A stretch of 55,510 bases of DNA, from positions 1 through 55,510 of the forward strand of contig JAUHVL010000019.1 of the NCBI GenBank assembly GCA_030425045.1. Reading direction: 5' to 3'. Positions 1 to 55,510 of the stretch are shown here, one piece after another. Source of the stretch: a bacterium. GTDB taxonomy: Bacteria; Bdellovibrionota; Bacteriovoracia; Bacteriovoracales; Bacteriovoracaceae. The notes under the pieces are model-generated. The model was given only the letters and a program-made list of their open reading frames with translations. It did not search any database and was not told the DNA's origin. Position 1 is the stretch's first letter, and every line of letters begins with the position of its first letter. A program made the translations under genes and the position numbers.

Positions 1-408
1 TCCACCAATATTGCCACTCATTTGAACTGGAGTCGCAGCACCGATATTTGTTCCCTCACTCATATAAAGAAGATGCGCTCCACTGGCGATGATGGCCCCT
101 GCTGAAGTGGCAGAAGAACCACTTGGCCCAATCCAAACAACCACCGGTATTTCGCTTTCACCAAACATGGTAAGGATATCTTTAGTCGTGGTGACTAGCC
201 CACCCGGAGTATTCATTTGTAAAACGATAAGGTCTATTTTTTCTTTTTTTGCCCTTTCTAATCCCGTTTTTAAATAATTTGCTGTCGCGGGATTTATACT
301 CCCTGAAATTTTTAGTTTGGCAATTTTATGAACTTCTGCTTTTTCAAGTTCACTTGCGAGGTGTTGAAAACTGAAAAAAATGAGAGATAAAAAAACAAAT
401 AGTTTCAC
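1..408 (-). CDS. NfeD-type membrane serine protease, N-terminal part
   Basis: The gene runs off the left edge, so only about the first 136 residues are present. It begins with a GTG at 408 that overlaps the upstream stop by one base (TAGTG). A signal peptide (VKLFVFLSLIFFSF) is followed by a ClpP-like fold. This contains QMNTPGGLVTTTKDI, where the acyl-binding glycines lie, and VVWIGPSGSSATSAGAII, which carries the candidate nucleophile serine. TNIGAATPV is the helix typical of the NfeD/STOPP protease domain. Family members cleave membrane proteins near stomatin-like partners. Whether a C-terminal NfeD OB domain follows lies outside the window. It is probably co-transcribed with the basic protein upstream. 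Confidence 0.88.
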   Translation of the reverse strand, partial: MKLFVFLSLIFFSFQHLASELEKAEVHKIAKLKISGSINPATANYLKTGLERAKKEKIDLIVLQMNTPGGLVTTTKDILTMFGESEIPVVVWIGPSGSSATSAGAIIASGAHLLYMSEGTNIGAATPVQMSGNIGG

Positions 409-941
409 TAGAGTCCTTTATATCTTTTGTAATCGTCCATTGTTCCAGAACTTTCTTCCGTATCCTCTTTGAAGTCTGCTTGTAGTTGGGTCGTCAATAA
501 ATGTGGATCAACAATTTCTTCTTCAGGAATGGGAGTCACTTCGGGAAAAGGTTCTATCTGATGATTTTCAGAGTAGATTAAATCGAGGGCTTCTTTGTTT
601 CCTTTGCCCTCAAATTTCTCTTTAAATTGTTCTGGTACTTCTTCTTCAAATTTTCGGACTTCATCAAGTGTTCTATAAAAATTCTTTTCGAGACTTTTTA
701 ATTGTTCACCAGATGCTTTATAAAAATTATCGAAGTATTTACGTCTGGCATGGAGATACTTCTCCATTAAAATCATATAACTTTTCTCTAACTTGTCCCA
801 TTCACTTAGCCTTGGGCGATTACGGTTACCTCGATAGTTACGATTACCGCTGCCTTTTTTCTGGCGGTTAAAGTGGGGCTTTTTGCCTCTTTTGCCCGAG
901 TTTCTATTATTTTTATTTCTGTTATGCTTTGAATTCATCAT
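408..941 (-). CDS. Hypothetical protein with basic N-terminus and coiled coil
   Basis: This 177-residue protein has no family I recognise. Residues 1-45 are almost entirely Lys, Arg, Asn, Gly and His, which suggests RNA or DNA contact. Residues 46-110 are charged and helical with many aromatic residues. The C-terminus is acidic and proline-containing (PFPEVTPIPEEE). The opposite charges at the two ends suggest a nucleic-acid-binding head with an acidic tail. It lies directly upstream of the NfeD-type protease with a one-base overlap, so the two are translationally coupled. No catalytic motif is visible. Confidence 0.7.
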   Translation of the reverse strand: MMNSKHNRNKNNRNSGKRGKKPHFNRQKKGSGNRNYRGNRNRPRLSEWDKLEKSYMILMEKYLHARRKYFDNFYKASGEQLKSLEKNFYRTLDEVRKFEEEVPEQFKEKFEGKGNKEALDLIYSENHQIEPFPEVTPIPEEEIVDPHLLTTQLQADFKEDTEESSGTMDDYKRYKGL

Positions 942-1062
942 ACTATTATTACCTCGGTTTTAATCTTAATCCGCACTGAATCAATCGTCTACATGCGGCT
1001 ACCCCATATCGAGCTAAAGTGGTATTTTGTCTTAAATTTATTCAATCCTAGGAGTTTTAGAG

Positions 1063-2052
1063 ATGAGTCAAAAAAGAGTTAAAGTTGCTGTTACTGGAGC
1101 GGCTGGTCAAATTGGTTATGCCCTTTTATTTAGAATTGCCTCTGGACAAATGTTTGGTTCAGACACTGAAGTAGAATTACAATTATTAGAATTAGAGCAA
1201 GCACTTCCTGCACTAAACGGTGTTGCGATGGAATTAGATGATTGTGCATTTCCACTTCTTAAAAATATTACATGTACATCTGACTTAAACGTTGCTTTTA
1301 AAGATGCAGATTGGTCTCTACTCGTCGGTTCAGTTCCTAGAAAAGCAGGAATGGAAAGATCGGATCTTTTAAAAATTAATGGTGGAATTTTCACTCAGCA
1401 AGGTAAAGCGATCAATGATAATGCTGCTGATGATGCTAAAGTTTTTGTCGTTGGAAACCCGTGTAACACAAACTGTCTTATCGCGATGAATAGTGCTCCA
1501 CGTATTTCTAATGCTAATTTCTTTGCCATGACAAGATTAGATGAAAATAGAGCGAGAACTCAATTAGCTCAAAAAGCTGGTGTTGATATTACAACTATTT
1601 CTAATATGACGATTTGGGGTAACCATTCAGCTACTCAGTACCCAGATTTTTACAATGCAAAGATTAATGGTAACCCTGTGACAGATGCCATTAGCGATCA
1701 AGATTGGCTTAAGTCTGACTTTATAACAACGGTTCAAAAGCGTGGGGCGGCCATTATTGAGGCAAGAGGTGCTTCTTCTGCCGCATCAGCAGCGAATGCC
1801 GTTGTCGATAGTGTTTATGATTTAACTCACGATACACCGGCTGGTGAAACATATTCATTAGCTCTATGTTCTCAAGGACAGTACGGAGTAGATGAAGGAA
1901 TAATTTTCTCTTATCCATGCCGTACCGAAGGTGGAAAGCTTGTTGTGGTTGAAGGTGTTGAACACAATGACTTTGGTCGTGAAAAATTTAATACAACATT
2001 AGAAGAACTTAAAAACGAAAGAAATACAGTTAAGGATATGGGCCTTATTTAA
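1063..2052 (+). CDS. mdh: Malate dehydrogenase
   Basis: It oxidises malate to oxaloacetate with NAD in the cytoplasmic TCA cycle. The 329 residues match the cytosolic-type (type 2) MDH length. The Rossmann loop GAAGQIGY is at residues 12-19. [11 protein letters not shown] and [14 protein letters not shown] are typical of this branch. TRLDENRA holds the substrate Asp/Arg pair, and [13 protein letters not shown] holds the catalytic His at about 188. The start is ATG after TAGGAGTTTTAGAG. The gene has its own upstream gap of about 120 bases and is followed 3 bases later by the EamA transporter. Confidence 0.96.
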
Positions 2053-2055
2053 CTA

Positions 2056-2940
2056 ATGGCCATTTACCTTATAACACTAGTTTTCATACAAGTTTTATTT
2101 GGTGCAAATTTTGTCGTTTCAAAAATTGTTGTCGGTAAAATGGACCCCGTCTATTTTGCCGGCATACGGTTTATCATCTCAGGACTTACCCTCTATCTTT
2201 TTCAACTAGCTCGAGGACATTCATTAAAAATTAAAGCAAATCTCTTATGGCTTTTATTTTTTATTTCCCTATTTGGAATTGGCTTAGGGCAATCTCTATT
2301 TATGCTTGGTCTTGAGAAAACAACAGCGATAAACACTTCATTAATATCCTCTACGATACCGATCTTTGTTTTTATTATTAACAAAGTAAGGAAAATTAGT
2401 GATTGGAATTTTGTAAAAGTCATGGGGTTACTGATTAGTTTTTTTGGTGTTTTGGTTTTGAGAAATGTAGAAAATTTTGATTTAAATGAAATCGGAATTC
2501 AGGGCGACTTGCTTGTTCTTGCGGCCTGTTTTTGTTTAGGCCTATCGATTAGCTATTCAAAAGATTTATTTGTCTCAACTCCTGCCATTTCTGGAAGCGC
2601 TCATATGTTTCTACTCGGAGGACTTTCATTACTCCCTTGGATGTTTTTTAGAGAGTTAGGAGAAACTTCAGCAATGCTGGATACATCTTTTTTGACACCT
2701 TTTTTCTTTGCCATTTTCGGTGCCACTTGCTTAACCTACCTTTTAAATAATTGGGTGCTTGGTAAAATCGATTCTTCTATTGTTGGTCTTTTTATTTTTT
2801 TGCAACCTGTGATTGCTGCATTATTTGCCATGTTCTTTTTAGGCGAGCCCATTACATTAAGAATGGTCATTTCATTCCTACTCATCTTAACGGGGGTCTT
2901 TTTTGTTGTGGCCCCAAAAATGTATTTTGAAAAAAACTAG
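2056..2940 (+). CDS. EamA/DMT-family transporter
   Basis: This 294-residue, very hydrophobic protein has about ten predicted membrane segments in two repeated halves, as in the drug/metabolite transporter (EamA, RhaT-like) superfamily. The first half contains GANFVVSKIVVG and the glycine-rich third helix. The second half ends with a GLFIFLQPVIAALFAMFFLGEP stretch typical of EamA repeat 2 (family pattern P-x-A-x-L). It starts 3 bases after mdh stops, so it is probably read through from the mdh promoter. The substrate cannot be told from sequence; metabolite export is usual for the family. Confidence 0.88.
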   Translation: MAIYLITLVFIQVLFGANFVVSKIVVGKMDPVYFAGIRFIISGLTLYLFQLARGHSLKIKANLLWLLFFISLFGIGLGQSLFMLGLEKTTAINTSLISSTIPIFVFIINKVRKISDWNFVKVMGLLISFFGVLVLRNVENFDLNEIGIQGDLLVLAACFCLGLSISYSKDLFVSTPAISGSAHMFLLGGLSLLPWMFFRELGETSAMLDTSFLTPFFFAIFGATCLTYLLNNWVLGKIDSSIVGLFIFLQPVIAALFAMFFLGEPITLRMVISFLLILTGVFFVVAPKMYFEKN

Positions 2941-3010
2941 ATCAATGAGAATTGTATTAAAATGGATATGTTTCATTTTTGATGTATAACCTATTTTTAA
3001 TAATCCTATA

Positions 3011-3177
3011 AAAACGTCCCTGTTTTTAGACATTTAAAATGCTCCCGTCGTGGTCGCACCCACTTCGTGGGCAAGTTTTAAACATCTCTTGTTTTAAAAT
3101 AGGAGATGGCCAATACTTGCCCGAAGGGTCGGGTCATGGATGACCCGATATTGGTTATCCCAAAACATGGAAGTTTT
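3011..3177. ncRNA. Candidate structured RNA in a convergent gap
   Basis: The 314-base gap between two convergent genes holds a compact set of complementary segments. A terminal helix pairs 3011-3026 with 3162-3177 (14 of 16 positions). CCAATA at 3110 pairs with TATTGG at 3149 and encloses a perfect 9-pair hairpin (TCGGGTCAT, loop GG, ATGACCCGA). CCCAC/GTGGG at 3059-3071 and CATCTC/GAGATG at 3083-3108 form further hairpins. GGGCAAG (3069) can instead pair with CTTGCCC (3116). The length of about 167 bases and long closing helix recall 6S RNA, but I see no decisive 6S signature. Strand is undetermined. It could also be a repeat element. Confidence 0.45.
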
Positions 3178-3254
3178 AATTTACTTTTTGTAAGTATTTG
3201 GAACTTTATAAATGTTACGAGTTTACGTTGAAAACTTATCTCCAATAAAAGGGG

Positions 3255-3707
3255 TCAGTTTGAATTGTATTCTTCTAATAACTGAAAATAATGTCTTTGC
3301 TCATCAATAGAAAGAGGCTTTATCGTTTCGACGTTTTTTCTTCTAATTCCCTTTTTGTTCATAAGCTCTGTTGTTTGACGAACTTGAGAAACTAATTTGA
3401 TGGCAAATGTTTTTAGCCAAGCGGGGCAGTGGTGGTCTAATTCTTCAACAGGTATTTTAATTAACGTCGTATCTTCTAAACAGACAGCATTGGCACTTCT
3501 TGGTTGTCCGTCAAAAAAACTGAGTTCACCAAAGTATTCCCCCGCATTAATGGTAGCAAAGGGTGTTATTCTACTGCCATCATTGCCGAAGATAAGAAGT
3601 TTTCCTTCATGAATTAAATAAAGATCTGTCTCCGTATTTTCGGTAGAGCAAACAATTTCATCTTTTTTAAATTTTTGAGTGAAGAGTCCTGTTCTTTTTG
3701 CGTTCAT
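3255..3707 (-). CDS. Cyclic-nucleotide-binding-domain protein
   Basis: This 150-residue protein is essentially one cNMP-binding (CRP-like) beta-barrel. The phosphate-binding cassette reads GEYFGELSFFDGQPRSANAV, with the GEL glutamate and the RSA arginine needed for a cyclic nucleotide phosphate. There is no C-terminal winged helix, so it is not a CRP-type transcription factor. The C-terminal 50 residues are basic and helical. It is translated from an ATG overlapping the stop of the SGNH-like gene (ATGA), so the two are coupled. A cytoplasmic cyclic-nucleotide sensor or adaptor is the best guess. Confidence 0.85.
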   Translation of the reverse strand: MNAKRTGLFTQKFKKDEIVCSTENTETDLYLIHEGKLLIFGNDGSRITPFATINAGEYFGELSFFDGQPRSANAVCLEDTTLIKIPVEELDHHCPAWLKTFAIKLVSQVRQTTELMNKKGIRRKNVETIKPLSIDEQRHYFQLLEEYNSN

Positions 3708-4849
3708 AGCTTTTCTTTTCTCGTTTCTTTGAGGTCAAAATAGATTTTCACTTTTTTTATAATTTCTTTAGTTAGCTCTTCATAATAAATGGCCTGAGGA
3801 AAAATTTCGTCTTCAAATAAGATATTTTTTCCAAAATTGCTATTGACGATGGCATTAAAATCGATGACGTCGATGGCGTTTCTTTCAGCTTCGGTAATTA
3901 AAACTTTGTTGAAGATTATATTTCCTCTCCACAGAGAACAATCGTAAGCTTGGGCTTTATAGAGAATCACTTTGGCATCTTTAAAAAGACCAAGTTGCTT
4001 AAGAGATTGCCCAAGAAGATAGTAGGTTTTTGCGTTGCCAATAGCTTTTTGTCCCAACTTCTGTAGCATATTAACCGCTGGCTTGAAATTACCTTTACGC
4101 ATCAGAGCTTCTATCTTTTCATTGATTTTTGTTATTTTTTCCGAAGTCGATTGAGAGCAAACTTTTTTTGGAGTGGCGTCCAAATTTTGAGGTGGCGTAA
4201 TAACAAGAAAGTTTGTATTCATATTTTTAACTTCTTTTGTAAAATTCCAAAACTCACTTTCAAAAAGTTTATAAGTCATTTCAATATAAGATAAGACTTC
4301 GCCATCATTATAAAAAGGATCAAGAAATCTCGTTTTTTGACCTAGTTTGACGTGTGGATAAAATTCATAAAATAGCTTTGATAAAAAAGGAAAGGTGATA
4401 ATCAGCGATGAAATTCTATCGTCACTAAACTTTTTAAAGTTTCTAAGAATTTTATCTTTATCTTTTATGTTGAATTTTTTCTCTACAAATTCAGAGGTTC
4501 CACCAGCATAGATAATAATAGGAGGGAGTTTTTTTAGCTTTTTTATCTTATGAATGGTTCGGTGAAGTCCCTCATTTTTTTCTGTCCAGTTCACCACATT
4601 TAACGGATTTTGAAAGTACTTAGAGGTTTGATCGACCACAAGGCCCATATAGCGGTGTAAATTATTACCCATTCGATCACCAACAATTAGAATATCGGCA
4701 TTTTCTGCTTTTTCGGTTTGGACTCTATATTCACTAGAGAAAAAATAGGGTGTGGGGACAGTCTGGGAGGGGACCATCCTTAAGCGATAGAAAAATAAGC
4801 TAATAAGGCCAGCAATGATTAAAAGTAATAAGAAAATGATTTTTTTCAA
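3704..4849 (-). CDS. Membrane-anchored SGNH-like protein with TPR-like insert
   Basis: The 381 residues start with a single membrane anchor (MKKIIFLLLLIIAGLISLFF), putting the rest in the periplasm. ADILIVGDRMGNNL resembles block I of SGNH hydrolases, but the usual GDS serine is replaced by GDR. IIIYAGGTSEF resembles block III. FEDEIFPQAIYYEEL sits where a DxxH block V should be and lacks the His. The hydrolase catalytic residues therefore appear lost. Residues 245-305 look like TPR helices (AKTYYLLGQSLKQLGLFKDA). It is co-translated with the cyclic-nucleotide-binding protein. A role in envelope modification or binding is inference. Confidence 0.6.
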   Translation of the reverse strand: MKKIIFLLLLIIAGLISLFFYRLRMVPSQTVPTPYFFSSEYRVQTEKAENADILIVGDRMGNNLHRYMGLVVDQTSKYFQNPLNVVNWTEKNEGLHRTIHKIKKLKKLPPIIIYAGGTSEFVEKKFNIKDKDKILRNFKKFSDDRISSLIITFPFLSKLFYEFYPHVKLGQKTRFLDPFYNDGEVLSYIEMTYKLFESEFWNFTKEVKNMNTNFLVITPPQNLDATPKKVCSQSTSEKITKINEKIEALMRKGNFKPAVNMLQKLGQKAIGNAKTYYLLGQSLKQLGLFKDAKVILYKAQAYDCSLWRGNIIFNKVLITEAERNAIDVIDFNAIVNSNFGKNILFEDEIFPQAIYYEELTKEIIKKVKIYFDLKETRKEKL

Positions 4850-4927
4850 GTGATCTTTTCCTAAAGGTCAGGTTTCTCTTTATTGTATCTTTATTTTTTG
4901 CTAGGTAAACAACATGGAGAAATTGCT

Positions 4928-6133
4928 ATGATGCGAAGCGTTCCTGAACTTTTAGCCCCTGCTGGTAGCTTGGAAAAGCTTAAGATGGCCATTAATTATG
5001 GAGCTGATGCTGTTTATTTAGGCGGTCAGAAATATGGGCTACGGTCAGCAGCTGATAATTTTACAAGTTGGGAGCTTAAAGAAGCGGTAGAGTTTGCTCA
5101 CGCCAGATCAGCATTGGTTTATGTTGTACTAAATAGCTTTCTTCACGATCAAGATTTCTCTGGAATTGAATCATTTATTAGAGAGCTTGAGGATTATGGA
5201 GTCGATGCCGTTATCGTCTCTGATCTTGGTATGGTCAGCTTAATCTCTTCCTTATCGTCTATTTCGATTCACCTTTCCACTCAAGCAAGCTGTTTAAGCT
5301 CTTATGGTGCTGAGTTTTGGAAAAAAATGGGAATTACAAGAGTTATTCTAGGAAGAGAAGCTTCGATTGAAGAAGCTAAAAAAATTAAAGAGAAAACAGG
5401 CCTAGAAGTTGAAATGTTTATCCACGGTAGTATGTGCATGTCATACTCTGGTCATTGTGTGATTTCAAACTATACTCAAGGCCGAGATTCTAATCGTGGA
5501 GGCTGTGCTCATAGTTGCCGCTTCGAATACACACTTACATCTGAAAAAGATAACCAAACAGTAACAGCAACAACTTTTATGAGTTCCAAAGATCTCGAAG
5601 GCGTGGCCTTAATTCCACAATTTGCTGAAGCCGGAATTGATTCGATAAAAGTTGAAGGTCGGATGAAGTCGATTCATTACGCAGGGGCCGTTCCTAAAGT
5701 GTATTCACAAGCACTAAAGGAATATCACGATCATAAAGAAATCGATTTAGATTTTATAAAATGGGCAGACAGAGAACTAAGTAAAATAAGTCACAGATCA
5801 TATCATGATGGAAACCTTGTAAGTAAAGCAGGGGAAAAAAGTATTTTTTCAGAAAGAGAAAACGAAGAAAGTGATTATGTAATCGTTGGGCAGGTGCTTG
5901 AAATAGCTGAACAAAAATATTTAGCGATACAAGTAAGAACAGGCTTTAAGCTTGGGGATAATTTGGAAATTGTTTCTTTTTCAAGCCGTGAGAACTTAGA
6001 GTTTCAAGTCAATGAGATATGTGATCTTCAAAAAAATCTATGTGATAAAGCAAATCCTGGAACTGTTGTTTTAATCCCTTGGTTAGCAAACGTAGAGCGA
6101 TTTAACTTAATTCGAATGAGGAAAAAGGCGTGA
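4928..6133 (+). CDS. Peptidase U32 family protein (TrhP-like tRNA hydroxylation)
   Basis: The start is set at the ATG at 4928, 7 bases after GGAGA. An upstream in-frame ATG at 4883 has no ribosome site. Residues 1-300 form the U32 TIM-barrel, opening with PELLAPAGSLEKLKMAI and YLGGQKYGLR. The U32 signature EMFIHGSMCMSYSGHC is at about 162-177, with further cysteines in GGCAHSCRFEY, the cluster family members are thought to use for Fe-S binding. The C-terminal 100 residues match the small beta domain of TrhP/YegQ, which prepares 5-hydroxyuridine at tRNA position 34. It overlaps the next gene by 4 bases (GTGA). Confidence 0.88.
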   Translation: MMRSVPELLAPAGSLEKLKMAINYGADAVYLGGQKYGLRSAADNFTSWELKEAVEFAHARSALVYVVLNSFLHDQDFSGIESFIRELEDYGVDAVIVSDLGMVSLISSLSSISIHLSTQASCLSSYGAEFWKKMGITRVILGREASIEEAKKIKEKTGLEVEMFIHGSMCMSYSGHCVISNYTQGRDSNRGGCAHSCRFEYTLTSEKDNQTVTATTFMSSKDLEGVALIPQFAEAGIDSIKVEGRMKSIHYAGAVPKVYSQALKEYHDHKEIDLDFIKWADRELSKISHRSYHDGNLVSKAGEKSIFSERENEESDYVIVGQVLEIAEQKYLAIQVRTGFKLGDNLEIVSFSSRENLEFQVNEICDLQKNLCDKANPGTVVLIPWLANVERFNLIRMRKKA

Positions 6134-7245
6134 AGTTCGTTACGTTTCTTACCGAAAACTCCGCTAAACAAGAAAGTGATCTCATTCTTTCAACCTATGA
6201 GCTTTCAAAGCATGGTCTTTTTTCACTAAAAGATGGCCTCAAATTGGCCCTCGATAAAAATATTAAAGTCATATTGGAATGGGACATCCTTGTTACTGAA
6301 GACGAATTTTCGTTGATAGATGAAGTTTTTAGTACGTTAGACTTTTCTCAAATTTCCGCAATTAGAGTTCAAGATGTTGGGGCCTTACAGTACGTTCTCA
6401 CCAAAACGGAATTGCCTATTCAATTAATACTTGAATCTGGAAATAGAAATTTAATTGGAATTAAAAAATGGATTTCACTGGTAGGAAATCGGTTGGAGCG
6501 AATAATTTTAAGTCCTGAGCTTGATATGAACGAGCTTGAAGAAATTAAAAAAGAAGTTTCGGTTCCTGTTGAGATTCTTATCTTTGGAAAAATACTTTTA
6601 TTTTATTCACCTCGAAAACTTTTGACTCCTCAGTTTGGTGAAAGAGAAGAAGAAGTATTAAAGGTACAGGGAAAAAGTGAGGAAAGCCCTCATCGTGGTT
6701 TTTCACTCCATGAAAATAGACATGGCACTTTAATGTATAACCCGAAAGATTTAAATTTATTCTCTTATTTAAATGAGATTGAACAAATGGGAATTGAGTA
6801 TTGCCGTATTGATAATCGTGACTTCTCGAGTGAGCTTTCACATTATTTCAATAGCAATGATTTTGAGGCGCTAATAGAACATTATCCCAAAACGTTGATT
6901 AAAGGCTTTTTTCATAAAAACAAAACAGATGTTTTATTTAAGAAATTAAAAAATCAAAAGCTTCTTATTAAAGATCAAAGTTATGTCGGCAATATTGTTA
7001 ATGTCATCAAAAATAAACAAATTGCCATTCAGTTGGCCAATAAAACTCGTGCGCTGATTCCAGGAGATGAACTTGTCCTGTTAACTCCAGAGGGAAAAAG
7101 AAAAGAGTTCACCGTTTCAGAAATTCAAAATATTTCAGGGACACCTGTAGAAAAAACAACAGATGAAGAACTCGTTTTGATTCCGTATCCCGCCAATCTT
7201 TCGATTAAAACGGCCGTTTATTGGAAGGACTCTTTTAAGGATTGA
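6130..7245 (+). CDS. Degenerate U32-like partner protein
   Basis: This 371-residue protein starts at a GTG overlapping the stop of the U32 gene. It follows the same plan: a barrel-like first half, FGKILLFYSPRKLLTPQFG at the point where U32 proteins read GR-x-P-x-N-L-L, and a C-terminal beta domain (GDELVLLTPEGKRKEF) like the partner's. It has almost no cysteines, so the Fe-S/active-site cluster is gone. The likely role is a non-catalytic or substrate-recognition partner of the upstream U32 enzyme, comparable to known U32 pairs that work together. The specific substrate is unknown. Confidence 0.65.
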   Translation: MKFVTFLTENSAKQESDLILSTYELSKHGLFSLKDGLKLALDKNIKVILEWDILVTEDEFSLIDEVFSTLDFSQISAIRVQDVGALQYVLTKTELPIQLILESGNRNLIGIKKWISLVGNRLERIILSPELDMNELEEIKKEVSVPVEILIFGKILLFYSPRKLLTPQFGEREEEVLKVQGKSEESPHRGFSLHENRHGTLMYNPKDLNLFSYLNEIEQMGIEYCRIDNRDFSSELSHYFNSNDFEALIEHYPKTLIKGFFHKNKTDVLFKKLKNQKLLIKDQSYVGNIVNVIKNKQIAIQLANKTRALIPGDELVLLTPEGKRKEFTVSEIQNISGTPVEKTTDEELVLIPYPANLSIKTAVYWKDSFKD

Positions 7246-7968
7246 ATGTTGAAAAACTCTGGAACTCTGTTTTTATTTCCTTCTCCCATTTCTGATAGCG
7301 GTATGATTTCAACTGAAGATAAAGCCTTTTTGTTAGAAAAGTTTCAAGATCAAAACTGCAGATTACTAGTTGAAGACCATAAGCCTGCCCGTCGAAGGTG
7401 GATTTCTTGGGGCTTGCCTCGAGAGGCCATTGATCAGATGACCATGTTTAATGAGCATACCATGGAAGACATTACTCAAGGTTTAATTGGAGATTTGAAA
7501 AATGGGCAAGACATGGTTTTAATGTCCGATGGGGGTCTTCCCGGTTTTTGTGACCCTGGTGCTGAATTAATTTATAAATGTCACACCGAAAAGATAAGGG
7601 TTCATTGTCGTCCTTTTTTTAATTCTGTCATGCTTTCTTTGGTTCTTAGTGGTTTACCTCATAAGAATTTTAGTTTTTTAGGATTTCCTCCCGCCAAAAA
7701 AAATGAACGCATTCAGTTTTTTAAAGATAACCAGAAGAAAAAAGAAACGTTGATCTTGATGGATACACCTTATCGACTTAATCAAATTTGTGAAGAGATG
7801 GAGTTGAGCTTTAAAGACAGAATGTTGTTTTTGGCCATGGATCTAGATAATGATCAGGAACAAACGTGGCTATTACCGATAGCAGAGATCATGAAGAAGC
7901 TAGGGACACAGAAACTGAAAAAGGAATTTGTTGCTATTGTTGGTCCAGCGGGGTTTGTTGGTTACTAG
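7246..7968 (+). CDS. SAM-dependent methyltransferase, RsmI/tetrapyrrole-methylase family
   Basis: The 240-residue protein carries MLMSDGGLPGFCDPGAELI-type sequence near residues 90-108 (LMSDGGLPGFCDPGAELI), the equivalent of RsmI's SDAGTP-x-x-SDPG SAM-binding loop. SFLGFPP and KKETLILMDTPYRL match later RsmI segments. RsmI 2'-O-methylates C1402 of 16S rRNA. This protein is about 40 residues shorter and has LPG in place of TP-(L/A)-(I/V), so it may be a paralogue rather than RsmI itself. It directly follows the U32-like gene (stop and start adjacent). Its 3' end overlaps lspA by 35 bases in convergent orientation. Confidence 0.8.
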   Translation: MLKNSGTLFLFPSPISDSGMISTEDKAFLLEKFQDQNCRLLVEDHKPARRRWISWGLPREAIDQMTMFNEHTMEDITQGLIGDLKNGQDMVLMSDGGLPGFCDPGAELIYKCHTEKIRVHCRPFFNSVMLSLVLSGLPHKNFSFLGFPPAKKNERIQFFKDNQKKKETLILMDTPYRLNQICEEMELSFKDRMLFLAMDLDNDQEQTWLLPIAEIMKKLGTQKLKKEFVAIVGPAGFVGY

Positions 7969-8470
7969 ATTTTTTCTTTTGAAAATGCTCTATCGCTGGT
8001 GGGATAATGAGAACAAAGAAACCGGCCATAATAACAACATCTGCTACGTTAAATATATTGGTGCCGATCGTATTATTAAAACCCATCCAAAGAAAATCGA
8101 CCACATAACCATAGAGTATTCGATCGATAAGATTTCCTATTCCGCCAGAGACAATAAGAGAGAGACCAATCGATTCGTAAAGTTTGACTTTTTTCCCAAT
8201 TACTGAATAACCAGCAAAGAAAAGAAGGGCCACCATGGGAAGGTAGATCAGCATCAACTCTCTCGGGAGCCCTTGCCAAGTACTTCCTAGACTTCCCCAA
8301 GCACCAGTATTTTCCGCATAGATTAATTTGACGAGACCACCGAGGTAAGAAATGGCAGGACTAAACTTCAAATCCTCTTGAGCAATTTTCTTTGTATATT
8401 GATCAAGGGGGAGCCATACCAGAGAATTTAAGACAAGAATTGATAGTCTTGTCATAACCGTGTTTTTCAT
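7934..8470 (-). CDS. lspA: Lipoprotein signal peptidase (signal peptidase II)
   Basis: It cleaves lipoprotein signal peptides in the inner membrane just before the lipidated cysteine. The 178 residues contain four membrane segments. AENTGAWG is the conserved N-x-G-A motif. The two catalytic aspartates are D125 in GYVVDFL and D144 in FNVADVVI, and GNLIDR is also conserved. The C-terminal 20 residues are a polar Gln/Lys/Ser-rich tail. Several neighbouring genes encode lipoproteins that would be its substrates. It overlaps the 3' end of the methyltransferase gene. Confidence 0.95.
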   Translation of the reverse strand: MKNTVMTRLSILVLNSLVWLPLDQYTKKIAQEDLKFSPAISYLGGLVKLIYAENTGAWGSLGSTWQGLPRELMLIYLPMVALLFFAGYSVIGKKVKLYESIGLSLIVSGGIGNLIDRILYGYVVDFLWMGFNNTIGTNIFNVADVVIMAGFFVLIIPPAIEHFQKKKSSNQQTPLDQQ

Positions 8471-8591
8471 TATTCCTCACTAAAAGACATTATATCTTTA
8501 AGGCCAAGAAAGGAAAATGGTATTTTTGTTTTAAATTATTCAAGCTCACCTTAAAATAAACGAAGATCTTATTCATACTCAAGGACAAAGA

Positions 8592-9545
8592 ATGAAAACA
8601 TTATTAATTTTCTCGTTTATTTTATGCTCAGCAGTTCATGCGCTTAGTAATTCTAAGATTATTTATATGAAAGGTGATGTCAAAGTTGAACGAGAAGGTG
8701 AAGAGTATAGAGGACATAAAAACTTTCAACTTCAAAATAGCGATATCGTAAGAACAGGAATAGATTCCCTTGCCATTGTTCAACTTGAAAACCATTCAAA
8801 ACTTAAATTAGATGATAATAGCTCACTTGCTGTGGAGTTAAATAGAGATGAAAAAAGTGACTCGAAAGTAACTTATATTAATATGCTAAGAGGTTCATTT
8901 CTAATGGACTTTAAAAAGCAAGATAAAGAAGAAATTTTTATAAAGGTTAAAAAAGTTTCCATGGGGGTGAGGGGAACTCGCTTTCTTGTGGGAGCAGATG
9001 GAGAAGATGAGGACCATATTACGCTCGCAGTAGAAAGAGGTCAGGTTGATCTCTATCAATTTGATCGAGATGATTCTGAATCTGTCATTGAAGGACATGG
9101 TGTGATTGTTGAAAATGGTCAAAATCTTACCAAACCTTATAAATATAATTGGCTAAGAAATGTTAATTGGAATGTTACGGATTCAAACTCTGGAAGTAAG
9201 TTTCGTGGTAAAAAACTAAAGCAAAGACGTCTGTCTGAATTTAGAAAGAAAAGGAAAGAATTAAGACAAAGAAGAGTTAAGAGAATTAGTAGTTCTGTTA
9301 AAGAAAAGAGAAAAAGAATTAATCAATTTCGAAAAGATAAAAAGATAAGAACTCGAATTAAAAAAAGAGTAAAGAGAATTCAAAAGGGTGAAGGTCGAAT
9401 TCAAAAGAGAATGAAAAAAAGAGTTAATGATTTAGGCAATAGAAAGAAAATGCATAAAAAGAAAAAAATAAATAATATGATAAATAAACCTCCTAAGCCA
9501 CCTAAGAATAATATTGCACCACCTCCGCCACCACCAAAACCATAA
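8592..9545 (+). CDS. Exported FecR-domain protein with basic and polyproline tail
   Basis: The 317-residue protein has a signal peptide (MKTLLIFSFILCSAVHA). A FecR domain spans about residues 22-150, with KGDVKVEREGEEYRGHKNF, DIVRTGIDSLAIVQLENHSKLKL and VSMGVRGTRFLVG, a typical beta-helical FecR order. From about residue 195 the sequence is almost pure Lys/Arg/Gln/Asn helix with a repeated KRI/KKR pattern, ending in a proline-rich tail (PPKPPKNNIAPPPPPPKP). FecR domains usually scaffold periplasmic or surface complexes. The basic tail may bind anionic envelope polymer or peptidoglycan; that is inference. Confidence 0.8.
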   Translation: MKTLLIFSFILCSAVHALSNSKIIYMKGDVKVEREGEEYRGHKNFQLQNSDIVRTGIDSLAIVQLENHSKLKLDDNSSLAVELNRDEKSDSKVTYINMLRGSFLMDFKKQDKEEIFIKVKKVSMGVRGTRFLVGADGEDEDHITLAVERGQVDLYQFDRDDSESVIEGHGVIVENGQNLTKPYKYNWLRNVNWNVTDSNSGSKFRGKKLKQRRLSEFRKKRKELRQRRVKRISSSVKEKRKRINQFRKDKKIRTRIKKRVKRIQKGEGRIQKRMKKRVNDLGNRKKMHKKKKINNMINKPPKPPKNNIAPPPPPPKP

Positions 9546-9546
9546 G

Positions 9547-10527
9547 TTAGAAGCAGGCTTGAGCTCTCAATTTGGAGAGCTCTCTAGCACTCATAATACC
9601 ACCATGCATATTGGAGATGGTATCTCCCTTTTGATTAGTTAAATCAGTTCTACTTGTCTCATAGACATTTCCTAAAGAATACAGACCTAGATATTTATAA
9701 ACATAAGAAAACTTATCGTAGTACTTATCATCAGTGTGAACCAGTGCGGTGATATTTTTAAGAGGGGTTTTACTATTATTATCTATGATCCAATCGGCCA
9801 AGCTGAATGAAGAAGGATTGACGAGATCTGGGAGGTCATAACCACCAGCAATAAGACAAGCTCTTTTCACACCGTATCTTTTAGCGATAAAAAGACTTTG
9901 GCCACCACCTTGAGAATGACCACTTACTTCTAATTTATTCCAAGAGAGATCTTTTGTGGGTGAGATGACTTTTTTCTTTTTTAAAAGTTTAAATAATTTG
10001 TGGAGACGGTTGTTAATAGAATTATCTCGGTCGGTGTTTGTCAGGTTGGTTAGAGGCTTTCCAGTTTGTTTTCTTTCTCTAATCAGTCCTGCACAGTTAT
10101 CAATCGTTTTTCCCTCTTGAGAACATTGATCGAGATTGACGGAGTACTGGTTATCATAAGCAAGCTGAATCATTAATCGCCCCTTTTTCATTCCCTCTCT
10201 TAGAAAGGGGAGAGATCGAATTTGGTCTTTCACTGGTATATAAGGTTTTCCATAGGATCCTCCAAAGTGAATATGGAAGGGAGATGTTTTACTATAGTTA
10301 GTTGGAAAACCAATAATATGATGGCCAAAGCCAAGCCTTTTTCGAATAAAGCGGCCGCTTGTGGCAGAGTCGTCAATATTAATATCTGTACGTGAAGGTT
10401 TTAGTATACATAAAATACCTTCTTTTACCTTTTTCACTTTATCGCAATTAAGGTCTTTGATCTTATACTCAAAGCTTGAGGTAGAAAAAATTAATAATAG
10501 TGTTGATGTAAAAATTAAACCTTTCAT
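9547..10527 (-). CDS. Exported alpha/beta-hydrolase, BPSS1187-like
   Basis: The 326-residue protein has a short signal peptide (MKGLIFTSTLLLIFSTSS). The nucleophile elbow VSGHSQGGGQSLFIA lies near residue 205, and HIHFGGSYGKPY sits in the position of the oxyanion-hole strand. Later ALVHTDDKYYDKF can supply the acid residue and NMHGG the catalytic His. This looks like a secreted serine esterase of the alpha/beta fold. Several cysteines suggest disulphides. It stands 13 bases after another, frameshifted hydrolase gene on the same strand, perhaps once an operon. The substrate is unknown. Confidence 0.75.
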   Translation of the reverse strand: MKGLIFTSTLLLIFSTSSFEYKIKDLNCDKVKKVKEGILCILKPSRTDINIDDSATSGRFIRKRLGFGHHIIGFPTNYSKTSPFHIHFGGSYGKPYIPVKDQIRSLPFLREGMKKGRLMIQLAYDNQYSVNLDQCSQEGKTIDNCAGLIRERKQTGKPLTNLTNTDRDNSINNRLHKLFKLLKKKKVISPTKDLSWNKLEVSGHSQGGGQSLFIAKRYGVKRACLIAGGYDLPDLVNPSSFSLADWIIDNNSKTPLKNITALVHTDDKYYDKFSYVYKYLGLYSLGNVYETSRTDLTNQKGDTISNMHGGIMSARELSKLRAQACF

Positions 10528-10540
10528 GTTCTCTCCAAAA

Positions 10541-11555
10541 CTACTTTTTAAGTTTATGGTTAAATAGAAACTTGAGCATCTTTTGTTCTTGTTTTTTAGG
10601 CCATTTAATATGATTGATGACAGAGCGATAGCGATGACAGTCTCGAACGAGAGAGCATCTATTTGTCACATTGCTATTATCATCGATCATGACATAAGAG
10701 ATATTTTTATTTCCAAGTTCATTTTTTAGAGTATCCATCCATTCATTGAGAGGAGCTGCATCTGCCCAGCTTGGTTGAGTAAAAAGATTTTCATGGGCGG
10801 AGTTACAAGGGATAATGTCACAACTTCTCGACATAAAGAGAATTGGTAAGTTTGTTTTAAAATTTAACTTAGGCTCACATCTTCTATTGTTGATATACCT
10901 TCTTTTAAAGGGGTTACTGCCACTATAGGCAACAATAGCGGCAATTTTATGACCATAGGGCGAAGAGTATTGTTCTCTTATCATTCCATAAATTTGGGAA
11001 AAGAGAGCACCTTCAGACCAACCAATCATATAAATTCTTTTTTCGTCGGCATTGTATTTTTTCACCATTCGAGCGATCAGCTTATCCATATCAGACACGT
11101 CTCTATTTTGAGACGTTCTAGCAAAGTCCCAAAAGTATGAGTCATGATGACGGCCATCTTTCATTTCTCCAAAATTGATTTTTACATTTCTTGATTGAAG
11201 AGAAACCAAATGAAAACTTTCCTTCTCAGCGATTCTTCTAAGGTTTGTACTACCATAGAGGTTTTCAGCTTTTCCGCTGCCACCGTGTAAGAAAATAACA
11301 AGAGGTCTTTTCTTTTTAGTTCTCGGAGAGAATTGACAATAGTATCGGGTATTACCAAAGTCGGACCTAAAGGATTTTGCTTTTCCATCAGTAAAGCAAT
11401 TGGGAATACGGGAAGCCGAATTTAAGCTGTTATCACAATTATTTTTTACTACAGTGTTCTAATGGTTTTATGGCGCAAATGTGACTAACGTGATCTCCAG
11501 CAAATAATACAGTGCTGAAAACGAAATATAAAAGTGGTGAGATTAAGTTCTTCAT
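10541..11555 (-). pseudogene. Exported esterase (PHB-depolymerase-like), frameshifted
   Basis: A very strong ribosome site (GGGAGGATAG) precedes an ATG at 11555. It starts a clear signal peptide, MKNLISPLLYFVFSTVLFAG, but the frame stops at 11439 after 38 codons. The mature enzyme continues in another frame: NSLNSASRIPNCFTDG, then RPLVIFLHGGSGKAENLYG (oxyanion loop) and YMIGWSEGALFSQ (nucleophile elbow), down to 10541. The frames meet at a run of six A (11442-11447 on the minus strand). Removing one A restores a single reading frame of about 337 residues. It could be a true mutation, a sequencing error, or slippage. The later part alone lacks an obvious start. Confidence 0.75.
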
Positions 11556-11608
11556 CTATCCTCCCTTTTTGTTTATTTGACGAGGGAGGAGCTTTGTTTG
11601 TAGACAGG

Positions 11609-12175
11609 CTAAGCGACTTTTTTGATATTATAAGTATATGTTTTTTCAAAGCTTGGCCCTGATGGGCTATTTCTTTCGGATTGAATTTTGTTTTTTAAAG
11701 CTTCTTTTGCTCGTTTTAAGTAGGTGTTAACAGAACCTCGAGAGACTCCCATAATTTCTGCTGCTTCGGTAACACTTAAGTCTTGATACATAATAAGTTC
11801 AACCACTTCTTTTTCTCTTTTAGAAAGTGATTGTAAAATATGCTCCGCTGCTGCTTGATCACCTTTGGCCCGCAGCCTCTTTTCTTGGGTCGCCGTTTTT
11901 GAGGATTTGGCATCTTCTAGGGCGACAACGTTTAACTCTGCTCGTCTGTTATTTTTTCTGAAATAGTCGATAGCGGTATTTTTAATAATGGCATAAAGCC
12001 AAGTTTTAAAACTTGAATTTCCCTTAAACGAATTTAAATTATTAAATGCCTTGATATAAGCATCTTGAAGGACTTCTTCAGCTATTTCTCTTTGGTAGTT
12101 TGTTTGAGCTAAAGTCCATTGGAAACTTTGAATATGATTATCGGCTAATTGCTTTTCAAATTCTTCTCTTTTCAT
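11609..12175 (-). CDS. ECF-type RNA polymerase sigma factor
   Basis: The 188 residues contain sigma region 2 (EEVLQDAYIKAFNNLNSFKG, then FKTWLYAIIKNTAIDYFRK) and region 4 with a helix-turn-helix (LSVTEAAEIMGVSRGSVNTYLKRAKEAL). Region 3 is absent, as in extracytoplasmic-function sigma factors. The C-terminal 25 residues are an extra Ser/Pro/Thr-Tyr tail. Its ATG overlaps the stop of the upstream kinase gene (ATGA), so kinase and sigma factor are made together. Phosphorylation control, as in kinase-linked ECF groups, is likely; the tail or the linker (LEDAKSSKTATQEK) offers Ser/Thr sites. Confidence 0.92.
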   Translation of the reverse strand: MKREEFEKQLADNHIQSFQWTLAQTNYQREIAEEVLQDAYIKAFNNLNSFKGNSSFKTWLYAIIKNTAIDYFRKNNRRAELNVVALEDAKSSKTATQEKRLRAKGDQAAAEHILQSLSKREKEVVELIMYQDLSVTEAAEIMGVSRGSVNTYLKRAKEALKNKIQSERNSPSGPSFEKTYTYNIKKVA

Positions 12176-13581
12176 TTCTTTTCACTTGCTACTTTTCTGT
12201 CTTTGAGTTTTCTTAACATAAGCTTATTGGCCTTATTGGTATGCTCTAGGGCACTATCAAATTCACCATTTTTAATATATTTATTGATTTTTTTTATAGA
12301 GAGCATTTTTAAGACAGGATAATCTATACCGAGCTTTTTTGCCTCTTCAGAATTTTTGATGAAATCATAAAGAGCTTGTTCAAGTTCATTATGAGGCTTC
12401 GTTTTTAATATATTAAAACTTTCATCGAAATACTTTTTATTATACTTTTCTTTTTTAGAGGCAATTTCTCTTACAGGGTTTTCTGCTACTGGAGCTTCTA
12501 AATTTACATTTTCTTTTACATTTGTTTCATAGAGTGAAACAGACTCTGTTTTTGGTGGGGTGAGGTAATCATAAGTCTTAAAGGCACCCATGAGTATGGC
12601 AAAGCCAAAAGCCGCCATCACAAAAAAGTCCTGAGAGATACGGTTAACAAGTGAAGTATGCCACTTTTCTTCATGAACACTTGTCCAATGAGATTTCTTT
12701 TTAATAACAGGCTTAGGTTTGTCGACTAGTTTTCTTAACGTTTGTGTTGAAACATTTTTAGGAACGACTTTGATAATTGATCTCAAGCTCTCTTTTACTT
12801 CTTTCATCGAAGCGTACCGATCTCTTGGATCTTTTTCAGCGGTAAATTGAATAAACTCATTGAGCTCATCGGGAAGAGTCGATTTAATTGATTCTGGCAA
12901 GCTAACGTCATCATGAGAGATTTTTTTTAAAATTTGAGGGACAGAGTCTCCATCAAAATAATGTTTCCCAAGCACACAATAAAGGAGTGTGAGACCAAAG
13001 GCATAGATATCAGAAGAGATACTTTGTTTACCGTCAGTAAAAACTTCTGGAGATGTATATTGTAATGATCCTACAAAAAAGTTTTTTTGAGTTTCGACGT
13101 TATTGGGATCTTGTTCCCACTTTGAGATACCAAAGTCGATAACTTTAAGGACACCTCTATTAGTAACAAAAAGATTTGAAGGTTTAATGTCTCGATGAAG
13201 TATTCCCGCTTCGTGAATTTCTATAAATGCATCACAAAGTGATTTGAACATGATGAGAAGGTCTCTGAGGGGGATATTGTATGTCTTTATATAATGGCTG
13301 AGGTCTTGACCATCGAGATATTCCATCACGATATAAAAGCGACTCTCAATTTTAAAAATATCATAAACTTGAGTGATATTGGGATGATTGAGCTGAGCTA
13401 ATACTCTAGCCTCTGAAATAAATCTCTTAATTGCTTCGCTGCTATTGTCATTTCCCTTAATTACCTTGATGGCAACATGGCGATTAAGCTTGCGATCCCA
13501 AGCTTTAAATACTTCGGCCATGCCCCCTGAGCCGATAAGTTCTTCAATCTCAAAATGTTTAATTCTAGAGTTTGTTTCCAT
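12172..13581 (-). CDS. Membrane Ser/Thr protein kinase (PknB-like)
   Basis: The 469-residue protein has a full Hanks-type kinase domain over about residues 8-265. It shows the glycine loop GSGGMAEVFKA, K39 in VAIKVIK, HRDIKPSN at 129-136, DFG at 149-151 and a SPEVF activation segment. A juxtamembrane stretch leads to one transmembrane helix near residues 316-334 (FFVMAAFGFAILMGAF). A periplasmic helical domain of about 130 residues follows and has no PASTA repeats. It is translationally coupled to the ECF sigma factor, its probable target. The periplasmic part probably senses an envelope signal. Confidence 0.92.
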   Translation of the reverse strand: METNSRIKHFEIEELIGSGGMAEVFKAWDRKLNRHVAIKVIKGNDNSSEAIKRFISEARVLAQLNHPNITQVYDIFKIESRFYIVMEYLDGQDLSHYIKTYNIPLRDLLIMFKSLCDAFIEIHEAGILHRDIKPSNLFVTNRGVLKVIDFGISKWEQDPNNVETQKNFFVGSLQYTSPEVFTDGKQSISSDIYAFGLTLLYCVLGKHYFDGDSVPQILKKISHDDVSLPESIKSTLPDELNEFIQFTAEKDPRDRYASMKEVKESLRSIIKVVPKNVSTQTLRKLVDKPKPVIKKKSHWTSVHEEKWHTSLVNRISQDFFVMAAFGFAILMGAFKTYDYLTPPKTESVSLYETNVKENVNLEAPVAENPVREIASKKEKYNKKYFDESFNILKTKPHNELEQALYDFIKNSEEAKKLGIDYPVLKMLSIKKINKYIKNGEFDSALEHTNKANKLMLRKLKDRKVASEKK

Positions 13582-13695
13582 CGTAAACTTATCGGATATT
13601 TTAGAGAAAGAATTTAGCCGTTGTCTAAATCTAACTACTTGATATTACAGCTTCTTTTTTTGTGGAAATGATGAAAAATATGTTAATAATATGAG

Positions 13696-14544
13696 ATGCT
13701 CGAACAGATAAAAACAGAGATAGGTGAAATAGAGGGAGAAGAAGTCATATCCGCTTCTCCTTGCTCAGGCGGTTGCACGGCCAGTAGTTATAAAGTTGAA
13801 ACCCCATCGAAAACATATTTCGTAAAAACATTAGGCTCACGTAATGATGTTTTTAAAAAAGAAGCAAATGGCCTACGTGAGCTAAATAAATTTAATGAGC
13901 TGATAATTCCAGAAGTAGTTTTTTTTGATGATCAGTATTTATGTTTGGAGTGGGTGAATTCATCAAGGCCAACGAATAAGTGTTATCAGAATTTTGGAAA
14001 ACAGCTCGCTCGCCTCCATCGTCACCAAGGACACGAGGTTGGTTTCTATGAAGACAATTATATTGGAAAAACAAAACAGATAAATAAAAAGTCATCTTCT
14101 TGGTCAGCGTTTTTTATCGATAACCGCTTAAATTATCAATTTAACCTTCTTCAAAAAAAGAATCTTTCAACTTCCTTTATTGATCGCTCTTTTGATCAAG
14201 TCATTAGGCAAAGTGAGTCTTCTCTTATCGTGAATGAACCGACGAGTTCACCTCTTCACGGAGACCTGTGGGGGGGGAATCACCTTATGAATGAGAGAGA
14301 TGAAATGGTTTTAATCGACCCTGCTTTTTATTACGGGCATAGAGAAGCCGATCTCGCTTTGATGAAAATGTTTGGTTCTTTTCCCGATATAACATTTGAA
14401 TCATATCAAAATGAATGGCCTTTAATTGATAACTTTGAAAAGAGAATCGCCATTTATCAGCTCTATCATGCTTTTAATCATATCAATCTAGAAGGGCATG
14501 GTTATTTATCCCTTGCAGAGAATATTATTAGAGAAATTATTTAG
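13696..14544 (+). CDS. Fructosamine/ketosamine-3-kinase family protein
   Basis: The 282-residue protein fits the FN3K family, which phosphorylates sugar adducts on protein lysines and so triggers deglycation. GGCTASSYKVET is the nucleotide loop region and YFVKTL holds the ATP lysine. ANGLRELNKF matches the helix C glutamate. LHGDLWGGNHL near residue 197 is the diagnostic catalytic motif and LIDPAFYYGHREADLAL the metal/substrate motif. It starts about 115 bases from the divergently read kinase gene. Its 3' end overlaps the lipoprotein gene by 8 bases. Confidence 0.88.
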   Translation: MLEQIKTEIGEIEGEEVISASPCSGGCTASSYKVETPSKTYFVKTLGSRNDVFKKEANGLRELNKFNELIIPEVVFFDDQYLCLEWVNSSRPTNKCYQNFGKQLARLHRHQGHEVGFYEDNYIGKTKQINKKSSSWSAFFIDNRLNYQFNLLQKKNLSTSFIDRSFDQVIRQSESSLIVNEPTSSPLHGDLWGGNHLMNERDEMVLIDPAFYYGHREADLALMKMFGSFPDITFESYQNEWPLIDNFEKRIAIYQLYHAFNHINLEGHGYLSLAENIIREII

Positions 14545-15082
14545 AATTGGCCGTCGTTCTTGAAAGAGAGTTCACTAGGGTTGTCCGGTCCTGAGTAAAA
14601 AGTTCTCTGAAGTAATCATTTTGATGAAGAGTATAGTCTGGAGACTCGACAATATAAGAATGCATTAGAGAAGCTTTATATTGATTACTTCCCACCTGAA
14701 TCATATCATCGTTATGAGTTCTGCCTAGGCGACAATGTCCTAATTCATGAAATAGAAGAGACTCTCTAAAGCCTTCATCAACACTATCCCACCAAGACTT
14801 TTTTATAAGTATTTCTTTTGTTCCATCTGTATATTCATTGCAAACTCCTTGAACGTCTCCACTTCCAAGTTCTTTGAAATTGATTGGAATATCTCCCACC
14901 TGAAAATTGGAATCTCCAGTTTGCGTTTTTCCCTTAGATTCAAACTTTTGAACATAAGAGTTGAATGCAGGGTCAGTCGTATCAAACTCTCTGGTTCCCT
15001 CTTTTTGATTGTGATCTTTTAATTTCAAACCACAAGATGAAAAAAGCGTTATTGCCATAAAAGCAAAAATAATCATTTTCAT
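14537..15082 (-). CDS. Lipoprotein with HExxH metallopeptidase-like motif
   Basis: The 181-residue protein has a lipoprotein signal (MKMIIFAFMAITLFSSC, lipobox FSSC). LLFHELGHCRLGRTHND near residue 120 is a zinc-binding HExxH followed by a third His seven residues on. This resembles the metzincin HExxHxxGxxH but is one residue longer, so subclass assignment is open. Predicted location is a membrane face of the envelope. A small secreted or tethered zinc protease is likely, in keeping with a predatory-type exoenzyme set; function is unproven. Confidence 0.7.
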   Translation of the reverse strand: MKMIIFAFMAITLFSSCGLKLKDHNQKEGTREFDTTDPAFNSYVQKFESKGKTQTGDSNFQVGDIPINFKELGSGDVQGVCNEYTDGTKEILIKKSWWDSVDEGFRESLLFHELGHCRLGRTHNDDMIQVGSNQYKASLMHSYIVESPDYTLHQNDYFRELFTQDRTTLVNSLSRTTANSK

Positions 15083-15162
15083 ATGGGTTATTTATTCAAT
15101 ATAGAGGCCAAAATAATACTATTGATTTCAGTAACTTATAGCCTCTATTTGTCTATTGTTTT

Positions 15163-15245
15163 TACACCGTTTAAATCAATTGTTGAATCCCAGCATTTCT
15201 ATACACCGTTTAAATCAATAGATTAAATTTTGTTCACCGTTAAAG
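15163..15245. repeat. Short direct repeats in a divergent promoter region
   Basis: TACACCGTTTAAATCAAT occurs exactly at 15163-15180 and again at 15202-15219. A shortened relative, TTCACCGTTAAAG, is at 15233-15245. They lie between the divergent lipoprotein and phosphatase genes, 48 bases or more upstream of the latter's start. The spacing (39 then about 31 bases) could suit a regulator bound on repeated faces of the helix. No protein is assigned to them. Confidence 0.5.
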
Positions 15246-15293
15246 TTAGATGATTTTTTGTCATCTTAAACACGTTTGATTAATCTATACTTA

Positions 15294-15959
15294 ATGAATT
15301 CTTCAAACCAAAGAACTCTTATTGTAGGTGATGTGCATGGCTGTTATGACGAGATGGTTATGCTACTTAAAAAGATGGATTACGATCCATTGAAAGATAA
15401 GCTGATCTTTGTCGGCGATGTGATCAACCGAGGTCCAAAGAGTTTTGAGGTTTTAAAATTTATTTCAACGAATAATTGTCAGGCCATTAAAGGTAATCAT
15501 GAAGTTGCTCTTTTAAAGTATGCTCGAAGTGGTGTTGTGAGAGCGGGCTCTTCTTTCAATAGTATTTTAAGAAGTATGGGGACTGAAAAGAAAGATTGGC
15601 TCGATTGGATAGAGAGTTGGCCATTATTTCTTGAAACTGATGAGTTCATTGTTGTTCATGGAGGTCTTCAGCCTGGACTTCATCCTCGCTTAACCAAACC
15701 CGAAATTCTAACAAGGATAAGAACGTGGGATGGGACTGGACACGATCTGAATAATTTATCAAATAAACCATGGGACTATTATTATCGAGATAAAAAGCTT
15801 GTTGTCTTTGGCCATTGGTCTCAACGAGGCCTTGTCGTTAAAGAGAATATTATTGGTCTAGATAGTGGTTGTGTTTGGGGGGGAAGTCTTTCTGCAGTAG
15901 AGCTTCCCCGCCGAGTGATTCATCAAGTAGAATCAAAAAAAGCCTATCGAAGTATTTAG
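15294..15959 (+). CDS. Calcineurin-like metallophosphatase (ApaH/PrpE-like)
   Basis: This 221-residue phosphatase carries the full metallophosphoesterase motif set: GDVHG near residue 13, FVGDVINRGP near 45, KGNHE near 70, VVHGGL near 122, and FGHWSQRG near 175. The family hydrolyses diadenosine tetraphosphate or phosphoprotein. The ATG at 15294 is preferred over a TTG at 15276, because homology begins right after it. It lies divergent to the lipoprotein gene across a gap with repeats. Whether it prefers nucleotide or protein substrate cannot be decided here. Confidence 0.88.
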   Translation: MNSSNQRTLIVGDVHGCYDEMVMLLKKMDYDPLKDKLIFVGDVINRGPKSFEVLKFISTNNCQAIKGNHEVALLKYARSGVVRAGSSFNSILRSMGTEKKDWLDWIESWPLFLETDEFIVVHGGLQPGLHPRLTKPEILTRIRTWDGTGHDLNNLSNKPWDYYYRDKKLVVFGHWSQRGLVVKENIIGLDSGCVWGGSLSAVELPRRVIHQVESKKAYRSI

Positions 15960-16762
15960 AGTTTAAAATAAACAGTATTTCCTTCTACTCTCATGCCTTC
16001 GAATCCAGCATCTTTAATCGCTTCCATGACTTTTCCTCGCACACTAAACCAACCAGCTTTTGCTTTATCAATAGTAAGGCTAAATTCATTTGTCGACTGG
16101 TTGAAATTAAGAGAGCCTTCAAGAGATACTTTCAAGCGAAAAACTATCGTTGTATAAAGTTGAGCTTTGAAAGATTTATTATCAATTTTGATATAAAAAT
16201 TATCTAGTGATCCTATAGACATATTTTCATTAGTGACCGCTTTGGTAACAGTGTCTTCACTTTCTTTTGCAAGAATAATTTTTTTGATGCTCATCGCTCC
16301 GTCTTCAAGACAGGGAAGGATTAAATCTAAATTCATTTTTCTGTTAGATCTCTGGCATAGTAAACGAACATCATCGAGTTCTTGCATACCATCACCAATT
16401 TCAATTCCAAGATTGGCCACATTGAAATGAATTTTTTCACCAGTGACAAGGTCGAGCTGTAAACCAGAGAGATCTACCAGTCCTAAGTTTTTAAATAAAC
16501 TTTGATCTTCAAGGTCAAAGCTTCCAATGATATCTTGATAAGTAATATCAAAACCTGTTTCATTTAAACCAAGACCTATCACTCCATTAGCCATTCTTAA
16601 GCTCATCCCTTGTAAGTTTGCTTCAAATGTATCGCTGGAAATTTCACCTTGGTCATCTTCAAATTGAAAATTTGCATTTCTAATCGAAACACTTTTTAGT
16701 GCAAAATCATTTGCAAAAAGTGACGAAATACTAAGTAATATTGTCAAGAATATGGTTTTCAT
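15956..16762 (-). CDS. Hypothetical exported protein
   Basis: The 268-residue protein starts at 16762 after AAGAGG, with a signal peptide MKTIFLTILLSISSLFA. An in-frame ATG 39 bases upstream would bury this signal and is rejected. The mature part is rich in beta-type alternating sequence with repeated short strands (for example SLRMANGVIGLGLNETGFDITY), as in AsmA-like or lipid-binding beta sheets, but I see no named domain. The C-terminal FKL after VEGNTVYF might resemble an outer-membrane-type end. It overlaps the phosphatase stop by 4 bases. Confidence 0.65.
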   Translation of the reverse strand: MKTIFLTILLSISSLFANDFALKSVSIRNANFQFEDDQGEISSDTFEANLQGMSLRMANGVIGLGLNETGFDITYQDIIGSFDLEDQSLFKNLGLVDLSGLQLDLVTGEKIHFNVANLGIEIGDGMQELDDVRLLCQRSNRKMNLDLILPCLEDGAMSIKKIILAKESEDTVTKAVTNENMSIGSLDNFYIKIDNKSFKAQLYTTIVFRLKVSLEGSLNFNQSTNEFSLTIDKAKAGWFSVRGKVMEAIKDAGFEGMRVEGNTVYFKL

Positions 16763-16894
16763 AGATGCCTCTTTGTTCAGTGTTAATGCACCTATCGGCA
16801 CTTTTTGCCGCTTATTTATTTTTTTAATTCACAAACATAATTTATCGCCAAACTTTTGGAGTATAATAATTTAATTGCTGGAGGAAATTTTAAA

Positions 16895-17257
16895 ATGAGC
16901 GATCAAAAGACAATTCTTTGTGTGGACGATGAAGTTGAAATTATTGAGCTTTTAACTGAAGAGCTCGAAGATCGTAATTTAAAAGTCTTATCGGCTAACT
17001 CGGGTAATGATGCTTTCGAAATTTTTCAAAAAAATAAAATCGATTGTGTTATTTCAGACGTAAGAATGCCTAATGGCAATGGTGTTCAGTTGACAAAAAA
17101 TATTCGAGGAGAAAATGCCAATATTCCTATTTATCTCATTACCGGATATTTAGATCATTCAGAAAAAGAAGTGAATAGTCTCGGTGTTACGGCAGTTGTA
17201 TTTAAACCCTTCGATGTCGAAGAACTTGTTGAGATGGTTCTTCACTCTCTTAAATAA
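16895..17257 (+). CDS. Single-domain response regulator (CheY-like)
   Basis: The 120-residue protein is one receiver domain with no output domain. It has acidic DDE at residues 11-13, phosphoacceptor D55 in VISDVRMPNG, T83 in LITGY and K104 in VFKPF. The start is the ATG at 16895, after GGAGG at 16880-16884; an upstream TTG-started extension has no such site. A TATAAT hexamer is at 16862-16867, close before the start. The kinase partner is not in the window. A role in motility or phosphorelay is possible. Confidence 0.9.
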   Translation: MSDQKTILCVDDEVEIIELLTEELEDRNLKVLSANSGNDAFEIFQKNKIDCVISDVRMPNGNGVQLTKNIRGENANIPIYLITGYLDHSEKEVNSLGVTAVVFKPFDVEELVEMVLHSLK

Positions 17258-17258
17258 A

Positions 17259-17897
17259 TCACCATAAATCTTGGTGATAATCAAAACGTGTTTGTTTTTT
17301 AATCTCTTGAAGATAAGAATGAATCTTTTCGTTAAATTGAAATTCAGGATAGATATACATACCCCATAAATGAGAGGCCAACATGAGATCGAGAATGGTA
17401 AGAGAGTCAGATTTATAAAATGGCGTAAGCATTTTTTCAATTTTACTAAGAGTTGATTCTAAGTTGGTGAGATAGGAGTCTTTATTTTTAACGAGATCAC
17501 GAAACGGACCTTTTTTAACTTCTTTTTTGGTTTGGAAATAGTTTCGCGACTCGCTTGAAAACTCTTTGGTATAAATCCAATAAGGCATACAAAGTGAATG
17601 AATAGAAGAGCCAAGCTCAGAGAGAAGCTCTTCTAGTTCTTTTTGTTCTGTCGTTAGGAGATCCCACTTTAAAGTGTTATTACTATCAAGCCTTTTAATA
17701 ATATCGAGACTTTCATTTTGAGAGCTACCATCTTCCCAAGTCATAATCGGAAGCATCTTCTTTTGACACAGATCGATCGGTGTTTTTTCATCCTCGTAAG
17801 GAAGCACTTTTGAATGATAGGAAATATTAAAAAGCCCTAAGGCCATGCGAACTCTGAGGCAATAAGGACAGTGGATATAGTGGTATAGTGAAATCAT
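17259..17897 (-). CDS. grxB: Glutaredoxin 2
   Basis: The 212-residue protein is of GST-like Grx2 type. It opens with the thioredoxin fold, active-site CPYC at residues 10-13 and the cis-proline segment KKMLPIMTWEDG. The Grx2 helical C-terminal domain follows (residues 75-212). It reduces disulphides in the cytoplasm using glutathione. It ends one base after the convergent response-regulator gene. Length and domain order match E. coli GrxB. Confidence 0.85.
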   Translation of the reverse strand: MISLYHYIHCPYCLRVRMALGLFNISYHSKVLPYEDEKTPIDLCQKKMLPIMTWEDGSSQNESLDIIKRLDSNNTLKWDLLTTEQKELEELLSELGSSIHSLCMPYWIYTKEFSSESRNYFQTKKEVKKGPFRDLVKNKDSYLTNLESTLSKIEKMLTPFYKSDSLTILDLMLASHLWGMYIYPEFQFNEKIHSYLQEIKKQTRFDYHQDLW

Positions 17898-18094
17898 GTA
17901 CTTAGTCTATATTTTAGGCTTTAAAAGTCAAATTTGATGCAGTTTGTGGGGCGTTTTTTTACCGGTTTCCTTTCGAACCCCTATGAAAAAACTACCAAAA
18001 GGCCTAACCCCAGCACCCGTGTGAAGTATTGTATCCGCAATAAACATGCTGTTGGAATAGCAAATACTAATGACGGATTTATAGGGGGTCAGCC

Positions 18095-18553
18095 GTGAGA
18101 CTATTAACATTTATTTCATTATTTCTGATTACTTTTACAGCTGCAGCAAAAGAAATTGTTTTGTTTGAAATGCAAGTTGTTAATGAAGAAAAAATCACAC
18201 CTCTTCGTTTAGTTGTTGATTCAAGTAACGAAGCTAAGGGAATGGTTTTTGATGATCAAGGTAAAGACGTTTTTGTTAGCGTTAAAGATGTAACTTCGGC
18301 TAAAGGTGCAGTGGTTATGGAGCACGAGGGACATAAACTGGCCTACCTTCAATCAAGTGACTTAGACACTCTTAGAGGTGGTAACTTCAAATTACAATAT
18401 ATTAAAAATGTTCTTTTTGGTGGCAAGGGGATTAAGCAATTCACTCTAGAAAGTGATGGTCGTTCTTGGGCAGCTTTTCATGCCGGAGAGCGTATCAAGA
18501 AACTCTACGTTCAGCCTGGATCAATGGGTATTAAAAATATCGTTATTAAATAA
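18095..18553 (+). CDS. Hypothetical exported protein
   Basis: The 152-residue product begins at a GTG after AGGGGG. It has a signal peptide (MRLLTFISLFLITFTAAAKE) and a small mature domain of alternating hydrophobic residues without cysteines. No family is recognised. It is followed by a strong hairpin and then the MFS-PlsC fusion gene. The gap upstream of it (17,898-18,094) shows no further gene. Confidence 0.65.
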   Translation: MRLLTFISLFLITFTAAAKEIVLFEMQVVNEEKITPLRLVVDSSNEAKGMVFDDQGKDVFVSVKDVTSAKGAVVMEHEGHKLAYLQSSDLDTLRGGNFKLQYIKNVLFGGKGIKQFTLESDGRSWAAFHAGERIKKLYVQPGSMGIKNIVIK

Positions 18554-18565
18554 TGTCGTTGGCAC

Positions 18566-18609
18566 AATCCTAGGCCTAAGGTAGCATAAGAATGCTCAGG
18601 CTTAGGATT
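18566..18609 (+). terminator. Long hairpin between genes, terminator or leader structure
   Basis: AATCCTAGGCCT (18566) pairs with AGGCTTAGGATT (18598-18609) with one mismatch, and inside it AGCAT pairs with ATGCT around AAGA. No U-run follows in either direction, so it may be a factor-dependent end, a processing site, or a leader structure for the gene starting 7 bases later. Confidence 0.5.
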
Positions 18610-18616
18610 AATTACG

Positions 18617-20491
18617 ATGTTTTCTTTTCTTAGATCTCATACCAGCTATGCTGGGCTTTTTTGGACGCAATTTTTAGGAGCGTTCAATGATAATTTCCTT
18701 AAAAATGCCCTAGTTATTATTATTACCTATCGTGGAATTCAGTTATCTGGATTAGATGCAAAATTACTTGTCCCTCTGGCTGGTGGGATTTTCATTTTTC
18801 CTTTTTTCTTATTTTCAGGAACTGCCGGTCAGATTGCAGACAAGTACCGCAAGTCTCAAGTCATCACCTCGACCAAGATTCTTGAACTGATCATTATGAT
18901 CATCGCGCTTATTGGTTTTACGACAGATAATTTTTATTTGTTGTTTACTTGTTTATTTTTAACGGGGACTCAGTCTGCTCTTTTTGGGCCTTTAAAGTAT
19001 GGGGTTATTCCAGAGTTAATTGAACAAAAAGATTTATTACTCGGTAATGCGATTGTCTCTGCTGGAACTTTTGTCGCCATTTTATTAGGAACAATTGCTG
19101 GCGGAAGTTTAGCTTCGCTGGAAAATGGGATTACATTAATTTGTGTAGGATTAATACTTATTGCGCTTTTAGGACTTTGGAATTCAACCAGAATAAAAAC
19201 GCTTCCGGCACAAGATGAAAACACTAAAGTTGATTATTCTCTCGTCGTTCCTATTTGGCAGTTATTAAGAAAACTTTTAAAAGATCGTGAAATACTCCCC
19301 ATTGTTTTTTCAATAAGCTGGTTTTGGTTTGCTGGAGCAGCAGTCCTTTCTGCATTTCCTCATTTTGTGAAAGATGCTATGCGAGGGGATGCCGATGTCG
19401 CGACGTTATTTTTAGGTCTCTTTACTGTTGGAATGGGTGCAGGCTCTATACTTGTTGAGCGTATCTCCAAAGGAAAAGCTGAAATCGGAATTGTTCCCAT
19501 TGCTACACTAGGTATTTCAGTTTGTTTATTTATTACCTATTTCGTTTCAGACCTTTCTCATTTGCAAACCAGCGATGAGCTTATGAAACTACCAGAGTTT
19601 TTATCTCATCCGCATAATTGGGGTGCTATCATTGGTCTTTTTTTATTTTCACTATTTGGTGGTTGCTTTTCTGTTCCTCTGATCACGCTCGTTCAGCAAC
19701 ATGCCCCTAAAAATGAACTTGCCCGTTATATTGCTGCTAATAATATTTTAAATGCTCTGTCGATGGTTGCCTCTTCAGTTTTTGTGATGGTGTTAATGAA
19801 GTATGGTACCAGAACAGTTTTTCTTGCCGTTGGAGCGATTAATTTGGTTGTTTCATTTACTCTCTATGCTAAGTACTCAAAGTTTTCACTTCGTTTATGG
19901 GCATCACTGCTGGGAAGAATTTTATATAAAATAAAAGTTGAAGGTGAAGACAAATTACCAGCAAAAGGCCCTTATATCGTGGCCATGAATCATGTGAGCT
20001 TTATGGATTGGCTATTGGTGATGGCCACCGTTCCAGAACCGGTACATTTTATTATCGATTGGAGATATTACTATGCTCCGGGGATGTCTTTTTGGTTTAA
20101 GCAAGCAAAATTAATTCCTATTGCCACCAGAAGAGAGAACTCTGAACTACTGGATCAGGCCTTTGATAATATTTCAGAAGAAATAAAAATGGGTCATGTC
20201 TTGGGTATTTTTCCGGAAGGAATGATTACCAGAGATGGAGAACTTGGCCGTATTCAACCAGGTATTCAAAAAATTATTAAAAAAGATCCCATACCTGTGG
20301 TTCTTCTTTCCATTAATGGAATTTGGGGAAGTATTTTTTCATTTCACGGTGGAAAAGTAATTTTAAAATGGCCTAAGAGTTTTCGAAAACAAGTCACTAT
20401 GACTTTTTCCGATCCTATCGCCGCTCGTGATTATTCTCCGGAAGTGGCGAGATCGTTTTATAAAGAAAATGTACATCATTACGAGGATTAA
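18617..20491 (+). CDS. LplT-like MFS transporter fused to PlsC acyltransferase
   Basis: The 624-residue protein has an MFS half (about residues 1-415, twelve helices, opening FLGAFNDNFLKNALVI as in lysophospholipid transporter LplT) and a PlsC acyltransferase half. Acyltransferase motifs are NHVSFMD near 455-461 (HX4D) and FPEGMITRDG near 531. LplT flips lysophospholipid inward and the acyltransferase re-acylates it, so the fusion would repair membrane lipids in the inner membrane. It resembles LplT-Aas proteins without the acyl-ACP synthetase module. The ATG at 18617 sits just after the hairpin. Confidence 0.9.
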   Translation: MFSFLRSHTSYAGLFWTQFLGAFNDNFLKNALVIIITYRGIQLSGLDAKLLVPLAGGIFIFPFFLFSGTAGQIADKYRKSQVITSTKILELIIMIIALIGFTTDNFYLLFTCLFLTGTQSALFGPLKYGVIPELIEQKDLLLGNAIVSAGTFVAILLGTIAGGSLASLENGITLICVGLILIALLGLWNSTRIKTLPAQDENTKVDYSLVVPIWQLLRKLLKDREILPIVFSISWFWFAGAAVLSAFPHFVKDAMRGDADVATLFLGLFTVGMGAGSILVERISKGKAEIGIVPIATLGISVCLFITYFVSDLSHLQTSDELMKLPEFLSHPHNWGAIIGLFLFSLFGGCFSVPLITLVQQHAPKNELARYIAANNILNALSMVASSVFVMVLMKYGTRTVFLAVGAINLVVSFTLYAKYSKFSLRLWASLLGRILYKIKVEGEDKLPAKGPYIVAMNHVSFMDWLLVMATVPEPVHFIIDWRYYYAPGMSFWFKQAKLIPIATRRENSELLDQAFDNISEEIKMGHVLGIFPEGMITRDGELGRIQPGIQKIIKKDPIPVVLLSINGIWGSIFSFHGGKVILKWPKSFRKQVTMTFSDPIAARDYSPEVARSFYKENVHHYED

Positions 20492-20493
20492 AG

Positions 20494-20922
20494 ATGGAGT
20501 ATACAAAATCAGGCGATAAATACGTCATTCGCTTATTAAAAGATGAAGATCTCTTTGAACAACTTGAGAAATTTGCAAAAGAAGAAAAACTAACGGCGGG
20601 TCATGTCACTGGAATTGGGGCACTCAAAGATATTGAACTTGGTTATTATAATCTTGAAGAAAAAAAATATTATAAAAAAATATTTCATGAAGACTATGAA
20701 CTGCTTAGTATGTCGGGAAATTTGAGCTTGCTCGACAATAAAGAGTTTTTTCATCTTCATCTTGTGATTTCAGATCATGAGTACCGTTGCTTTGGTGGGC
20801 ATCTTTTCTCCGCGAAAGTTGCCGTCACTGTTGAAGTTTACTTTTCTCCCGTTGAGCTCTCTTTAAATAGAACATTTGATTCTTGTACCGGGCTTAATCT
20901 TTGGGATGTGAATGGCCAGTAG
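20494..20922 (+). CDS. PPC-domain (DUF296) protein
   Basis: The 142 residues form one PPC domain, as in bacterial DUF296 proteins. HVTGIGALKDIELGYY is the family's central strand and turn. HLHLVISDHEYRCFGGHL supplies the conserved histidines (HxH and GGH) that bind metal in several structures. Bacterial members form trimers, and a DNA-binding role is suggested mainly by the plant fusions. It starts 2 bases after the MFS-PlsC gene and overlaps the next gene by 11 bases, so it is in an operon. Confidence 0.85.
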   Translation: MEYTKSGDKYVIRLLKDEDLFEQLEKFAKEEKLTAGHVTGIGALKDIELGYYNLEEKKYYKKIFHEDYELLSMSGNLSLLDNKEFFHLHLVISDHEYRCFGGHLFSAKVAVTVEVYFSPVELSLNRTFDSCTGLNLWDVNGQ

Positions 20923-21358
20923 AAAGGCGATCATTGTTGATCTTGATGGGACTCTTTGTAATATCGATCATCGATTACACTTTTTACAAAAAGAAAAGAA
21001 AGACTGGCATCAGTTTCATCAAAGTTGTGAGAACGATACTGTTGAGCCTTGGTGCCAACAGATCATCGAGTCGATGAAACAATCAAGTTTTACTATTGTT
21101 TTAATGACCGGAAGAGATGACGGCTATGAAGACATTACCAAATCATGGTTAACCAAAAATAAAATACCCTATGATCTTCTTTTGATGAGAAAAAGTGGAG
21201 ATCATCGCGCTGATCATACCATTAAGTGGGAACTATTTTGTGAGCACTTAAAAAATAATTATGAGATTGAATTTGTTCTTGAAGATCGAAAGTCTGTTGT
21301 TGAAATGTGGAGAGAAAAAGGACTTCGCTGTCTTCAATGTGCGCCAGGAGACTTTTAA
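20912..21358 (+). CDS. HAD phosphatase, PNKP-like
   Basis: The 148-residue protein shows HAD motif I VDLDGTLCN near residue 9, motif II MTGRDDGYE near 68, and EDRKSVVEMWREKGLRCLQ near the end. These are arranged as in the 3'-phosphatase domain of polynucleotide kinase (T4 PNKP-type), which has no cap domain. It probably removes 3'-phosphates from nucleic acid or a nucleotide. It overlaps the PPC gene by 11 bases and the gluQ start by one base (TAATG), so the three are translated together. Link to tRNA repair is speculative. Confidence 0.82.
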   Translation: MASRKAIIVDLDGTLCNIDHRLHFLQKEKKDWHQFHQSCENDTVEPWCQQIIESMKQSSFTIVLMTGRDDGYEDITKSWLTKNKIPYDLLLMRKSGDHRADHTIKWELFCEHLKNNYEIEFVLEDRKSVVEMWREKGLRCLQCAPGDF

Positions 21359-22083
21359 TGATTACACGAATTGCTCCTACTCCTAGTGGCTACCTCCACC
21401 TTGGTAATATTTATAACTTCATTCTTATTCACAAACTGGTTCAAGAAAAAGGCGGAACCCTTTATCTTAGAGTGGATGATAATGATCATAACCGCTTTAA
21501 AAAAGAATACCTCTACGATGTTTTTAAAAGTCTTGAATGGCTTGAAATAGTCCCCAAGGGAAGTTTTTTTGCTAGCGAATATTTTCAAGAGTGCTTAGAG
21601 GCATTAAAGCAAATTCCGAATTATGTCTGTGAATGCAGTCGAAAAGAAATTCAAGCGAGGACGGGGGGGACGATCTACGATGGACATTGCCGTTCAAAGA
21701 AACTTGTATTTGCTGCTGAAAAAAATTGCATCCGTTTTGATGCAAATGGAGAGGGCGCCCTCGGTGATTTTATTCTCTGGCAAAAAGAAAACTTCCCGTC
21801 TTATCAATTATCAAGTGTTGTTATGGATAAAATTATGAACGTTGATACTATCGTGAGGGGAGTGGATCTCGAAGAGTCGACTAATGCTCAAAAATTACTC
21901 GCACACTATATCAACTACGATTTTCCATCTGGAAATAATCTTATCCACCATGATTTACTTCGAGATGATGAAGGAAAAAAGTTGAGTAAAAGCGAAAGTG
22001 CCTTTTCTTTTAGAAATTGGAGAGTCGACAAAGAATTAGAAGATCTAAACGAGTACTTTAAAAGCTCTTTATCGCTTCAATAA
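21358..22083 (+). CDS. gluQ: Glutamyl-Q tRNA(Asp) synthetase-like protein
   Basis: The 241 residues comprise only the catalytic half of a glutamyl-tRNA synthetase. The HIGH-type motif is TPSGYLHLGN and the KMSKS-type motif KLSKS is near 205. The zinc-type cysteines of GluQ-RS are present (CECSRKEI, then YDGHC). The anticodon-binding half is missing, as in YadB, which glutamylates queuosine of tRNA(Asp). Its start overlaps the HAD gene's stop by one base. Its 3' end overlaps tkt by 26 bases. A canonical full gltX lies further right, so this is not the main synthetase. Confidence 0.85.
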   Translation: MITRIAPTPSGYLHLGNIYNFILIHKLVQEKGGTLYLRVDDNDHNRFKKEYLYDVFKSLEWLEIVPKGSFFASEYFQECLEALKQIPNYVCECSRKEIQARTGGTIYDGHCRSKKLVFAAEKNCIRFDANGEGALGDFILWQKENFPSYQLSSVVMDKIMNVDTIVRGVDLEESTNAQKLLAHYINYDFPSGNNLIHHDLLRDDEGKKLSKSESAFSFRNWRVDKELEDLNEYFKSSLSLQ

Positions 22084-24031
22084 TTCCATTCGCACTAATG
22101 CCATGTCTTTCATAGAGGTGAACTGCCTTATAAGCACTTTGTCCAAATTCTCCTTGGATTCCAAGGGAGCGAACTTTGAAAGAGACATCTTTTCTTGCTA
22201 ACTCGTGAACAAGTAGAGATCCCATACCGCCAACAACTTGATGATCTTCCATGGTAATCAGACGACCATTTGTTTTACTTAAAGCGTTTGAAATTGTTTC
22301 GGTATCAATTCTATTGATAAAAGGATTATTAATCACGGTGATATTTGCTTTCTTTGCCGCCTCTAAGGCATGGGGAACCATCGGTCCTGTTGCCACAACA
22401 GTGGCCTCTGTTCCTTCCGTTAGGACTTGAGCCTTACCCCAAGGATACTCCATTCCTTCTTTGTAATAAGCCGGGTGATTTTCTCTCCCAAGTAAAAAGA
22501 TAATACTGTCGGGAGTTTTTCCTGCAGCTCTTTGCTCTACAAAGTAATTGATAGCGTAGTCCATATAGTCTTCTGCTTCTGAAGAGCAACTACAGCTAAC
22601 CAGTTGCAGATGAGGAATACTTGCTAGCGCACTGATATAGGTCGTCGCTTGGTGAGAGGCGCCATCGGCAGCATCTTGAAAGCCGGTATGAGAAAAAAGT
22701 GCGATAACGGGAGCTTGAGAAAGACCGGCCATAATGAGTGGAAGGTTTCCTTTGGTGATACCAAATTGAGAAAAGGTATCAACGATAGGAATGAAGCCTT
22801 GTTTAGAAAGGCCAACAGCGGTTGAAATCATATTGGCTTCGGCTACACCCACATCGAGTTTATGCTCAGGGTATTCCTTATGAAATCCGGCTATACCAGT
22901 TGAACCTTGAAGGTCGGCACAAACAGAATAAACAGGAAGGCCTTTACTTGCCGCTTTAATGGCAGACCTTGCAAAACCTGGTTGTACTTTTTCAACTGTA
23001 ACATCACTTGCTTTTTTCTCAGTCGGTGCAGGTTTTTGATTTAATATTTCGTTTGCCCAGTTTTTAAATTCTTCTGGTGCAGTCCCATCATAAATTTCAT
23101 CTAGAAAGGCGGGAAGTTTATCATCATAAGCTTTGAGAGGATAACCGTGACCACCAGAAGCCGCTTCTTCCGTTGCCTTCACTCCATAGCCTTTAATCGT
23201 TTTAAAAACCACGGCCACTGGTTTATTGCTATTTTCTTTGGCCTTATTAATGGCGGTCTCAACAGCGTGGTGAACCGTTTGTAAATCATGCCCTTTTTCG
23301 ACAACGGTATAATCCCAACCTAATGTTTTCAAAGATTCAAAAGTAGGGTTCATATCAAAAGAGTCATCACCAATTCTTCCTGAGAGCTTTGTATTATTAT
23401 CTGATATCAAAAGAACAAAGGGGTTGGTCTTTCCTTTTGCGGCCAAACCGGGAATAGCAGCAAACGATTCTTTTGCTTCACCTTCCATTGATCCACCATC
23501 TGATAGCGCACAAATTGTGACTCGATCGTTTCCAATCAATTTATCGGCAATGGCCAAACCTTGGGCCTGAGGAACACCTGAGCCTAAGGGGCCATTTGAA
23601 ATGAGAACACCTTCAGGGTTGAGGTGGGCCTCACCGTGACCTGTGAGCTTACTTTCAATGGAGCGAAATCCTTTTAACGTGGCAAGCTCCATTCCATCGT
23701 AACCATAATTAGCGCGAAGAGCGTAGATACCATTTTCAGCATGTCCGGCATCGTTAACAAAATTGTATTTTTCACTCCACTCATTTTCTCTAAACATAAT
23801 GGCGTGAATTGAACTCATCATCTCGGCAAAAGCAGCAGGTCCACCCCAGTGAGCAGCAGCTCCTCCAATAACAGCATGTTGATTCATCAGCGCAACTAAT
23901 GCTCTCGTGGCCTTTGGGTCACCTAGTGTTTCAGTATTCCCCGCAAGGTTGTTGATCTCAACGGAGTATTTAGGCTTTGTCGTTGGAGTTTTTGCTAGGC
24001 GGCAATTGGTGTTCAGTGGTTTTAAAGTCAT
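22058..24031 (-). CDS. tkt: Transketolase
   Basis: This enzyme transfers two-carbon ketol units between sugar phosphates in the pentose-phosphate pathway using thiamine diphosphate. The 657-residue length fits. GHGEAHLNPEGVLISNGPLGSG lies in the first domain. LSDGGSMEGEAKESFA with ISDNNTKL is the ThDP/metal-binding motif (GDG-like variant, with Gly-Gly). VGVAEANMISTAVG is the conserved glutamate region of the pyrimidine domain, and SHTGFQDAADGASHQ follows. It ends inside the 3' end of gluQ. The start is ATG at 24031. Confidence 0.92.
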   Translation of the reverse strand: MTLKPLNTNCRLAKTPTTKPKYSVEINNLAGNTETLGDPKATRALVALMNQHAVIGGAAAHWGGPAAFAEMMSSIHAIMFRENEWSEKYNFVNDAGHAENGIYALRANYGYDGMELATLKGFRSIESKLTGHGEAHLNPEGVLISNGPLGSGVPQAQGLAIADKLIGNDRVTICALSDGGSMEGEAKESFAAIPGLAAKGKTNPFVLLISDNNTKLSGRIGDDSFDMNPTFESLKTLGWDYTVVEKGHDLQTVHHAVETAINKAKENSNKPVAVVFKTIKGYGVKATEEAASGGHGYPLKAYDDKLPAFLDEIYDGTAPEEFKNWANEILNQKPAPTEKKASDVTVEKVQPGFARSAIKAASKGLPVYSVCADLQGSTGIAGFHKEYPEHKLDVGVAEANMISTAVGLSKQGFIPIVDTFSQFGITKGNLPLIMAGLSQAPVIALFSHTGFQDAADGASHQATTYISALASIPHLQLVSCSCSSEAEDYMDYAINYFVEQRAAGKTPDSIIFLLGRENHPAYYKEGMEYPWGKAQVLTEGTEATVVATGPMVPHALEAAKKANITVINNPFINRIDTETISNALSKTNGRLITMEDHQVVGGMGSLLVHELARKDVSFKVRSLGIQGEFGQSAYKAVHLYERHGISANGIIEAIKSF

Positions 24032-24078
24032 GAGCAGTTCCTTAGAGGATAAGTGATTTTTGGCACTTTAACCCAATA

Positions 24079-24561
24079 TTAGTCAGTCGTTAAGCTCAAT
24101 TCTTTTATTAACAACTCATGTTGAGGAAACTGAGCGAGTAATTTCTCTTTGCTGCCCATCTCAAAGTCTTCGAAATCAAAGCCAGGAGAGACGGTACAGC
24201 CAACAAAAGAGTATCGACTTCCCTCAGCAGGCTTCGAGGCAAACCAACGATTTGCGGGAACAAGATGCTGTGGATTTTGCTGTGATAAAACCGTGGTCGT
24301 GATCTCTCCAGCTTCGGTGATTTCAAAAATTTCAAGGCCATCTCCATGATAGAAATGCCAAAGCTCATCACTTTTTATCCGATGAAAATGGGATATATCG
24401 CCCTGTCGCAGAAGAAAAGTAATGGCAGTGGAGGCAGCTCGTGGCCCTCTAGGTGTATCGATCAAATCGTCACTGCGGTAAGTTTCACAAAAAAAGCCCC
24501 CTTCAGGATGGGGGGCCATATCGAATTTTTTAATTAATTCTTCTATTTGCTTTTGATTCAT
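24079..24561 (-). CDS. Cupin-fold protein of the DUF985 family
   Basis: The 160-residue protein has the DUF985 opening MAPHPEGGFFCETYRS and the cupin motif SHFHRIKSDELWHFYHGDGLEIF. DPQHLVPANRWFA-like sequence (PQHLVPANRWFASKP) and GCTVSPGFDFEDFEMG match the second cupin motif. The fold binds small molecules or metal, and the family function is unknown. Its ATG overlaps the stop of the upstream exported-protein gene by one base. Confidence 0.85.
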   Translation of the reverse strand: MNQKQIEELIKKFDMAPHPEGGFFCETYRSDDLIDTPRGPRAASTAITFLLRQGDISHFHRIKSDELWHFYHGDGLEIFEITEAGEITTTVLSQQNPQHLVPANRWFASKPAEGSRYSFVGCTVSPGFDFEDFEMGSKEKLLAQFPQHELLIKELSLTTD

Positions 24562-25007
24562 TAATTGGATGAAATCAGATCTTCAATTTTTCCCATAAGA
24601 AAATTGTAATCAGATTCCGTTTGGGCCCAAGCTTCATTAATTTTGATGAGCTCTTTTTTAAGGTCATCTCTTTTAACAGGGTCTGATTCAATTTGAAGTG
24701 TACCCATAATGATTTTTCTCGTGTTTTCGAGTTCTTTAAATTCTGTTTTAAAGCTTTCTTCCATATAGTTTTTATATTTAACAAGAGTCAGAACAGACAT
24801 ATTTAAATCGTCCATTGACTCAGCATCAAGAATACATCCCATCAGCGTGATCGATTCCATAAAGTAACCGAAAAACGAGTCGTCTTCTGACTGCTCTGTT
24901 CCCATTACAATATTGGCGGTTTCATTTAAGTCGATTGAGTTACAGTACTCATCAGCGTAAGTGCTTGTCATTAATAGTGTCATCAAAACGAGCATGAGCT
25001 TTTTCAT
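24561..25007 (-). CDS. Hypothetical exported helical protein
   Basis: The 148-residue protein has a signal peptide (MKKLMLVLMTLLMTSTYA), then an acidic helical domain with two cysteines near residues 22 and 58. The C-terminal third is charged coiled-coil-like (KRDDLKKELIKINEAWAQTE). No family is recognised. It is coupled to the DUF985 gene. A periplasmic location is inferred from the signal sequence. Confidence 0.65.
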   Translation of the reverse strand: MKKLMLVLMTLLMTSTYADEYCNSIDLNETANIVMGTEQSEDDSFFGYFMESITLMGCILDAESMDDLNMSVLTLVKYKNYMEESFKTEFKELENTRKIIMGTLQIESDPVKRDDLKKELIKINEAWAQTESDYNFLMGKIEDLISSN

Positions 25008-25161
25008 CTAGTTTCTCCTGTTGTTAATGTTTGATGTCGCACCGTCGGAAATATACATTAAATTCATAAAATACATAGGGAAAAAGTAATATTTACAGAT
25101 AAAAGCGTGGCTTTCTTGCGCTAAGTTATCAAAACTACGGCTTTTTTGTTATGATTGCCCC

Positions 25162-26583
25162 ATGGAAAAACTAACATCTTTTATTGCCGGAAAATGGACC
25201 TCTTCATCAGACCACGTTCTGAAGGTTCATCATAAATACACAAAAGTTGAGCTTGCCGAAGTCGCTCTTGCAGATGATCAAGCGATTCAAGAAGTGATGA
25301 GTTCAGCAGAGCTTGGCTTTAACGAGCTTAAAAAATGGCCGGCCCAAAAACGAAGTGAAGCGCTTTTAAAGCTCGCTGAATTAACCGAGGCCCATGGAGA
25401 TACTCTTGCTAAACTTGTTTCCGCTGAAGCGGGGAAGTCTCTTGGTTATGCTCGTGGTGAAATTGAAAGATGCCAAACGACATTAAGGATTGCAGCGAGT
25501 GAGGCCTTAAAAATTGCAGGGGAAGTGATCCCTATGGATTTTGCTGTAGGTATTGGAAAAATTGCTCATACAAAACGATTTCCCATAGGCCCCATTTTTG
25601 GAATTGTACCTTTTAATTTTCCGCTAAACTTGGCCATGCATAAACTTGCCCCGGCCCTTGCAGCTGGATGTTCAGTTACCTTAAAGCCATCACCTTATAC
25701 TCCACTCAGTTTACTTTATTTTGCGACCTTGATTGAACAAACAGATCTTCCCGATGGCTCCGTCAATATTGTGGTTTGTGATAATCAGGCAGCGGAAAAA
25801 CTTTTAACATCTGATACGTTCAAAATGTTTTCTTTTACGGGATCACCGACTATTGGTTGGATGCTTAAAAATAAAGCGGGTAAAAAGAAAGTTCAGTTAG
25901 AGCTTGGGGGAAATGCTGCTGTTATCGTAGATGAGTCGGCCAATATTAAAGAGGCTGCTTCGGCAATTGCCATGGGGTCTTTTTTGTATAGCGGTCAAAT
26001 TTGTATTAGCACTCAACGAATTTATATTCATAAAGAAGTGCGAGCGGAGTTTGTAAAAGAGATCGTCGCAGCTATTAAAAACCTTAACGTTGGAAACCCT
26101 GAAGATGAGCAAACAATTGTGGGCCCACTTATTGCCGATGAGCATTTAGAACGTGTCGACTCATGGGTTAAAGAGGCGATTGCCGAGGGGGCATCGATTT
26201 TAACTGGTGGAGAAATTGTCGATCATGAGAAGAATCTTTATGCGCCCACTTTACTTGAAAATGTTAGTTACCAATCAAAGGTTCATTGTGAAGAAGTTTT
26301 TGGGCCAGTTGCCGTGCTCGAGACATTTGATAATTTCGATGACGTGATCAATCATGTGAACCAGTCTCCCTATGGATTACAGGCGGGACTTTTTACAAAC
26401 AAACTCGATCAAATGAAAAAAGGCTTTAATGAGATTGAAGTCGGGGGCTTAATCATAAATGGTATCCCCGGTTTTCGTGTCGATTCTATGCCTTATGGCG
26501 GAATCAAAGATTCAGGGCTCGGACGCGAAGGCTTAATTTACGCCATCGAAGAAATGACCGAACCCCGGCTTTTGGTTTATTAG
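25162..26583 (+). CDS. NAD(P)-dependent aldehyde dehydrogenase
   Basis: The 473-residue protein is a full ALDH. PFNFPLNLAMHKLAPALAAG and LKPSPYTPLS bind cofactor. FTGSPTIGWML, LELGGNAAVIVDE (catalytic Glu) and SGQICISTQRIY (catalytic Cys near 281) are present, and EEVFGPVAVLE lies in the C-terminal part. The ordering resembles the lactaldehyde/glycolaldehyde and NADP-glyceraldehyde-3-phosphate group, but substrate cannot be read from sequence. Its stop overlaps the convergent exported-protein gene by 4 bases. Confidence 0.9.
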   Translation: MEKLTSFIAGKWTSSSDHVLKVHHKYTKVELAEVALADDQAIQEVMSSAELGFNELKKWPAQKRSEALLKLAELTEAHGDTLAKLVSAEAGKSLGYARGEIERCQTTLRIAASEALKIAGEVIPMDFAVGIGKIAHTKRFPIGPIFGIVPFNFPLNLAMHKLAPALAAGCSVTLKPSPYTPLSLLYFATLIEQTDLPDGSVNIVVCDNQAAEKLLTSDTFKMFSFTGSPTIGWMLKNKAGKKKVQLELGGNAAVIVDESANIKEAASAIAMGSFLYSGQICISTQRIYIHKEVRAEFVKEIVAAIKNLNVGNPEDEQTIVGPLIADEHLERVDSWVKEAIAEGASILTGGEIVDHEKNLYAPTLLENVSYQSKVHCEEVFGPVAVLETFDNFDDVINHVNQSPYGLQAGLFTNKLDQMKKGFNEIEVGGLIINGIPGFRVDSMPYGGIKDSGLGREGLIYAIEEMTEPRLLVY

Positions 26584-26957
26584 TTACCAGCTTCGATAAT
26601 ACAATTGTCGAATTGAATTCCAGGTAGTGGGCTCATTCCGTTATTAGCAGCTTCTTGATAAAAAACACTTTCTTTAGCAAGATCGACACCAATAAAAATC
26701 TCTTTATCACCTTCCATTCCAATAAAGGCATAGTCCATATGACTGTATTTAAAAACTTCACGTACAAGAAGGTTTTTCTCTTCGTGACCTTTGTAGCTCA
26801 TCACAAGTTTATGTGGTGGTGGCCATGATTCAAGAGCAGTAATTGTTAACTCAAGTTCAACACCTCTATCGTTTTCACATAATAGGTTAACGACAGAGTA
26901 TGACGCTTGTGAAGATAGCGATAATAAAAATGCAGCAAGCAAAAGAATTGATTTCAT
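26580..26957 (-). CDS. Hypothetical small exported protein
   Basis: The start is set at 26957 (ATG after GGAGAACCT), giving a signal peptide MKSILLLAAFLLSLSSQAS and about 105 mature residues with two cysteines, one near each end, that could pair. A longer frame from 27044 has no ribosome site. No domain is recognised. Confidence 0.65.
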   Translation of the reverse strand: MKSILLLAAFLLSLSSQASYSVVNLLCENDRGVELELTITALESWPPPHKLVMSYKGHEEKNLLVREVFKYSHMDYAFIGMEGDKEIFIGVDLAKESVFYQEAANNGMSPLPGIQFDNCIIEAGN

Positions 26958-27102
26958 AGGTTCTCCAATTTGTGTAGTTGTTGAGGCATTCATACAACAA
27001 ATTGCTTTTAAATAGTGATAATTTGAATATATTTCAGGCAACAAAATTGATAAAAGGCCATCTTGATACTATTGTATCCCTATAAATTTACAGGAATAAA
27101 TA

Positions 27103-28536
27103 ATGAACGCACGTGTTAGATTTGCCCCAAGCCCAACTGGATACCTTCATATCGGAGGGGCCAGAACTGCTATGTATTGCCATTTATACGCCAAAGCAAC
27201 GGGTGGAAGTTATGTTTTAAGAATTGAAGATACCGACCAGCAAAGAAGTAAGAAAGAATATGAAGAGGCGATGATTGATGATCTCAAGTGGCTTGGCCTG
27301 ACTCATCAAGAGGGACCTGATGTCGGTGGAGATTTTGGGCCTTACCGCCAAAGTGAAAGAATGGATATCTATAACGAGCTGATCGATCAATTAGTTAAAG
27401 AGGGGAAGGCCTACCCATGCTTTTTAACTCAAGAAGAATTAGAACAGCTAACAGAAAAGGCCACCAGCGAAAAGATTGCTCCGCATGCTTATCATGGAAA
27501 GTATCGTGATTTAGATGCAAATGAAGCAGCAGAAAAAATTAAAGCTGGTACAGAGTATGTGATCAGATTTAAAAACCCACAAAAGACTTATACGTTTAAC
27601 GATATCGTTCGCGGTGAAGTGAGTTTTGGACCAGATATGGTTGGTGACTTTGTTATCAAAAGATCTAACGGCATGCCGGTATATAATTTTTGCTGTGTGG
27701 TCGATGATTGGAAGATGCAGATGACTCATGTTATTCGCGCCGAAGAGCATTTACCAAATACATTAAGACAGTTGATGCTTTATGAGGCCTTTGGGGCCAA
27801 GGCTCCTGAGTTTGCTCACTGTTCATTACTCGTTGGAAGTGATCGTCAGAAATTATCAAAACGTCATGGGGCCACATCGGTTAGACAATATCGTGATCAA
27901 CATTATTTACCACAAGCTTTAAATAATTATTTATGTCTTCTCGGATGGTCTCATCCAGAAGAGAAAGATATTTTTTCTCTCGATGAAATTAGTGATATTT
28001 TTGATTTAAATCGTTTTAATAAAGCGCCTGCTCTTTATGATATTGAAAAGCTAAACCATTTTAATGGTGAACATTTAAGGGCCTTAAGTGAAGATGAGTT
28101 ATTGGCCTACCTTCCTTGTGAGTTAGCATGTGACCATGACTTTTTTAAACAATCAAAAGAGTGGCAACAAACATGTGTGAATTTTTATCGTGAGAAAATT
28201 CAACTTCCCTCTGAGTTTGAAAACTTTTTAAAGGATATCTTTTCACTTGAGGCCGTTGAAACCGAAGAGGTGAAAGAAGTCTCTTCATGGGAAACCACAT
28301 CTCAAATCGCCGAATACTTAAAAGCAGAAATTGCCAAGATCGATGCTGATTTTGTTACCGGTGATGATTTTACCAATTGGCAAAATCATTTAAAGAAAGA
28401 GATGAAGATCAAAGGAAAACCTCTTTTTAAAGGGATTCGTTTCGCTTTAACCAGTAGAACTGAAGGACCTGATTTAAAAGTGTTGGTTCCCTTAACTCCT
28501 GTTTCTATTATTAAAGAAAGGTTGGGGAAACTTTAA
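27103..28536 (+). CDS. gltX: Glutamyl-tRNA synthetase
   Basis: The 477-residue class I synthetase charges tRNA(Glu). FAPSPTGYLHIGGARTA holds the HIGH motif, RIEDTD binds glutamate, and KLSKRHGATSV near 245-255 is the KMSKS loop. The C-terminal anticodon domain is present, unlike in the gluQ-type protein at 21,358. Start is ATG after AGGAATAA. It ends 4 bases into the convergent lipoprotein gene. Confidence 0.95.
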   Translation: MNARVRFAPSPTGYLHIGGARTAMYCHLYAKATGGSYVLRIEDTDQQRSKKEYEEAMIDDLKWLGLTHQEGPDVGGDFGPYRQSERMDIYNELIDQLVKEGKAYPCFLTQEELEQLTEKATSEKIAPHAYHGKYRDLDANEAAEKIKAGTEYVIRFKNPQKTYTFNDIVRGEVSFGPDMVGDFVIKRSNGMPVYNFCCVVDDWKMQMTHVIRAEEHLPNTLRQLMLYEAFGAKAPEFAHCSLLVGSDRQKLSKRHGATSVRQYRDQHYLPQALNNYLCLLGWSHPEEKDIFSLDEISDIFDLNRFNKAPALYDIEKLNHFNGEHLRALSEDELLAYLPCELACDHDFFKQSKEWQQTCVNFYREKIQLPSEFENFLKDIFSLEAVETEEVKEVSSWETTSQIAEYLKAEIAKIDADFVTGDDFTNWQNHLKKEMKIKGKPLFKGIRFALTSRTEGPDLKVLVPLTPVSIIKERLGKL

Positions 28537-29375
28537 AAAGTTCGAATACCCCAAGTCATAGAAAGCGCTAGCTGGGGATCATTGCGATACTTAGTTCCCC
28601 AGAACTTTGCTCGTCCTTGCCCAATATCAACTTGGTAGAAAAAAGCATAATTTTGATTGGTTGGTTTTTGGCTAACTCGATAACCTAAAACAGCGGCGAC
28701 GTTTTCAACACGTCCACCTAAATCAAAAGATTCTCCATTTTCAATTTTGATGGTTGAACGAATGCGGTAATGTGAATAGGAAAAATTAAGCATGATGATT
28801 GAAGTCTCATCAAAACGATGACCGAGTATGAGCCCCGCTGTACGTGAGTTTTGTTTTACAAAAGCGGAAACATTTTCAAACTCATCTTTGTCATCATCTT
28901 CGGAAAAGAAATTATCATTGGAGGTTTCGTCTTCGTCATCGTAACCAATTAAACCATAAACCGCGGCTTTAAATCCTTTTTTATCAGATAAACAGTGATA
29001 GAAAAGACATACCTTTGTTCCAATTTCATAAACACCTTGTAGGTTTTTTCCACCAATAATATCAACATACTTTACGACAGAAAGCCCGGCACCCCCACCA
29101 AAGCTGATACCTGGGTTTAAGGTTGGATTATCTTTTTCAATAACGATAGTGCTTGGTGAACTACTAAAAATACTTTTTTCTTGGTTTGAACCACCAAGTT
29201 CTAAGTCATGAGTTAAAAAGCCTCGAGCTAAAAATTCAAAACTTCCTGCTTCTCCGATATTTTCTGGGGAGAGTGAGAATTGCGCAGCAGGAATATCGAT
29301 ATCGATGTCGAGGTCTCTATTGGCACAAGAATTTAATAGAAATGAAAGAGCGATAAGAGATAAAAGAAGTTTCAC
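28533..29375 (-). CDS. Hypothetical lipoprotein, possible outer-membrane barrel
   Basis: The 280-residue product has a lipoprotein signal (MKLLLSLIALSFLLNSC). The following RDLDIDIDIP is acidic. Later segments alternate in beta-strand style (SIIMLNFSYSHYRIRSTIKI, NVAAVLGYRVSQ, NYAFFYQVDIGQG) and the last residue is Phe (WGIRTF), as in outer-membrane barrel ends. An outer-membrane-associated lipoprotein is the best reading. It lies right after another lipoprotein gene, with which it likely forms an operon. Confidence 0.7.
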   Translation of the reverse strand: MKLLLSLIALSFLLNSCANRDLDIDIDIPAAQFSLSPENIGEAGSFEFLARGFLTHDLELGGSNQEKSIFSSSPSTIVIEKDNPTLNPGISFGGGAGLSVVKYVDIIGGKNLQGVYEIGTKVCLFYHCLSDKKGFKAAVYGLIGYDDEDETSNDNFFSEDDDKDEFENVSAFVKQNSRTAGLILGHRFDETSIIMLNFSYSHYRIRSTIKIENGESFDLGGRVENVAAVLGYRVSQKPTNQNYAFFYQVDIGQGRAKFWGTKYRNDPQLALSMTWGIRTF

Positions 29376-30089
29376 CTAGTAACCTCGGTACTTTTGAAAA
29401 CTTCTCTTCTTTTTCTTAACAACTTCTTCTTCTCCATCTTCTTTTTTGACCACACGATCAAATTCCCACCAAAAGTCTTTTGAACTGGGAAAAGGCCATT
29501 GCACGTAAGCAGGCTTTACATTGACAGCAAATTCTTTATCGAGAGGAACGGTCGTATCAGCACAACCGGTGCCTTCAAATAACCATTGCTCTAACATATT
29601 GCCACTTCTTCTAATTTTGGTCAGTGCAGGCATTGAAAAAAGTGGTTTGTCTTTCCACGAGATAGGATACGTTTGTCCGTCGTGGTCTTTGATTGTTAGT
29701 TTCCAAGACTCTAAATCTTTTACTTTTTTATGTTTGGTTACTTGGTATTCAAAGTGAACACAGGTTTTATTATTCAAATACTCAGTATTGAGTTTATTCC
29801 ATAAGTTTTCTTTTTCTCTTTCGTTGAGACCATTTCTAAAACTCATTTCTTTGTAATAGGCCTTCACCAAACGTTGGGGAACGGGAGTGAGTTTAAGTTG
29901 ATAATTTCCACCGGCCATGGAGCCCTGTTGTGTAATGACTTTTTTAATATCCTGACTCGATAATTGCTCATCGCGCCCTTCAGTGGGGACAAGATAGCTA
30001 TACATCACTTCAGAGTAGTCTTGTTTTCCTCGTAAAAGCGAACAAGAAGATGAGATGAGAACGACAATTACCAAAATGGCCCGAAACAT
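29376..30089 (-). CDS. Hypothetical lipoprotein
   Basis: The 237-residue protein begins MFRAILVIVVLISSSCS, a lipobox-type signal. A mixed domain of about 190 residues has three later cysteine/aromatic-rich motifs (CVHFEYQVTKHKK; WLFEGTGCADTTVPLD; KPAYVQWPFPSSKDFWWEFDR). The tail is highly charged (EDGEEEVVKKKKRS). No family is recognised. It ends directly at the next gene's start, so the two lipoproteins are co-transcribed. Confidence 0.7.
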   Translation of the reverse strand: MFRAILVIVVLISSSCSLLRGKQDYSEVMYSYLVPTEGRDEQLSSQDIKKVITQQGSMAGGNYQLKLTPVPQRLVKAYYKEMSFRNGLNEREKENLWNKLNTEYLNNKTCVHFEYQVTKHKKVKDLESWKLTIKDHDGQTYPISWKDKPLFSMPALTKIRRSGNMLEQWLFEGTGCADTTVPLDKEFAVNVKPAYVQWPFPSSKDFWWEFDRVVKKEDGEEEVVKKKKRSFQKYRGY

Positions 30090-30150
30090 GGTATTTCCTT
30101 ATGAGTGATGTTGAAAAAAGATCATACTGACTTATGCGTGGAGTGTCTAT

Positions 30151-30801
30151 TTGAAGATATTTTTAGGAATCGCTGGCTTGGTAGTTATTGCTGTTGTTTT
30201 AAGCTTCTTTTTTGGAGGTGAGGAAACAGAAATAAACGAAGAGCCGGAAGCAAAGAAAGTTGAAACCAAAGCTTTGGACGAGGTGCGAAAAATAAAACCG
30301 ATGGGCCGATCTTTTCTTAAGCAAAAGCCTAGCGAGAAAAAAGAAATTTCACCTGAAATAGTTAAAAGAATCGTTGAAGATACTAAAGATAAAATCCGTG
30401 AAGTTCAGATGGCCCATTTTGATGATTATTACGAAAAAGTTACCAGTGGGTGGGATAGCAGTATCGCAGATTTGTTTTTACAAAAGCTCAATTTAAATCA
30501 AGAAGACTTAACTTATTATTTCGAACTTAAAAATCAGTTTGAGTCGAAAAAGATGGAAACCTTCAAAGAATTTCATGAAGCAAAGTTTGAGGAGTTTGGC
30601 GAAGGATATCGTTATGACCAAACTGATGACGAATTAAAAATGAATATCGAAGAATTAAAAAATGAATATGCCGAACTTTTAAGAGAAAAAATTGGTGAAG
30701 ATAATTATAGGCAGTATCAAGACTCTCTGGCCGATTATAATAAAAAAATTATTCAAAACTCTGAAGGGCGAACCGGTCCTCGAATTCTCGTAGAGTTTTA
30801 A
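30151..30801 (+). CDS. Membrane-anchored helical protein, TTG start
   Basis: The 216-residue product starts at TTG, 8 bases after GGAG. Residues 1-20 form one membrane helix (KIFLGIAGLVVIAVVLSFFF). The rest is a long charged, helical region (residues 25-205) with no cysteine. An anchored coiled-coil protein on the inner membrane is likely. No family is recognised. The gene is followed by a perfect hairpin and a convergent gene. Confidence 0.65.
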   Translation: MKIFLGIAGLVVIAVVLSFFFGGEETEINEEPEAKKVETKALDEVRKIKPMGRSFLKQKPSEKKEISPEIVKRIVEDTKDKIREVQMAHFDDYYEKVTSGWDSSIADLFLQKLNLNQEDLTYYFELKNQFESKKMETFKEFHEAKFEEFGEGYRYDQTDDELKMNIEELKNEYAELLREKIGEDNYRQYQDSLADYNKKIIQNSEGRTGPRILVEF

Positions 30802-30803
30802 AA

Positions 30804-30830
30804 AGAGATGTGGCCTACGACCACATCTCT
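30804..30830 (-). terminator. Intrinsic terminator at a convergent junction
   Basis: AGAGATGTGG pairs perfectly with CCACATCTCT around a 7-base loop. On the minus strand the stem is followed by TTTTT, so it ends transcription of the gene at 30837-31247. On the plus strand there is no U-run, though the stem may still help. Confidence 0.75.
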
Positions 30831-30836
30831 GGTAGC

Positions 30837-31247
30837 TTAAACTGCCTCAGATAAATTTTGACCTATGGCATTTTTGAATGATTGGTGAGGCAGTCTGACA
30901 GACCAGTCTTGGGAGAAGAAATCGTCAAGAGTATGGTCTGTCTTCGCTGGGGTCGGAATATTATTTTTCCTTTTCATTTTTATAATTTTAAGGTGGTCCT
31001 CTTCAAAGGGACACTTTTCAATAATGCCCGTTATCTCCACCACCTGATTAATATTCTTTTTTAATTTTCTAAAATAACCATCTGATATGAGAGGAATATC
31101 GAGATCGTCAAAAGTATAGAGGCTAAACCTTGTGGGATTACCCTCTTCATCCCAAGAGAGGGGAGTGATATAGCCACTTAATGTAATTCGTTTTTTAAAG
31201 TATTGTGTTTGTAGTTTTGAATTAAGTTGTTGTTTTAAATTTCTCAT
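30837..31247 (-). CDS. Hypothetical protein, possible OB-fold
   Basis: The 136-residue protein has a strand-rich middle (KRITLSGYITPLSWDEEGN, RFSLYTFDDLDIPLI, VVEITGIIE, HLKIIKMKR) with the order expected of an OB-fold. The C-terminal 40 residues are polar. Its start overlaps the stop of the HPF-like gene by one base (TAATG). A role binding RNA or DNA is plausible from the fold guess only. Confidence 0.55.
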   Translation of the reverse strand: MRNLKQQLNSKLQTQYFKKRITLSGYITPLSWDEEGNPTRFSLYTFDDLDIPLISDGYFRKLKKNINQVVEITGIIEKCPFEEDHLKIIKMKRKNNIPTPAKTDHTLDDFFSQDWSVRLPHQSFKNAIGQNLSEAV

Positions 31248-31627
31248 TATGAGTACCCCCTTGCCAGTTCTGGATAAGAAAAACTTCTTTCTTGTATTTT
31301 TTGAAATCTAATTTCTTTCCAGTTATCGATTTGAGTGTTGATATCAGCTTCGAGTTTCATGAGAAGTTTATGAAGAGATAAGCGACAAGCCTCTGCATAA
31401 AACTGCTCTGAAGTCGTGTTGATTTTGATTTGCCCGTAATAAAAAACATATCCGTCTTTCATTTCACGAGTAATTTCTAGATAAAATACAGAATAGAGTG
31501 GAACTTCTTCTTGAAGAATTTGGAGTTTTTTATTTATTAAAACTCTCGTTTCGGTATCCATCTCGAAGTTAAATTTCTTCACGATAAAATTATCGATATC
31601 GTCAGAATTCATATATTTAGAAATCAT
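31247..31627 (-). CDS. HPF/RaiA-like ribosome-associated protein (tentative)
   Basis: The 126-residue protein shows the alpha/beta pattern of the hibernation-factor family: an N-terminal helix followed by strands, VPLYSVFYLEIT, VFYYGQIKINTT, then the helical segment FYAEACRLSLHKLLMKLEADINTQID. The key basic residues of true HPF are few. Family members bind the ribosome decoding centre under starvation. It is translationally coupled to the OB-like protein. The assignment is a pattern match, not a motif match. Confidence 0.5.
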   Translation of the reverse strand: MISKYMNSDDIDNFIVKKFNFEMDTETRVLINKKLQILQEEVPLYSVFYLEITREMKDGYVFYYGQIKINTTSEQFYAEACRLSLHKLLMKLEADINTQIDNWKEIRFQKIQERSFSYPELARGYS

Positions 31628-31834
31628 AAGTAAACCTCCCCAGGTTTGTGAACATTCACTTTGTTGATGTCTCTATACTGAAGTAATTTGAAAAAAACTC
31701 AATCACTAAATTGTTAATTTTTTGAAAAAAAATCTCCAAAAAATTACATTGATAATTTCGAATTAAAATATATTTTGAATTGAATTATTGAATAGCTAAG
31801 TTATGAACTTTTCGTAAAAAAAATATCAGAGATT

Positions 31835-32353
31835 TTAGGTTTTTTTACGAACCTTTTTTTTACTTTTTTTCTTGGTATTGTTGGGGAGCACAAACCAATC
31901 ACTTTTGGTAATCGGATGATAATAATCGGCTTCTTCAATCAACATTTGCGAGGTTGTTTCTTCAACGGCCGCAATTTCCACTCGCACACCTTCATTTTTT
32001 AAATGACGAACAAGTTCTATATAATCGCTATCACCAGAGAGAATAATAATGGTATCCACTTTACTGGCCAGTTGTGTGGCCTTAATGGTTAAGGGGATAT
32101 CAGCACTTTTGTGGCAAGGTCTAACAGAGCCGTGAAAATTATTATGCAGTCTCTCGGTAAGTTTAGAAGAAATACTTTTTCCCTCTCTAAAATAAACGAG
32201 TCGATTAAGCCCTCTATTATCGAGCAGCTCGGGGATAAGAGTATCAAAATTAATCATAGTATTTTGACTACCAGACGCTGAATGAATACTTCTTTCGATA
32301 TTATTTCCGTCAACGAGAACGGCAACGGTTTGATTGATAATGACATCTGTCAT
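31835..32353 (-). CDS. NYN-domain (LabA-like) RNase/PIN-like protein
   Basis: The 172-residue protein has a NYN domain. VAVLVDGNNIERS near the start holds the first acid residue, DTIIILSGDSDYIELVRHLK the second pair, and VRVEIAAVEETTSQMLIEEADYYHPI a family strand. The C-terminal tail is lysine-rich. NYN proteins are metal-dependent RNases. It overlaps the DUF3445 gene by 4 bases (ATGA). It is the last gene of a mutM-DUF3445-NYN operon. Confidence 0.85.
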   Translation of the reverse strand: MTDVIINQTVAVLVDGNNIERSIHSASGSQNTMINFDTLIPELLDNRGLNRLVYFREGKSISSKLTERLHNNFHGSVRPCHKSADIPLTIKATQLASKVDTIIILSGDSDYIELVRHLKNEGVRVEIAAVEETTSQMLIEEADYYHPITKSDWFVLPNNTKKKSKKKVRKKT

Positions 32354-33144
32354 AGAAAATCCTTTTTATATTGATGAAACTTTTCTCTATCTATACCTTT
32401 ATAGTAAAGAGTCTCTTCTGTCATGGAATCAATGGCCAACTCAAGCGAGTGATACTGCTTTTTTGTTAAATCTTGTAAATGCACAAAAAAAGTAAAGATA
32501 GTGAAAAGAAAACTATCGATCTTCTCAAAGCCAACGATGGCCTGCCTCTCAACTCTCATATACATATCTTTTTGATAACGTCTCCCATTCCACTGGTTAA
32601 AGGTTAGCCCCGCTGGCGGAAGGGGATGATGATTTAAGCGCGTATCAGAGGAGAGTCCCCAAGCATATCTTTCAAAAGGACCTTTCGTTACACAGGCTTT
32701 GAGGATGGAGGGTGTGGCCTTATTAATAGGTTCAAAATCCGCAACCGGTTTATGTGTTTCAAAAAAACTTTGACCGATCTTAGTCGTAGGATTCCAGTGG
32801 TTAGGAAAACTCAAATGGATGGCGATATTATAACCACTTTTTATTATCGCAATATCTTCTTGAAGCGCCATACAGTTTTCATGAAAAGAAGAAGGTCCTA
32901 AAAATGAAGAGACAATTTCAATTTCTTGTTCAAACCCCGGCGCTTCACAATAATATTTAGCGGGGTCTTCTTGCTGGCACTTTTTCTTCTCTTCAAGGTA
33001 CTGATGATAAAATTCGTTTTTAACAAAAATGTCGTTAGGTTCAATTTTTTGTAAACCCGGAGCTATTTCATAACGATTATTTTTTATGGGAAACTGAAAA
33101 GAATCAAAGTTTTTTAAAGGAGGTATTTGCTTATAGTTCGTCAT
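32350..33144 (-). CDS. DUF3445 family protein (heme-dependent N-demethylase-like)
   Basis: The 264-residue protein has the family pattern IAIHLSFPNHWNP with a helical lead-in, then RYAWGLSSDTRLNHHP, MYMRVERQAIVGFEK and SFLFTIFTFFVHL. Relatives include the alpha subunit of heme-dependent oxidative N-demethylase. I do not see the extra subunits here. It starts directly after mutM and overlaps the NYN gene. The substrate is unknown. Confidence 0.75.
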   Translation of the reverse strand: MTNYKQIPPLKNFDSFQFPIKNNRYEIAPGLQKIEPNDIFVKNEFYHQYLEEKKKCQQEDPAKYYCEAPGFEQEIEIVSSFLGPSSFHENCMALQEDIAIIKSGYNIAIHLSFPNHWNPTTKIGQSFFETHKPVADFEPINKATPSILKACVTKGPFERYAWGLSSDTRLNHHPLPPAGLTFNQWNGRRYQKDMYMRVERQAIVGFEKIDSFLFTIFTFFVHLQDLTKKQYHSLELAIDSMTEETLYYKGIDREKFHQYKKDFL

Positions 33145-33145
33145 T

Positions 33146-33964
33146 TTATTTCTGGCACTTCGGACAATAATAAGTTCCTCGCGTGGCCATAACGATTTTC
33201 TTCACGCTCTCTCCACACATACCACAATCTTGCTGATGAAAAACAACAAGATTATTGAGCCCACCACCATCATCTCCAAAGGCGTCTTTATAGCCACCAC
33301 TAAAGGAAAGCCCTTGGTATTTAATTTGTCCCTCGATAACATCTTTCGTGGCTTTTACAAGCTTGCCGACTTCTACTTTGGTAATCTTGGCAAGCCGCCG
33401 ACTAGGACGAACACCAGCAAGAGCACAAATCTCAGAGGCCATATAATTTCCCACCCCACTAAAATACTTTTGCTCTAACAAAAAGGGTTTGATCTGTTTC
33501 TCGGGGAAACGTTTGATAACACTGTGAAGATAGTCGTCATTGAATTCGTCTTTAGATACATCAACACCAAGCCCATCCATAAACTTAAGAGCGTTAACTC
33601 TTTTATAAAAATACATATTCCCAAAACGACGAGGATCAATATAAGCAAGAAACTTTTTCTGCCCATCTACTAATCCCGTAAATTGCAAATGAGTATGCTT
33701 TTCTTTAACTTTCGTCTCCGAAATTCGCCAAGACCCACTCATCCCAAGATGACTTAAAATATGCTGATCATTTTCCAAAATAAAATTTAAAAGTTTCCCT
33801 TTACGATCAATCTCCAAAATCGTCTTCCCATTCGGATTAAACTCTCGCGACTTCTCTTTCAAAATCGAAGAAACCACCGGTGAGAGCTCCATTTTCTGGA
33901 TCTTGAAAGGGAGGATTTTTGTTAGTTGCGAGCGGATGGTTTCCACTTCGGGTAGTTCGGGCAA
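33146..33964 (-). CDS. mutM: Formamidopyrimidine-DNA glycosylase
   Basis: This is a base-excision-repair glycosylase/AP lyase for oxidised guanine. The 272 residues open PELPEVETIR, giving the catalytic N-terminal proline and E3 after Met removal. K57 in DRKGK is the conserved lysine. A Zn finger with CGMC and CPKC closes the protein. The start here is TTG at 33964, not ATG, because the upstream sequence comes from an integrated element. The 16-base attachment core covers codons 1-6. AGGTG at 33968-33972 may be the new ribosome site. Two other copies of this 5' end in the window still read ATG. Confidence 0.95.
   Translation of the reverse strand: MPELPEVETIRSQLTKILPFKIQKMELSPVVSSILKEKSREFNPNGKTILEIDRKGKLLNFILENDQHILSHLGMSGSWRISETKVKEKHTHLQFTGLVDGQKKFLAYIDPRRFGNMYFYKRVNALKFMDGLGVDVSKDEFNDDYLHSVIKRFPEKQIKPFLLEQKYFSGVGNYMASEICALAGVRPSRRLAKITKVEVGKLVKATKDVIEGQIKYQGLSFSGGYKDAFGDDGGGLNNLVVFHQQDCGMCGESVKKIVMATRGTYYCPKCQK
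33948..33963 (-). other. attL core of element 1, within mutM
   Basis: The 16-base core overlaps the first codons of mutM. On the minus strand it reads TGCCCGAACTACCCGA then mutM. Just outside, element sequence GGTTAGGTGAAATT replaces the old start region, so mutM keeps reading from TTG. An identical core is at 44206 and a 14/16 copy at 54823. Confidence 0.8.
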
Positions 33965-34017
33965 ATTTCACCTAACCTTTTGTTTTTATTAATCTATTTT
34001 GTCTCATTTTTCTCTCG

Positions 34018-34036
34018 TCACGACTTCTCACGACTT
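34018..34036. repeat. Candidate integrase arm sites, left end
   Basis: TCACGACTT occurs twice with a 10-base period (34018, 34028), 55 bases inside the attL core. The same core CACGACT recurs at the right end of the element (44057-44086), which fits arm-type binding sites of one tyrosine recombinase. Confidence 0.65.
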
Positions 34037-34116
34037 TTCCATCAATATGTACCACTTTTGAAGCTTGAAAGCGATACGACATTGCTAAAATTTACTGCTT
34101 CTTCCTGTGTTGTTTC

Positions 34117-34240
34117 CTACTCTTTTTGTTGTTCTACACGAATATGATGCATGATTTTTTCAGAAAAAATCTTTTGATCATCTTCGTTACAAGTAGAGTA
34201 GTGATCAGCAAGCTTTAAGTCTTTGTGGCCATTTTGCTCG
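34117..34240 (-). pseudogene. Tyrosine integrase, C-terminal remnant
   Basis: The minus strand reads NGHKDLKLADHYST, then a helix ending VEQQKE and stop. This matches the end of the intact integrases here: GHKDYKLADHYSKL at the equivalent point of the gene at 45,524. It covers the region of the second catalytic His and the catalytic Tyr, about 40 codons. Everything upstream is missing, cut at the junction with the truncated S41 peptidase. It was probably the integrase of element 1. Confidence 0.8.
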
Positions 34241-34253
34241 TTCATTTAAAGAG

Positions 34254-35108
34254 GTGAGAGATCGACACCTTTCATTCAAGCTTGCCGGTAAATATTGTTT
34301 GAGAACTTTTGGAAGAGGACAAGTTGGTAAACGGAAATTTCGAGATCGGAAGAAAATATGGACTGTTGATACAATGAATATGAAAGGAAAGAGTGTTCTT
34401 TTAATTACCATTGCTCGTTTTCCCTCATCGTCCTCATCTGTATGGAGTGGGTTTTTAGATAGTGTTAAAAAAGAGTTATCTAATGTTGAAGCTGTGTTCC
34501 TTGATATGAGAGGTAATGGTGGAGGTGATGATACGATGGGATACCGGCTTGCGAAAATTTTGACTGGTGGAAAATCTATTACAACACCTTATGGGCATCA
34601 ATATAAAGTGGTTACTAGAGCAGGATTAAAGACTCGATGGAATTACTTTATATTGGACAAGCATGAGGCTAAGACGAAAAGAGAAAAAGATTACTTTCAG
34701 AGCTTTATTGACTCAGATACGAGAAAGTATTGGGGAAGTTCTAAAGATACGGTCATTCATGGTTACAGATCACCAAAGGTAAACCATCATAAATTGATAA
34801 AACCAGTTTATATTATACAAGATGCGGATTGCGCTTCTTCTTGTGAAAGTACGATAGACTTTTTCGAGTATCTTTCACCTATCGTAAAAGTTGGAGAGTC
34901 AACGGCCGGCTTTATACATTTTGGTAATATGGGATTTATATTACTTCCGAATAGCTTATTACAAGTAAATATTGCGTCTACTTATCAAGGTTACTTAGAT
35001 GGTCGTTTTATTGAGGCCGTAGGTATAAAGCCTGATGTTATGGTTGAAAAAGGTAAAGATGCTTTCGAGGCTGCTCTGGAGCATTTTATTTCTTCCAGTC
35101 AATTATAG
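34254..35108 (+). CDS. S41-family peptidase, N-terminally truncated
   Basis: The 284-residue frame begins at GTG 34254, but in-frame S41-like sequence continues upstream (HFARSFKEVRDRH) until it meets the integrase remnant; no signal peptide is left. MRGNGGGDDTMGYRL and DADCASSCESTIDFFE carry the C-terminal-processing-peptidase signature, with the candidate catalytic Ser in the CASSCES segment. VGESTAGFIHFGN follows. The intact enzyme would have another 100-200 residues. It may be a fragment fused by recombination, so activity is doubtful. Confidence 0.72.
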   Translation: MRDRHLSFKLAGKYCLRTFGRGQVGKRKFRDRKKIWTVDTMNMKGKSVLLITIARFPSSSSSVWSGFLDSVKKELSNVEAVFLDMRGNGGGDDTMGYRLAKILTGGKSITTPYGHQYKVVTRAGLKTRWNYFILDKHEAKTKREKDYFQSFIDSDTRKYWGSSKDTVIHGYRSPKVNHHKLIKPVYIIQDADCASSCESTIDFFEYLSPIVKVGESTAGFIHFGNMGFILLPNSLLQVNIASTYQGYLDGRFIEAVGIKPDVMVEKGKDAFEAALEHFISSSQL

Positions 35109-35348
35109 AATATATTCAAGACAAAAAAGGTAAAAAGGTATTGATAGAAGAGATTCAACTTTGCTTCCTTTGCCGTATCCCTTTGAAGTCGTAAAGAAAG
35201 TCCATGCACCAAGTAGAAGTGACATCGTTATGGTAAAGGGTAGGGTTTTTATTGTTGTTTGCTTGAGTAGCACTATTGCAAGGAGCGATATTAAGGAAAC
35301 CGAAAATCCATATATTAAGCCCCAACGTAATTTTTGATTCTCAAGCAT
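35103..35348 (-). CDS. Small membrane protein
   Basis: The 81-residue product starts at ATG after GGAGGTATTAAA. It has two or three membrane helices (LIYGFSVSLISLLAIVLL; FTITMSLLLGAWTFF; SIPFYLFCLEYIL). No family is recognised. It overlaps the peptidase 3' end by 6 bases in convergent orientation. Confidence 0.6.
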   Translation of the reverse strand: MLENQKLRWGLIYGFSVSLISLLAIVLLKQTTIKTLPFTITMSLLLGAWTFFTTSKGYGKGSKVESLLSIPFYLFCLEYIL

Positions 35349-35462
35349 TTTAATACCTCCTCTTAAGGCTATCTAATAATAACACAATATGAAATATTCC
35401 CAAAGTGACAACAAACTTTCAGCAAGTTGAATATCATTACACTTTGCTCAGCTTATAATTAC

Positions 35463-35490
35463 TTGACTTGTGTAAAGAATTCTTTACACT
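35463..35490 (+). promoter_or_regulatory. Promoter with perfect palindromic operator
   Basis: TTGACT (35463-35468), a 16-base spacer, then TACACT (35485-35490) form a promoter. Within it is a perfect 20-base palindrome with arms GTGTAAAGAA/TTCTTTACAC (35470-35489). The expected start of transcription falls at about 35497, exactly on the GTG of the next gene, suggesting a leaderless mRNA. Probable autoregulation by the HTH protein. Confidence 0.7.
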
Positions 35491-35496
35491 TGTTTT

Positions 35497-35691
35497 GTGA
35501 AGAATAAACTGAAGGAAATTAGACTTTCGCAAGAGATAAATCAAACAGAGATGGCCAATCAGTGCGATGTTAGTAGACAAACAATTCATGCTACTGAGGC
35601 TGGTAAATATACTCCCTCTGTAGAGTTAGCGATGAAAATGGCCAGGGCTTTGGATGTGAAAGTCGAAGAAATATTTATATTGGAGGAGTGA
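35497..35691 (+). CDS. XRE-type HTH regulator, leaderless start
   Basis: The 64-residue protein is one helix-turn-helix (NQTEMANQCDVSRQTIHATEAGKYTPSVELAMKMARALDV) of the compact YgzD-like group. It starts with GTG at 35497, with no ribosome site upstream and a promoter whose start falls on that codon. It is followed directly by a membrane gene, a standard pairing in which the HTH controls the pair. The palindrome upstream is the likely operator. Confidence 0.85.
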   Translation: MKNKLKEIRLSQEINQTEMANQCDVSRQTIHATEAGKYTPSVELAMKMARALDVKVEEIFILEE

Positions 35692-36093
35692 GTGAAAAAT
35701 AAGTTTATCTACCCGACAAAGAAAAATATGTTGGTTTTGTATTTAGTATTGCAGCTTCCGGTTATAATTTGGGCACTCGTAACATCTAGTGAGCATTTCA
35801 TTAGATCAGTGATTGCCTTTGAGTTTGTTATTTTAGGTTCTATTTGTTTATGGCAATTCAAACCTCGATCAGAAATGGATGAACGAGAGTTACAAATAGA
35901 ATTGAAATGGAAGGATCGAATGTTAGAGTTTACTTATCCATGTATTCTACTACCTATTGTCACACTTTCAATTTACCCTGCAACTGATGGGTGGAGAGTA
36001 TTGATGTTATTTGGTATTCCTGTTTTTATCATTTTTTGTGTCTTGTCTGTTCTTTTAAAAAGAGACTTGGGAGGATTCTTTTATCGTCATTAA
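35692..36093 (+). CDS. DUF2178-like membrane protein, partner of HTH gene
   Basis: The 133-residue product begins GTG directly after the HTH gene. It has four membrane helices, with SEMDERELQIELKWKDRM between helices 2 and 3; the DERE-x-x-I-x-x-K pattern is typical of DUF2178/DUF3169-like HTH-associated membrane proteins. The function of such pairs is unknown, but an envelope-stress or quorum-type sensing role is often guessed. Confidence 0.75.
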   Translation: MKNKFIYPTKKNMLVLYLVLQLPVIIWALVTSSEHFIRSVIAFEFVILGSICLWQFKPRSEMDERELQIELKWKDRMLEFTYPCILLPIVTLSIYPATDGWRVLMLFGIPVFIIFCVLSVLLKRDLGGFFYRH

Positions 36094-36128
36094 ATTTAAA
36101 AGGTTGCTAGAATTATGGGAAAATCACT

Positions 36129-36536
36129 ATGAAAATCAAACGAGCTAAAGAGCTTATATATTCTTTGCCGGAAAATAGAACTTTGGAGGATTATCCTTAT
36201 TCTCTATCAGATAAAGTTTTTCATACCAATCAACTTTTTCTCTACTCTGAAAAGGCTTTACCTGGAAGGAAAGCATCTGCCCCTCATTTTCACAGAAGTA
36301 TTGATGAGATTATTTATGTTTTAAATGGTGAGCTTGTGGCCGTTGAAGGGGAGGAATCTTGTGTATTAAGAAGAGGAGATTCGATCTGCTTTTTGGCAAA
36401 CTCTCAGAAAATGCATTATTTAGAAAACCGTTCAGATAATGAGGCAGAGTTTCTTATTTTTAGAAGGTCAACTACCTTAAATGATGTTGTTTATTCATCT
36501 CATAAAGATATGCAGAAATTTCCCTCTAAAGTCTGA
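36129..36536 (+). CDS. Cupin-domain protein
   Basis: The 135-residue protein has cupin motif 1 in APHFHRSIDEIIYVLNGEL and motif 2 in GDSICFLANSQKMHYLEN. Three His and one Glu are in place for a metal. No catalytic hint is visible. It lies in cargo between the HTH pair and the MerR regulator. GUCUGACA pairs with UGUUAGAC at the 3' end (36531-36549), overlapping the stop codon. Confidence 0.82.
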   Translation: MKIKRAKELIYSLPENRTLEDYPYSLSDKVFHTNQLFLYSEKALPGRKASAPHFHRSIDEIIYVLNGELVAVEGEESCVLRRGDSICFLANSQKMHYLENRSDNEAEFLIFRRSTTLNDVVYSSHKDMQKFPSKV

Positions 36537-36582
36537 CACTATGTTAGACCCGATAATATTTCTATAGGAGTTTTTCACTGAA

Positions 36583-37518
36583 ATGAAGATTGGAGAAATA
36601 TCTAAACAGACAGGGGTTAGCCAAAGGATGATTCGTCATTTCGAGTCAATGAATTTGTTATCACCTGAGAGAAAAGGAACTTATAGAATATATTCAAGTA
36701 GGGATAAAGGTTTAATTCTTAGAATCAAAAAATTTCAAGAACAAGGACTTTCATTAAAGGAAATTAAAACAGTAATTGAAAGTCCTGATGAATCTTTAGA
36801 GATGAAACTTTTAGAATCATTATCTCGTAATAGAAATCAGATTCAAGATCTTAAAAATAAAAACAGTTTAATTTTAGAGTCACTTCAATCACTTAAGTTA
36901 AACTCCTCGACAGAATTTTTAGTACAGGAGGGAGTTATTATGGAATTTGTAAAATCATTTGAGGAAAAAAACGTTGTTCGTGGTCGAATGCCTTATCTTG
37001 AAGTTCTTTATGAGACATTTGTTCATTTAAGTGGGAACCATTGGAGTATGAAGTGGGATAAATGTCCAATGAAAACTCTTCACTCGACGAATCTTTTGCA
37101 TATCAACGAAGGAATAGAAAAAGATAATACGAACGACCTAAAAGTTATTGTCTCATCAGAGGAACAGCAGTTTAGAAATGCATTTGTATTCTTCTTAAGT
37201 CCTGATCTTTTAAAATCAATTACAGGAAAAGAAATTACAATTGAAAGTCTCGAAGATGATAAAGAAGAAAATTTGATTATTACTAAATGGGTTAACCATA
37301 CTATTGAGACATTTAATGTTGCTTGGAATGCGTCTTTTACAACGATAAAACTTGAAAATCATGGGATGCTTGAGAGCAATGATGACATAAAACAATTATA
37401 TCATCATGATGAAATCTTTATTCTTACTAATATGTATACTGAAAATGAAAAAGAGAGATTTTCGATTGGCCTACCTTATCGCTTTGTATCTATTGTTTAT
37501 AATTTATTAAAAAGGTAG
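36583..37518 (+). CDS. MerR-family transcription regulator with large effector domain
   Basis: The 311 residues have a MerR winged helix at 1-70 (GEISKQTGVSQRMIRHFESMNLL, then RIYSSRDKGLI). A dimerising coiled coil over about 75-105 and an unusual 190-residue C-terminal domain follow. The latter contains one CPM motif and several His/Trp (GNHWSMKWDKCPMK), so it may bind a metal or small molecule. Typical MerR metal or BmrR-type motifs are not seen. Its stop lies inside a hairpin terminator. Confidence 0.82.
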   Translation: MKIGEISKQTGVSQRMIRHFESMNLLSPERKGTYRIYSSRDKGLILRIKKFQEQGLSLKEIKTVIESPDESLEMKLLESLSRNRNQIQDLKNKNSLILESLQSLKLNSSTEFLVQEGVIMEFVKSFEEKNVVRGRMPYLEVLYETFVHLSGNHWSMKWDKCPMKTLHSTNLLHINEGIEKDNTNDLKVIVSSEEQQFRNAFVFFLSPDLLKSITGKEITIESLEDDKEENLIITKWVNHTIETFNVAWNASFTTIKLENHGMLESNDDIKQLYHHDEIFILTNMYTENEKERFSIGLPYRFVSIVYNLLKR

Positions 37519-37535
37519 GTCTAAGACCTACCTTT
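37511..37535. terminator. Perfect hairpin, terminator at a convergent junction
   Basis: AAAGGTAGGTCT and its complement AGACCTACCTTT lie around a single central A. On the minus strand five T follow directly, so it terminates the DnaB-like gene. On the plus strand it overlaps the MerR stop codon and has three T only. Confidence 0.75.
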
Positions 37536-37558
37536 AGGCATTGGAGTAATCGTTAAAA

Positions 37559-38359
37559 CTAAAGGTCGTAGAATTTAATTTTTTCTTTGTCCCAACCAAC
37601 ATTGAATAAATGATTTGTTTTTCCTGAAAATGATACTTCGACCTTTTTTTGAGAGATTGTTTCTCTATATAGAAAAATTATTTTATTAAAGAGTTTTATA
37701 TCAAGAGGATTCGGAAGTCTTATATCGTCTACAGTTGGACGTTTGTCTGAACGATATTCAATTTGTCGATCTATTTGAGAAAGGAAAATAATGATACATC
37801 CTGATTCTTTTGCATACTCTTTAAGCTTTTCAATTTGATTTTGAAGAGGAGGATTGGTTCTTTTTTGATCTAAAAGTTGGAGGTAGTCAATAATAACAAG
37901 GGAACCTGGTCTTACTTTTCCTTGTATTGTCTTTGTAATATATTCCGAAGAAATATCATTAGAATAATTAAGTTCAAATAGATCATTGTTTTGTCCGATC
38001 ATTTCATTGTAGGTAGCGATTCTTCCTGCAAGATCCTTGTGAGTTTCATCTAGCGTAAAATAAAAACCTTTGGGCCTTCTTTTCTCAATTGCTTGAACAA
38101 ATAGGCCTATGGTAAAACTTGTTTTTCCTGTTCCTGGCCTTGCTCCAATGAGAACAAGATCTCCATTATTAAAAAAGTCTAAGACTTCACCATAGTTCTT
38201 AGGAAGTAATTTCTCTTTTTGAGATGCCAGTAATGACCATGAATTGAAACCTTCTTGTTTTGCAATGAGGTCTAGGGCCTGTGTCATGGTTAGCGATTGC
38301 TCGTTTTTGAGTTTTTTTGCCTTAGATTTTAAAATGTGAATGGGTGATGATAATTTCAT
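37559..38359 (-). CDS. DnaB/RecA-fold ATPase with short N-terminal domain
   Basis: The 266-residue protein has an N-terminal helical piece (residues 1-50; TMTQALDLIAKQEGFNSWSLLAS) common to a group of DnaB-like proteins. A RecA-type core follows: Walker A GARPGTGKTS near residue 72, Walker B LVIIDYLQLLD, and IIFLSQIDRQI. It lacks the DnaB N-domain, so it is not a replicative helicase by itself. It starts after GGAGGTTTCAG. A helicase loader, repair or defence-linked ATPase is possible. Confidence 0.75.
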   Translation of the reverse strand: MKLSSPIHILKSKAKKLKNEQSLTMTQALDLIAKQEGFNSWSLLASQKEKLLPKNYGEVLDFFNNGDLVLIGARPGTGKTSFTIGLFVQAIEKRRPKGFYFTLDETHKDLAGRIATYNEMIGQNNDLFELNYSNDISSEYITKTIQGKVRPGSLVIIDYLQLLDQKRTNPPLQNQIEKLKEYAKESGCIIIFLSQIDRQIEYRSDKRPTVDDIRLPNPLDIKLFNKIIFLYRETISQKKVEVSFSGKTNHLFNVGWDKEKIKFYDL

Positions 38360-38671
38360 CTGAAACCTCCAAATAAAGACTCGTAAAACATTCCCTTCTT
38401 CTGTCTAAGCCTATTTAAAGGTTAGATTTAGATTTTTACTATTCTGTACTCAGGTACTTTCCCATTGAAGGGGGGAGGTGTGAATAAAACCCATACTTAA
38501 TTGTATTTTCGGTTTCTTTGATTTTCAACTTTAAATTGTAGAGAGCCTTTTTAAATTTTAGTATTTTGGTATTTATACTGCTTTGGGACTGGTCGTTATG
38601 TATATGGTGCGTAATAATAGGCTTGCCAGTAATAGTAATAGCTTTTGCAATGAAAACAAAAGAGGCCATGA
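38360..38671. other. Gap in element 1 with no supported gene
   Basis: These 312 bases hold the ribosome site of the ATPase gene at the left, the AGAGG site for the acetyltransferase at the right, and a minus-strand open frame (38439-38669) with no ribosome site. I see no convincing promoter or fold. Confidence 0.4.
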
Positions 38672-39655
38672 ATGACTAAGCTTATTTTTATAAAGAAAGC
38701 GACCGAATCAGATATTGAGGAATGGGTTGATGCTCGAATTGAGCTTTGGCCATCTCATTCAAGAAAAGAACATTTAGAAGAAATATCTGAGTTTTTTCAA
38801 GGTGATGGATATATCAACTTTATTGGAAGAATTGATAATAAATTATGCTGCTTTTTAGAGGCATCAATTCGTCCTTTTGCTAATGGTTGTTCACAAAGAC
38901 CTGTTCCATTTCTTGAAGGCATCTGGGTTGATCCTAAATATCAACGCTCAGGATTTGGCCAACAGTTAGTAAAGAAATTAGAAGAATGGGCAATTGCTAA
39001 TGGATTTAATGAAATAGGATCTGATTGCGAAATTGAAAATGCTCAATCTCAAAATGCTCATGAAAAATGGGGATTTCAAGAAAAAGAAAGGGTTGTATAT
39101 TATCATAAGAGTCTATGTGTAAAGGATAATGAAATAGAGATACCAACATTAGAAACCAAAAGGCTTCGATTAGAACCTCTTTCAATGAAACATTCGTTAG
39201 GTATGTTCAAACTTTGGTCTGATGAAAAGGTATCTCGGTACTCAGGACCTATTCGTGATAGTGATGGAAATCTGATAGATATGCCAGCATCAAGAATAGA
39301 GCAAACTGACTTACTTATTGAGTTTTGGGATAAGGCTTTAAATGATGGCTGGGGATTTCGTTGGGCGATTATCCTTCTTGAAACTGATGACCCTTTTTTG
39401 GGAACTGTTGGGTTTAACTCTTTATCTGACCAATATGAAATAGCTTTTCACCTTGTCTCGGACTATTGGGGAAAAGGAATTATGACTGAAGCTTCAACTG
39501 CAGCAATTATTTGGGCATTTTCGAGGGGAGCAACTTCAATAGAGGCTTTTATAGAGCCAGAAAATAAACCCTCTTTCGCTCTGGCCACCCGTCTTGGTAT
39601 GCATCCAACTGAAGACTATATCGAAGGAGCAAGAAAATATGTTAAGGTACTTTGA
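38672..39655 (+). CDS. Two-domain acetyltransferase: AAC(6')-like plus RimJ/L-like
   Basis: The 327 residues join two GNAT domains. Residues 1-150 resemble aminoglycoside 6'-N-acetyltransferase (ELWPSHSRKEHLEEI, PVPFLEGIWVDPKYQRSGFG, WAIANGFNEIGSDCEIENAQSQNAHEKWGF), with the acetyl-CoA loop QRSGFG. Residues 157-327 resemble RimJ/RimL-type protein or small-molecule acetyltransferases (TKRLRLEPLSMKHS, YEIAFHLVSDYWGKGIMTEA). A two-domain aminoglycoside-modifying enzyme with unusual second half is possible, but substrate is unproven. It is cargo of element 1. Confidence 0.82.
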   Translation: MTKLIFIKKATESDIEEWVDARIELWPSHSRKEHLEEISEFFQGDGYINFIGRIDNKLCCFLEASIRPFANGCSQRPVPFLEGIWVDPKYQRSGFGQQLVKKLEEWAIANGFNEIGSDCEIENAQSQNAHEKWGFQEKERVVYYHKSLCVKDNEIEIPTLETKRLRLEPLSMKHSLGMFKLWSDEKVSRYSGPIRDSDGNLIDMPASRIEQTDLLIEFWDKALNDGWGFRWAIILLETDDPFLGTVGFNSLSDQYEIAFHLVSDYWGKGIMTEASTAAIIWAFSRGATSIEAFIEPENKPSFALATRLGMHPTEDYIEGARKYVKVL

Positions 39656-39691
39656 ATAATATTTGTTAAAAACTTATGAGATGATATTATT

Positions 39692-40549
39692 ATGAATAAC
39701 AAAACTATTCTTTTACTCGGATCATCTGGTTGGGTAGCTCATTATTTAATTTCAGATTTAAAACGAGCTGGATTTGACGTAATTGGTTTTTCTAATTCAA
39801 AGAAACCTCATCACCAGATTGAAAATTATTATTTTGACATCAGTGATGATAATTATATTTCAGAAGTCAAGACAGTTAGATGCGATTTTATTATAAATGC
39901 ACTTCATTCAAAAGATTTTGATAGGTCTTTTGAAGTTCATGTGGCCCTTGCCCAATATTGTAAAGAGTCAGGAAAGCATTATACTTATATGTCTTCATCA
40001 AATGCGTTGGATGGCAACCCGACTAAGCCTCATTATGAAGCGGATAGAGCATTTGGGGGAAGTGATTATGGAAAGTATAAAGCGAAATGTGAACATTACC
40101 TCTACGAAAATATGGCCGAAGCTTTAATTATTAGATTTCCGGCCACCCATGGTTATGCCCCAAATCGTATTGCAAGAACCGAAGAATTCCTAATTCAGCT
40201 AAAGAATAAAGAAAAAGTAACTTGCATGAGGGGGATTTACCAATGTCGTCCCTTTGTTGGGCATTTATCAAAAATGATAACCAAGGCCATTTTAGAAGTG
40301 GAGTCAGGGATTTTCCATATGAGTGCAACCACAGAAAGTGAGGAATTTGAATTTCTTGGAAGGGTTGCAGAAGCCTTTGGGTACTCAAAGGAGCAAGTTG
40401 AGTCAGGTGAGGAACTCAGTTGGGTTATGACAATTTTTCCGAATAAAATCTTTGAAAAATATGGTGATGAGTACAAATTTACAGAGAAAGACACAATAGA
40501 AGCTTTGGCAAAGTGTCCAAATCTGCAAAAATATCTGAATGGTCTATAA
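39692..40549 (+). CDS. NAD-dependent epimerase/dehydratase-like protein (RmlD type)
   Basis: The 285-residue protein is an extended short-chain reductase. LLLGSSGWVAHYLISDL is the Rossmann start, VRCDFIINALHS follows, YMSSSNALDG carries the Ser, and YGKYKAKCEHYL the YxxxK pair. RmlD-type enzymes reduce nucleotide-sugar intermediates. The substrate here is unknown. It sits just before a P-loop kinase-like gene, so an accessory sugar or nucleoside pathway is conceivable. Confidence 0.78.
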   Translation: MNNKTILLLGSSGWVAHYLISDLKRAGFDVIGFSNSKKPHHQIENYYFDISDDNYISEVKTVRCDFIINALHSKDFDRSFEVHVALAQYCKESGKHYTYMSSSNALDGNPTKPHYEADRAFGGSDYGKYKAKCEHYLYENMAEALIIRFPATHGYAPNRIARTEEFLIQLKNKEKVTCMRGIYQCRPFVGHLSKMITKAILEVESGIFHMSATTESEEFEFLGRVAEAFGYSKEQVESGEELSWVMTIFPNKIFEKYGDEYKFTEKDTIEALAKCPNLQKYLNGL

Positions 40550-40611
40550 TTGAACTTATTGAAACTCATCAGTGTAGTTCCAAAATTATGTTAATTAATA
40601 TATTATTAGGT

Positions 40612-41280
40612 ATGGCGAAGCATGACTCTCTGGTTAGTATTTTTGAAAAACTCTTTGAACGAATTACTGGAAACACACCAACTCTAATCGCTATTGATGG
40701 AGTCGATGGTGCAGGTAAAAGTATTTTTGCAAAGAGACTAGCTGACTACCTTAGAGATAAAAACTTAAATGTAATACATAGTTCTGTTGATCACTTTCAC
40801 AACCCTAAGGTAATACGACACAGCCCTGAGATGAAAACCTATCAAGCTTATTTTGAGAATAGTTTCGATTACTCTGCTTTAAAAACAGAATTACTAAATC
40901 CAATAAAGTTGTCTTCGAGAGAATATTGTATACTCGATTACTTTGACTATAAAACAGATTCAAAAGTTTCTACCGATCCTGTAAAAATTATGCCTGATAC
41001 TATTTTAGTTTTTGATGGTATATTCTCCAATCGTGATGAGTTAAAAGACTACTGGGATATTAGTATTTTTTTAGATGTCAATTTTGAAGAATCCTATAAG
41101 CGAATGTCTATTAGAGATGGATGCCCTTGTAACCCAAAAGATAAGTTGAATGAGAGATACTATCAGGGACAAAGGCTTTACATTGAGAGATGTGACCCAA
41201 GAGGTAGAGCTACTATGGTCATTAATAATAATGATTATGAAAATCCTAAGATTGTTGAAATTAAAGCAGACAGTAACTAA
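40612..41280 (+). CDS. Uridine-kinase-like P-loop kinase
   Basis: The 222-residue product has Walker A IAIDGVDGAGKSIFAKRLADYL, then SVDHFHNP, DYFDYKT, VFDGIFSNRDELKDYWD and DPRGRATMVINN, the order of uridine-kinase/phosphoribulokinase-like proteins. ATG 40612 is chosen because earlier in-frame starts (GTG 40513, ATG 40588) overlap or crowd the previous gene. Its ribosome site is weak either way. Substrate cannot be told from sequence. Confidence 0.75.
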   Translation: MAKHDSLVSIFEKLFERITGNTPTLIAIDGVDGAGKSIFAKRLADYLRDKNLNVIHSSVDHFHNPKVIRHSPEMKTYQAYFENSFDYSALKTELLNPIKLSSREYCILDYFDYKTDSKVSTDPVKIMPDTILVFDGIFSNRDELKDYWDISIFLDVNFEESYKRMSIRDGCPCNPKDKLNERYYQGQRLYIERCDPRGRATMVINNNDYENPKIVEIKADSN

Positions 41281-41323
41281 TTAGGTATTTGTACTTATTT
41301 ATTATAGGCAATCTTCTAACTTA

Positions 41324-41671
41324 ATGAGATTCTTAGATAATATGAACTTAATCTATAATAAAAAAATAATCTTAGAAGACATTACACTGGCTAATAATTT
41401 CTGGAAAAGATTGTCTGGCTATATGTTTAGAAAAAAACCACACGTGCCTGGTATCTTGTTTATTACCTCTAGCTCAATGCAAACAACATTTATGAGATTT
41501 GAGCTAGATATAATTTTTCTTGATAAGGATAACAAAATTGTTAAATTTCTAAAAAATGTAAAACCTTGGAGATTCACAATTTTTTATAAAAATACCTCTA
41601 AAGTACTAGAGGTTCCTTCAGGCAAAATCCAAGAGGAAATACGAGAGGGCGAAACCCTAAGTTTTTCCTAA
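41324..41671 (+). CDS. DUF192 protein
   Basis: The 115 residues fit DUF192: FWKRLSGYMFRKK, MQTTFMRFELDIIFLDKDNKIVK, VKPWRF and VLEVPSGK-x-x-E. Members are small single-domain proteins of unknown job. No signal peptide is visible, unlike many relatives. Confidence 0.8.
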   Translation: MRFLDNMNLIYNKKIILEDITLANNFWKRLSGYMFRKKPHVPGILFITSSSMQTTFMRFELDIIFLDKDNKIVKFLKNVKPWRFTIFYKNTSKVLEVPSGKIQEEIREGETLSFS

Positions 41672-41783
41672 ATAATCACTCAATAAAAAATTTCAAGTAA
41701 AACATATGTGTTTGGGCATTCTTTCAAAATCACAGAATAAAAGTAAGGTCGAACATAGACCAATTTTTTAACGCTGGTATCGT

Positions 41784-42548
41784 TTAAAGTTTCGCCAGAT
41801 AAAAAAATACCTTACAGTTAGAAATGTGGTCTTCTCGCTCTAGCGCAGTTAGAAATTCTTTTTTAAATGAATCAAAGCTTTCACCAAAAAAACTTTTTAG
41901 GCCACCCATTCTATCAAGGCGGTTTTTCCAGCCTATCAATACTTCGGGATCGGCAATTCCTTGGAAGGAGAGTTCTTGATCTTCAAGAATATGTTCCTCA
42001 ACGATTTTAAATCCAGTTTTTTCTAGGTTAGATTTTAACTTTTTGCCACTTTCAAAATCATAATTATTATTTACATACGAGTTATTATAGAATTTTTTGA
42101 TAAGTTGAGTATATTCATCTTTCATTGGTGTGTGATTGAATAGACCAGACATTTCAGTGATTGCAATCCAGCCATTATGCTTTAGCAATTTCTTCCAGTT
42201 CAATAGTATTTCATCAAAGTTTGGGAAGTAGGCTGGAACAAAAGAAGTCCATATCCCATCAGCTTGAGCAAAATCTTCAGTATAAATTTTCTCAAGATCA
42301 CAATAGTCAAAGGAAGCATTCTCAATGTTTCTTTCCTGAGCGTATGATAGAAGGTTTTGATTTGCATCAAGTCCTTGAACTATAGCCCCCATCGTCGATA
42401 GCTTTTTTGAATGATCTCCATGTGCACAACCTAAGTCATAAATGAGCTTTTTATTGAGGTCAGGAAGTTTTGGAAAAACATCATCCCATTTTCTCCATTG
42501 CCATTGTTTTCTATATTGTTCCAGTAATGAGTGTTCCATTTGTAGCAT
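41784..42548 (-). CDS. Class I SAM-dependent methyltransferase
   Basis: The 254-residue product has motif I YDLGCAHGDHSKKL and a Rossmann-type methyltransferase order (GLDANQNLL, FDYCDLEKI, IWTSFVPAYFPNFDEILLNWKKLLKHNGWIAITE). Specific substrate is not clear; small-molecule methyltransferases of this group vary. It lies just after the second antitoxin gene, separated by 2 bases from it on the same strand. Confidence 0.82.
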   Translation of the reverse strand: MLQMEHSLLEQYRKQWQWRKWDDVFPKLPDLNKKLIYDLGCAHGDHSKKLSTMGAIVQGLDANQNLLSYAQERNIENASFDYCDLEKIYTEDFAQADGIWTSFVPAYFPNFDEILLNWKKLLKHNGWIAITEMSGLFNHTPMKDEYTQLIKKFYNNSYVNNNYDFESGKKLKSNLEKTGFKIVEEHILEDQELSFQGIADPEVLIGWKNRLDRMGGLKSFFGESFDSFKKEFLTALEREDHISNCKVFFYLAKL

Positions 42549-42550
42549 CT

Positions 42551-42868
42551 TTAAACAGGATCAATGATTATTCTTGTTTTCAAGTTGAAGACCTCTTGCA
42601 GGTGATTTATGACAGAGTCGGTAGAAAGCCTTGTTTTATTGTTGATAAAATCTAAAACACATTGGCTTGAAAGTCCTGTTTTATTTGCGAAAGATTTTAA
42701 CCCCATTGATTTGATAGTTTCTTTTAATGCCTGATGAATTGTTAAACCTTCTATATTAATAAGATTTATAATATAGGCTTGAGCAAAATCTAAATCTTCA
42801 AATTGAGCGGCGACTAATTCATTAAAATCTTTGTGTCGATTGACCATGTTTATATCTGATTCCATCAT
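42551..42868 (-). CDS. Antitoxin paralogue (HTH), second copy
   Basis: The 105-residue HTH protein is clearly related to the antitoxin beside it. FEDLDFAQAYIINLINIEGLTIHQALKETIKSMGLKSF lines up with FENLDYAKGYILNMTENEGLDVKDALRETIKAMGLQNF, and the recognition helices follow. It lies 5 bases downstream of the first antitoxin. The tandem pair may be a duplication that adds immunity or regulation. It has no obvious ribosome site of its own. Confidence 0.75.
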   Translation of the reverse strand: MMESDINMVNRHKDFNELVAAQFEDLDFAQAYIINLINIEGLTIHQALKETIKSMGLKSFANKTGLSSQCVLDFINNKTRLSTDSVINHLQEVFNLKTRIIIDPV

Positions 42869-42873
42869 ATTTT

Positions 42874-43182
42874 TTATGCAGCAGCAGTATCATCAAAAAG
42901 TGACAATTTAGCCTTTAGTTTGAAAACTTCATAGATATGCTTTTTAAGCTTTTCTGTACTCCAGTTTTGTCTTTCAGATACAAAGTCAGACACGGCTTGA
43001 ATTGATAAACCAGACTTTTCAGAAAAGTTTTGTAGTCCCATGGCCTTTATTGTTTCACGTAAAGCATCTTTAACATCAAGACCTTCATTTTCAGTCATAT
43101 TAAGAATATACCCCTTAGCATAGTCTAAGTTTTCAAATTTTTGTGCTAACACTTCATCATAGCTTTTATTTCGATTTGCCAT
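42874..43182 (-). CDS. Addiction-module antitoxin (HTH)
   Basis: The start is ATG 43182 after GGAGTAATT, giving about 102 residues; a longer frame from 43245 has no ribosome site. It has the antitoxin plan: a short N-terminal arm, FENLDYAKGYIL (neutralising region), then a helix-turn-helix (NFSEKSGLSIQAVSDFVSER). It overlaps the toxin's 3' end by 17 bases, as in coupled modules with toxin first. Confidence 0.82.
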   Translation of the reverse strand: MANRNKSYDEVLAQKFENLDYAKGYILNMTENEGLDVKDALRETIKAMGLQNFSEKSGLSIQAVSDFVSERQNWSTEKLKKHIYEVFKLKAKLSLFDDTAAA

Positions 43183-43492
43183 AATTACTCCAATACTCTT
43201 TCGCTTTTTCAATGTCACGTTTTTGAGTTTTTTTATCTCCACCAATTAATAATAAAATGAGCTTATCTCCATCTTCACCAAAGTAAACTCTCAGTCCTGG
43301 CCCGTGATAAATTTTTATTTCAAAAACACCATCTTTTAAACTTTTAATGTGTTTTTTTGCTCCACCCTGAGCAACCCTTTGAATGAATCGGTCGACAATA
43401 ATTTGGGCATTCATATCCAAACCATTAACCCAATCAAGAAAGGGAGTCTTATCATTTTCTGTTACATAGTGATCAATCTTTTTAACGGTCAT
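43166..43492 (-). CDS. RelE/ParE-superfamily addiction-module toxin
   Basis: The start is ATG 43492 after AAGGAATAGGG; the protein has 108 residues. The fold pattern fits the addiction-module killer family: FLDWVNGLDMNAQIIVDRFIQRVAQGGAKKHIKSL, VFEIKIYHGPGLRVYFGEDGDKLILLLIGGDKKTQKRDIEKAKEYW. The GPG-x-RVYF and GGDKKTQ motifs are diagnostic of this branch. The family inhibits translation or gyrase. It precedes its antitoxin. Confidence 0.85.
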   Translation of the reverse strand: MTVKKIDHYVTENDKTPFLDWVNGLDMNAQIIVDRFIQRVAQGGAKKHIKSLKDGVFEIKIYHGPGLRVYFGEDGDKLILLLIGGDKKTQKRDIEKAKEYWSNYGKSK

Positions 43493-43611
43493 CCCTATTC
43501 CTTTTATTAAACTACATGAATAAATGTAGTTTGTCAAGATATAGCTTTATACTACTGAAAATAGGGGAAACTATGACATTTCCCCTACCGATTTTTATCA
43601 ATTTAATTTTC

Positions 43612-43935
43612 CTACTGTGCATGGGCCGAGATCCTTGAGTGACTAACAACAAACTCTCTTAGTTGACCAAGAAAAAGCATTTCTTTCCATTTATCATCTG
43701 AAATTTTTCCTTTTTGCTTTTCCCAAAGCTTGCGAAGCCGTCTTTCTTCGTGGGACCAGGTAATAGTTTTAAGTTGCAAGGCCTTAATATCTTCGTCATT
43801 AATATTGTCTATAAAATGTCCCACAAAGTGATCAAAGGTGACTTTTCCGCAGTCTTCATTTTTATTAATTTTTTCAAGCAGCCTTGTTACATTGTCTTTG
43901 GTTTTTTCTTTCACCCTGATTGCAGTATATTGCAT
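43612..43935 (-). CDS. Hypothetical basic protein, possible DNA-binding
   Basis: The 107-residue product starts MQYTAIRVKEKTKDNVTRLL, which could be a ribbon-helix-helix-like strand and helix. The remaining sequence is charged and helical (TWSHEERRLRKLWEKQKGK). No certain family. It may be an accessory factor of the element near its right end. Confidence 0.55.
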   Translation of the reverse strand: MQYTAIRVKEKTKDNVTRLLEKINKNEDCGKVTFDHFVGHFIDNINDEDIKALQLKTITWSHEERRLRKLWEKQKGKISDDKWKEMLFLGQLREFVVSHSRISAHAQ

Positions 43936-44029
43936 TTTTATTTGGGGGTTGTGCCTTTTTTGATTTCATAAATGTGACTCCTTACGTTTTTACTTGTTCC
44001 TTTTTTTGTCGATCATCACAGAAGTAAAA

Positions 44030-44050
44030 TGACCCTTATTTTTAAGGTCA
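44030..44050 (-). terminator. Hairpin before the right end of element 1
   Basis: TGACCCTTA pairs with TAAGGTCA (one bulged C) around a T-rich loop, and on the minus strand TTTT follows. It would stop transcripts entering from the right and shield element 1. The rest of the 43,936-44,349 gap holds the arm repeats and the attachment core described separately. Confidence 0.5.
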
Positions 44051-44056
44051 AAAACC

Positions 44057-44096
44057 TCACGACTGTCGACACGACTTTCACGACTGAAATCGTGAA
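44057..44096. repeat. Candidate integrase arm sites, right end of element 1
   Basis: TCACGACTG (44057), ACACGACTT (44069) and TCACGACTG (44078) are direct copies, and an inverted TCACGATT is at 44088-44096. They share the core CACGACT with the left end (34018-34036). They sit 110-150 bases inside the attachment core. Confidence 0.65.
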
Positions 44097-44205
44097 ATGA
44101 CGTTAAATATTGTGAGAAAAAATGAAATGACTAAAACGCTAGAAGGCCCATTAACACTGGTAATTCATTGATTTGATTGATGTTTTAAAAGGTCGGATCT
44201 ATTCC

Positions 44206-44221
44206 TCGGGTAGTTCGGGCA
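44206..44221 (-). other. Attachment core between elements 1 and 2
   Basis: The core TCGGGTAGTTCGGGCA is exact to the mutM copy. On the minus strand it lies in ATG CCC GAA CTA CCC GAG GAA TAG (44222-44199): the first five codons of mutM then a stop supplied by the element. Element 1 lies to the left and a second unit, with its own arm repeats 44 bases away, to the right. Confidence 0.78.
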
Positions 44222-44264
44222 TTTGCTTTAATTCCAATAGTTTAAGTCCTAAAAGTGGGCCTTA

Positions 44265-44297
44265 TAGAACTCCTGTAGAACTTTTATAGAACTTTTG
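44265..44297. repeat. Three 11-base tandem repeats, candidate arm sites
   Basis: TAGAACT recurs at 44265, 44276 and 44287 with an exact 11-base period (TAGAACTCCTG, TAGAACTTTTA, TAGAACTTTTG). They lie 44 bases outside the core at 44221. The geometry mirrors the left end of element 1, with different sequence, so a different integrase is implied. Confidence 0.65.
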
Positions 44298-44349
44298 GTT
44301 TAATTGGGGAAGTTTTTAGATAATTTACACTTTGCGTAGTGGAGACCTT

Positions 44350-44712
44350 ATGCGTTTAAATCACCTTCATATAAATGTTCCAGATGTAAAAAAGGCACAA
44401 AAGTTTTACCAAGACTTTTTTAATTTTAAAGTGGAGTTTGAACATGGGGAGGGCGTGTTTTTAAAAGATAGTGATGGTTTTCTTCTTGCTTTAGACCCTC
44501 TTGAAAATAATGAAAAAGTAGAGCTTCCAAAATGGTTTCATTTTGGGTTTTGTTTAGATAGTGCAGAAGAAGTGAAGTCGCTATATGAAAAAATGAAAGC
44601 CAATGGTGTTGAATTTAATAGAGAATATAAAGAGTTTAGTGAAGATGCTGCCAACTTTTATTGTATAGCTCCTGGTCCATATAATATGGAAGTAACTTGG
44701 AATAGGGATTAA
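44350..44712 (+). CDS. VOC-fold (glyoxalase/bleomycin-resistance-like) protein
   Basis: The ATG at 44350 follows GGAGACCTT and gives 120 residues; an earlier in-frame codon at 44332 has no such site. RLNHLHINVPDVKKAQKFYQDFF, WFHFGFCLDSAEEVKSLYEKMKANGVEF and YCIAPGPYNMEVTW are the typical VOC beta-alpha-beta-beta-beta modules. Metal ligands include H in HLHINV, H in WFHFGF, and the last E of MEVTW. A ring-cleavage, resistance or isomerase role is undecided. Confidence 0.82.
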   Translation: MRLNHLHINVPDVKKAQKFYQDFFNFKVEFEHGEGVFLKDSDGFLLALDPLENNEKVELPKWFHFGFCLDSAEEVKSLYEKMKANGVEFNREYKEFSEDAANFYCIAPGPYNMEVTWNRD

Positions 44713-44714
44713 TT

Positions 44715-45170
44715 ATGAAAGTATTTCTAATAAGCTGCTTAGTTCTTTGTTTAAATTCTAATATTTTTGCTATGAGTAAAGCAGATAAGAAGATATGTGC
44801 TAAAGCATACGACTCATTACAGGCTTTTAATAAAGGGATTAGTTTTACTAGTTTTTATGAATACTATCAGAAATATGGAAAGTGTCAGATGGATGGGGCT
44901 TTCGCTGAAGAACATAGTATTTTCTCTACAATTATTTTCTTTAAAAATTGGGATAAATTAGGAGAGTTTGCAAAGCTAATTAAGAAAACGCCAGGTTTCA
45001 AAAAATATGTCCTTGCTGGAGTAAATGTAACTGTTACTGGCATAGTGAAAGAATCAAAGCAAATTTTGAAAAATACAAAAGAAAAATGTCCTAAAGGCCA
45101 TAAAAAACTATGCTCGGAAATTCATCAATCTTTTAAATCGGCTTTAGACGATGAGATGAAAAGTTATTAA
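44715..45170 (+). CDS. Hypothetical exported protein
   Basis: The 151-residue product has a signal peptide (MKVFLISCLVLCLNSNIFA), then a helical mature region with four cysteines (CAKAY; GKCQMDG; EKCPKGHKKLC) that could pair in the periplasm. No family is recognised. It starts 3 bases after the VOC gene and 2 bases before the next. Confidence 0.65.
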   Translation: MKVFLISCLVLCLNSNIFAMSKADKKICAKAYDSLQAFNKGISFTSFYEYYQKYGKCQMDGAFAEEHSIFSTIIFFKNWDKLGEFAKLIKKTPGFKKYVLAGVNVTVTGIVKESKQILKNTKEKCPKGHKKLCSEIHQSFKSALDDEMKSY

Positions 45171-45171
45171 T

Positions 45172-45540
45172 ATGAAATTTATTAAAATGCATAACCCAAA
45201 AATCACAATTGCTTTTCTTATAATATTGGCAATCATAATTTTCTTTAGCCGATCTCCTTCCTTAATATTAATAGGTTTACCATTACTTTTTTGGAATAAT
45301 TTAAAATGTAAAATTGGGCTAGGTGAAAAGGAATTGATATTCGATTTGGGTAAGCATGGCACATACTCAATCATAATTTCTTCTATCAAGAAAGTTGAAA
45401 TTAGTAAGAGATATATCTATCTATATTGGGATAATGGAGAAATGATTGATGGACAAAAAATAAGCGGCTATCCTCATAAAAGATTATTATCATTTTTAAA
45501 AGAGAAACTTGATCCTTCATTATTCATCGAATTAGCTTAA
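45172..45540 (+). CDS. Small membrane protein with PH-like region
   Basis: The 122-residue product has a double membrane helix at residues 10-42 (ITIAFLIILAIIIFF; SLILIGLPLLFW). A strand-rich cytoplasmic part follows, ending in a helix (HKRLLSFLKEKLDPSLF), reminiscent of bacterial PH domains. Function unknown. It overlaps the integrase 3' end by 17 bases. Confidence 0.6.
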   Translation: MKFIKMHNPKITIAFLIILAIIIFFSRSPSLILIGLPLLFWNNLKCKIGLGEKELIFDLGKHGTYSIIISSIKKVEISKRYIYLYWDNGEMIDGQKISGYPHKRLLSFLKEKLDPSLFIELA

Positions 45541-46732
45541 TAACATTATCAGGCTTCTCAAATTCAACCCTCTCTTTTTTCTCAACTTCTTCCATGATTT
45601 TTATACTTAAATCTCGTTGATATTCATGATCTAGTTTTGAATAGTGATCTGCTAGCTTATAATCCTTATGACCAGTCATTGCTATAACAGCATCAAGACC
45701 GCCACCTACTTTTCTCGCTAGAGTTGCCATGCCATGTCTCAATATGTGAGTTCCAGAGTAGGGAAGATTGGCTTTTCTATTGGCTGATCTATAATTTACG
45801 AGGATGGTACAGTAGTTTAATGGTTTGCCATTAATATGGAAGACAAATTCATTGTTTGGGATTTTATCTTTTTGCCTTCTTAAAAGAATCTCTCGAATCT
45901 GATCTGTTATATAAGCAGACCTAGGTTCTTTATTTTTAGGATGGGGATTAAGTTCTAAAAAGGTTTTTCTTGATTGATGAAACCTCGCTGTTTCCATGAT
46001 CGTGATTTTACGGTTGATAAAATCAACTCGATGCCATTGAAGTCCTGCTATCTCAGATACCCTTGCAGCAAGAAAGAATTGGAGCTTGGCAAAGTCTCGA
46101 TAGAGTTCAGGAAGATGAGCAAAAAAGTCTAGAGCGTGATCTAGGGTAATCTTCTTTTCTTTAACGGGAATAGCTCGTATAAATCCTAGTTTTTTGTGTT
46201 TAGTTTTGACGGGATTTACTAAATGCAAAGCCTCTTGCTCAAAGGTTTCTGATTGTTTGTACCAATTGAAGATGGTGGTGAACATATTGAGTTCATTGTT
46301 GAGGTTACATCTTTTTGCTCGACCTCTTGAGTTTTGCTCATATTCATCAGATTTAAAGAATTTGACCTGATTTTGTACCCAGCTAGTGACGATTGAGGGA
46401 GTGATAAAGTCCATTGGCAAATGTTCGATGTCTTTTAAAAGAGAGTATCGCCTTTTCCATATAGCTCTAGTCGATGGAGCAAGAGTGGGGAAGTGGTCCT
46501 TTTGGTATTGGGACCAAACTTCCCTAAGAGTGGCGCAATCACTTTTTATGGGAGCTGGTTTTTCAATGTCGCCAGAAAAGTGTTTACGCCAGTTTCTTGC
46601 TTCGGCTAATGAAGTGAAGGTCTTGGTATATTTTTTATTATCAACTCGTTTAACAGCATAATAACGACCAGTATTCTTTTGTTTATAAATACCGGGATGA
46701 GCTTTGAGTTTTAAATAATACTTTTTTCTCAC
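45524..46732 (-). CDS. Tyrosine recombinase/integrase (second)
   Basis: The 402-residue protein has an AP2-like arm-binding domain at residues 15-52 (GIYKQKNTGRYYAVKRVDNKKYTKTF), a core-binding region, and a catalytic domain. That has R in LAARVSEIAGLQWHRVD, HILRHGMATLARK (H-x-x-R) and TGHKDYKLADHYSKL (His and the nucleophile Tyr). It is paired with the excisionase-like gene by ATGA overlap. It is the same length as the integrase at 53,525 but differs widely from it. It is the likely integrase of the second unit. Confidence 0.93.
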   Translation of the reverse strand: MRKKYYLKLKAHPGIYKQKNTGRYYAVKRVDNKKYTKTFTSLAEARNWRKHFSGDIEKPAPIKSDCATLREVWSQYQKDHFPTLAPSTRAIWKRRYSLLKDIEHLPMDFITPSIVTSWVQNQVKFFKSDEYEQNSRGRAKRCNLNNELNMFTTIFNWYKQSETFEQEALHLVNPVKTKHKKLGFIRAIPVKEKKITLDHALDFFAHLPELYRDFAKLQFFLAARVSEIAGLQWHRVDFINRKITIMETARFHQSRKTFLELNPHPKNKEPRSAYITDQIREILLRRQKDKIPNNEFVFHINGKPLNYCTILVNYRSANRKANLPYSGTHILRHGMATLARKVGGGLDAVIAMTGHKDYKLADHYSKLDHEYQRDLSIKIMEEVEKKERVEFEKPDNVIKLIR

Positions 46733-46947
46733 TCGTAGTTACCTTCATCAATCCAGTTGAGAATTTCGTCAGGAAAGAAATAAAGTCGTTTACCCTTCCT
46801 TCGGTGGGGTATTTCTTTTATTTTGTTGTAAATGGTTTGCTTTGCCATTCCCGTTATCTCCATCAAGTCATAAATATTCCAAATTGGCTTTCTTAATTCG
46901 GGAAGGCCAATATCAAGTGGTCGGCCTTCTTGGCAAGTTTGCTTCAT
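46729..46947 (-). CDS. Excisionase-like HTH protein (MerR/AlpA fold)
   Basis: The 72-residue protein has IWNIYDLMEITGMAKQTIYNKIKEIPHRRKGKRLYFFPDEILNWID, a winged helix of the Xis/AlpA/HTH_17 group. It overlaps the integrase start (ATGA) and the stop of the preceding Mom-like gene (ATGA). Its role is likely to direct excision or regulate the element. Confidence 0.85.
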   Translation of the reverse strand: MKQTCQEGRPLDIGLPELRKPIWNIYDLMEITGMAKQTIYNKIKEIPHRRKGKRLYFFPDEILNWIDEGNYE

Positions 46948-47852
46948 TTGACACCTCTCTCTTTAGGGTAGGGTAAACCAGGGCGAATAGATTTAGTTTC
47001 TGGTTTAAATTTGGGATTTTGAGCATAAAACTTTCTCAGAAGCCTTCGTGTCTCACTTTTTGTAGGGCATTTGAGATAAGTATATTTATGCTTTCTTTGA
47101 ACTTTTCTTTTCAAACACCTGTTTTGGTAGTCCTTTGAAGCTTTTCTTAATTGATCAGCCACTTTTATAGGCATTAAGTACCAAAGAACCGTATACCCTC
47201 TAACCCATTTAGGGTCCCACTTAATTCCAAGCTCTTTGGCATATTTCTTATACTGTCCCGTTTTTCTAAAGAGTCTATCGGAGAACCAGCCTCTTTGTGG
47301 ATTATCTGGATCATAGTACTCATTTTTAGTTCCTGAGCCCTGACCTAAATAATAAAACCCACAGGCTTGATAAATTGTTCCTAGTTCGTTGGCGGCCGTG
47401 TCGCTATATCCACTAAAGAATCTAAACTCAGTGTTTTTAACCATCCAGTTGATTGAATTCATAATAAGCCAAGAACCAGTATTTTTTGGAGCCCAGCTAA
47501 TAGTTGCTCCTCTAGCGATAAGCTTTTCTAGGTGAGAGTTCTCTTTGCCAAAAACTGTCGTGAAGGCGTAAGGGGTGGCCATAACAACAACGCCAACAAT
47601 ATGACTTCGATAGGTAGCGATGAATCGGTGTGTGGGTCGAGCTGGCATTTTTCCAAGCCATTCATGTCTTTCTATAAATTTCTTGATATCAATACATTTT
47701 TGAATGTCAGTTTTATCAACATATTCGAACTGAAGATGGTTAACTCTGATTTTTGATGCTCGATCTTTAGTTAGCTTGGCTTTTCTTAGATCTTCTTTTA
47801 GATTTTTCTGTTTTACCTGGTGTTGCCAACAGGTTTTGGCTAGTTCAGTCAT
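46944..47852 (-). CDS. Mom-like GNAT DNA-modification protein (tentative)
   Basis: The 302-residue protein has a GNAT-like core over residues 40-190. THRFIATYRSHIVGVVVMATP and ARGATISWAPKNTGSWLIMNSINWM lead to SGYSDTAANELGTIYQACGFYYLGQGSG, the segment shared with Mom-type proteins that change adenine in phage DNA to a carbamoylmethyl form. A basic tail (QRKHKYTYLKC and so on) may bind DNA. Start ATG after AAGGAGCAACT. It is coupled by ATGA overlap to the excisionase-like and integrase genes. Modification would protect the element's DNA from restriction. The match is by motif only. Confidence 0.6.
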   Translation of the reverse strand: MTELAKTCWQHQVKQKNLKEDLRKAKLTKDRASKIRVNHLQFEYVDKTDIQKCIDIKKFIERHEWLGKMPARPTHRFIATYRSHIVGVVVMATPYAFTTVFGKENSHLEKLIARGATISWAPKNTGSWLIMNSINWMVKNTEFRFFSGYSDTAANELGTIYQACGFYYLGQGSGTKNEYYDPDNPQRGWFSDRLFRKTGQYKKYAKELGIKWDPKWVRGYTVLWYLMPIKVADQLRKASKDYQNRCLKRKVQRKHKYTYLKCPTKSETRRLLRKFYAQNPKFKPETKSIRPGLPYPKERGVK

Positions 47853-47912
47853 AGTTGCTCCTTGTTTGGAACGACTGTGATTCTTTCTACTAGCCGTTAT
47901 TGTTTTTGGTAA

Positions 47913-48038
47913 TTAATCTAGTTTTTCTGTTTTAACCGTTTCTATTGTTGTGGGAATGCCGTTTTTGAATCGAATTGTTATTTCGCCCCAAAAGTTTTGC
48001 TTAATCAGTTTTTTTATTTTTAATATTACTTTTTCCAT
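47913..48038 (-). CDS. DUF2292-like small protein
   Basis: This 41-residue product starts at ATG after AAAGGAGCAAACG. NFWGEITIRFKNGIPTTIET resembles the DUF2292 strand pattern G-x-(I/V)-x-I-x-x-x-x-G-x-x-x-x-I-E. A longer frame from 48164 overlaps the upstream gene and lacks a site. Small proteins of this kind occur in mobile and chromosomal loci; role unknown. Confidence 0.6.
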   Translation of the reverse strand: MEKVILKIKKLIKQNFWGEITIRFKNGIPTTIETVKTEKLD

Positions 48039-48075
48039 CGTTTGCTCCTTTGAAGGGGGGAGTGGAGGTATCACC

Positions 48076-48552
48076 TTACTCCTTACTTCCTTTATTTGAA
48101 TTTTCATTTGAATTGCTTGTTTCTGAAGAATACTCTTCCTTTGTACCCCCATATCCCCCCTCATCGAGAGAGAAGTGATAATAAGGGTTTTTTCCTTTCA
48201 TATACTTTTTAACTAGATAACTAGGGTCTTTTCCAATTGTTGTGTCGATATATCTCGAAAGTCGCTTACCTAGCCAAGCTGGACGGTCGCTTTTTTGAGC
48301 AACATCAAGAAAGACCTCATCTGGAAGAGCGCCACATAGCTCTTTTGGGCTAAAGGTTTTGATTATGTTTGGCTTGATTTCTTGCCGGTATAAAAAATCT
48401 AGTAAAGATACAATAAAGGGATCAGACTTTGACTTTAATTCCTCTTGATTGGATAGAAAGTCATTAATACCGTTAGCCTTTAAAACTTTATCAATATGAA
48501 ACTGGAACTTTTTAAACTTAAATTGACCAACCTCATTCTTTTTATTCTTCAT
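48076..48552 (-). CDS. Hypothetical protein, end of primase operon
   Basis: The 158-residue product is helical with a Ser/Asn/Glu-rich tail. SPKELCGALPDEVFLDVAQKSDRPAWLGKRLSRYIDTT resembles a winged or helical DNA-binding module, perhaps the C-terminal accessory part of a D5-type helicase. It overlaps the ATPase gene by 11 bases. No family is assigned with confidence. Confidence 0.55.
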   Translation of the reverse strand: MKNKKNEVGQFKFKKFQFHIDKVLKANGINDFLSNQEELKSKSDPFIVSLLDFLYRQEIKPNIIKTFSPKELCGALPDEVFLDVAQKSDRPAWLGKRLSRYIDTTIGKDPSYLVKKYMKGKNPYYHFSLDEGGYGGTKEEYSSETSNSNENSNKGSKE

Positions 48553-49852
48553 ATTGACCTCTCATATATGCCAGTGCTGAAATAATTTCATTACGATGTT
48601 TTTTTACATATCCAAGAACGTCAAAATCATAATCTAACTTGTGAGCTTGAGATGAGTGTAGCGATATGATGACTTGTCTAACTAAAAGATCATGAGAAAA
48701 TACACCCCCATTAAGAGTAAAGCCGATCATAAATGTATTTGGTCTAGAAAAATTATTATTTCCCCCAAGAAGTCTCGCTTTAAATGTTTTTGAAGTAACC
48801 GCTGCTTCCAAAAAAGGGGAAGATACTGTTTGATTGTTGGCACGTCCTTTTATGTTATCAAAAATAACAATATTAGAACTCATTAAACAGGTTACGAGGG
48901 CTTTGGTTGTCTCTTCTTCATTCGATAATGATAGTAATGTTGCCTCAGATCCTTCTGTAATCACAGAAAAGCAATCCATAAGCATTGTTTTTCCTAAACT
49001 TTGAATATCTCCTTTTATGGCAATCATTGGATATTCTCCAATAAAATCCAGACGATCAAACGATCCAAGAAGTAGACCTAGGTAATTATGTTTGTCAGTT
49101 TCGGATTCAAAAGGAAAAGAGTTCAGAAATCGGTTTAAGTATTTCATATTACCTTTGCTCGGAGTAATTTGATCGCCTAGGTAATAGAAGTTTTTTTCTG
49201 GATGATAACCTGGTGCAGATAAACATTTATTTTTAGAAAAAATTGGAAATTTTGAAAAGTAGTCAATTGGTTTTAATGGCTTCAAGTTCTCGCTATTCTG
49301 AAGAGTAATGTTCATTAAATTTATAGGTATTGGATAGTGAGGACCAAGTGAACTTTCACCATCTTTATTAATACTTTCATTTCTACAAGAAATATAATTG
49401 GAAAAATAAAAGGCAGCATCTTTGGGGTCAGCAAGGATTCTGGGGTTATTTTCTGGTATAACTATGAATGATCTTTCTTGAGAATTTCTAAAGCATTTAC
49501 TAGATATTTTATTAATTAATTTTACTACTCGTGCTTTAATACTATCGATAAGTTCATTGATTACTAGATCGCCACCACTTTCTATTGCAGGTTTTGAAAT
49601 ATTCCAATCATAACGATTATGCTTTACTCTTTTCTTGAAGTTCCGTTTGTTTTTGGTAACGAATTCATCAATAAATGTATTTGCTAGCGATTCTTCTATT
49701 GGAGCTAGTGCTAATGCAAGGTCATGCCCTTTTTCAACTGCCTTTTTAACATTATAGTTTTGTGGCTTTATTAAAATTGCAATAGGCTCATTAATACGAT
49801 TAAGTAACTCTCTTCCACCCTGAGACAATATAAAGTCATCTACACCACTCAT
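48542..49852 (-). CDS. Primase-linked ATPase (D5/SF3-like helicase)
   Basis: The 436-residue protein has P-loop-like IKGDIQSLGKTMLMDCF near residue 270. The Walker A here has Asp at the position usually held by Gly/Ala, which is unusual. SSNIVIFDNIKG serves as Walker B. The plan resembles helicases linked to integrated-element primases. It overlaps the TOPRIM gene (ATGA) and the next gene by 11 bases, so the replication proteins are translated together. Likely drives self-replication after excision. Confidence 0.65.
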   Translation of the reverse strand: MSGVDDFILSQGGRELLNRINEPIAILIKPQNYNVKKAVEKGHDLALALAPIEESLANTFIDEFVTKNKRNFKKRVKHNRYDWNISKPAIESGGDLVINELIDSIKARVVKLINKISSKCFRNSQERSFIVIPENNPRILADPKDAAFYFSNYISCRNESINKDGESSLGPHYPIPINLMNITLQNSENLKPLKPIDYFSKFPIFSKNKCLSAPGYHPEKNFYYLGDQITPSKGNMKYLNRFLNSFPFESETDKHNYLGLLLGSFDRLDFIGEYPMIAIKGDIQSLGKTMLMDCFSVITEGSEATLLSLSNEEETTKALVTCLMSSNIVIFDNIKGRANNQTVSSPFLEAAVTSKTFKARLLGGNNNFSRPNTFMIGFTLNGGVFSHDLLVRQVIISLHSSQAHKLDYDFDVLGYVKKHRNEIISALAYMRGQYEE

Positions 49853-50433
49853 TCGTCCTCCTCTAATCTGAGATCGATTACCTTTATTATTGCACCTCGA
49901 TCCGTCAGTTCATTGGCAAACCTCATCATTCCCTTTCTTGTATGATGATTAGTGAAAAAGTCTGTGTCAGGAAGCCAAATGATCTCCCTATCTTTGAATG
50001 GTATTGCATTCCAATTGTGTGAAAGTTCTAATTTTCCATTTTCATCTTTTTGTCCCCAGTTCCAACAACCAGGATATGAAACCATTGGATAGTTCGAAAG
50101 TTCTTTTATCTGATGTAAAGCAATCAGCTTCTTTTCTCCTTCAGTAATGAGTAGCATTAGTTCTGGATTAAGAATTTTTACTATATCAACGGGATGAAAA
50201 AAGCAGGTAAGACTTGTGCCTTTAGGTTGAAGATATTTTACCTTCCTTCCTGGCTCTTTTTTATTTTCTAAGGGCGGAACAAGTTTAGTTCTATCAGGTA
50301 ACTTTTTTCCATCTATTTCATAATAGGGAAGCGCAATACCTTTACTCACAGATTTAAGCCCAAAATATTTGGCAGACTCTTTCGTTATTCCTGATTCTTC
50401 GCTTAGAATTTTTAAATGTTCTTTTGAGATCAT
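49849..50433 (-). CDS. TOPRIM-domain primase protein (DUF3854-like)
   Basis: The start is ATG 50433 after GGGAGAAAGCA, forming ATGA with the upstream stop; 194 residues. NPELMLLITEGEKKLIALHQI is the TOPRIM Glu motif, EIIWLPDTDFFTN the DxD motif. The fold sits in the position of the polymerase domain of a DnaG-type primase. It is split from its zinc ribbon and its helicase, each on its own gene. Confidence 0.78.
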   Translation of the reverse strand: MISKEHLKILSEESGITKESAKYFGLKSVSKGIALPYYEIDGKKLPDRTKLVPPLENKKEPGRKVKYLQPKGTSLTCFFHPVDIVKILNPELMLLITEGEKKLIALHQIKELSNYPMVSYPGCWNWGQKDENGKLELSHNWNAIPFKDREIIWLPDTDFFTNHHTRKGMMRFANELTDRGAIIKVIDLRLEEDE

Positions 50434-50672
50434 TGCTTTCTCCCAAAAGGCCAACATTTATTATAGTAAAGTGAACCGATTAATTGTTGAACATCACACC
50501 CTTTGAAGCAGTGAATAAGTGGAAATGGTTTTGTTTCGGTATTAAATGATAAACAACGCTTTTTTTGTTTCCCTGGTCTATTACATAATGGACAATATCC
50601 GTAATATTGACCGTGTTTGCTTCCTGGTTTTGCCTTAGTGTGGTGAATTAAGTTTTCTTTCCAATAGTCCAT
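50430..50672 (-). CDS. CHC2-like zinc-ribbon primase part
   Basis: The 80-residue protein begins after GGGAGGGCCCA. YGYCPLCNRPGKQKKRCLSF and FPLIHCFKGCDVQQLIG form a four-cysteine zinc ribbon (C-x2-C and C-x3-C) as in primase N-terminal domains. It is translationally coupled to the TOPRIM protein. Together with the following genes it makes a split primase-helicase. Confidence 0.8.
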   Translation of the reverse strand: MDYWKENLIHHTKAKPGSKHGQYYGYCPLCNRPGKQKKRCLSFNTETKPFPLIHCFKGCDVQQLIGSLYYNKCWPFGRKQ

Positions 50673-50751
50673 TGGGCCCTCCCTTTCGGTCGAGCCTAAT
50701 AGAAAAATATTACTTTATTAATCTAAGTAGCGGTAAAAAATGACGCTTGTG

Positions 50752-51471
50752 TCAAAGGTGGTTTTTGATCGTTGATTCTACAATATCCCTAATTGTATCT
50801 GACTTCTCCAATGAGTTTTGAAAGCTGAATGAGGGTTCTTTTGATCGTTCACATACTTTCGAAACTATCGCTAAAACAAAATTTTCAACTTCAGAGCGAG
50901 ATCTATATTCATAATTTTCTTTTATAATTTTTATTAGTTTGTAAATAAAGTTTCTTAGTGGAAAGCGATTATCAGATTTCTTTATATTAACTATTTCCTT
51001 TTTTTGCTTACCCTCTCCTGTCCAAACATAGTGACGGATATCAATCTCTCCATAAGGAAAATCTTTATTGTTAATTTTCTCAAGAAGAATTGCAGACTTT
51101 TTTTTGATAGAATTTAATTGTTTTTCTGAAAGGGGGAGTAATGTATCTATTGCTTTTTGAAGGGGATTATTTTTGAGGTACTCCTCAAAGTCTTTTGGAG
51201 AGATATAATATTCATTAGTTATGTTTTCTTCTTGATATGTGATTAAATCAAGCAATAAATGATCTCCAAGAATTCTACTTTTTTTAATGATGTTTTCAGG
51301 GTTCTTAGTGAGGTTTTTTAAAGCATTCTTAATGTCTCTTAATTCAGGCTTAAAGTCTTCTTGAATAGAAGAATGATATAAAGCTTTTATATGGAGAGGT
51401 GATAGTAACAGGTTATTTTTTTTCTGTGAGCACATTAGTGAATCGTAGATTAATCTTTTCAAGAGGGCCAC
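50752..51471 (-). CDS. Hypothetical protein upstream of the replication operon
   Basis: The 239-residue product is charged and helical with many Asn and Lys. GTG 51471 or TTG 51462 may be the start; the latter lies 8 bases after AGGGGGGAGG and is the better placed, giving 236 residues. No family is recognised. Position before the primase genes suggests a replication or regulatory role. An AT-rich gap of about 80 bases separates it from the zinc-ribbon gene. Confidence 0.6.
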   Translation of the reverse strand: MALLKRLIYDSLMCSQKKNNLLLSPLHIKALYHSSIQEDFKPELRDIKNALKNLTKNPENIIKKSRILGDHLLLDLITYQEENITNEYYISPKDFEEYLKNNPLQKAIDTLLPLSEKQLNSIKKKSAILLEKINNKDFPYGEIDIRHYVWTGEGKQKKEIVNIKKSDNRFPLRNFIYKLIKIIKENYEYRSRSEVENFVLAIVSKVCERSKEPSFSFQNSLEKSDTIRDIVESTIKNHL

Positions 51472-51560
51472 CTCCCCCCTTAAAATAGTTACTTTTTTAT
51501 AGGATCTTTAAGGTTCGAACTCTTTCTGCAATAAAACTTCCTAGCATTATTCACTTTACT

Positions 51561-51752
51561 TTAAAAGTTCTTTAATCTTTTACATTCCTCTTCCTGAATG
51601 CTGCTACCAAAATACTTCATGTCCAAGATCAGATACAACTCATAATCATTCATCATGGTGTCTTTATAGAGCTTCCATGATGGTTTTTCTTTGCTCCAGA
51701 ATCCAAATGCGGGTGTGGATATTAAGGTCAAAAACACTAAAGTATGCTTCAT
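51561..51752 (-). CDS. Very small exported protein
   Basis: The 63-residue product has a signal peptide (MKHTLVFLTLISTPAFGF) after AAGGAAAAATAAA. The mature part is about 43 residues with one cysteine. No family. Part of a run of three small genes. Confidence 0.6.
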   Translation of the reverse strand: MKHTLVFLTLISTPAFGFWSKEKPSWKLYKDTMMNDYELYLILDMKYFGSSIQEEECKRLKNF

Positions 51753-51753
51753 T

Positions 51754-51960
51754 TTATTTTTCCTTATCTTCTATAATAGTTTTTAGCTTTTCTATTGTTG
51801 GAAGTTTCTTTAGCTCGTAATATCGGTCATACTCAACATGATCTATATACTGTAGTCGAATTAATAAATTTTTTATTTCTGCTTGATTCAATCCAAGTTG
51901 CTCATATTTAAAATATAGTCGAGCATCTCTTTTTGAGCATAATTGCTTTAAATTAATCAT
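51754..51960 (-). CDS. Small hypothetical protein
   Basis: The 68-residue product starts after GGAGTGTGA, overlapping the stop of the Gln-rich exported protein by 4 bases. LDYAQAEIKNLL-like segments (QLGLNQAEIKNLLIRLQYIDHVEY) suggest two short helices. No family is recognised. Confidence 0.55.
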   Translation of the reverse strand: MINLKQLCSKRDARLYFKYEQLGLNQAEIKNLLIRLQYIDHVEYDRYYELKKLPTIEKLKTIIEDKEK

Positions 51961-52256
51961 TCACACTCCGTAATATAGTGTGTTTGACCGTTCATATACG
52001 TTACTGGTCTAGTGACACATTCTGTACTGCTGGGAGATCGAGCTGGGGTAGGACGATAATTCATATTGTTTACACCTTGTTGTAAAACCTCCATTGCCCT
52101 CATGGTGTTGTTGTGCCTTTGCTGTTGTTCAATCTGCATTTGTAGCATCTGCCGACGCATCTCTAACTGCCTGATTTGTTCTTGGTAATTAGCTTCGCCA
52201 TTTGCGAAGGAAAAATGTGTGGAAAGAAAAATAATTCCAATAATTAGTAATTTCAT
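51957..52256 (-). CDS. Gln-rich small exported protein
   Basis: The 99-residue product has a signal peptide (MKLLIIGIIFLSTHFSFA) after GAGGTAAAAA. A coiled coil of Gln, Arg and Met (QLEMRRQMLQMQIEQQQRHN) covers about residues 29-50. The end (CVTRPVTYMNGQTHYITEC) holds two cysteines that could form a disulphide. It lies just downstream of the repressor gene. A periplasmic role is likely. Confidence 0.6.
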   Translation of the reverse strand: MKLLIIGIIFLSTHFSFANGEANYQEQIRQLEMRRQMLQMQIEQQQRHNNTMRAMEVLQQGVNNMNYRPTPARSPSSTECVTRPVTYMNGQTHYITECE

Positions 52257-52264
52257 TTTTTACC

Positions 52265-52558
52265 TCACTTCTCAAGTTTTTCAATGATTAATTTATAAGT
52301 GGTTTCGCCATCTTTAAACGTTGTACTCATAATGACTTCTGTGCCCCTTTCTTTTTCGTTTAATAACAGCTCTTCAAGGGTGATGTTAAAGTAGTCAGCA
52401 ATTCTCAATAGAGCAGGCAACTGTTTACCGCTAGGGGATGTTTGACCAATGACCCAACTGTGAAGAGTCGAATAGGAAACATCACATGCCTTAGCAATTT
52501 TCTTTATTTCTCGATCAGCCAAAAGCCTTTTTAATGTTTCATCAATCTTAAGTTTCAT
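52265..52558 (-). CDS. XRE-family repressor-like HTH protein
   Basis: The 97-residue protein has an N-terminal HTH (IKKIAKACDVSYSTLHSWVIGQTSPSGKQLPALLRIADYF). Residues 60-97 form a small C-terminal extension. The ribosome site is poor. Position between recombinase and the exported-protein run, and the palindromes upstream, suggest it controls the element. Confidence 0.82.
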   Translation of the reverse strand: MKLKIDETLKRLLADREIKKIAKACDVSYSTLHSWVIGQTSPSGKQLPALLRIADYFNITLEELLLNEKERGTEVIMSTTFKDGETTYKLIIEKLEK

Positions 52559-52597
52559 AGTGTAATTGTCGGTTATATTTCCTCGTTACTTGTTCTT

Positions 52598-52673
52598 AAT
52601 CCTGAGTGCTGAATTTTAATCTTGTGTTCAGGATTTTCTTTGCCCCTAAAACGTTCGTTATGTGACCGTCACA
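52598..52673. promoter_or_regulatory. Inverted repeats upstream of the repressor
   Basis: AATCCTGA (52598) pairs with TCAGGATT (52628-52635) across 22 bases. A second perfect 6+1+6 palindrome, TGTGAC C GTCACA, is at 52661-52673 and overlaps the recombinase stop. Either may be the repressor's operator. Confidence 0.5.
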
Positions 52674-53274
52674 CAAATTCGGAGTTTACCCTTTTAGGAC
52701 CACTAAGCTCTCTCGCAACAGTTGTCTTTGAAACACCGACTAGCTTTGCAATTTTCCTTTGGGAGTAACCTCTCTTGCTAAGTTCATTTATTAATTCAGA
52801 GTTACGTGTTTTAGGCCTTCCTAATTTTTTACCTCTATTTCGAGCCGCAATTAATCCAACCTTAGTCCTCTCGCTTAAAATATCACGCTCAAGTGCGGAG
52901 AGAGCAGAAATGATTACAAACATTGCTTTTCCAATTGGGGTGTTGGTGTCGATTTCTTCACTAATACTAGTAAAGCGAATACCTAATTGATTAAAGGTTT
53001 CTAAAGCTTCGAGAAGATGCTTGGAACTCCTTGCAAAGCGGGAGAAGGAAAACACAATGATGTGCTCAATTTTACCGTCATAGCAATCTCTCATCAGTTT
53101 GTTGAGAGAAGGTCTTGAAGAGCGAGTTCCTGTTATTCCAAAATCTTCATAAAAATGAGAGTTTTTAATGTTCTTTCTGGCGCAATATTGTTTTGCAGAC
53201 AATTTCTGAGCATCATGTCCATTTTCTTGCTTTTGTAGGCTCGATCGTACGTATATAGCTGTAATTTTATTCAT
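52669..53274 (-). CDS. Serine recombinase (resolvase/invertase)
   Basis: The 201-residue protein has the resolvase catalytic domain (AIYVRSSLQKQENGHDAQK, with the nucleophile Ser in VRSS), IIVFSFSRFARSSKHLLEAL and ALERDILSERTKVGL. The C-terminal HTH is GYSQRKIAKLVGVSKTTVARELSG. It starts after GGAGGATTAA. The size fits the small resolvase/invertase class. It may invert or resolve parts of the element. Confidence 0.92.
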   Translation of the reverse strand: MNKITAIYVRSSLQKQENGHDAQKLSAKQYCARKNIKNSHFYEDFGITGTRSSRPSLNKLMRDCYDGKIEHIIVFSFSRFARSSKHLLEALETFNQLGIRFTSISEEIDTNTPIGKAMFVIISALSALERDILSERTKVGLIAARNRGKKLGRPKTRNSELINELSKRGYSQRKIAKLVGVSKTTVARELSGPKRVNSEFV

Positions 53275-53524
53275 TTAATCCTCCAAAATGGGCCATTGTA
53301 CTTTTTGCTTAACCCTCCGTGTGTGTGATGACTCAGGAATCCTACGTGTTTTTCATTTTCATTATTTAAGCGGATAGGAATAAATTTATAAATAGGTAGG
53401 TCACGTAGCGTTATTTTCATGTTGGCCACATCTTAAATGAGTACTGGATTTAAAAAAAGGCCCTCTGGCATTTTTTCTTGGTAATTAATGCATTTTTACT
53501 TGCATTCTTTCATTGGAGAAATAG

Positions 53525-54733
53525 ATGGGAAAAACCGTTAAAAATCCATACCTTGATACCAAACACAAAGGTATCAAAAAGCACTATAAGACTGGTCACT
53601 ATCGTGCCAGAAAGAAAATCAATGGTGTAGACCACAAGAAGACATTCGCTAACATTAGAGATGCTATACAATGGCGCTATACTTTTAATGGAATTAATAG
53701 TGTAGTTGGTGGCCATACTATTAAAAAGAATTCTTCTAAACTGGCCTATGTTTTGAGTCGCTTTCAAGATTTACACTTTCCTTCCCTTAGACCTCAAACT
53801 CAAAAGAAGATGATTCAACAGTATCGTCTACTTCATGATTTGGAACACTTTGAGATGCACGAAATTAACTCCACACTTTTAAGTGAGTGGATAATTCAAA
53901 AAGTTGAGCATTTCAAACTATTGCAAGCTGAGGGAAAAGGAAGTGGTGTTCAAGCAAGATGTTCACTGGACACAGAGTTGAAGATTCTAAAGCAAGTCTT
54001 TAGCTGGTACAAAGAAGAAGCTGAATTTGATAATGAGTCTAAAGATGTATTTTGTCCTGTTAAGAAAAGACATTACGCTCTTGGCAGTATCAAAAAGAAG
54101 GTCAAGCGTGACAAGAAGATTCCACCAAGTGATGTTCTACTTCTCTTTGAGAACTTGGAACCTCTCTATCGAGATTTGGCCATCATTCAGTATTTTTGTG
54201 CTGGAAGAATTGGAGAGACTCTTGGTATTCAAAAAGATTCGATTGATTTTAAAAATCGCATACTGAATATCTCTCACACGGCCATCTTCAACTCAAGCAA
54301 AACTTTCTGGTATTTGAGTGACTTAACCAAAACTGGTGAAGATAGAACAGTTCATATCAACGACACTTTAAGAGATGCTCTACTCTCTCGAATAAATGAC
54401 GGAGATAAGAACTGTAGTTTCGTTATACAGTATCAAGGTAAACCCTTGAACTACGGAACGGCACTTCTTCACTACAACAAGACACTCAAAAAACTTGGTC
54501 TACCATATTCTGGAACTCACATTCTCAGACATGGTTGTGCCTCTCTTGCCAGAACACTAACAGGTTCTCTTGATGCTTGTATGTCTATGACTGGTCATCG
54601 TGACATAAGAGTAGCTGAAAATTACGCCGAGTTAAGTGACAAAGTCAAAATCGACACCTCACTACAAGTTGAAGAACACCTCAACAAATTGAAAAAAGCT
54701 GGTCCAAATTCTGGATTTCAGCTCATTCAATGA
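53525..54733 (+). CDS. Tyrosine recombinase/integrase (third, right end)
   Basis: The 402-residue protein has an AP2-like arm domain (GIKKHYKTGHYRARKKINGVDHKKTF). Catalytic motifs are CAGRIGETLGIQK, HILRHGCASLARTL and TGHRDIRVAENYAEL. Start ATG after GGAGAAATAG. The stop is 88 bases before an attachment core at 54822, in the same relative order as the remnant and attL of element 1. It faces outward from the region, opposite to the integrase at 45,524. The 53,275-53,524 gap before it holds no gene I can support. Confidence 0.93.
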   Translation: MGKTVKNPYLDTKHKGIKKHYKTGHYRARKKINGVDHKKTFANIRDAIQWRYTFNGINSVVGGHTIKKNSSKLAYVLSRFQDLHFPSLRPQTQKKMIQQYRLLHDLEHFEMHEINSTLLSEWIIQKVEHFKLLQAEGKGSGVQARCSLDTELKILKQVFSWYKEEAEFDNESKDVFCPVKKRHYALGSIKKKVKRDKKIPPSDVLLLFENLEPLYRDLAIIQYFCAGRIGETLGIQKDSIDFKNRILNISHTAIFNSSKTFWYLSDLTKTGEDRTVHINDTLRDALLSRINDGDKNCSFVIQYQGKPLNYGTALLHYNKTLKKLGLPYSGTHILRHGCASLARTLTGSLDACMSMTGHRDIRVAENYAELSDKVKIDTSLQVEEHLNKLKKAGPNSGFQLIQ

Positions 54734-54747
54734 CTAAAAATCCGTGA

Positions 54748-54765
54748 ATCGGGGCTTATCGGGGC
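54748..54765. repeat. Candidate arm sites, right end
   Basis: ATCGGGGC occurs at 54748 and 54758 with a 10-base period, 57 bases before the core at 54822. Position and spacing match the arm repeats at the left end of element 1, but the sequence differs. Confidence 0.55.
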
Positions 54766-54821
54766 CCATAGAATATGATAACTTCGAGTAACGTTAATAA
54801 TTACAAAAAGTTAGAAAAGAT

Positions 54822-54838
54822 ATGCCCGAACTTCCAGA
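54822..54838 (+). other. Third mutM-type attachment core, opposite orientation
   Basis: ATGCCCGAACTTCCAGA is the mutM start (M P E L P) with 14/16 identity to the other cores, but reads on the plus strand. It is followed by TGAGTAA, closing a seven-codon frame MPELPDE. No mutM body follows, so the site is a relic, a rearranged end, or an att for a different mutM allele. Confidence 0.6.
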
Positions 54839-54981
54839 TGAGTAAATTTTCAAAACGTTGCTTGAATAATTTTAATCACTTAAGTAACAAAAAACTAGCA
54901 TCGCAAACTTTTTCTATTTCACATTACTTCATTTAATTTAACGTAAGTTCATGAAAAAGTCGGACCCATCTTCAGACACCA

Positions 54982-55010
54982 TGGACAGGTATACCATACT
55001 ATGGTATACT
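54982..55010 (+). promoter_or_regulatory. higBA promoter with 21-base palindromic operator
   Basis: TGGACA (54982-54987), a 17-base spacer and TATACT (55005-55010) form the promoter. The arms GTATACCATA and TATGGTATAC around a single C (54989-55009) make a perfect palindrome across the spacer and -10, the usual layout for antitoxin autorepression. The RNA would start near 55016. Confidence 0.78.
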
Positions 55011-55031
55011 CAATACAGAAAAAGGAAGCTC

Positions 55032-55331
55032 GTGGAAATAATTAGTTACGGCAACAAAGAAACTGAAAACTTTGACCTAAAAGGAAAACTAAACAAAAGG
55101 TGCAAGTGGGCTAATATTGAAAAGATAGCAAGGCGAAAGTTAGATATTCTCATTTATGGCCATAGTATTGAAGACTTTAAAATACCCCCTAATAACAAAT
55201 TTGAATGGCTTAAGGGAAACTTAAAAGGATTTGCATCAATTAGAATAAATGACCAATGGAGAATCATCTTCAATGTTAATAAGAAGAACCAACTAGAGAA
55301 CGTCGAGATTATCGACTATCACCGAGGTTAA
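55032..55331 (+). CDS. higB: HigB-type toxin
   Basis: The 99-residue product begins at GTG 55032, after AAGGAAGC and just past the promoter; an upstream ATG at 54951 precedes that promoter and is rejected. The HigB/RelE-like mRNA-interferase pattern is clear: KIARRKLDILIYGHSIEDFKIPP, FEWLKGNLKGFASIRINDQWRIIFNV, VEIIDYHRG, with the family's W-x-I-x-F and D-Y-H ending. It cleaves mRNA on the ribosome. It is one base before higA. Confidence 0.9.
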   Translation: MEIISYGNKETENFDLKGKLNKRCKWANIEKIARRKLDILIYGHSIEDFKIPPNNKFEWLKGNLKGFASIRINDQWRIIFNVNKKNQLENVEIIDYHRG

Positions 55332-55332
55332 G

Positions 55333-55510
55333 ATGGCAAAAAGAACAAGAAGACCAACATCTGTAGGAGAAATGCTTAAAGAGGAGTTTCTTATTCCTCT
55401 AGAACTAACTCAAAGAGACTTTGCAGAACATCTTGGTCTAGAAGTAAAAGCGATTAATCGATTAGTAAACAATAGAACATCCATCACTCCACTACTTGCT
55501 TTGAAAATGT
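55333..55510 (+). CDS. higA: HigA-type antitoxin (cut by window edge)
   Basis: About 59 residues are seen. TSVGEMLKEEFLIPLELTQRDFAEHLGLEVKAINRLVNNRTSITPLLALKM is the XRE-type HTH of HigA antitoxins (GE-x-L-x-E-E-F-L and the NNRTSITP loop). It binds the toxin and the palindrome upstream. The C-terminus lies beyond the window. Confidence 0.92.
   Translation, partial: MAKRTRRPTSVGEMLKEEFLIPLELTQRDFAEHLGLEVKAINRLVNNRTSITPLLALKM

Follow-up and report, generated by a model that had tools for sequence, protein, structure and literature searches.

The first codons of mutM as a probable junction for integrative elements that supply its start codon in Bacteriovoracaceae

MutM, the formamidopyrimidine-DNA glycosylase, acts in the 8-oxoguanine pathway. 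In the bacterium analysed here its gene opens with TTG, and the question raised by this locus is whether that start codon belongs to the gene or to the DNA upstream of it. The window, i.e. the whole stretch of 55,510 nucleotides that was analysed, is the entire contig C61 of a 91-contig genome. Judging from the sequence, we consider it very probable that a family of integrative elements uses codons 1-6 of mutM as the site at which its tyrosine integrases recombine, that 33948-33964 marks the mutM side of such a junction, and that the element supplies the start. The gene and its 5' end comprise:

33146..33964, minus strand: mutM (formamidopyrimidine-DNA glycosylase), TTG start, 272 aa, intact
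33962..33964, minus strand: TTG start codon, apparently element-supplied; stop two codons upstream, start travelling with near-identical elements elsewhere
33948..33963, minus strand: att core TGCCCGAACTACCCGA, equal to mutM codons 1-6, from the core search

The product matched the Pfam families Fapy_DNA_glyco, H2TH and zf-FPG_IleRS as well as NCBIfam PRK01103 (1.1e-57, slightly below the family cut-off), and it has the N-terminal Pro-Glu, the H2TH domain and the zinc finger that define MutM/Fpg. As the original prediction had it, mutM opens with TTG: the minus strand from 33964 to 33948 reads TTG CCC GAA CTA CCC GA. An in-frame stop two codons upstream leaves room for an extension of one codon, the next in-frame methionine lies about 25 residues into the protein, past the catalytic N-terminus, and the catalytic proline of MutM has to come directly after the initiator. 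Because of the upstream stop and this position of the proline, TTG is the only usable start and the true start codon of mutM.

Upstream of this codon lies a first element, A, with the following features:

33964..44217, no strand: element A, about 10.3 kb, its integrase defunct; both ends have direct core repeats and arm-like repeats, genes by Pfam
33965..33992, minus strand: element left-end motif TTAATAAAAACAAAAGGTTAGGTGAAAT, containing the Shine-Dalgarno sequence (33968-33977); profile score and anti-SD duplex
34019..34035, no strand: two exact CACGACT repeats at the left end (34019, 34029), possible integrase arm sites
34042..34230, minus strand: C-terminal relic of A's own integrase (GHKDLKLADHY...SFKSGTY), one internal stop, remainder deleted
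44058..44085, no strand: three exact CACGACT repeats at the right end of A (44058, 44070, 44079)

Direct att repeats, TGCCCGAACTACCCGA at 33948 and 44206 on the same strand, bound element A, its right boundary (about 44217) being approximate. The claim that the bases upstream of mutM come from an element held on two counts. A 22-position profile of the region near the start codon, built from integrase-adjacent mutMs, scored 21.5 at the window junction against a 98% null of 3.2. Furthermore, when the translation of 34260-33965 was compared with the C-termini of other mutM integrases, the frame 34230-34042, running toward mutM, read GHKDLKLADHYSTCNEDDQKIFSEKIMHHIRVEQQKE...FKSGTY and matched the C-terminus of mutM-site integrases. 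Element A has no intact integrase, only this C-terminal relic, and it appears to keep the standard order of integrase, att and mutM with the integrase reduced to the relic. With the window integrase in this state, the TTG start would be locked in unless int1 or int2, described below, acts in trans. The cargo of A consists of S41 peptidase, MerR, DnaB-like, GNAT, methyltransferase and HigB/HTH-like genes (Pfam). A Pfam scan of 20 window proteins, of which element A encodes 10, matched no conjugation gene; some relatives at mutM (L047, L036) carry TrbI, VirB4/TraG-like and coupling-protein genes and are conjugative. Compared with the DNA of the family, the left end of A matched 8 other genomes, weakly and over short lengths only, and no copy of this particular element was found elsewhere.

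Further cores and two intact integrases lie beyond element A:

44206..44221, minus strand: att core at A's right end and B's left end, with ATG and a seven-codon ORF, MPELPEE*
45524..46732, minus strand: int1, tyrosine integrase of element B (Pfam Phage_integrase 1.5e-13; alignment A1)
53525..54733, plus strand: int2, tyrosine integrase (Pfam), with the inverted core 88 bp beyond
54822..54838, plus strand: inverted att core, with ATG and ORF MPELPDE*

The core search gave four matches in the window, where 0.40 were expected and none of 100 shuffles reached four; the fourth match (33148) has two mismatches and is unrelated to the att cores. Contig C19 of the same genome holds two additional exact cores. 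That two other copies of the mutM 5' end read ATG CCC GAA was borne out at 44221 (minus) and 54822 (plus). We considered these ATGs as the ancestral mutM start and rejected them: the one at 44221 is joined to the left end of element B and the one at 54822 comes after int2, so that both are left ends of other elements (homologous ends) and do not by themselves show ATG as the native start. The left flank of the 44206..44221 core resembles an internal core of genome G007 (locus L210), and the right flank of the 54822..54838 core is homologous to position 17091 of C19.

Both int1 and int2, 39% identical to each other, match Pfam PF00589 and are thus phage-type tyrosine integrases adjoining an att site. 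Alignment A1 showed R224, H329, R332, H355 and Y364 to be invariant, which we take to be the catalytic residues of the mutM-site integrases. Unlike in nearly all other cases, int1 stands 1.3 kb from its core (44222-45523), with three plus-strand genes between; L210 of G007 shows a related arrangement, with the core 1470 bp away. Element B also encodes a Mom-family protein (DNA modification, 46944-47852). The core at 54822-54838 (plus) and int2 at 53525-54733 are inverted with respect to mutM and adjoin a serine resolvase (52669-53274), which suggests that part of the array was inverted or that the assembly was joined there.

Relatives of the window mutM were found in Bacteriovoracaceae and neighbours, and two scans with overlapping, hence not independent, genome sets were made. 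Named genomes yielded 54 loci in one scan, of which 53 belong to the int1 family; the integrase lies directly upstream of mutM in 42 of the 53, and a core derived from the MutM N-terminus lies at most 260 bp downstream of the integrase in 52. In IMG/VR, both confident hits among the 10 listed had the same order of integrase, core and mutM. Within the family, 111 of 129 genomes had a mutM match, of which seven (G068, G089, G091, G111, G116, G132, G134) were left unused as partial or distant (38% identical). Of the 104 loci examined, 99 could be used; L056 was excluded for a misaligned start, L152 for a broken reading frame, and L154-L156 because contig ends cut them. In 43 of the 99, an int1-family integrase with the orientation of mutM terminates less than 400 bp upstream of that gene. 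A further 20 have an upstream core, although some of these are likely chance matches (starts AAT, GTA, ATA, CTC) and that of L131 is a second mutM-like gene. Neither integrase nor core was seen at 26, within stretches of 5 kb or more, and an element may lie further out; the contigs of the remaining 10 were too short to class. Integrases stand at mutM in at least 20 genera, and the Bacteriovoracaceae, which are predatory bacteria, appear to host a tyrosine-integrase family dedicated to the first codons of mutM. MAGs make up most of the genome set, and assemblies can be misled by repeats at the core; the contigs of L154, L155 and L156 (G069, G066, G115) break within codons 1-5 of mutM, as expected of an assembler at repeated cores.

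The elements at L196 and L209 are 99.3% identical over 1249 nt and stand before MutMs that are 34% identical. They also share the synonymous bases of codons 2-6, so that strand exchange may sometimes take place further to the right. A single left end with TTG recurs at L197, L198 and L175, once before mutM and on two other contigs before array-internal cores; these first diverge at base 3 of codon 2, as L167 and L173 likewise do. Since near-identical elements in different mutMs agree up to base 2 of codon 2, start codon and Shine-Dalgarno sequence would travel with the element. The left-end motif lay above threshold in 42 of the 43 integrase-adjacent loci (leave-one-out), i.e. relatives sharing it mostly carry an integrase adjoining mutM, and in 10/20 loci with an upstream core, 8/26 with no element seen and 8/10 short ones. 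Non-ATG starts occurred in 28 of the 79 mutMs with a sign of an element (ATT 12, ATC 4, GTG 6, TTG 6) and in one of the 20 without, a group that lacks the motif by definition (Fisher p=0.006); with the motif left out as a sign the proportions were 25/63 and 3/26 (p=0.011). The sole exception among the 20 is a GTT in G078, in an array; its contig equals that of L207 in length and in the position of mutM, and at L207 integrase and core stand further upstream. No uninserted relative with TTG and the same upstream bases was found: the mutMs without an element sign have ATG in 19/20 cases and TTG in none. The ATG-to-TTG step in the lineage of the window would follow from these relatives, not from the two other copies. 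The part of the original prediction that had integration change the start codon therefore stood in that the element appears to supply the start; its use of the two other ATG copies as ancestral did not, these being element ends.

Within arrays (n=26, including the mutM-like paralog L131, which should be dropped), mutM was non-ATG while the outermost core had ATG in 11, and the reverse held in one. The trees and the associated comparison of starts and Shine-Dalgarno sequences were made without L203, a duplicate of L202. On the integrase tree (41 loci) the class ATT/ATC/GTT needed four changes, as few as none of 300 shuffles, whereas on the MutM tree it needed eight, which is the maximum and not better than chance; the start class appears to follow the integrase tree, not the MutM tree.

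The mechanism that we propose would run as follows. A tyrosine integrase would recombine the element into codons 1-6 of mutM, with strand exchange just inside codon 2. After integration mutM would be its own from about codon 2, the start codon, the Shine-Dalgarno sequence and all upstream DNA coming from the element, and the native start would come to lie at the opposite end of the insert, as the beginning of a truncated copy. In this scheme the end of the element would act as a portable translation-initiation region that keeps intact MutM made, with element-specific start codons (ATG, GTG, TTG, ATT, ATC). Target, junction, element origin of the start codon and integrase relic can be read directly from the sequence; transcription of mutM from element sequence, often probably together with int, and selection keeping mutM expressed are what we infer beyond this.

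Whether MutM is lowered by such a start, as had also been proposed, is another matter, and this was not supported: TTG is a canonical alternative start, and the predicted Shine-Dalgarno sequence of the window is very strong, its anti-SD duplex being put at -11.8 kcal/mol, where element-bearing loci with ATG average -3.9. Among element-bearing loci, predicted pairing was stronger for ATT/ATC (-6.8 kcal/mol) than for ATG (-3.9 kcal/mol), with a p value of 0.0004 that is optimistic, the lineages being related. For two pairs of MutMs behind ATT/ATC starts, dN was 0.12 and 0.14 with dS of 2.1 and 3.9, as expected under purifying selection, which appears to act on them. Strong Shine-Dalgarno sequences with weak starts and a conserved MutM speak for an element end that is made to sustain translation of mutM. 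At L042 (G015), which has an ATT start, the frame is open for 119 codons upstream with an in-frame ATG 16 codons before; a protein lengthened at its N-terminus in this way would have its catalytic proline buried. According to the relevant passage of PMC11497404, citing Hecht 2017, the output of UUG in E. coli reporters is about 30% of that of AUG.

For the consequences to the host we weighed several readings. The element might re-time or lower MutM, mutM being the last gene behind an integrase promoter and weakly initiated; the level of MutM and the mutation rate would then depend on the element, as for SpyCI and mutL. We see this as possible, if on balance doubtful. The integrase reads in the direction of mutM at a distance of about 40-250 bp, and ATT/ATC starts occur in 16/99 loci. 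No consensus promoter was found at 33940-34300. The sigma70-like score over the 150 nt upstream showed no excess for integrase-adjacent mutMs (8.23 vs 8.16 shuffled, n=43) and an excess at the 26 loci with no element seen (8.77 vs 8.44, p=0.01), a contrast that would weakly fit read-through from int. In SpyCIM5, a promoter inside an int pseudogene drives mutL (described in part of PMC3430984), a direct precedent for an integrase relic upstream of mutM. Against this reading, the weak starts are paired with strong Shine-Dalgarno sequences, in the window too, and ATG is still used by 28 of the 43 integrase-adjacent mutMs. A promoter change is likely insofar as mutM has lost its native upstream DNA, and a changed timing of mutM from element upstream DNA seems plausible.

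More tentatively, the mutM initiation codon could be a mobile allele (ATG, GTG, TTG or the near-forbidden ATT/ATC, each with a matched Shine-Dalgarno sequence), the resident element setting the MutM level, which would change with each integration or excision; equally tentative is the part of this idea by which MutM would become sensitive to IF3 or to transcription of the element's integrase. We also find it rather unlikely that the start codon is a by-product, integrase binding fixing bases ~1-3 and ATT, ATC, TTG or ATG being tolerated without effect on the host. The left end is indeed conserved as a block and the start class follows integrase lineages, but all 99/99 mutM starts are start or near-cognate codons, and the stronger pairing of weak codons suggests selection on initiation. 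That TTG is the native mutM start of the lineage, with unrelated repeats nearby, is very improbable and was rejected: TTG also opens mutM in G014, G110, G072, G063 and G064, but four of these five have an integrase adjoining mutM (G014 being grouped by a weak upstream core only), the window junction has left-end motif, integrase relic and arm repeats, and the element-free relatives use ATG.

Replacement of a single host gene's 5' end by an island is already known from dusA, from mutL (SpyCI) and from streptococcal ICEs. The dusA-associated genomic islands (2015) and SpyCI come closest. For the former, PMC4482086 describes an integrase family specific to a single housekeeping gene, at whose 5' end it acts, and a replacement 5' end supplied by the island. 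The target here is mutM (42/53 loci, with mutM-derived cores in the others) in Bacteriovoracaceae, in place of dusA; what is replaced amounts only to roughly the start codon and the DNA upstream, the codon varies and includes ATT/ATC, and cores form arrays. The term 'start codon' is absent from the main text of that paper. SpyCI of Streptococcus pyogenes (PMC3430984, in part) likewise occupies, as a mobile element, the 5' end of a gene for mutation avoidance, with a decayed int upstream that in SpyCIM5 holds the mutL promoter. It differs in being a phage-like island of a Gram-positive, at mutL in a mismatch-repair operon, and in its demonstrated growth-dependent excision; MutM, for its part, belongs to the 8-oxoguanine pathway. 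For Streptococcus ICEs in the 5' ends of rbgA, ebfC and ftsK, insertion can replace upstream sequence and promoter, but mutM is no target (0 occurrences of 'mutM'), the N-terminus is unmodified and start-codon exchange is unmentioned in the passages concerned (PMC4701971). The open-access literature searched contained no account of integration exchanging a start codon, nor any that names mutM as a target of this kind.

If our reading is correct, the start codon of this repair gene would belong to whichever element sits there. The same gene with native or element-supplied initiation regions constitutes a natural experiment repeated over at least 20 genera, and the element-supplied regions include AUU and AUC starts, otherwise hardly used, of which infC is the classic case. 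It would allow one to test whether the amount of a mutation-avoidance enzyme is set by mobile elements, and how an integrase manages to target the catalytic N-terminus of an enzyme while leaving its gene functional.

Two minor observations concern the arrays and their surroundings. A second mutM-like gene lies upstream of mutM at L131 (G120) and also in G136. The array at L082 (C19) has cargo at 12446-16103 that matched AbiC/AbiP and NsnA-like proteins (PADLOC), and this mutM array may carry defence genes.

Follow-up and report, generated by a model that had tools for sequence, protein, structure and literature searches.

Why, in the chromosome of a Bacteriovorax-like bacterium, does a mobile DNA element carry a relative of the DNA-modifying enzyme Mom right before the genes that move it? 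Mom catalyses N6-adenine acylation, and Mom proteins fused to nucleases have been described in jumbo phages (PMC7824862); Mom-like genes have also been found among the accessory genes of marine Charybdis elements (PMC12324425). Here we report the analysis of one such locus in a window, the whole stretch of 55,510 nucleotides that was analysed, which corresponds to positions 1-55,510 (forward strand) of contig JAUHVL010000019.1 in assembly GCA_030425045.1 (Bdellovibrionota; Bacteriovoracia; Bacteriovoracales; Bacteriovoracaceae). A sequence-only reading of this DNA had proposed that an integrase, an excisionase and a Mom-like modifier form one coupled operon at 45524-47852.

The mom-xis-int genes

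The interval 45524-47852 consists exactly of three contiguous open reading frames on the minus strand. The run begins with a mom-like gene (46944..47852; 302 aa; predicted DNA modifier of GNAT fold, PF25680), whose ATG is preceded by an AAGGAG-type ribosome site, and continues with a xis-like gene (46729..46947; 72 aa; HTH_17 winged-helix DNA-binding protein) and the gene of a tyrosine integrase of a mutM-targeting family (45524..46732; 402 aa). All three genes had been said to overlap by ATGA, which is true of mom and xis (46944-46947); xis and int overlap by GTGA (46729-46732), the start codon of int being GTG. Translational coupling across the whole run is plausible from these junctions. 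The integrase was assigned to PF00589 (E 1.5e-13) and has all catalytic positions (R, H-x-x-R, H, Y). The 72-aa protein matches HTH_17 (E 6.9e-7) and, weakly, the PHROG family 'excisionase and transcriptional regulator' (E 6e-5); its putative name, Xis, is taken from family and position, both of which equal those of a Xis-type domain that is fused to Mom in relatives.

Upstream of mom, at a distance of 60 bp, lies a gene for an 83-aa protein; downstream lie xis and int. A search for a Com-like activator overlapping mom gave no candidate, as the 83-aa protein matches nothing in Pfam and no PHROG family convincingly. PADLOC detected no defence system around Mom, and nearby genes gave only weak partial matches. 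Exactly two copies of the 12-mer TTGGTAATTAAT are present in the window, one just 5' of mom (47906-47917) and the other just 5' of a second integrase gene (53478-53489); it is a possible shared operator.

The Mom protein

The 302-aa protein matches PF25680 (Mom) with an E-value of 2.4e-9 and 37.6 bits, above the curated cut-off of 27.1, and the Mom-like family PHROG_1384 with an E-value of 3e-17. An AlphaFold model built from an alignment of 46 relatives (A2) had a mean pLDDT of 92.5. The best solved match of this model in Foldseek was phage Mu Mom (8bv8, the inactive mutant S124A; 2.7e-8), and VIA-align aligned the same structure over 192 residues with a Z of 16.1, from which there is a clear drop to the other GNATs (Z <=12.6, about 146 residues). 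Searching the solved structures with this alignment, by sequence alone, returned nothing relevant. In the sequence alignment, with the residues not superposed, S124 and D149 of Mu Mom correspond to S127 and D151 of the window protein, both invariant across the 46 relatives in A2, and the C-terminal YPK is common to both proteins.

By family and by modelled fold, the 302-aa protein is thus best described as a true Mom. The structure-based comparison with Mom, proposed earlier as a check, returned the GNAT/Mom fold, and the segment SDTAANELGTIYQACGFYYLG, quoted when the protein was called Mom-like, lies at residues 150-170. Mu Mom and the window protein are only about 14% identical, so that the substrate and the precise chemistry are read from the family.

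The integration site

A common core, TCGGGTAGTTCGGGCA, emerged from comparison of the DNA beyond integrase genes; read on the opposite strand, it gives the first codons of mutM (ATG CCC GAA CTA CCC GA; M-P-E-L-P-E). The target gene in the window is mutM/fpg, encoding formamidopyrimidine-DNA glycosylase (33146..33964, minus strand; PF01149, H2TH, zf-FPG), and an att core lies in its start codons (33948..33964, plus strand). The same core, TCGGGTAGTTCGGGCAT, recurs at 44206..44222 (plus strand), again as the reverse complement of the first mutM codons, and is the proposed left end of the Mom element. Exact copies of the core number four in the whole genome, two in the window (33948 and 44206) and two on contig C19, where they flank a further element, 11.6 kb long, whose integrase is broken; with up to three mismatches, three copies were observed in the window against 0.05 expected from shuffles. 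Also located between the att cores of that further mutM element (L034, 5439-17092) are an AbiC-like gene and a restriction gene of GmrSD type.

In related genomes, more than 20 integrases directly adjoin mutM with this core, and most of them are 54-61% identical to the window integrase, which by this comparison is a member of a family that targets the start codons of mutM. Every insertion puts new DNA in place of what lay upstream of mutM (loci L168-L189, >20 genomes), and the elements have in common a right-end region of about 134 bp that recurs in relatives. In the window this region ends the neighbouring element (44072..44205, plus strand; it recurs beside att in relatives and on contig C19), and the left end of the first element carries residual coding sequence for the C-terminus of a mutM-type integrase (34111..34236, minus strand). 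With the core copies, the mutM-adjacent integrases and the recurring right-end region, the window holds a tandem array of mutM elements. The non-Mu setting that had been claimed for the three genes is borne out in the form of a mutM-targeted integrative element.

The core at 44206 is taken as the start of the Mom element and is separated from int by three small genes, which is unusual among mutM-type integrases. On the other side of the run, a gene for an HTH_3 repressor-like protein (52265..52558, minus strand) and one for a small serine resolvase/invertase (52669..53274, minus strand), both common to other mutM elements (the resolvase in L197 and L202), recur in the nearest mutM elements, so that the Mom element reaches at least 53.3 kb. 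No right att core in direct orientation was found in the contig, which ends at 55510, and the mobility of the window copy is therefore putative. Between 53.5 and 55.0 kb, a second mutM-type integrase (53525..54733, plus strand; 39% identical to the first, on the opposite strand), a degenerate core with two mismatches beside it (54822..54838, minus strand) and the right-end region of another mutM element (54839..54972, minus strand; about 80% identical to contig C19 beside its att core) are all inverted. The whole stretch 53525-55510, with its HigBA-bearing right end, is inverted relative to the rest of the array, as a result of either a rearranged array or an assembly fault. A junction of contigs C61 and C19 via their HigA pieces was not found; the pieces have no overlap and their reading frames do not join directly.

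As to other target sites, no tRNA is present within the window. An integron cassette array (attC) was considered for the repeat at 44070-44235 and rejected, as its single-strand fold is no better than that of shuffles (z 0.34) and mutM elements have this very repeat as their right end. In the neighbouring element, a Gp49-type toxin-like gene is followed by two similar small genes (42551-43537), resembling a duplicated antitoxin.

The replication genes of the Mom element, all on the minus strand, comprise a 436-aa replication protein with primase/helicase resemblance (48542..49852; PHROG_10537, 29234 and 19930), which has longer relatives in two genomes of the family, and a 202-aa piece of a DUF3854 TOPRIM-type primase (49849..50457; PF12965, E 2e-9). 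The adjoining gene (50430..50672) encodes a small protein of 80 aa, known by its sequence with no family assigned, whose CxxC pairs make it a possible primase zinc finger. Sequence comparison did not link the window helicase to genes of the nearest mutM elements. No FtsK/coupling ATPase or relaxase, both of which relatives have, was detected among the window genes tested, and no packaging gene was seen with the primase/helicase-like genes, in an element that is cut by the contig end.

Recurrence of the arrangement

A Mom match was found in 11 of the 129 genomes of the source's family and in four further genomes of the phylum; the Mom-bearing genomes belong mainly to the Bacteriovoracaceae and Halobacteriovoraceae (Bdellovibrionota). 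A tyrosine integrase lies at most three genes downstream of Mom at all 13 Bdellovibrionota loci (11 genomes), counting only those with downstream DNA; seven of their integrases were identified by Pfam. Most junctions at these loci are overlaps of 1-4 nt or gaps of under 6 nt. As the arrangement recurs at 13 of 13 bacterial loci of the Mom clade, it is more than chance.

At seven of the 13 loci, one of them with a frame break, Mom is fused to a C-terminal Xis-type HTH domain. Homology links six of these tails to the Xis-like proteins that L015 and L016 encode separately (E 1e-26 and 1e-22), and in an AlphaFold model of one fusion, of modest confidence (pLDDT 69.8), a separate HTH domain follows a disordered linker. 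The coupling of int and xis with a Mom-type modifier, which had been proposed from this single locus, is thus real and conserved, and at seven loci it is covalent. RHS/YD-repeat genes are frequent neighbours of the Mom elements with tandem integrases (L015, L017, L021, L026 and L164) and may serve as their target.

Relatives of this Mom are also encoded by 421 viral contigs in IMG/VR, and no integrase was present beside Mom in any of the 80 that were retrieved. Relatives of the tandem integrases were not found in viral contigs. Two contigs (L216 and L217) have relatives of the mutM integrase, in both cases with no Mom and with an att core that follows closely on int, at about 70-85 bp; in L217 (35.5 kb) the integrase occupies 5962-7182 and the core is at 7255. 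Temperate phages therefore seem to use the same mutM site.

Phylogeny of Mom and integrase

The Mom tree unites the bacterial proteins in a single group with weak support (65/79), within which the window Mom pairs with that of L043 (100/98). The integrase of L043 is unrelated to the mutM type and lies next to a Prim-Pol/AAA protein. The other Mom that has a mutM-type integrase, at L044, groups with the Moms of the tandem-integrase elements (97/86). The integrase tree places the two mutM-type integrases that accompany Mom not as sisters but in separate supported groups (99/97 and 98/98) among relatives that have no Mom. From the incongruence of the two trees it follows that Mom has been joined to integrases of at least three lineages, and on two occasions to the mutM type.

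Mom occurs in three replication settings, with FtsK and a Rep-like protein, with Prim-Pol/AAA, and with a DUF3854 primase and a helicase-like protein, and its place just ahead of xis-int is kept across these settings and integrases. Either Mom was captured repeatedly or one old pairing has swapped its integrases, and the junction persists in both cases. The bacterial Mom clade may derive from one joining with later integrase swaps, which would mean fewer independent pairing events. Among about 22 mutM-type elements only 2 have Mom, which is hence dispensable for integration.

Discussion

Among the closest known systems is com-mom of phage Mu, with which the window Mom has in common the family (PF25680), the fold, the aligned active-site serine and aspartate, and the C-terminal YPK. 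Unlike in Mu, the window has no recognised Com-like gene, its Mom is about 60 aa longer and linked to a tyrosine integrase and Xis rather than to the genes of a transposing phage, and relatives of this Mom are fused to an HTH domain. The Moms of tailed phages such as Vibrio phage 501E54-1 and of the 421 IMG/VR contigs belong to the same long Mom subfamily, with 41-53% identity over nearly the whole length, but had no integrase beside them in the 80 contigs examined.

The notability that had been claimed for the arrangement is tempered by a precedent from 2011. The integration modules of Dehalococcoides ssrA islands carry a Mom homologue of 270 aa, and the authors suggest that the element, once excised, might be modified by products of the module (PMC3146451). 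A Mom homologue is thus present within the integration module of a site-specific island in both cases. The Dehalococcoides islands, however, have the serine recombinases DsiB/DsiA and target ssrA, with Mom several genes from the integrase and no Xis coupling or fusion described, whereas the window element combines a tyrosine recombinase with mutM. In most of the related Mom elements, an FtsK/SpoIIIE ATPase and a Rep-like protein are encoded ahead of Mom-Xis-Int. Integrative elements with FtsK and Rep follow the logic of AICE or Tn916-like elements; the window element differs from them in lacking FtsK and having primase/helicase genes. The open literature that was searched, which leaves most subscription papers outside, yielded no account of an integrase family inserting at the mutM start, of a mom-xis-int operon or of Mom fused to Xis, and within it the Xis fusion and the tyrosine-integrase operon with Mom appear to be undescribed.

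With moderate confidence we propose that the coupled mom-xis-int run makes Mom at excision, masking the mobile DNA from restriction. One transcript would yield Mom, Xis and Int together, and Int and Xis would excise the element from the mutM start codons. Mom, made simultaneously, would attach an acyl-derived group to N6 of adenines, a chemistry assumed by analogy with Mu, and the excised or transferred copy would arrive in the next host already masked from restriction enzymes. Where relatives make Mom and Xis as one polypeptide, the modifier would be tied still closer to the excision complex. These may even be bifunctional excision factors that bring their own DNA-masking enzyme, so that the departing DNA gets modified, with the coupled genes of the window doing likewise as two proteins; this stricter version we regard as doubtful.

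Mom could also be plain anti-restriction cargo at a permissive spot between the replication genes and xis-int, its coupling having no regulatory meaning. Its absence from most mutM elements would fit, as would the other cargo that is common in such elements (HigBA, Abi-like genes, RHS neighbours), but we consider this unlikely given that Mom keeps one position, at near-zero spacing, with unrelated integrases and replication modules, and is fused seven times to a Xis-type domain. The fusions, together with the location of mom on the 5' side of xis, could instead point to a role in recombination, in which Mom, with Xis, would bind or modify DNA at att and set the direction of the reaction or make excision one-way. 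Closely related integrases with Xis exist that have no Mom, however, and the phage relatives of this Mom have no nearby integrase, which makes such a role quite improbable. We give very little credence to the idea that the Mom fold was kept for another substrate (RNA or a host protein) or for superinfection control. GNAT relatives have many substrates and the identity to Mu Mom is low, but among the GNATs the match to Mu Mom is both the longest and the strongest, the active-site serine of Mu is invariant, and YPK is retained at the C-terminus.

The proposal that Mom is made at excision and masks the element thus builds on the gene order, the family and fold of Mom with its invariant serine, the target site, the recurrent pairing and the fusion, to which it adds co-transcription, timing at excision, DNA as the substrate and protection as probable properties. 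Mom enzyme, excision factor and target site are all small and defined. Restriction is a main barrier to gene transfer. Linking a masking enzyme to the excision switch, even within a single polypeptide, would be a simple way around this barrier; if this is true, the known role of Mom would be widened from phage DNA to integrative elements.
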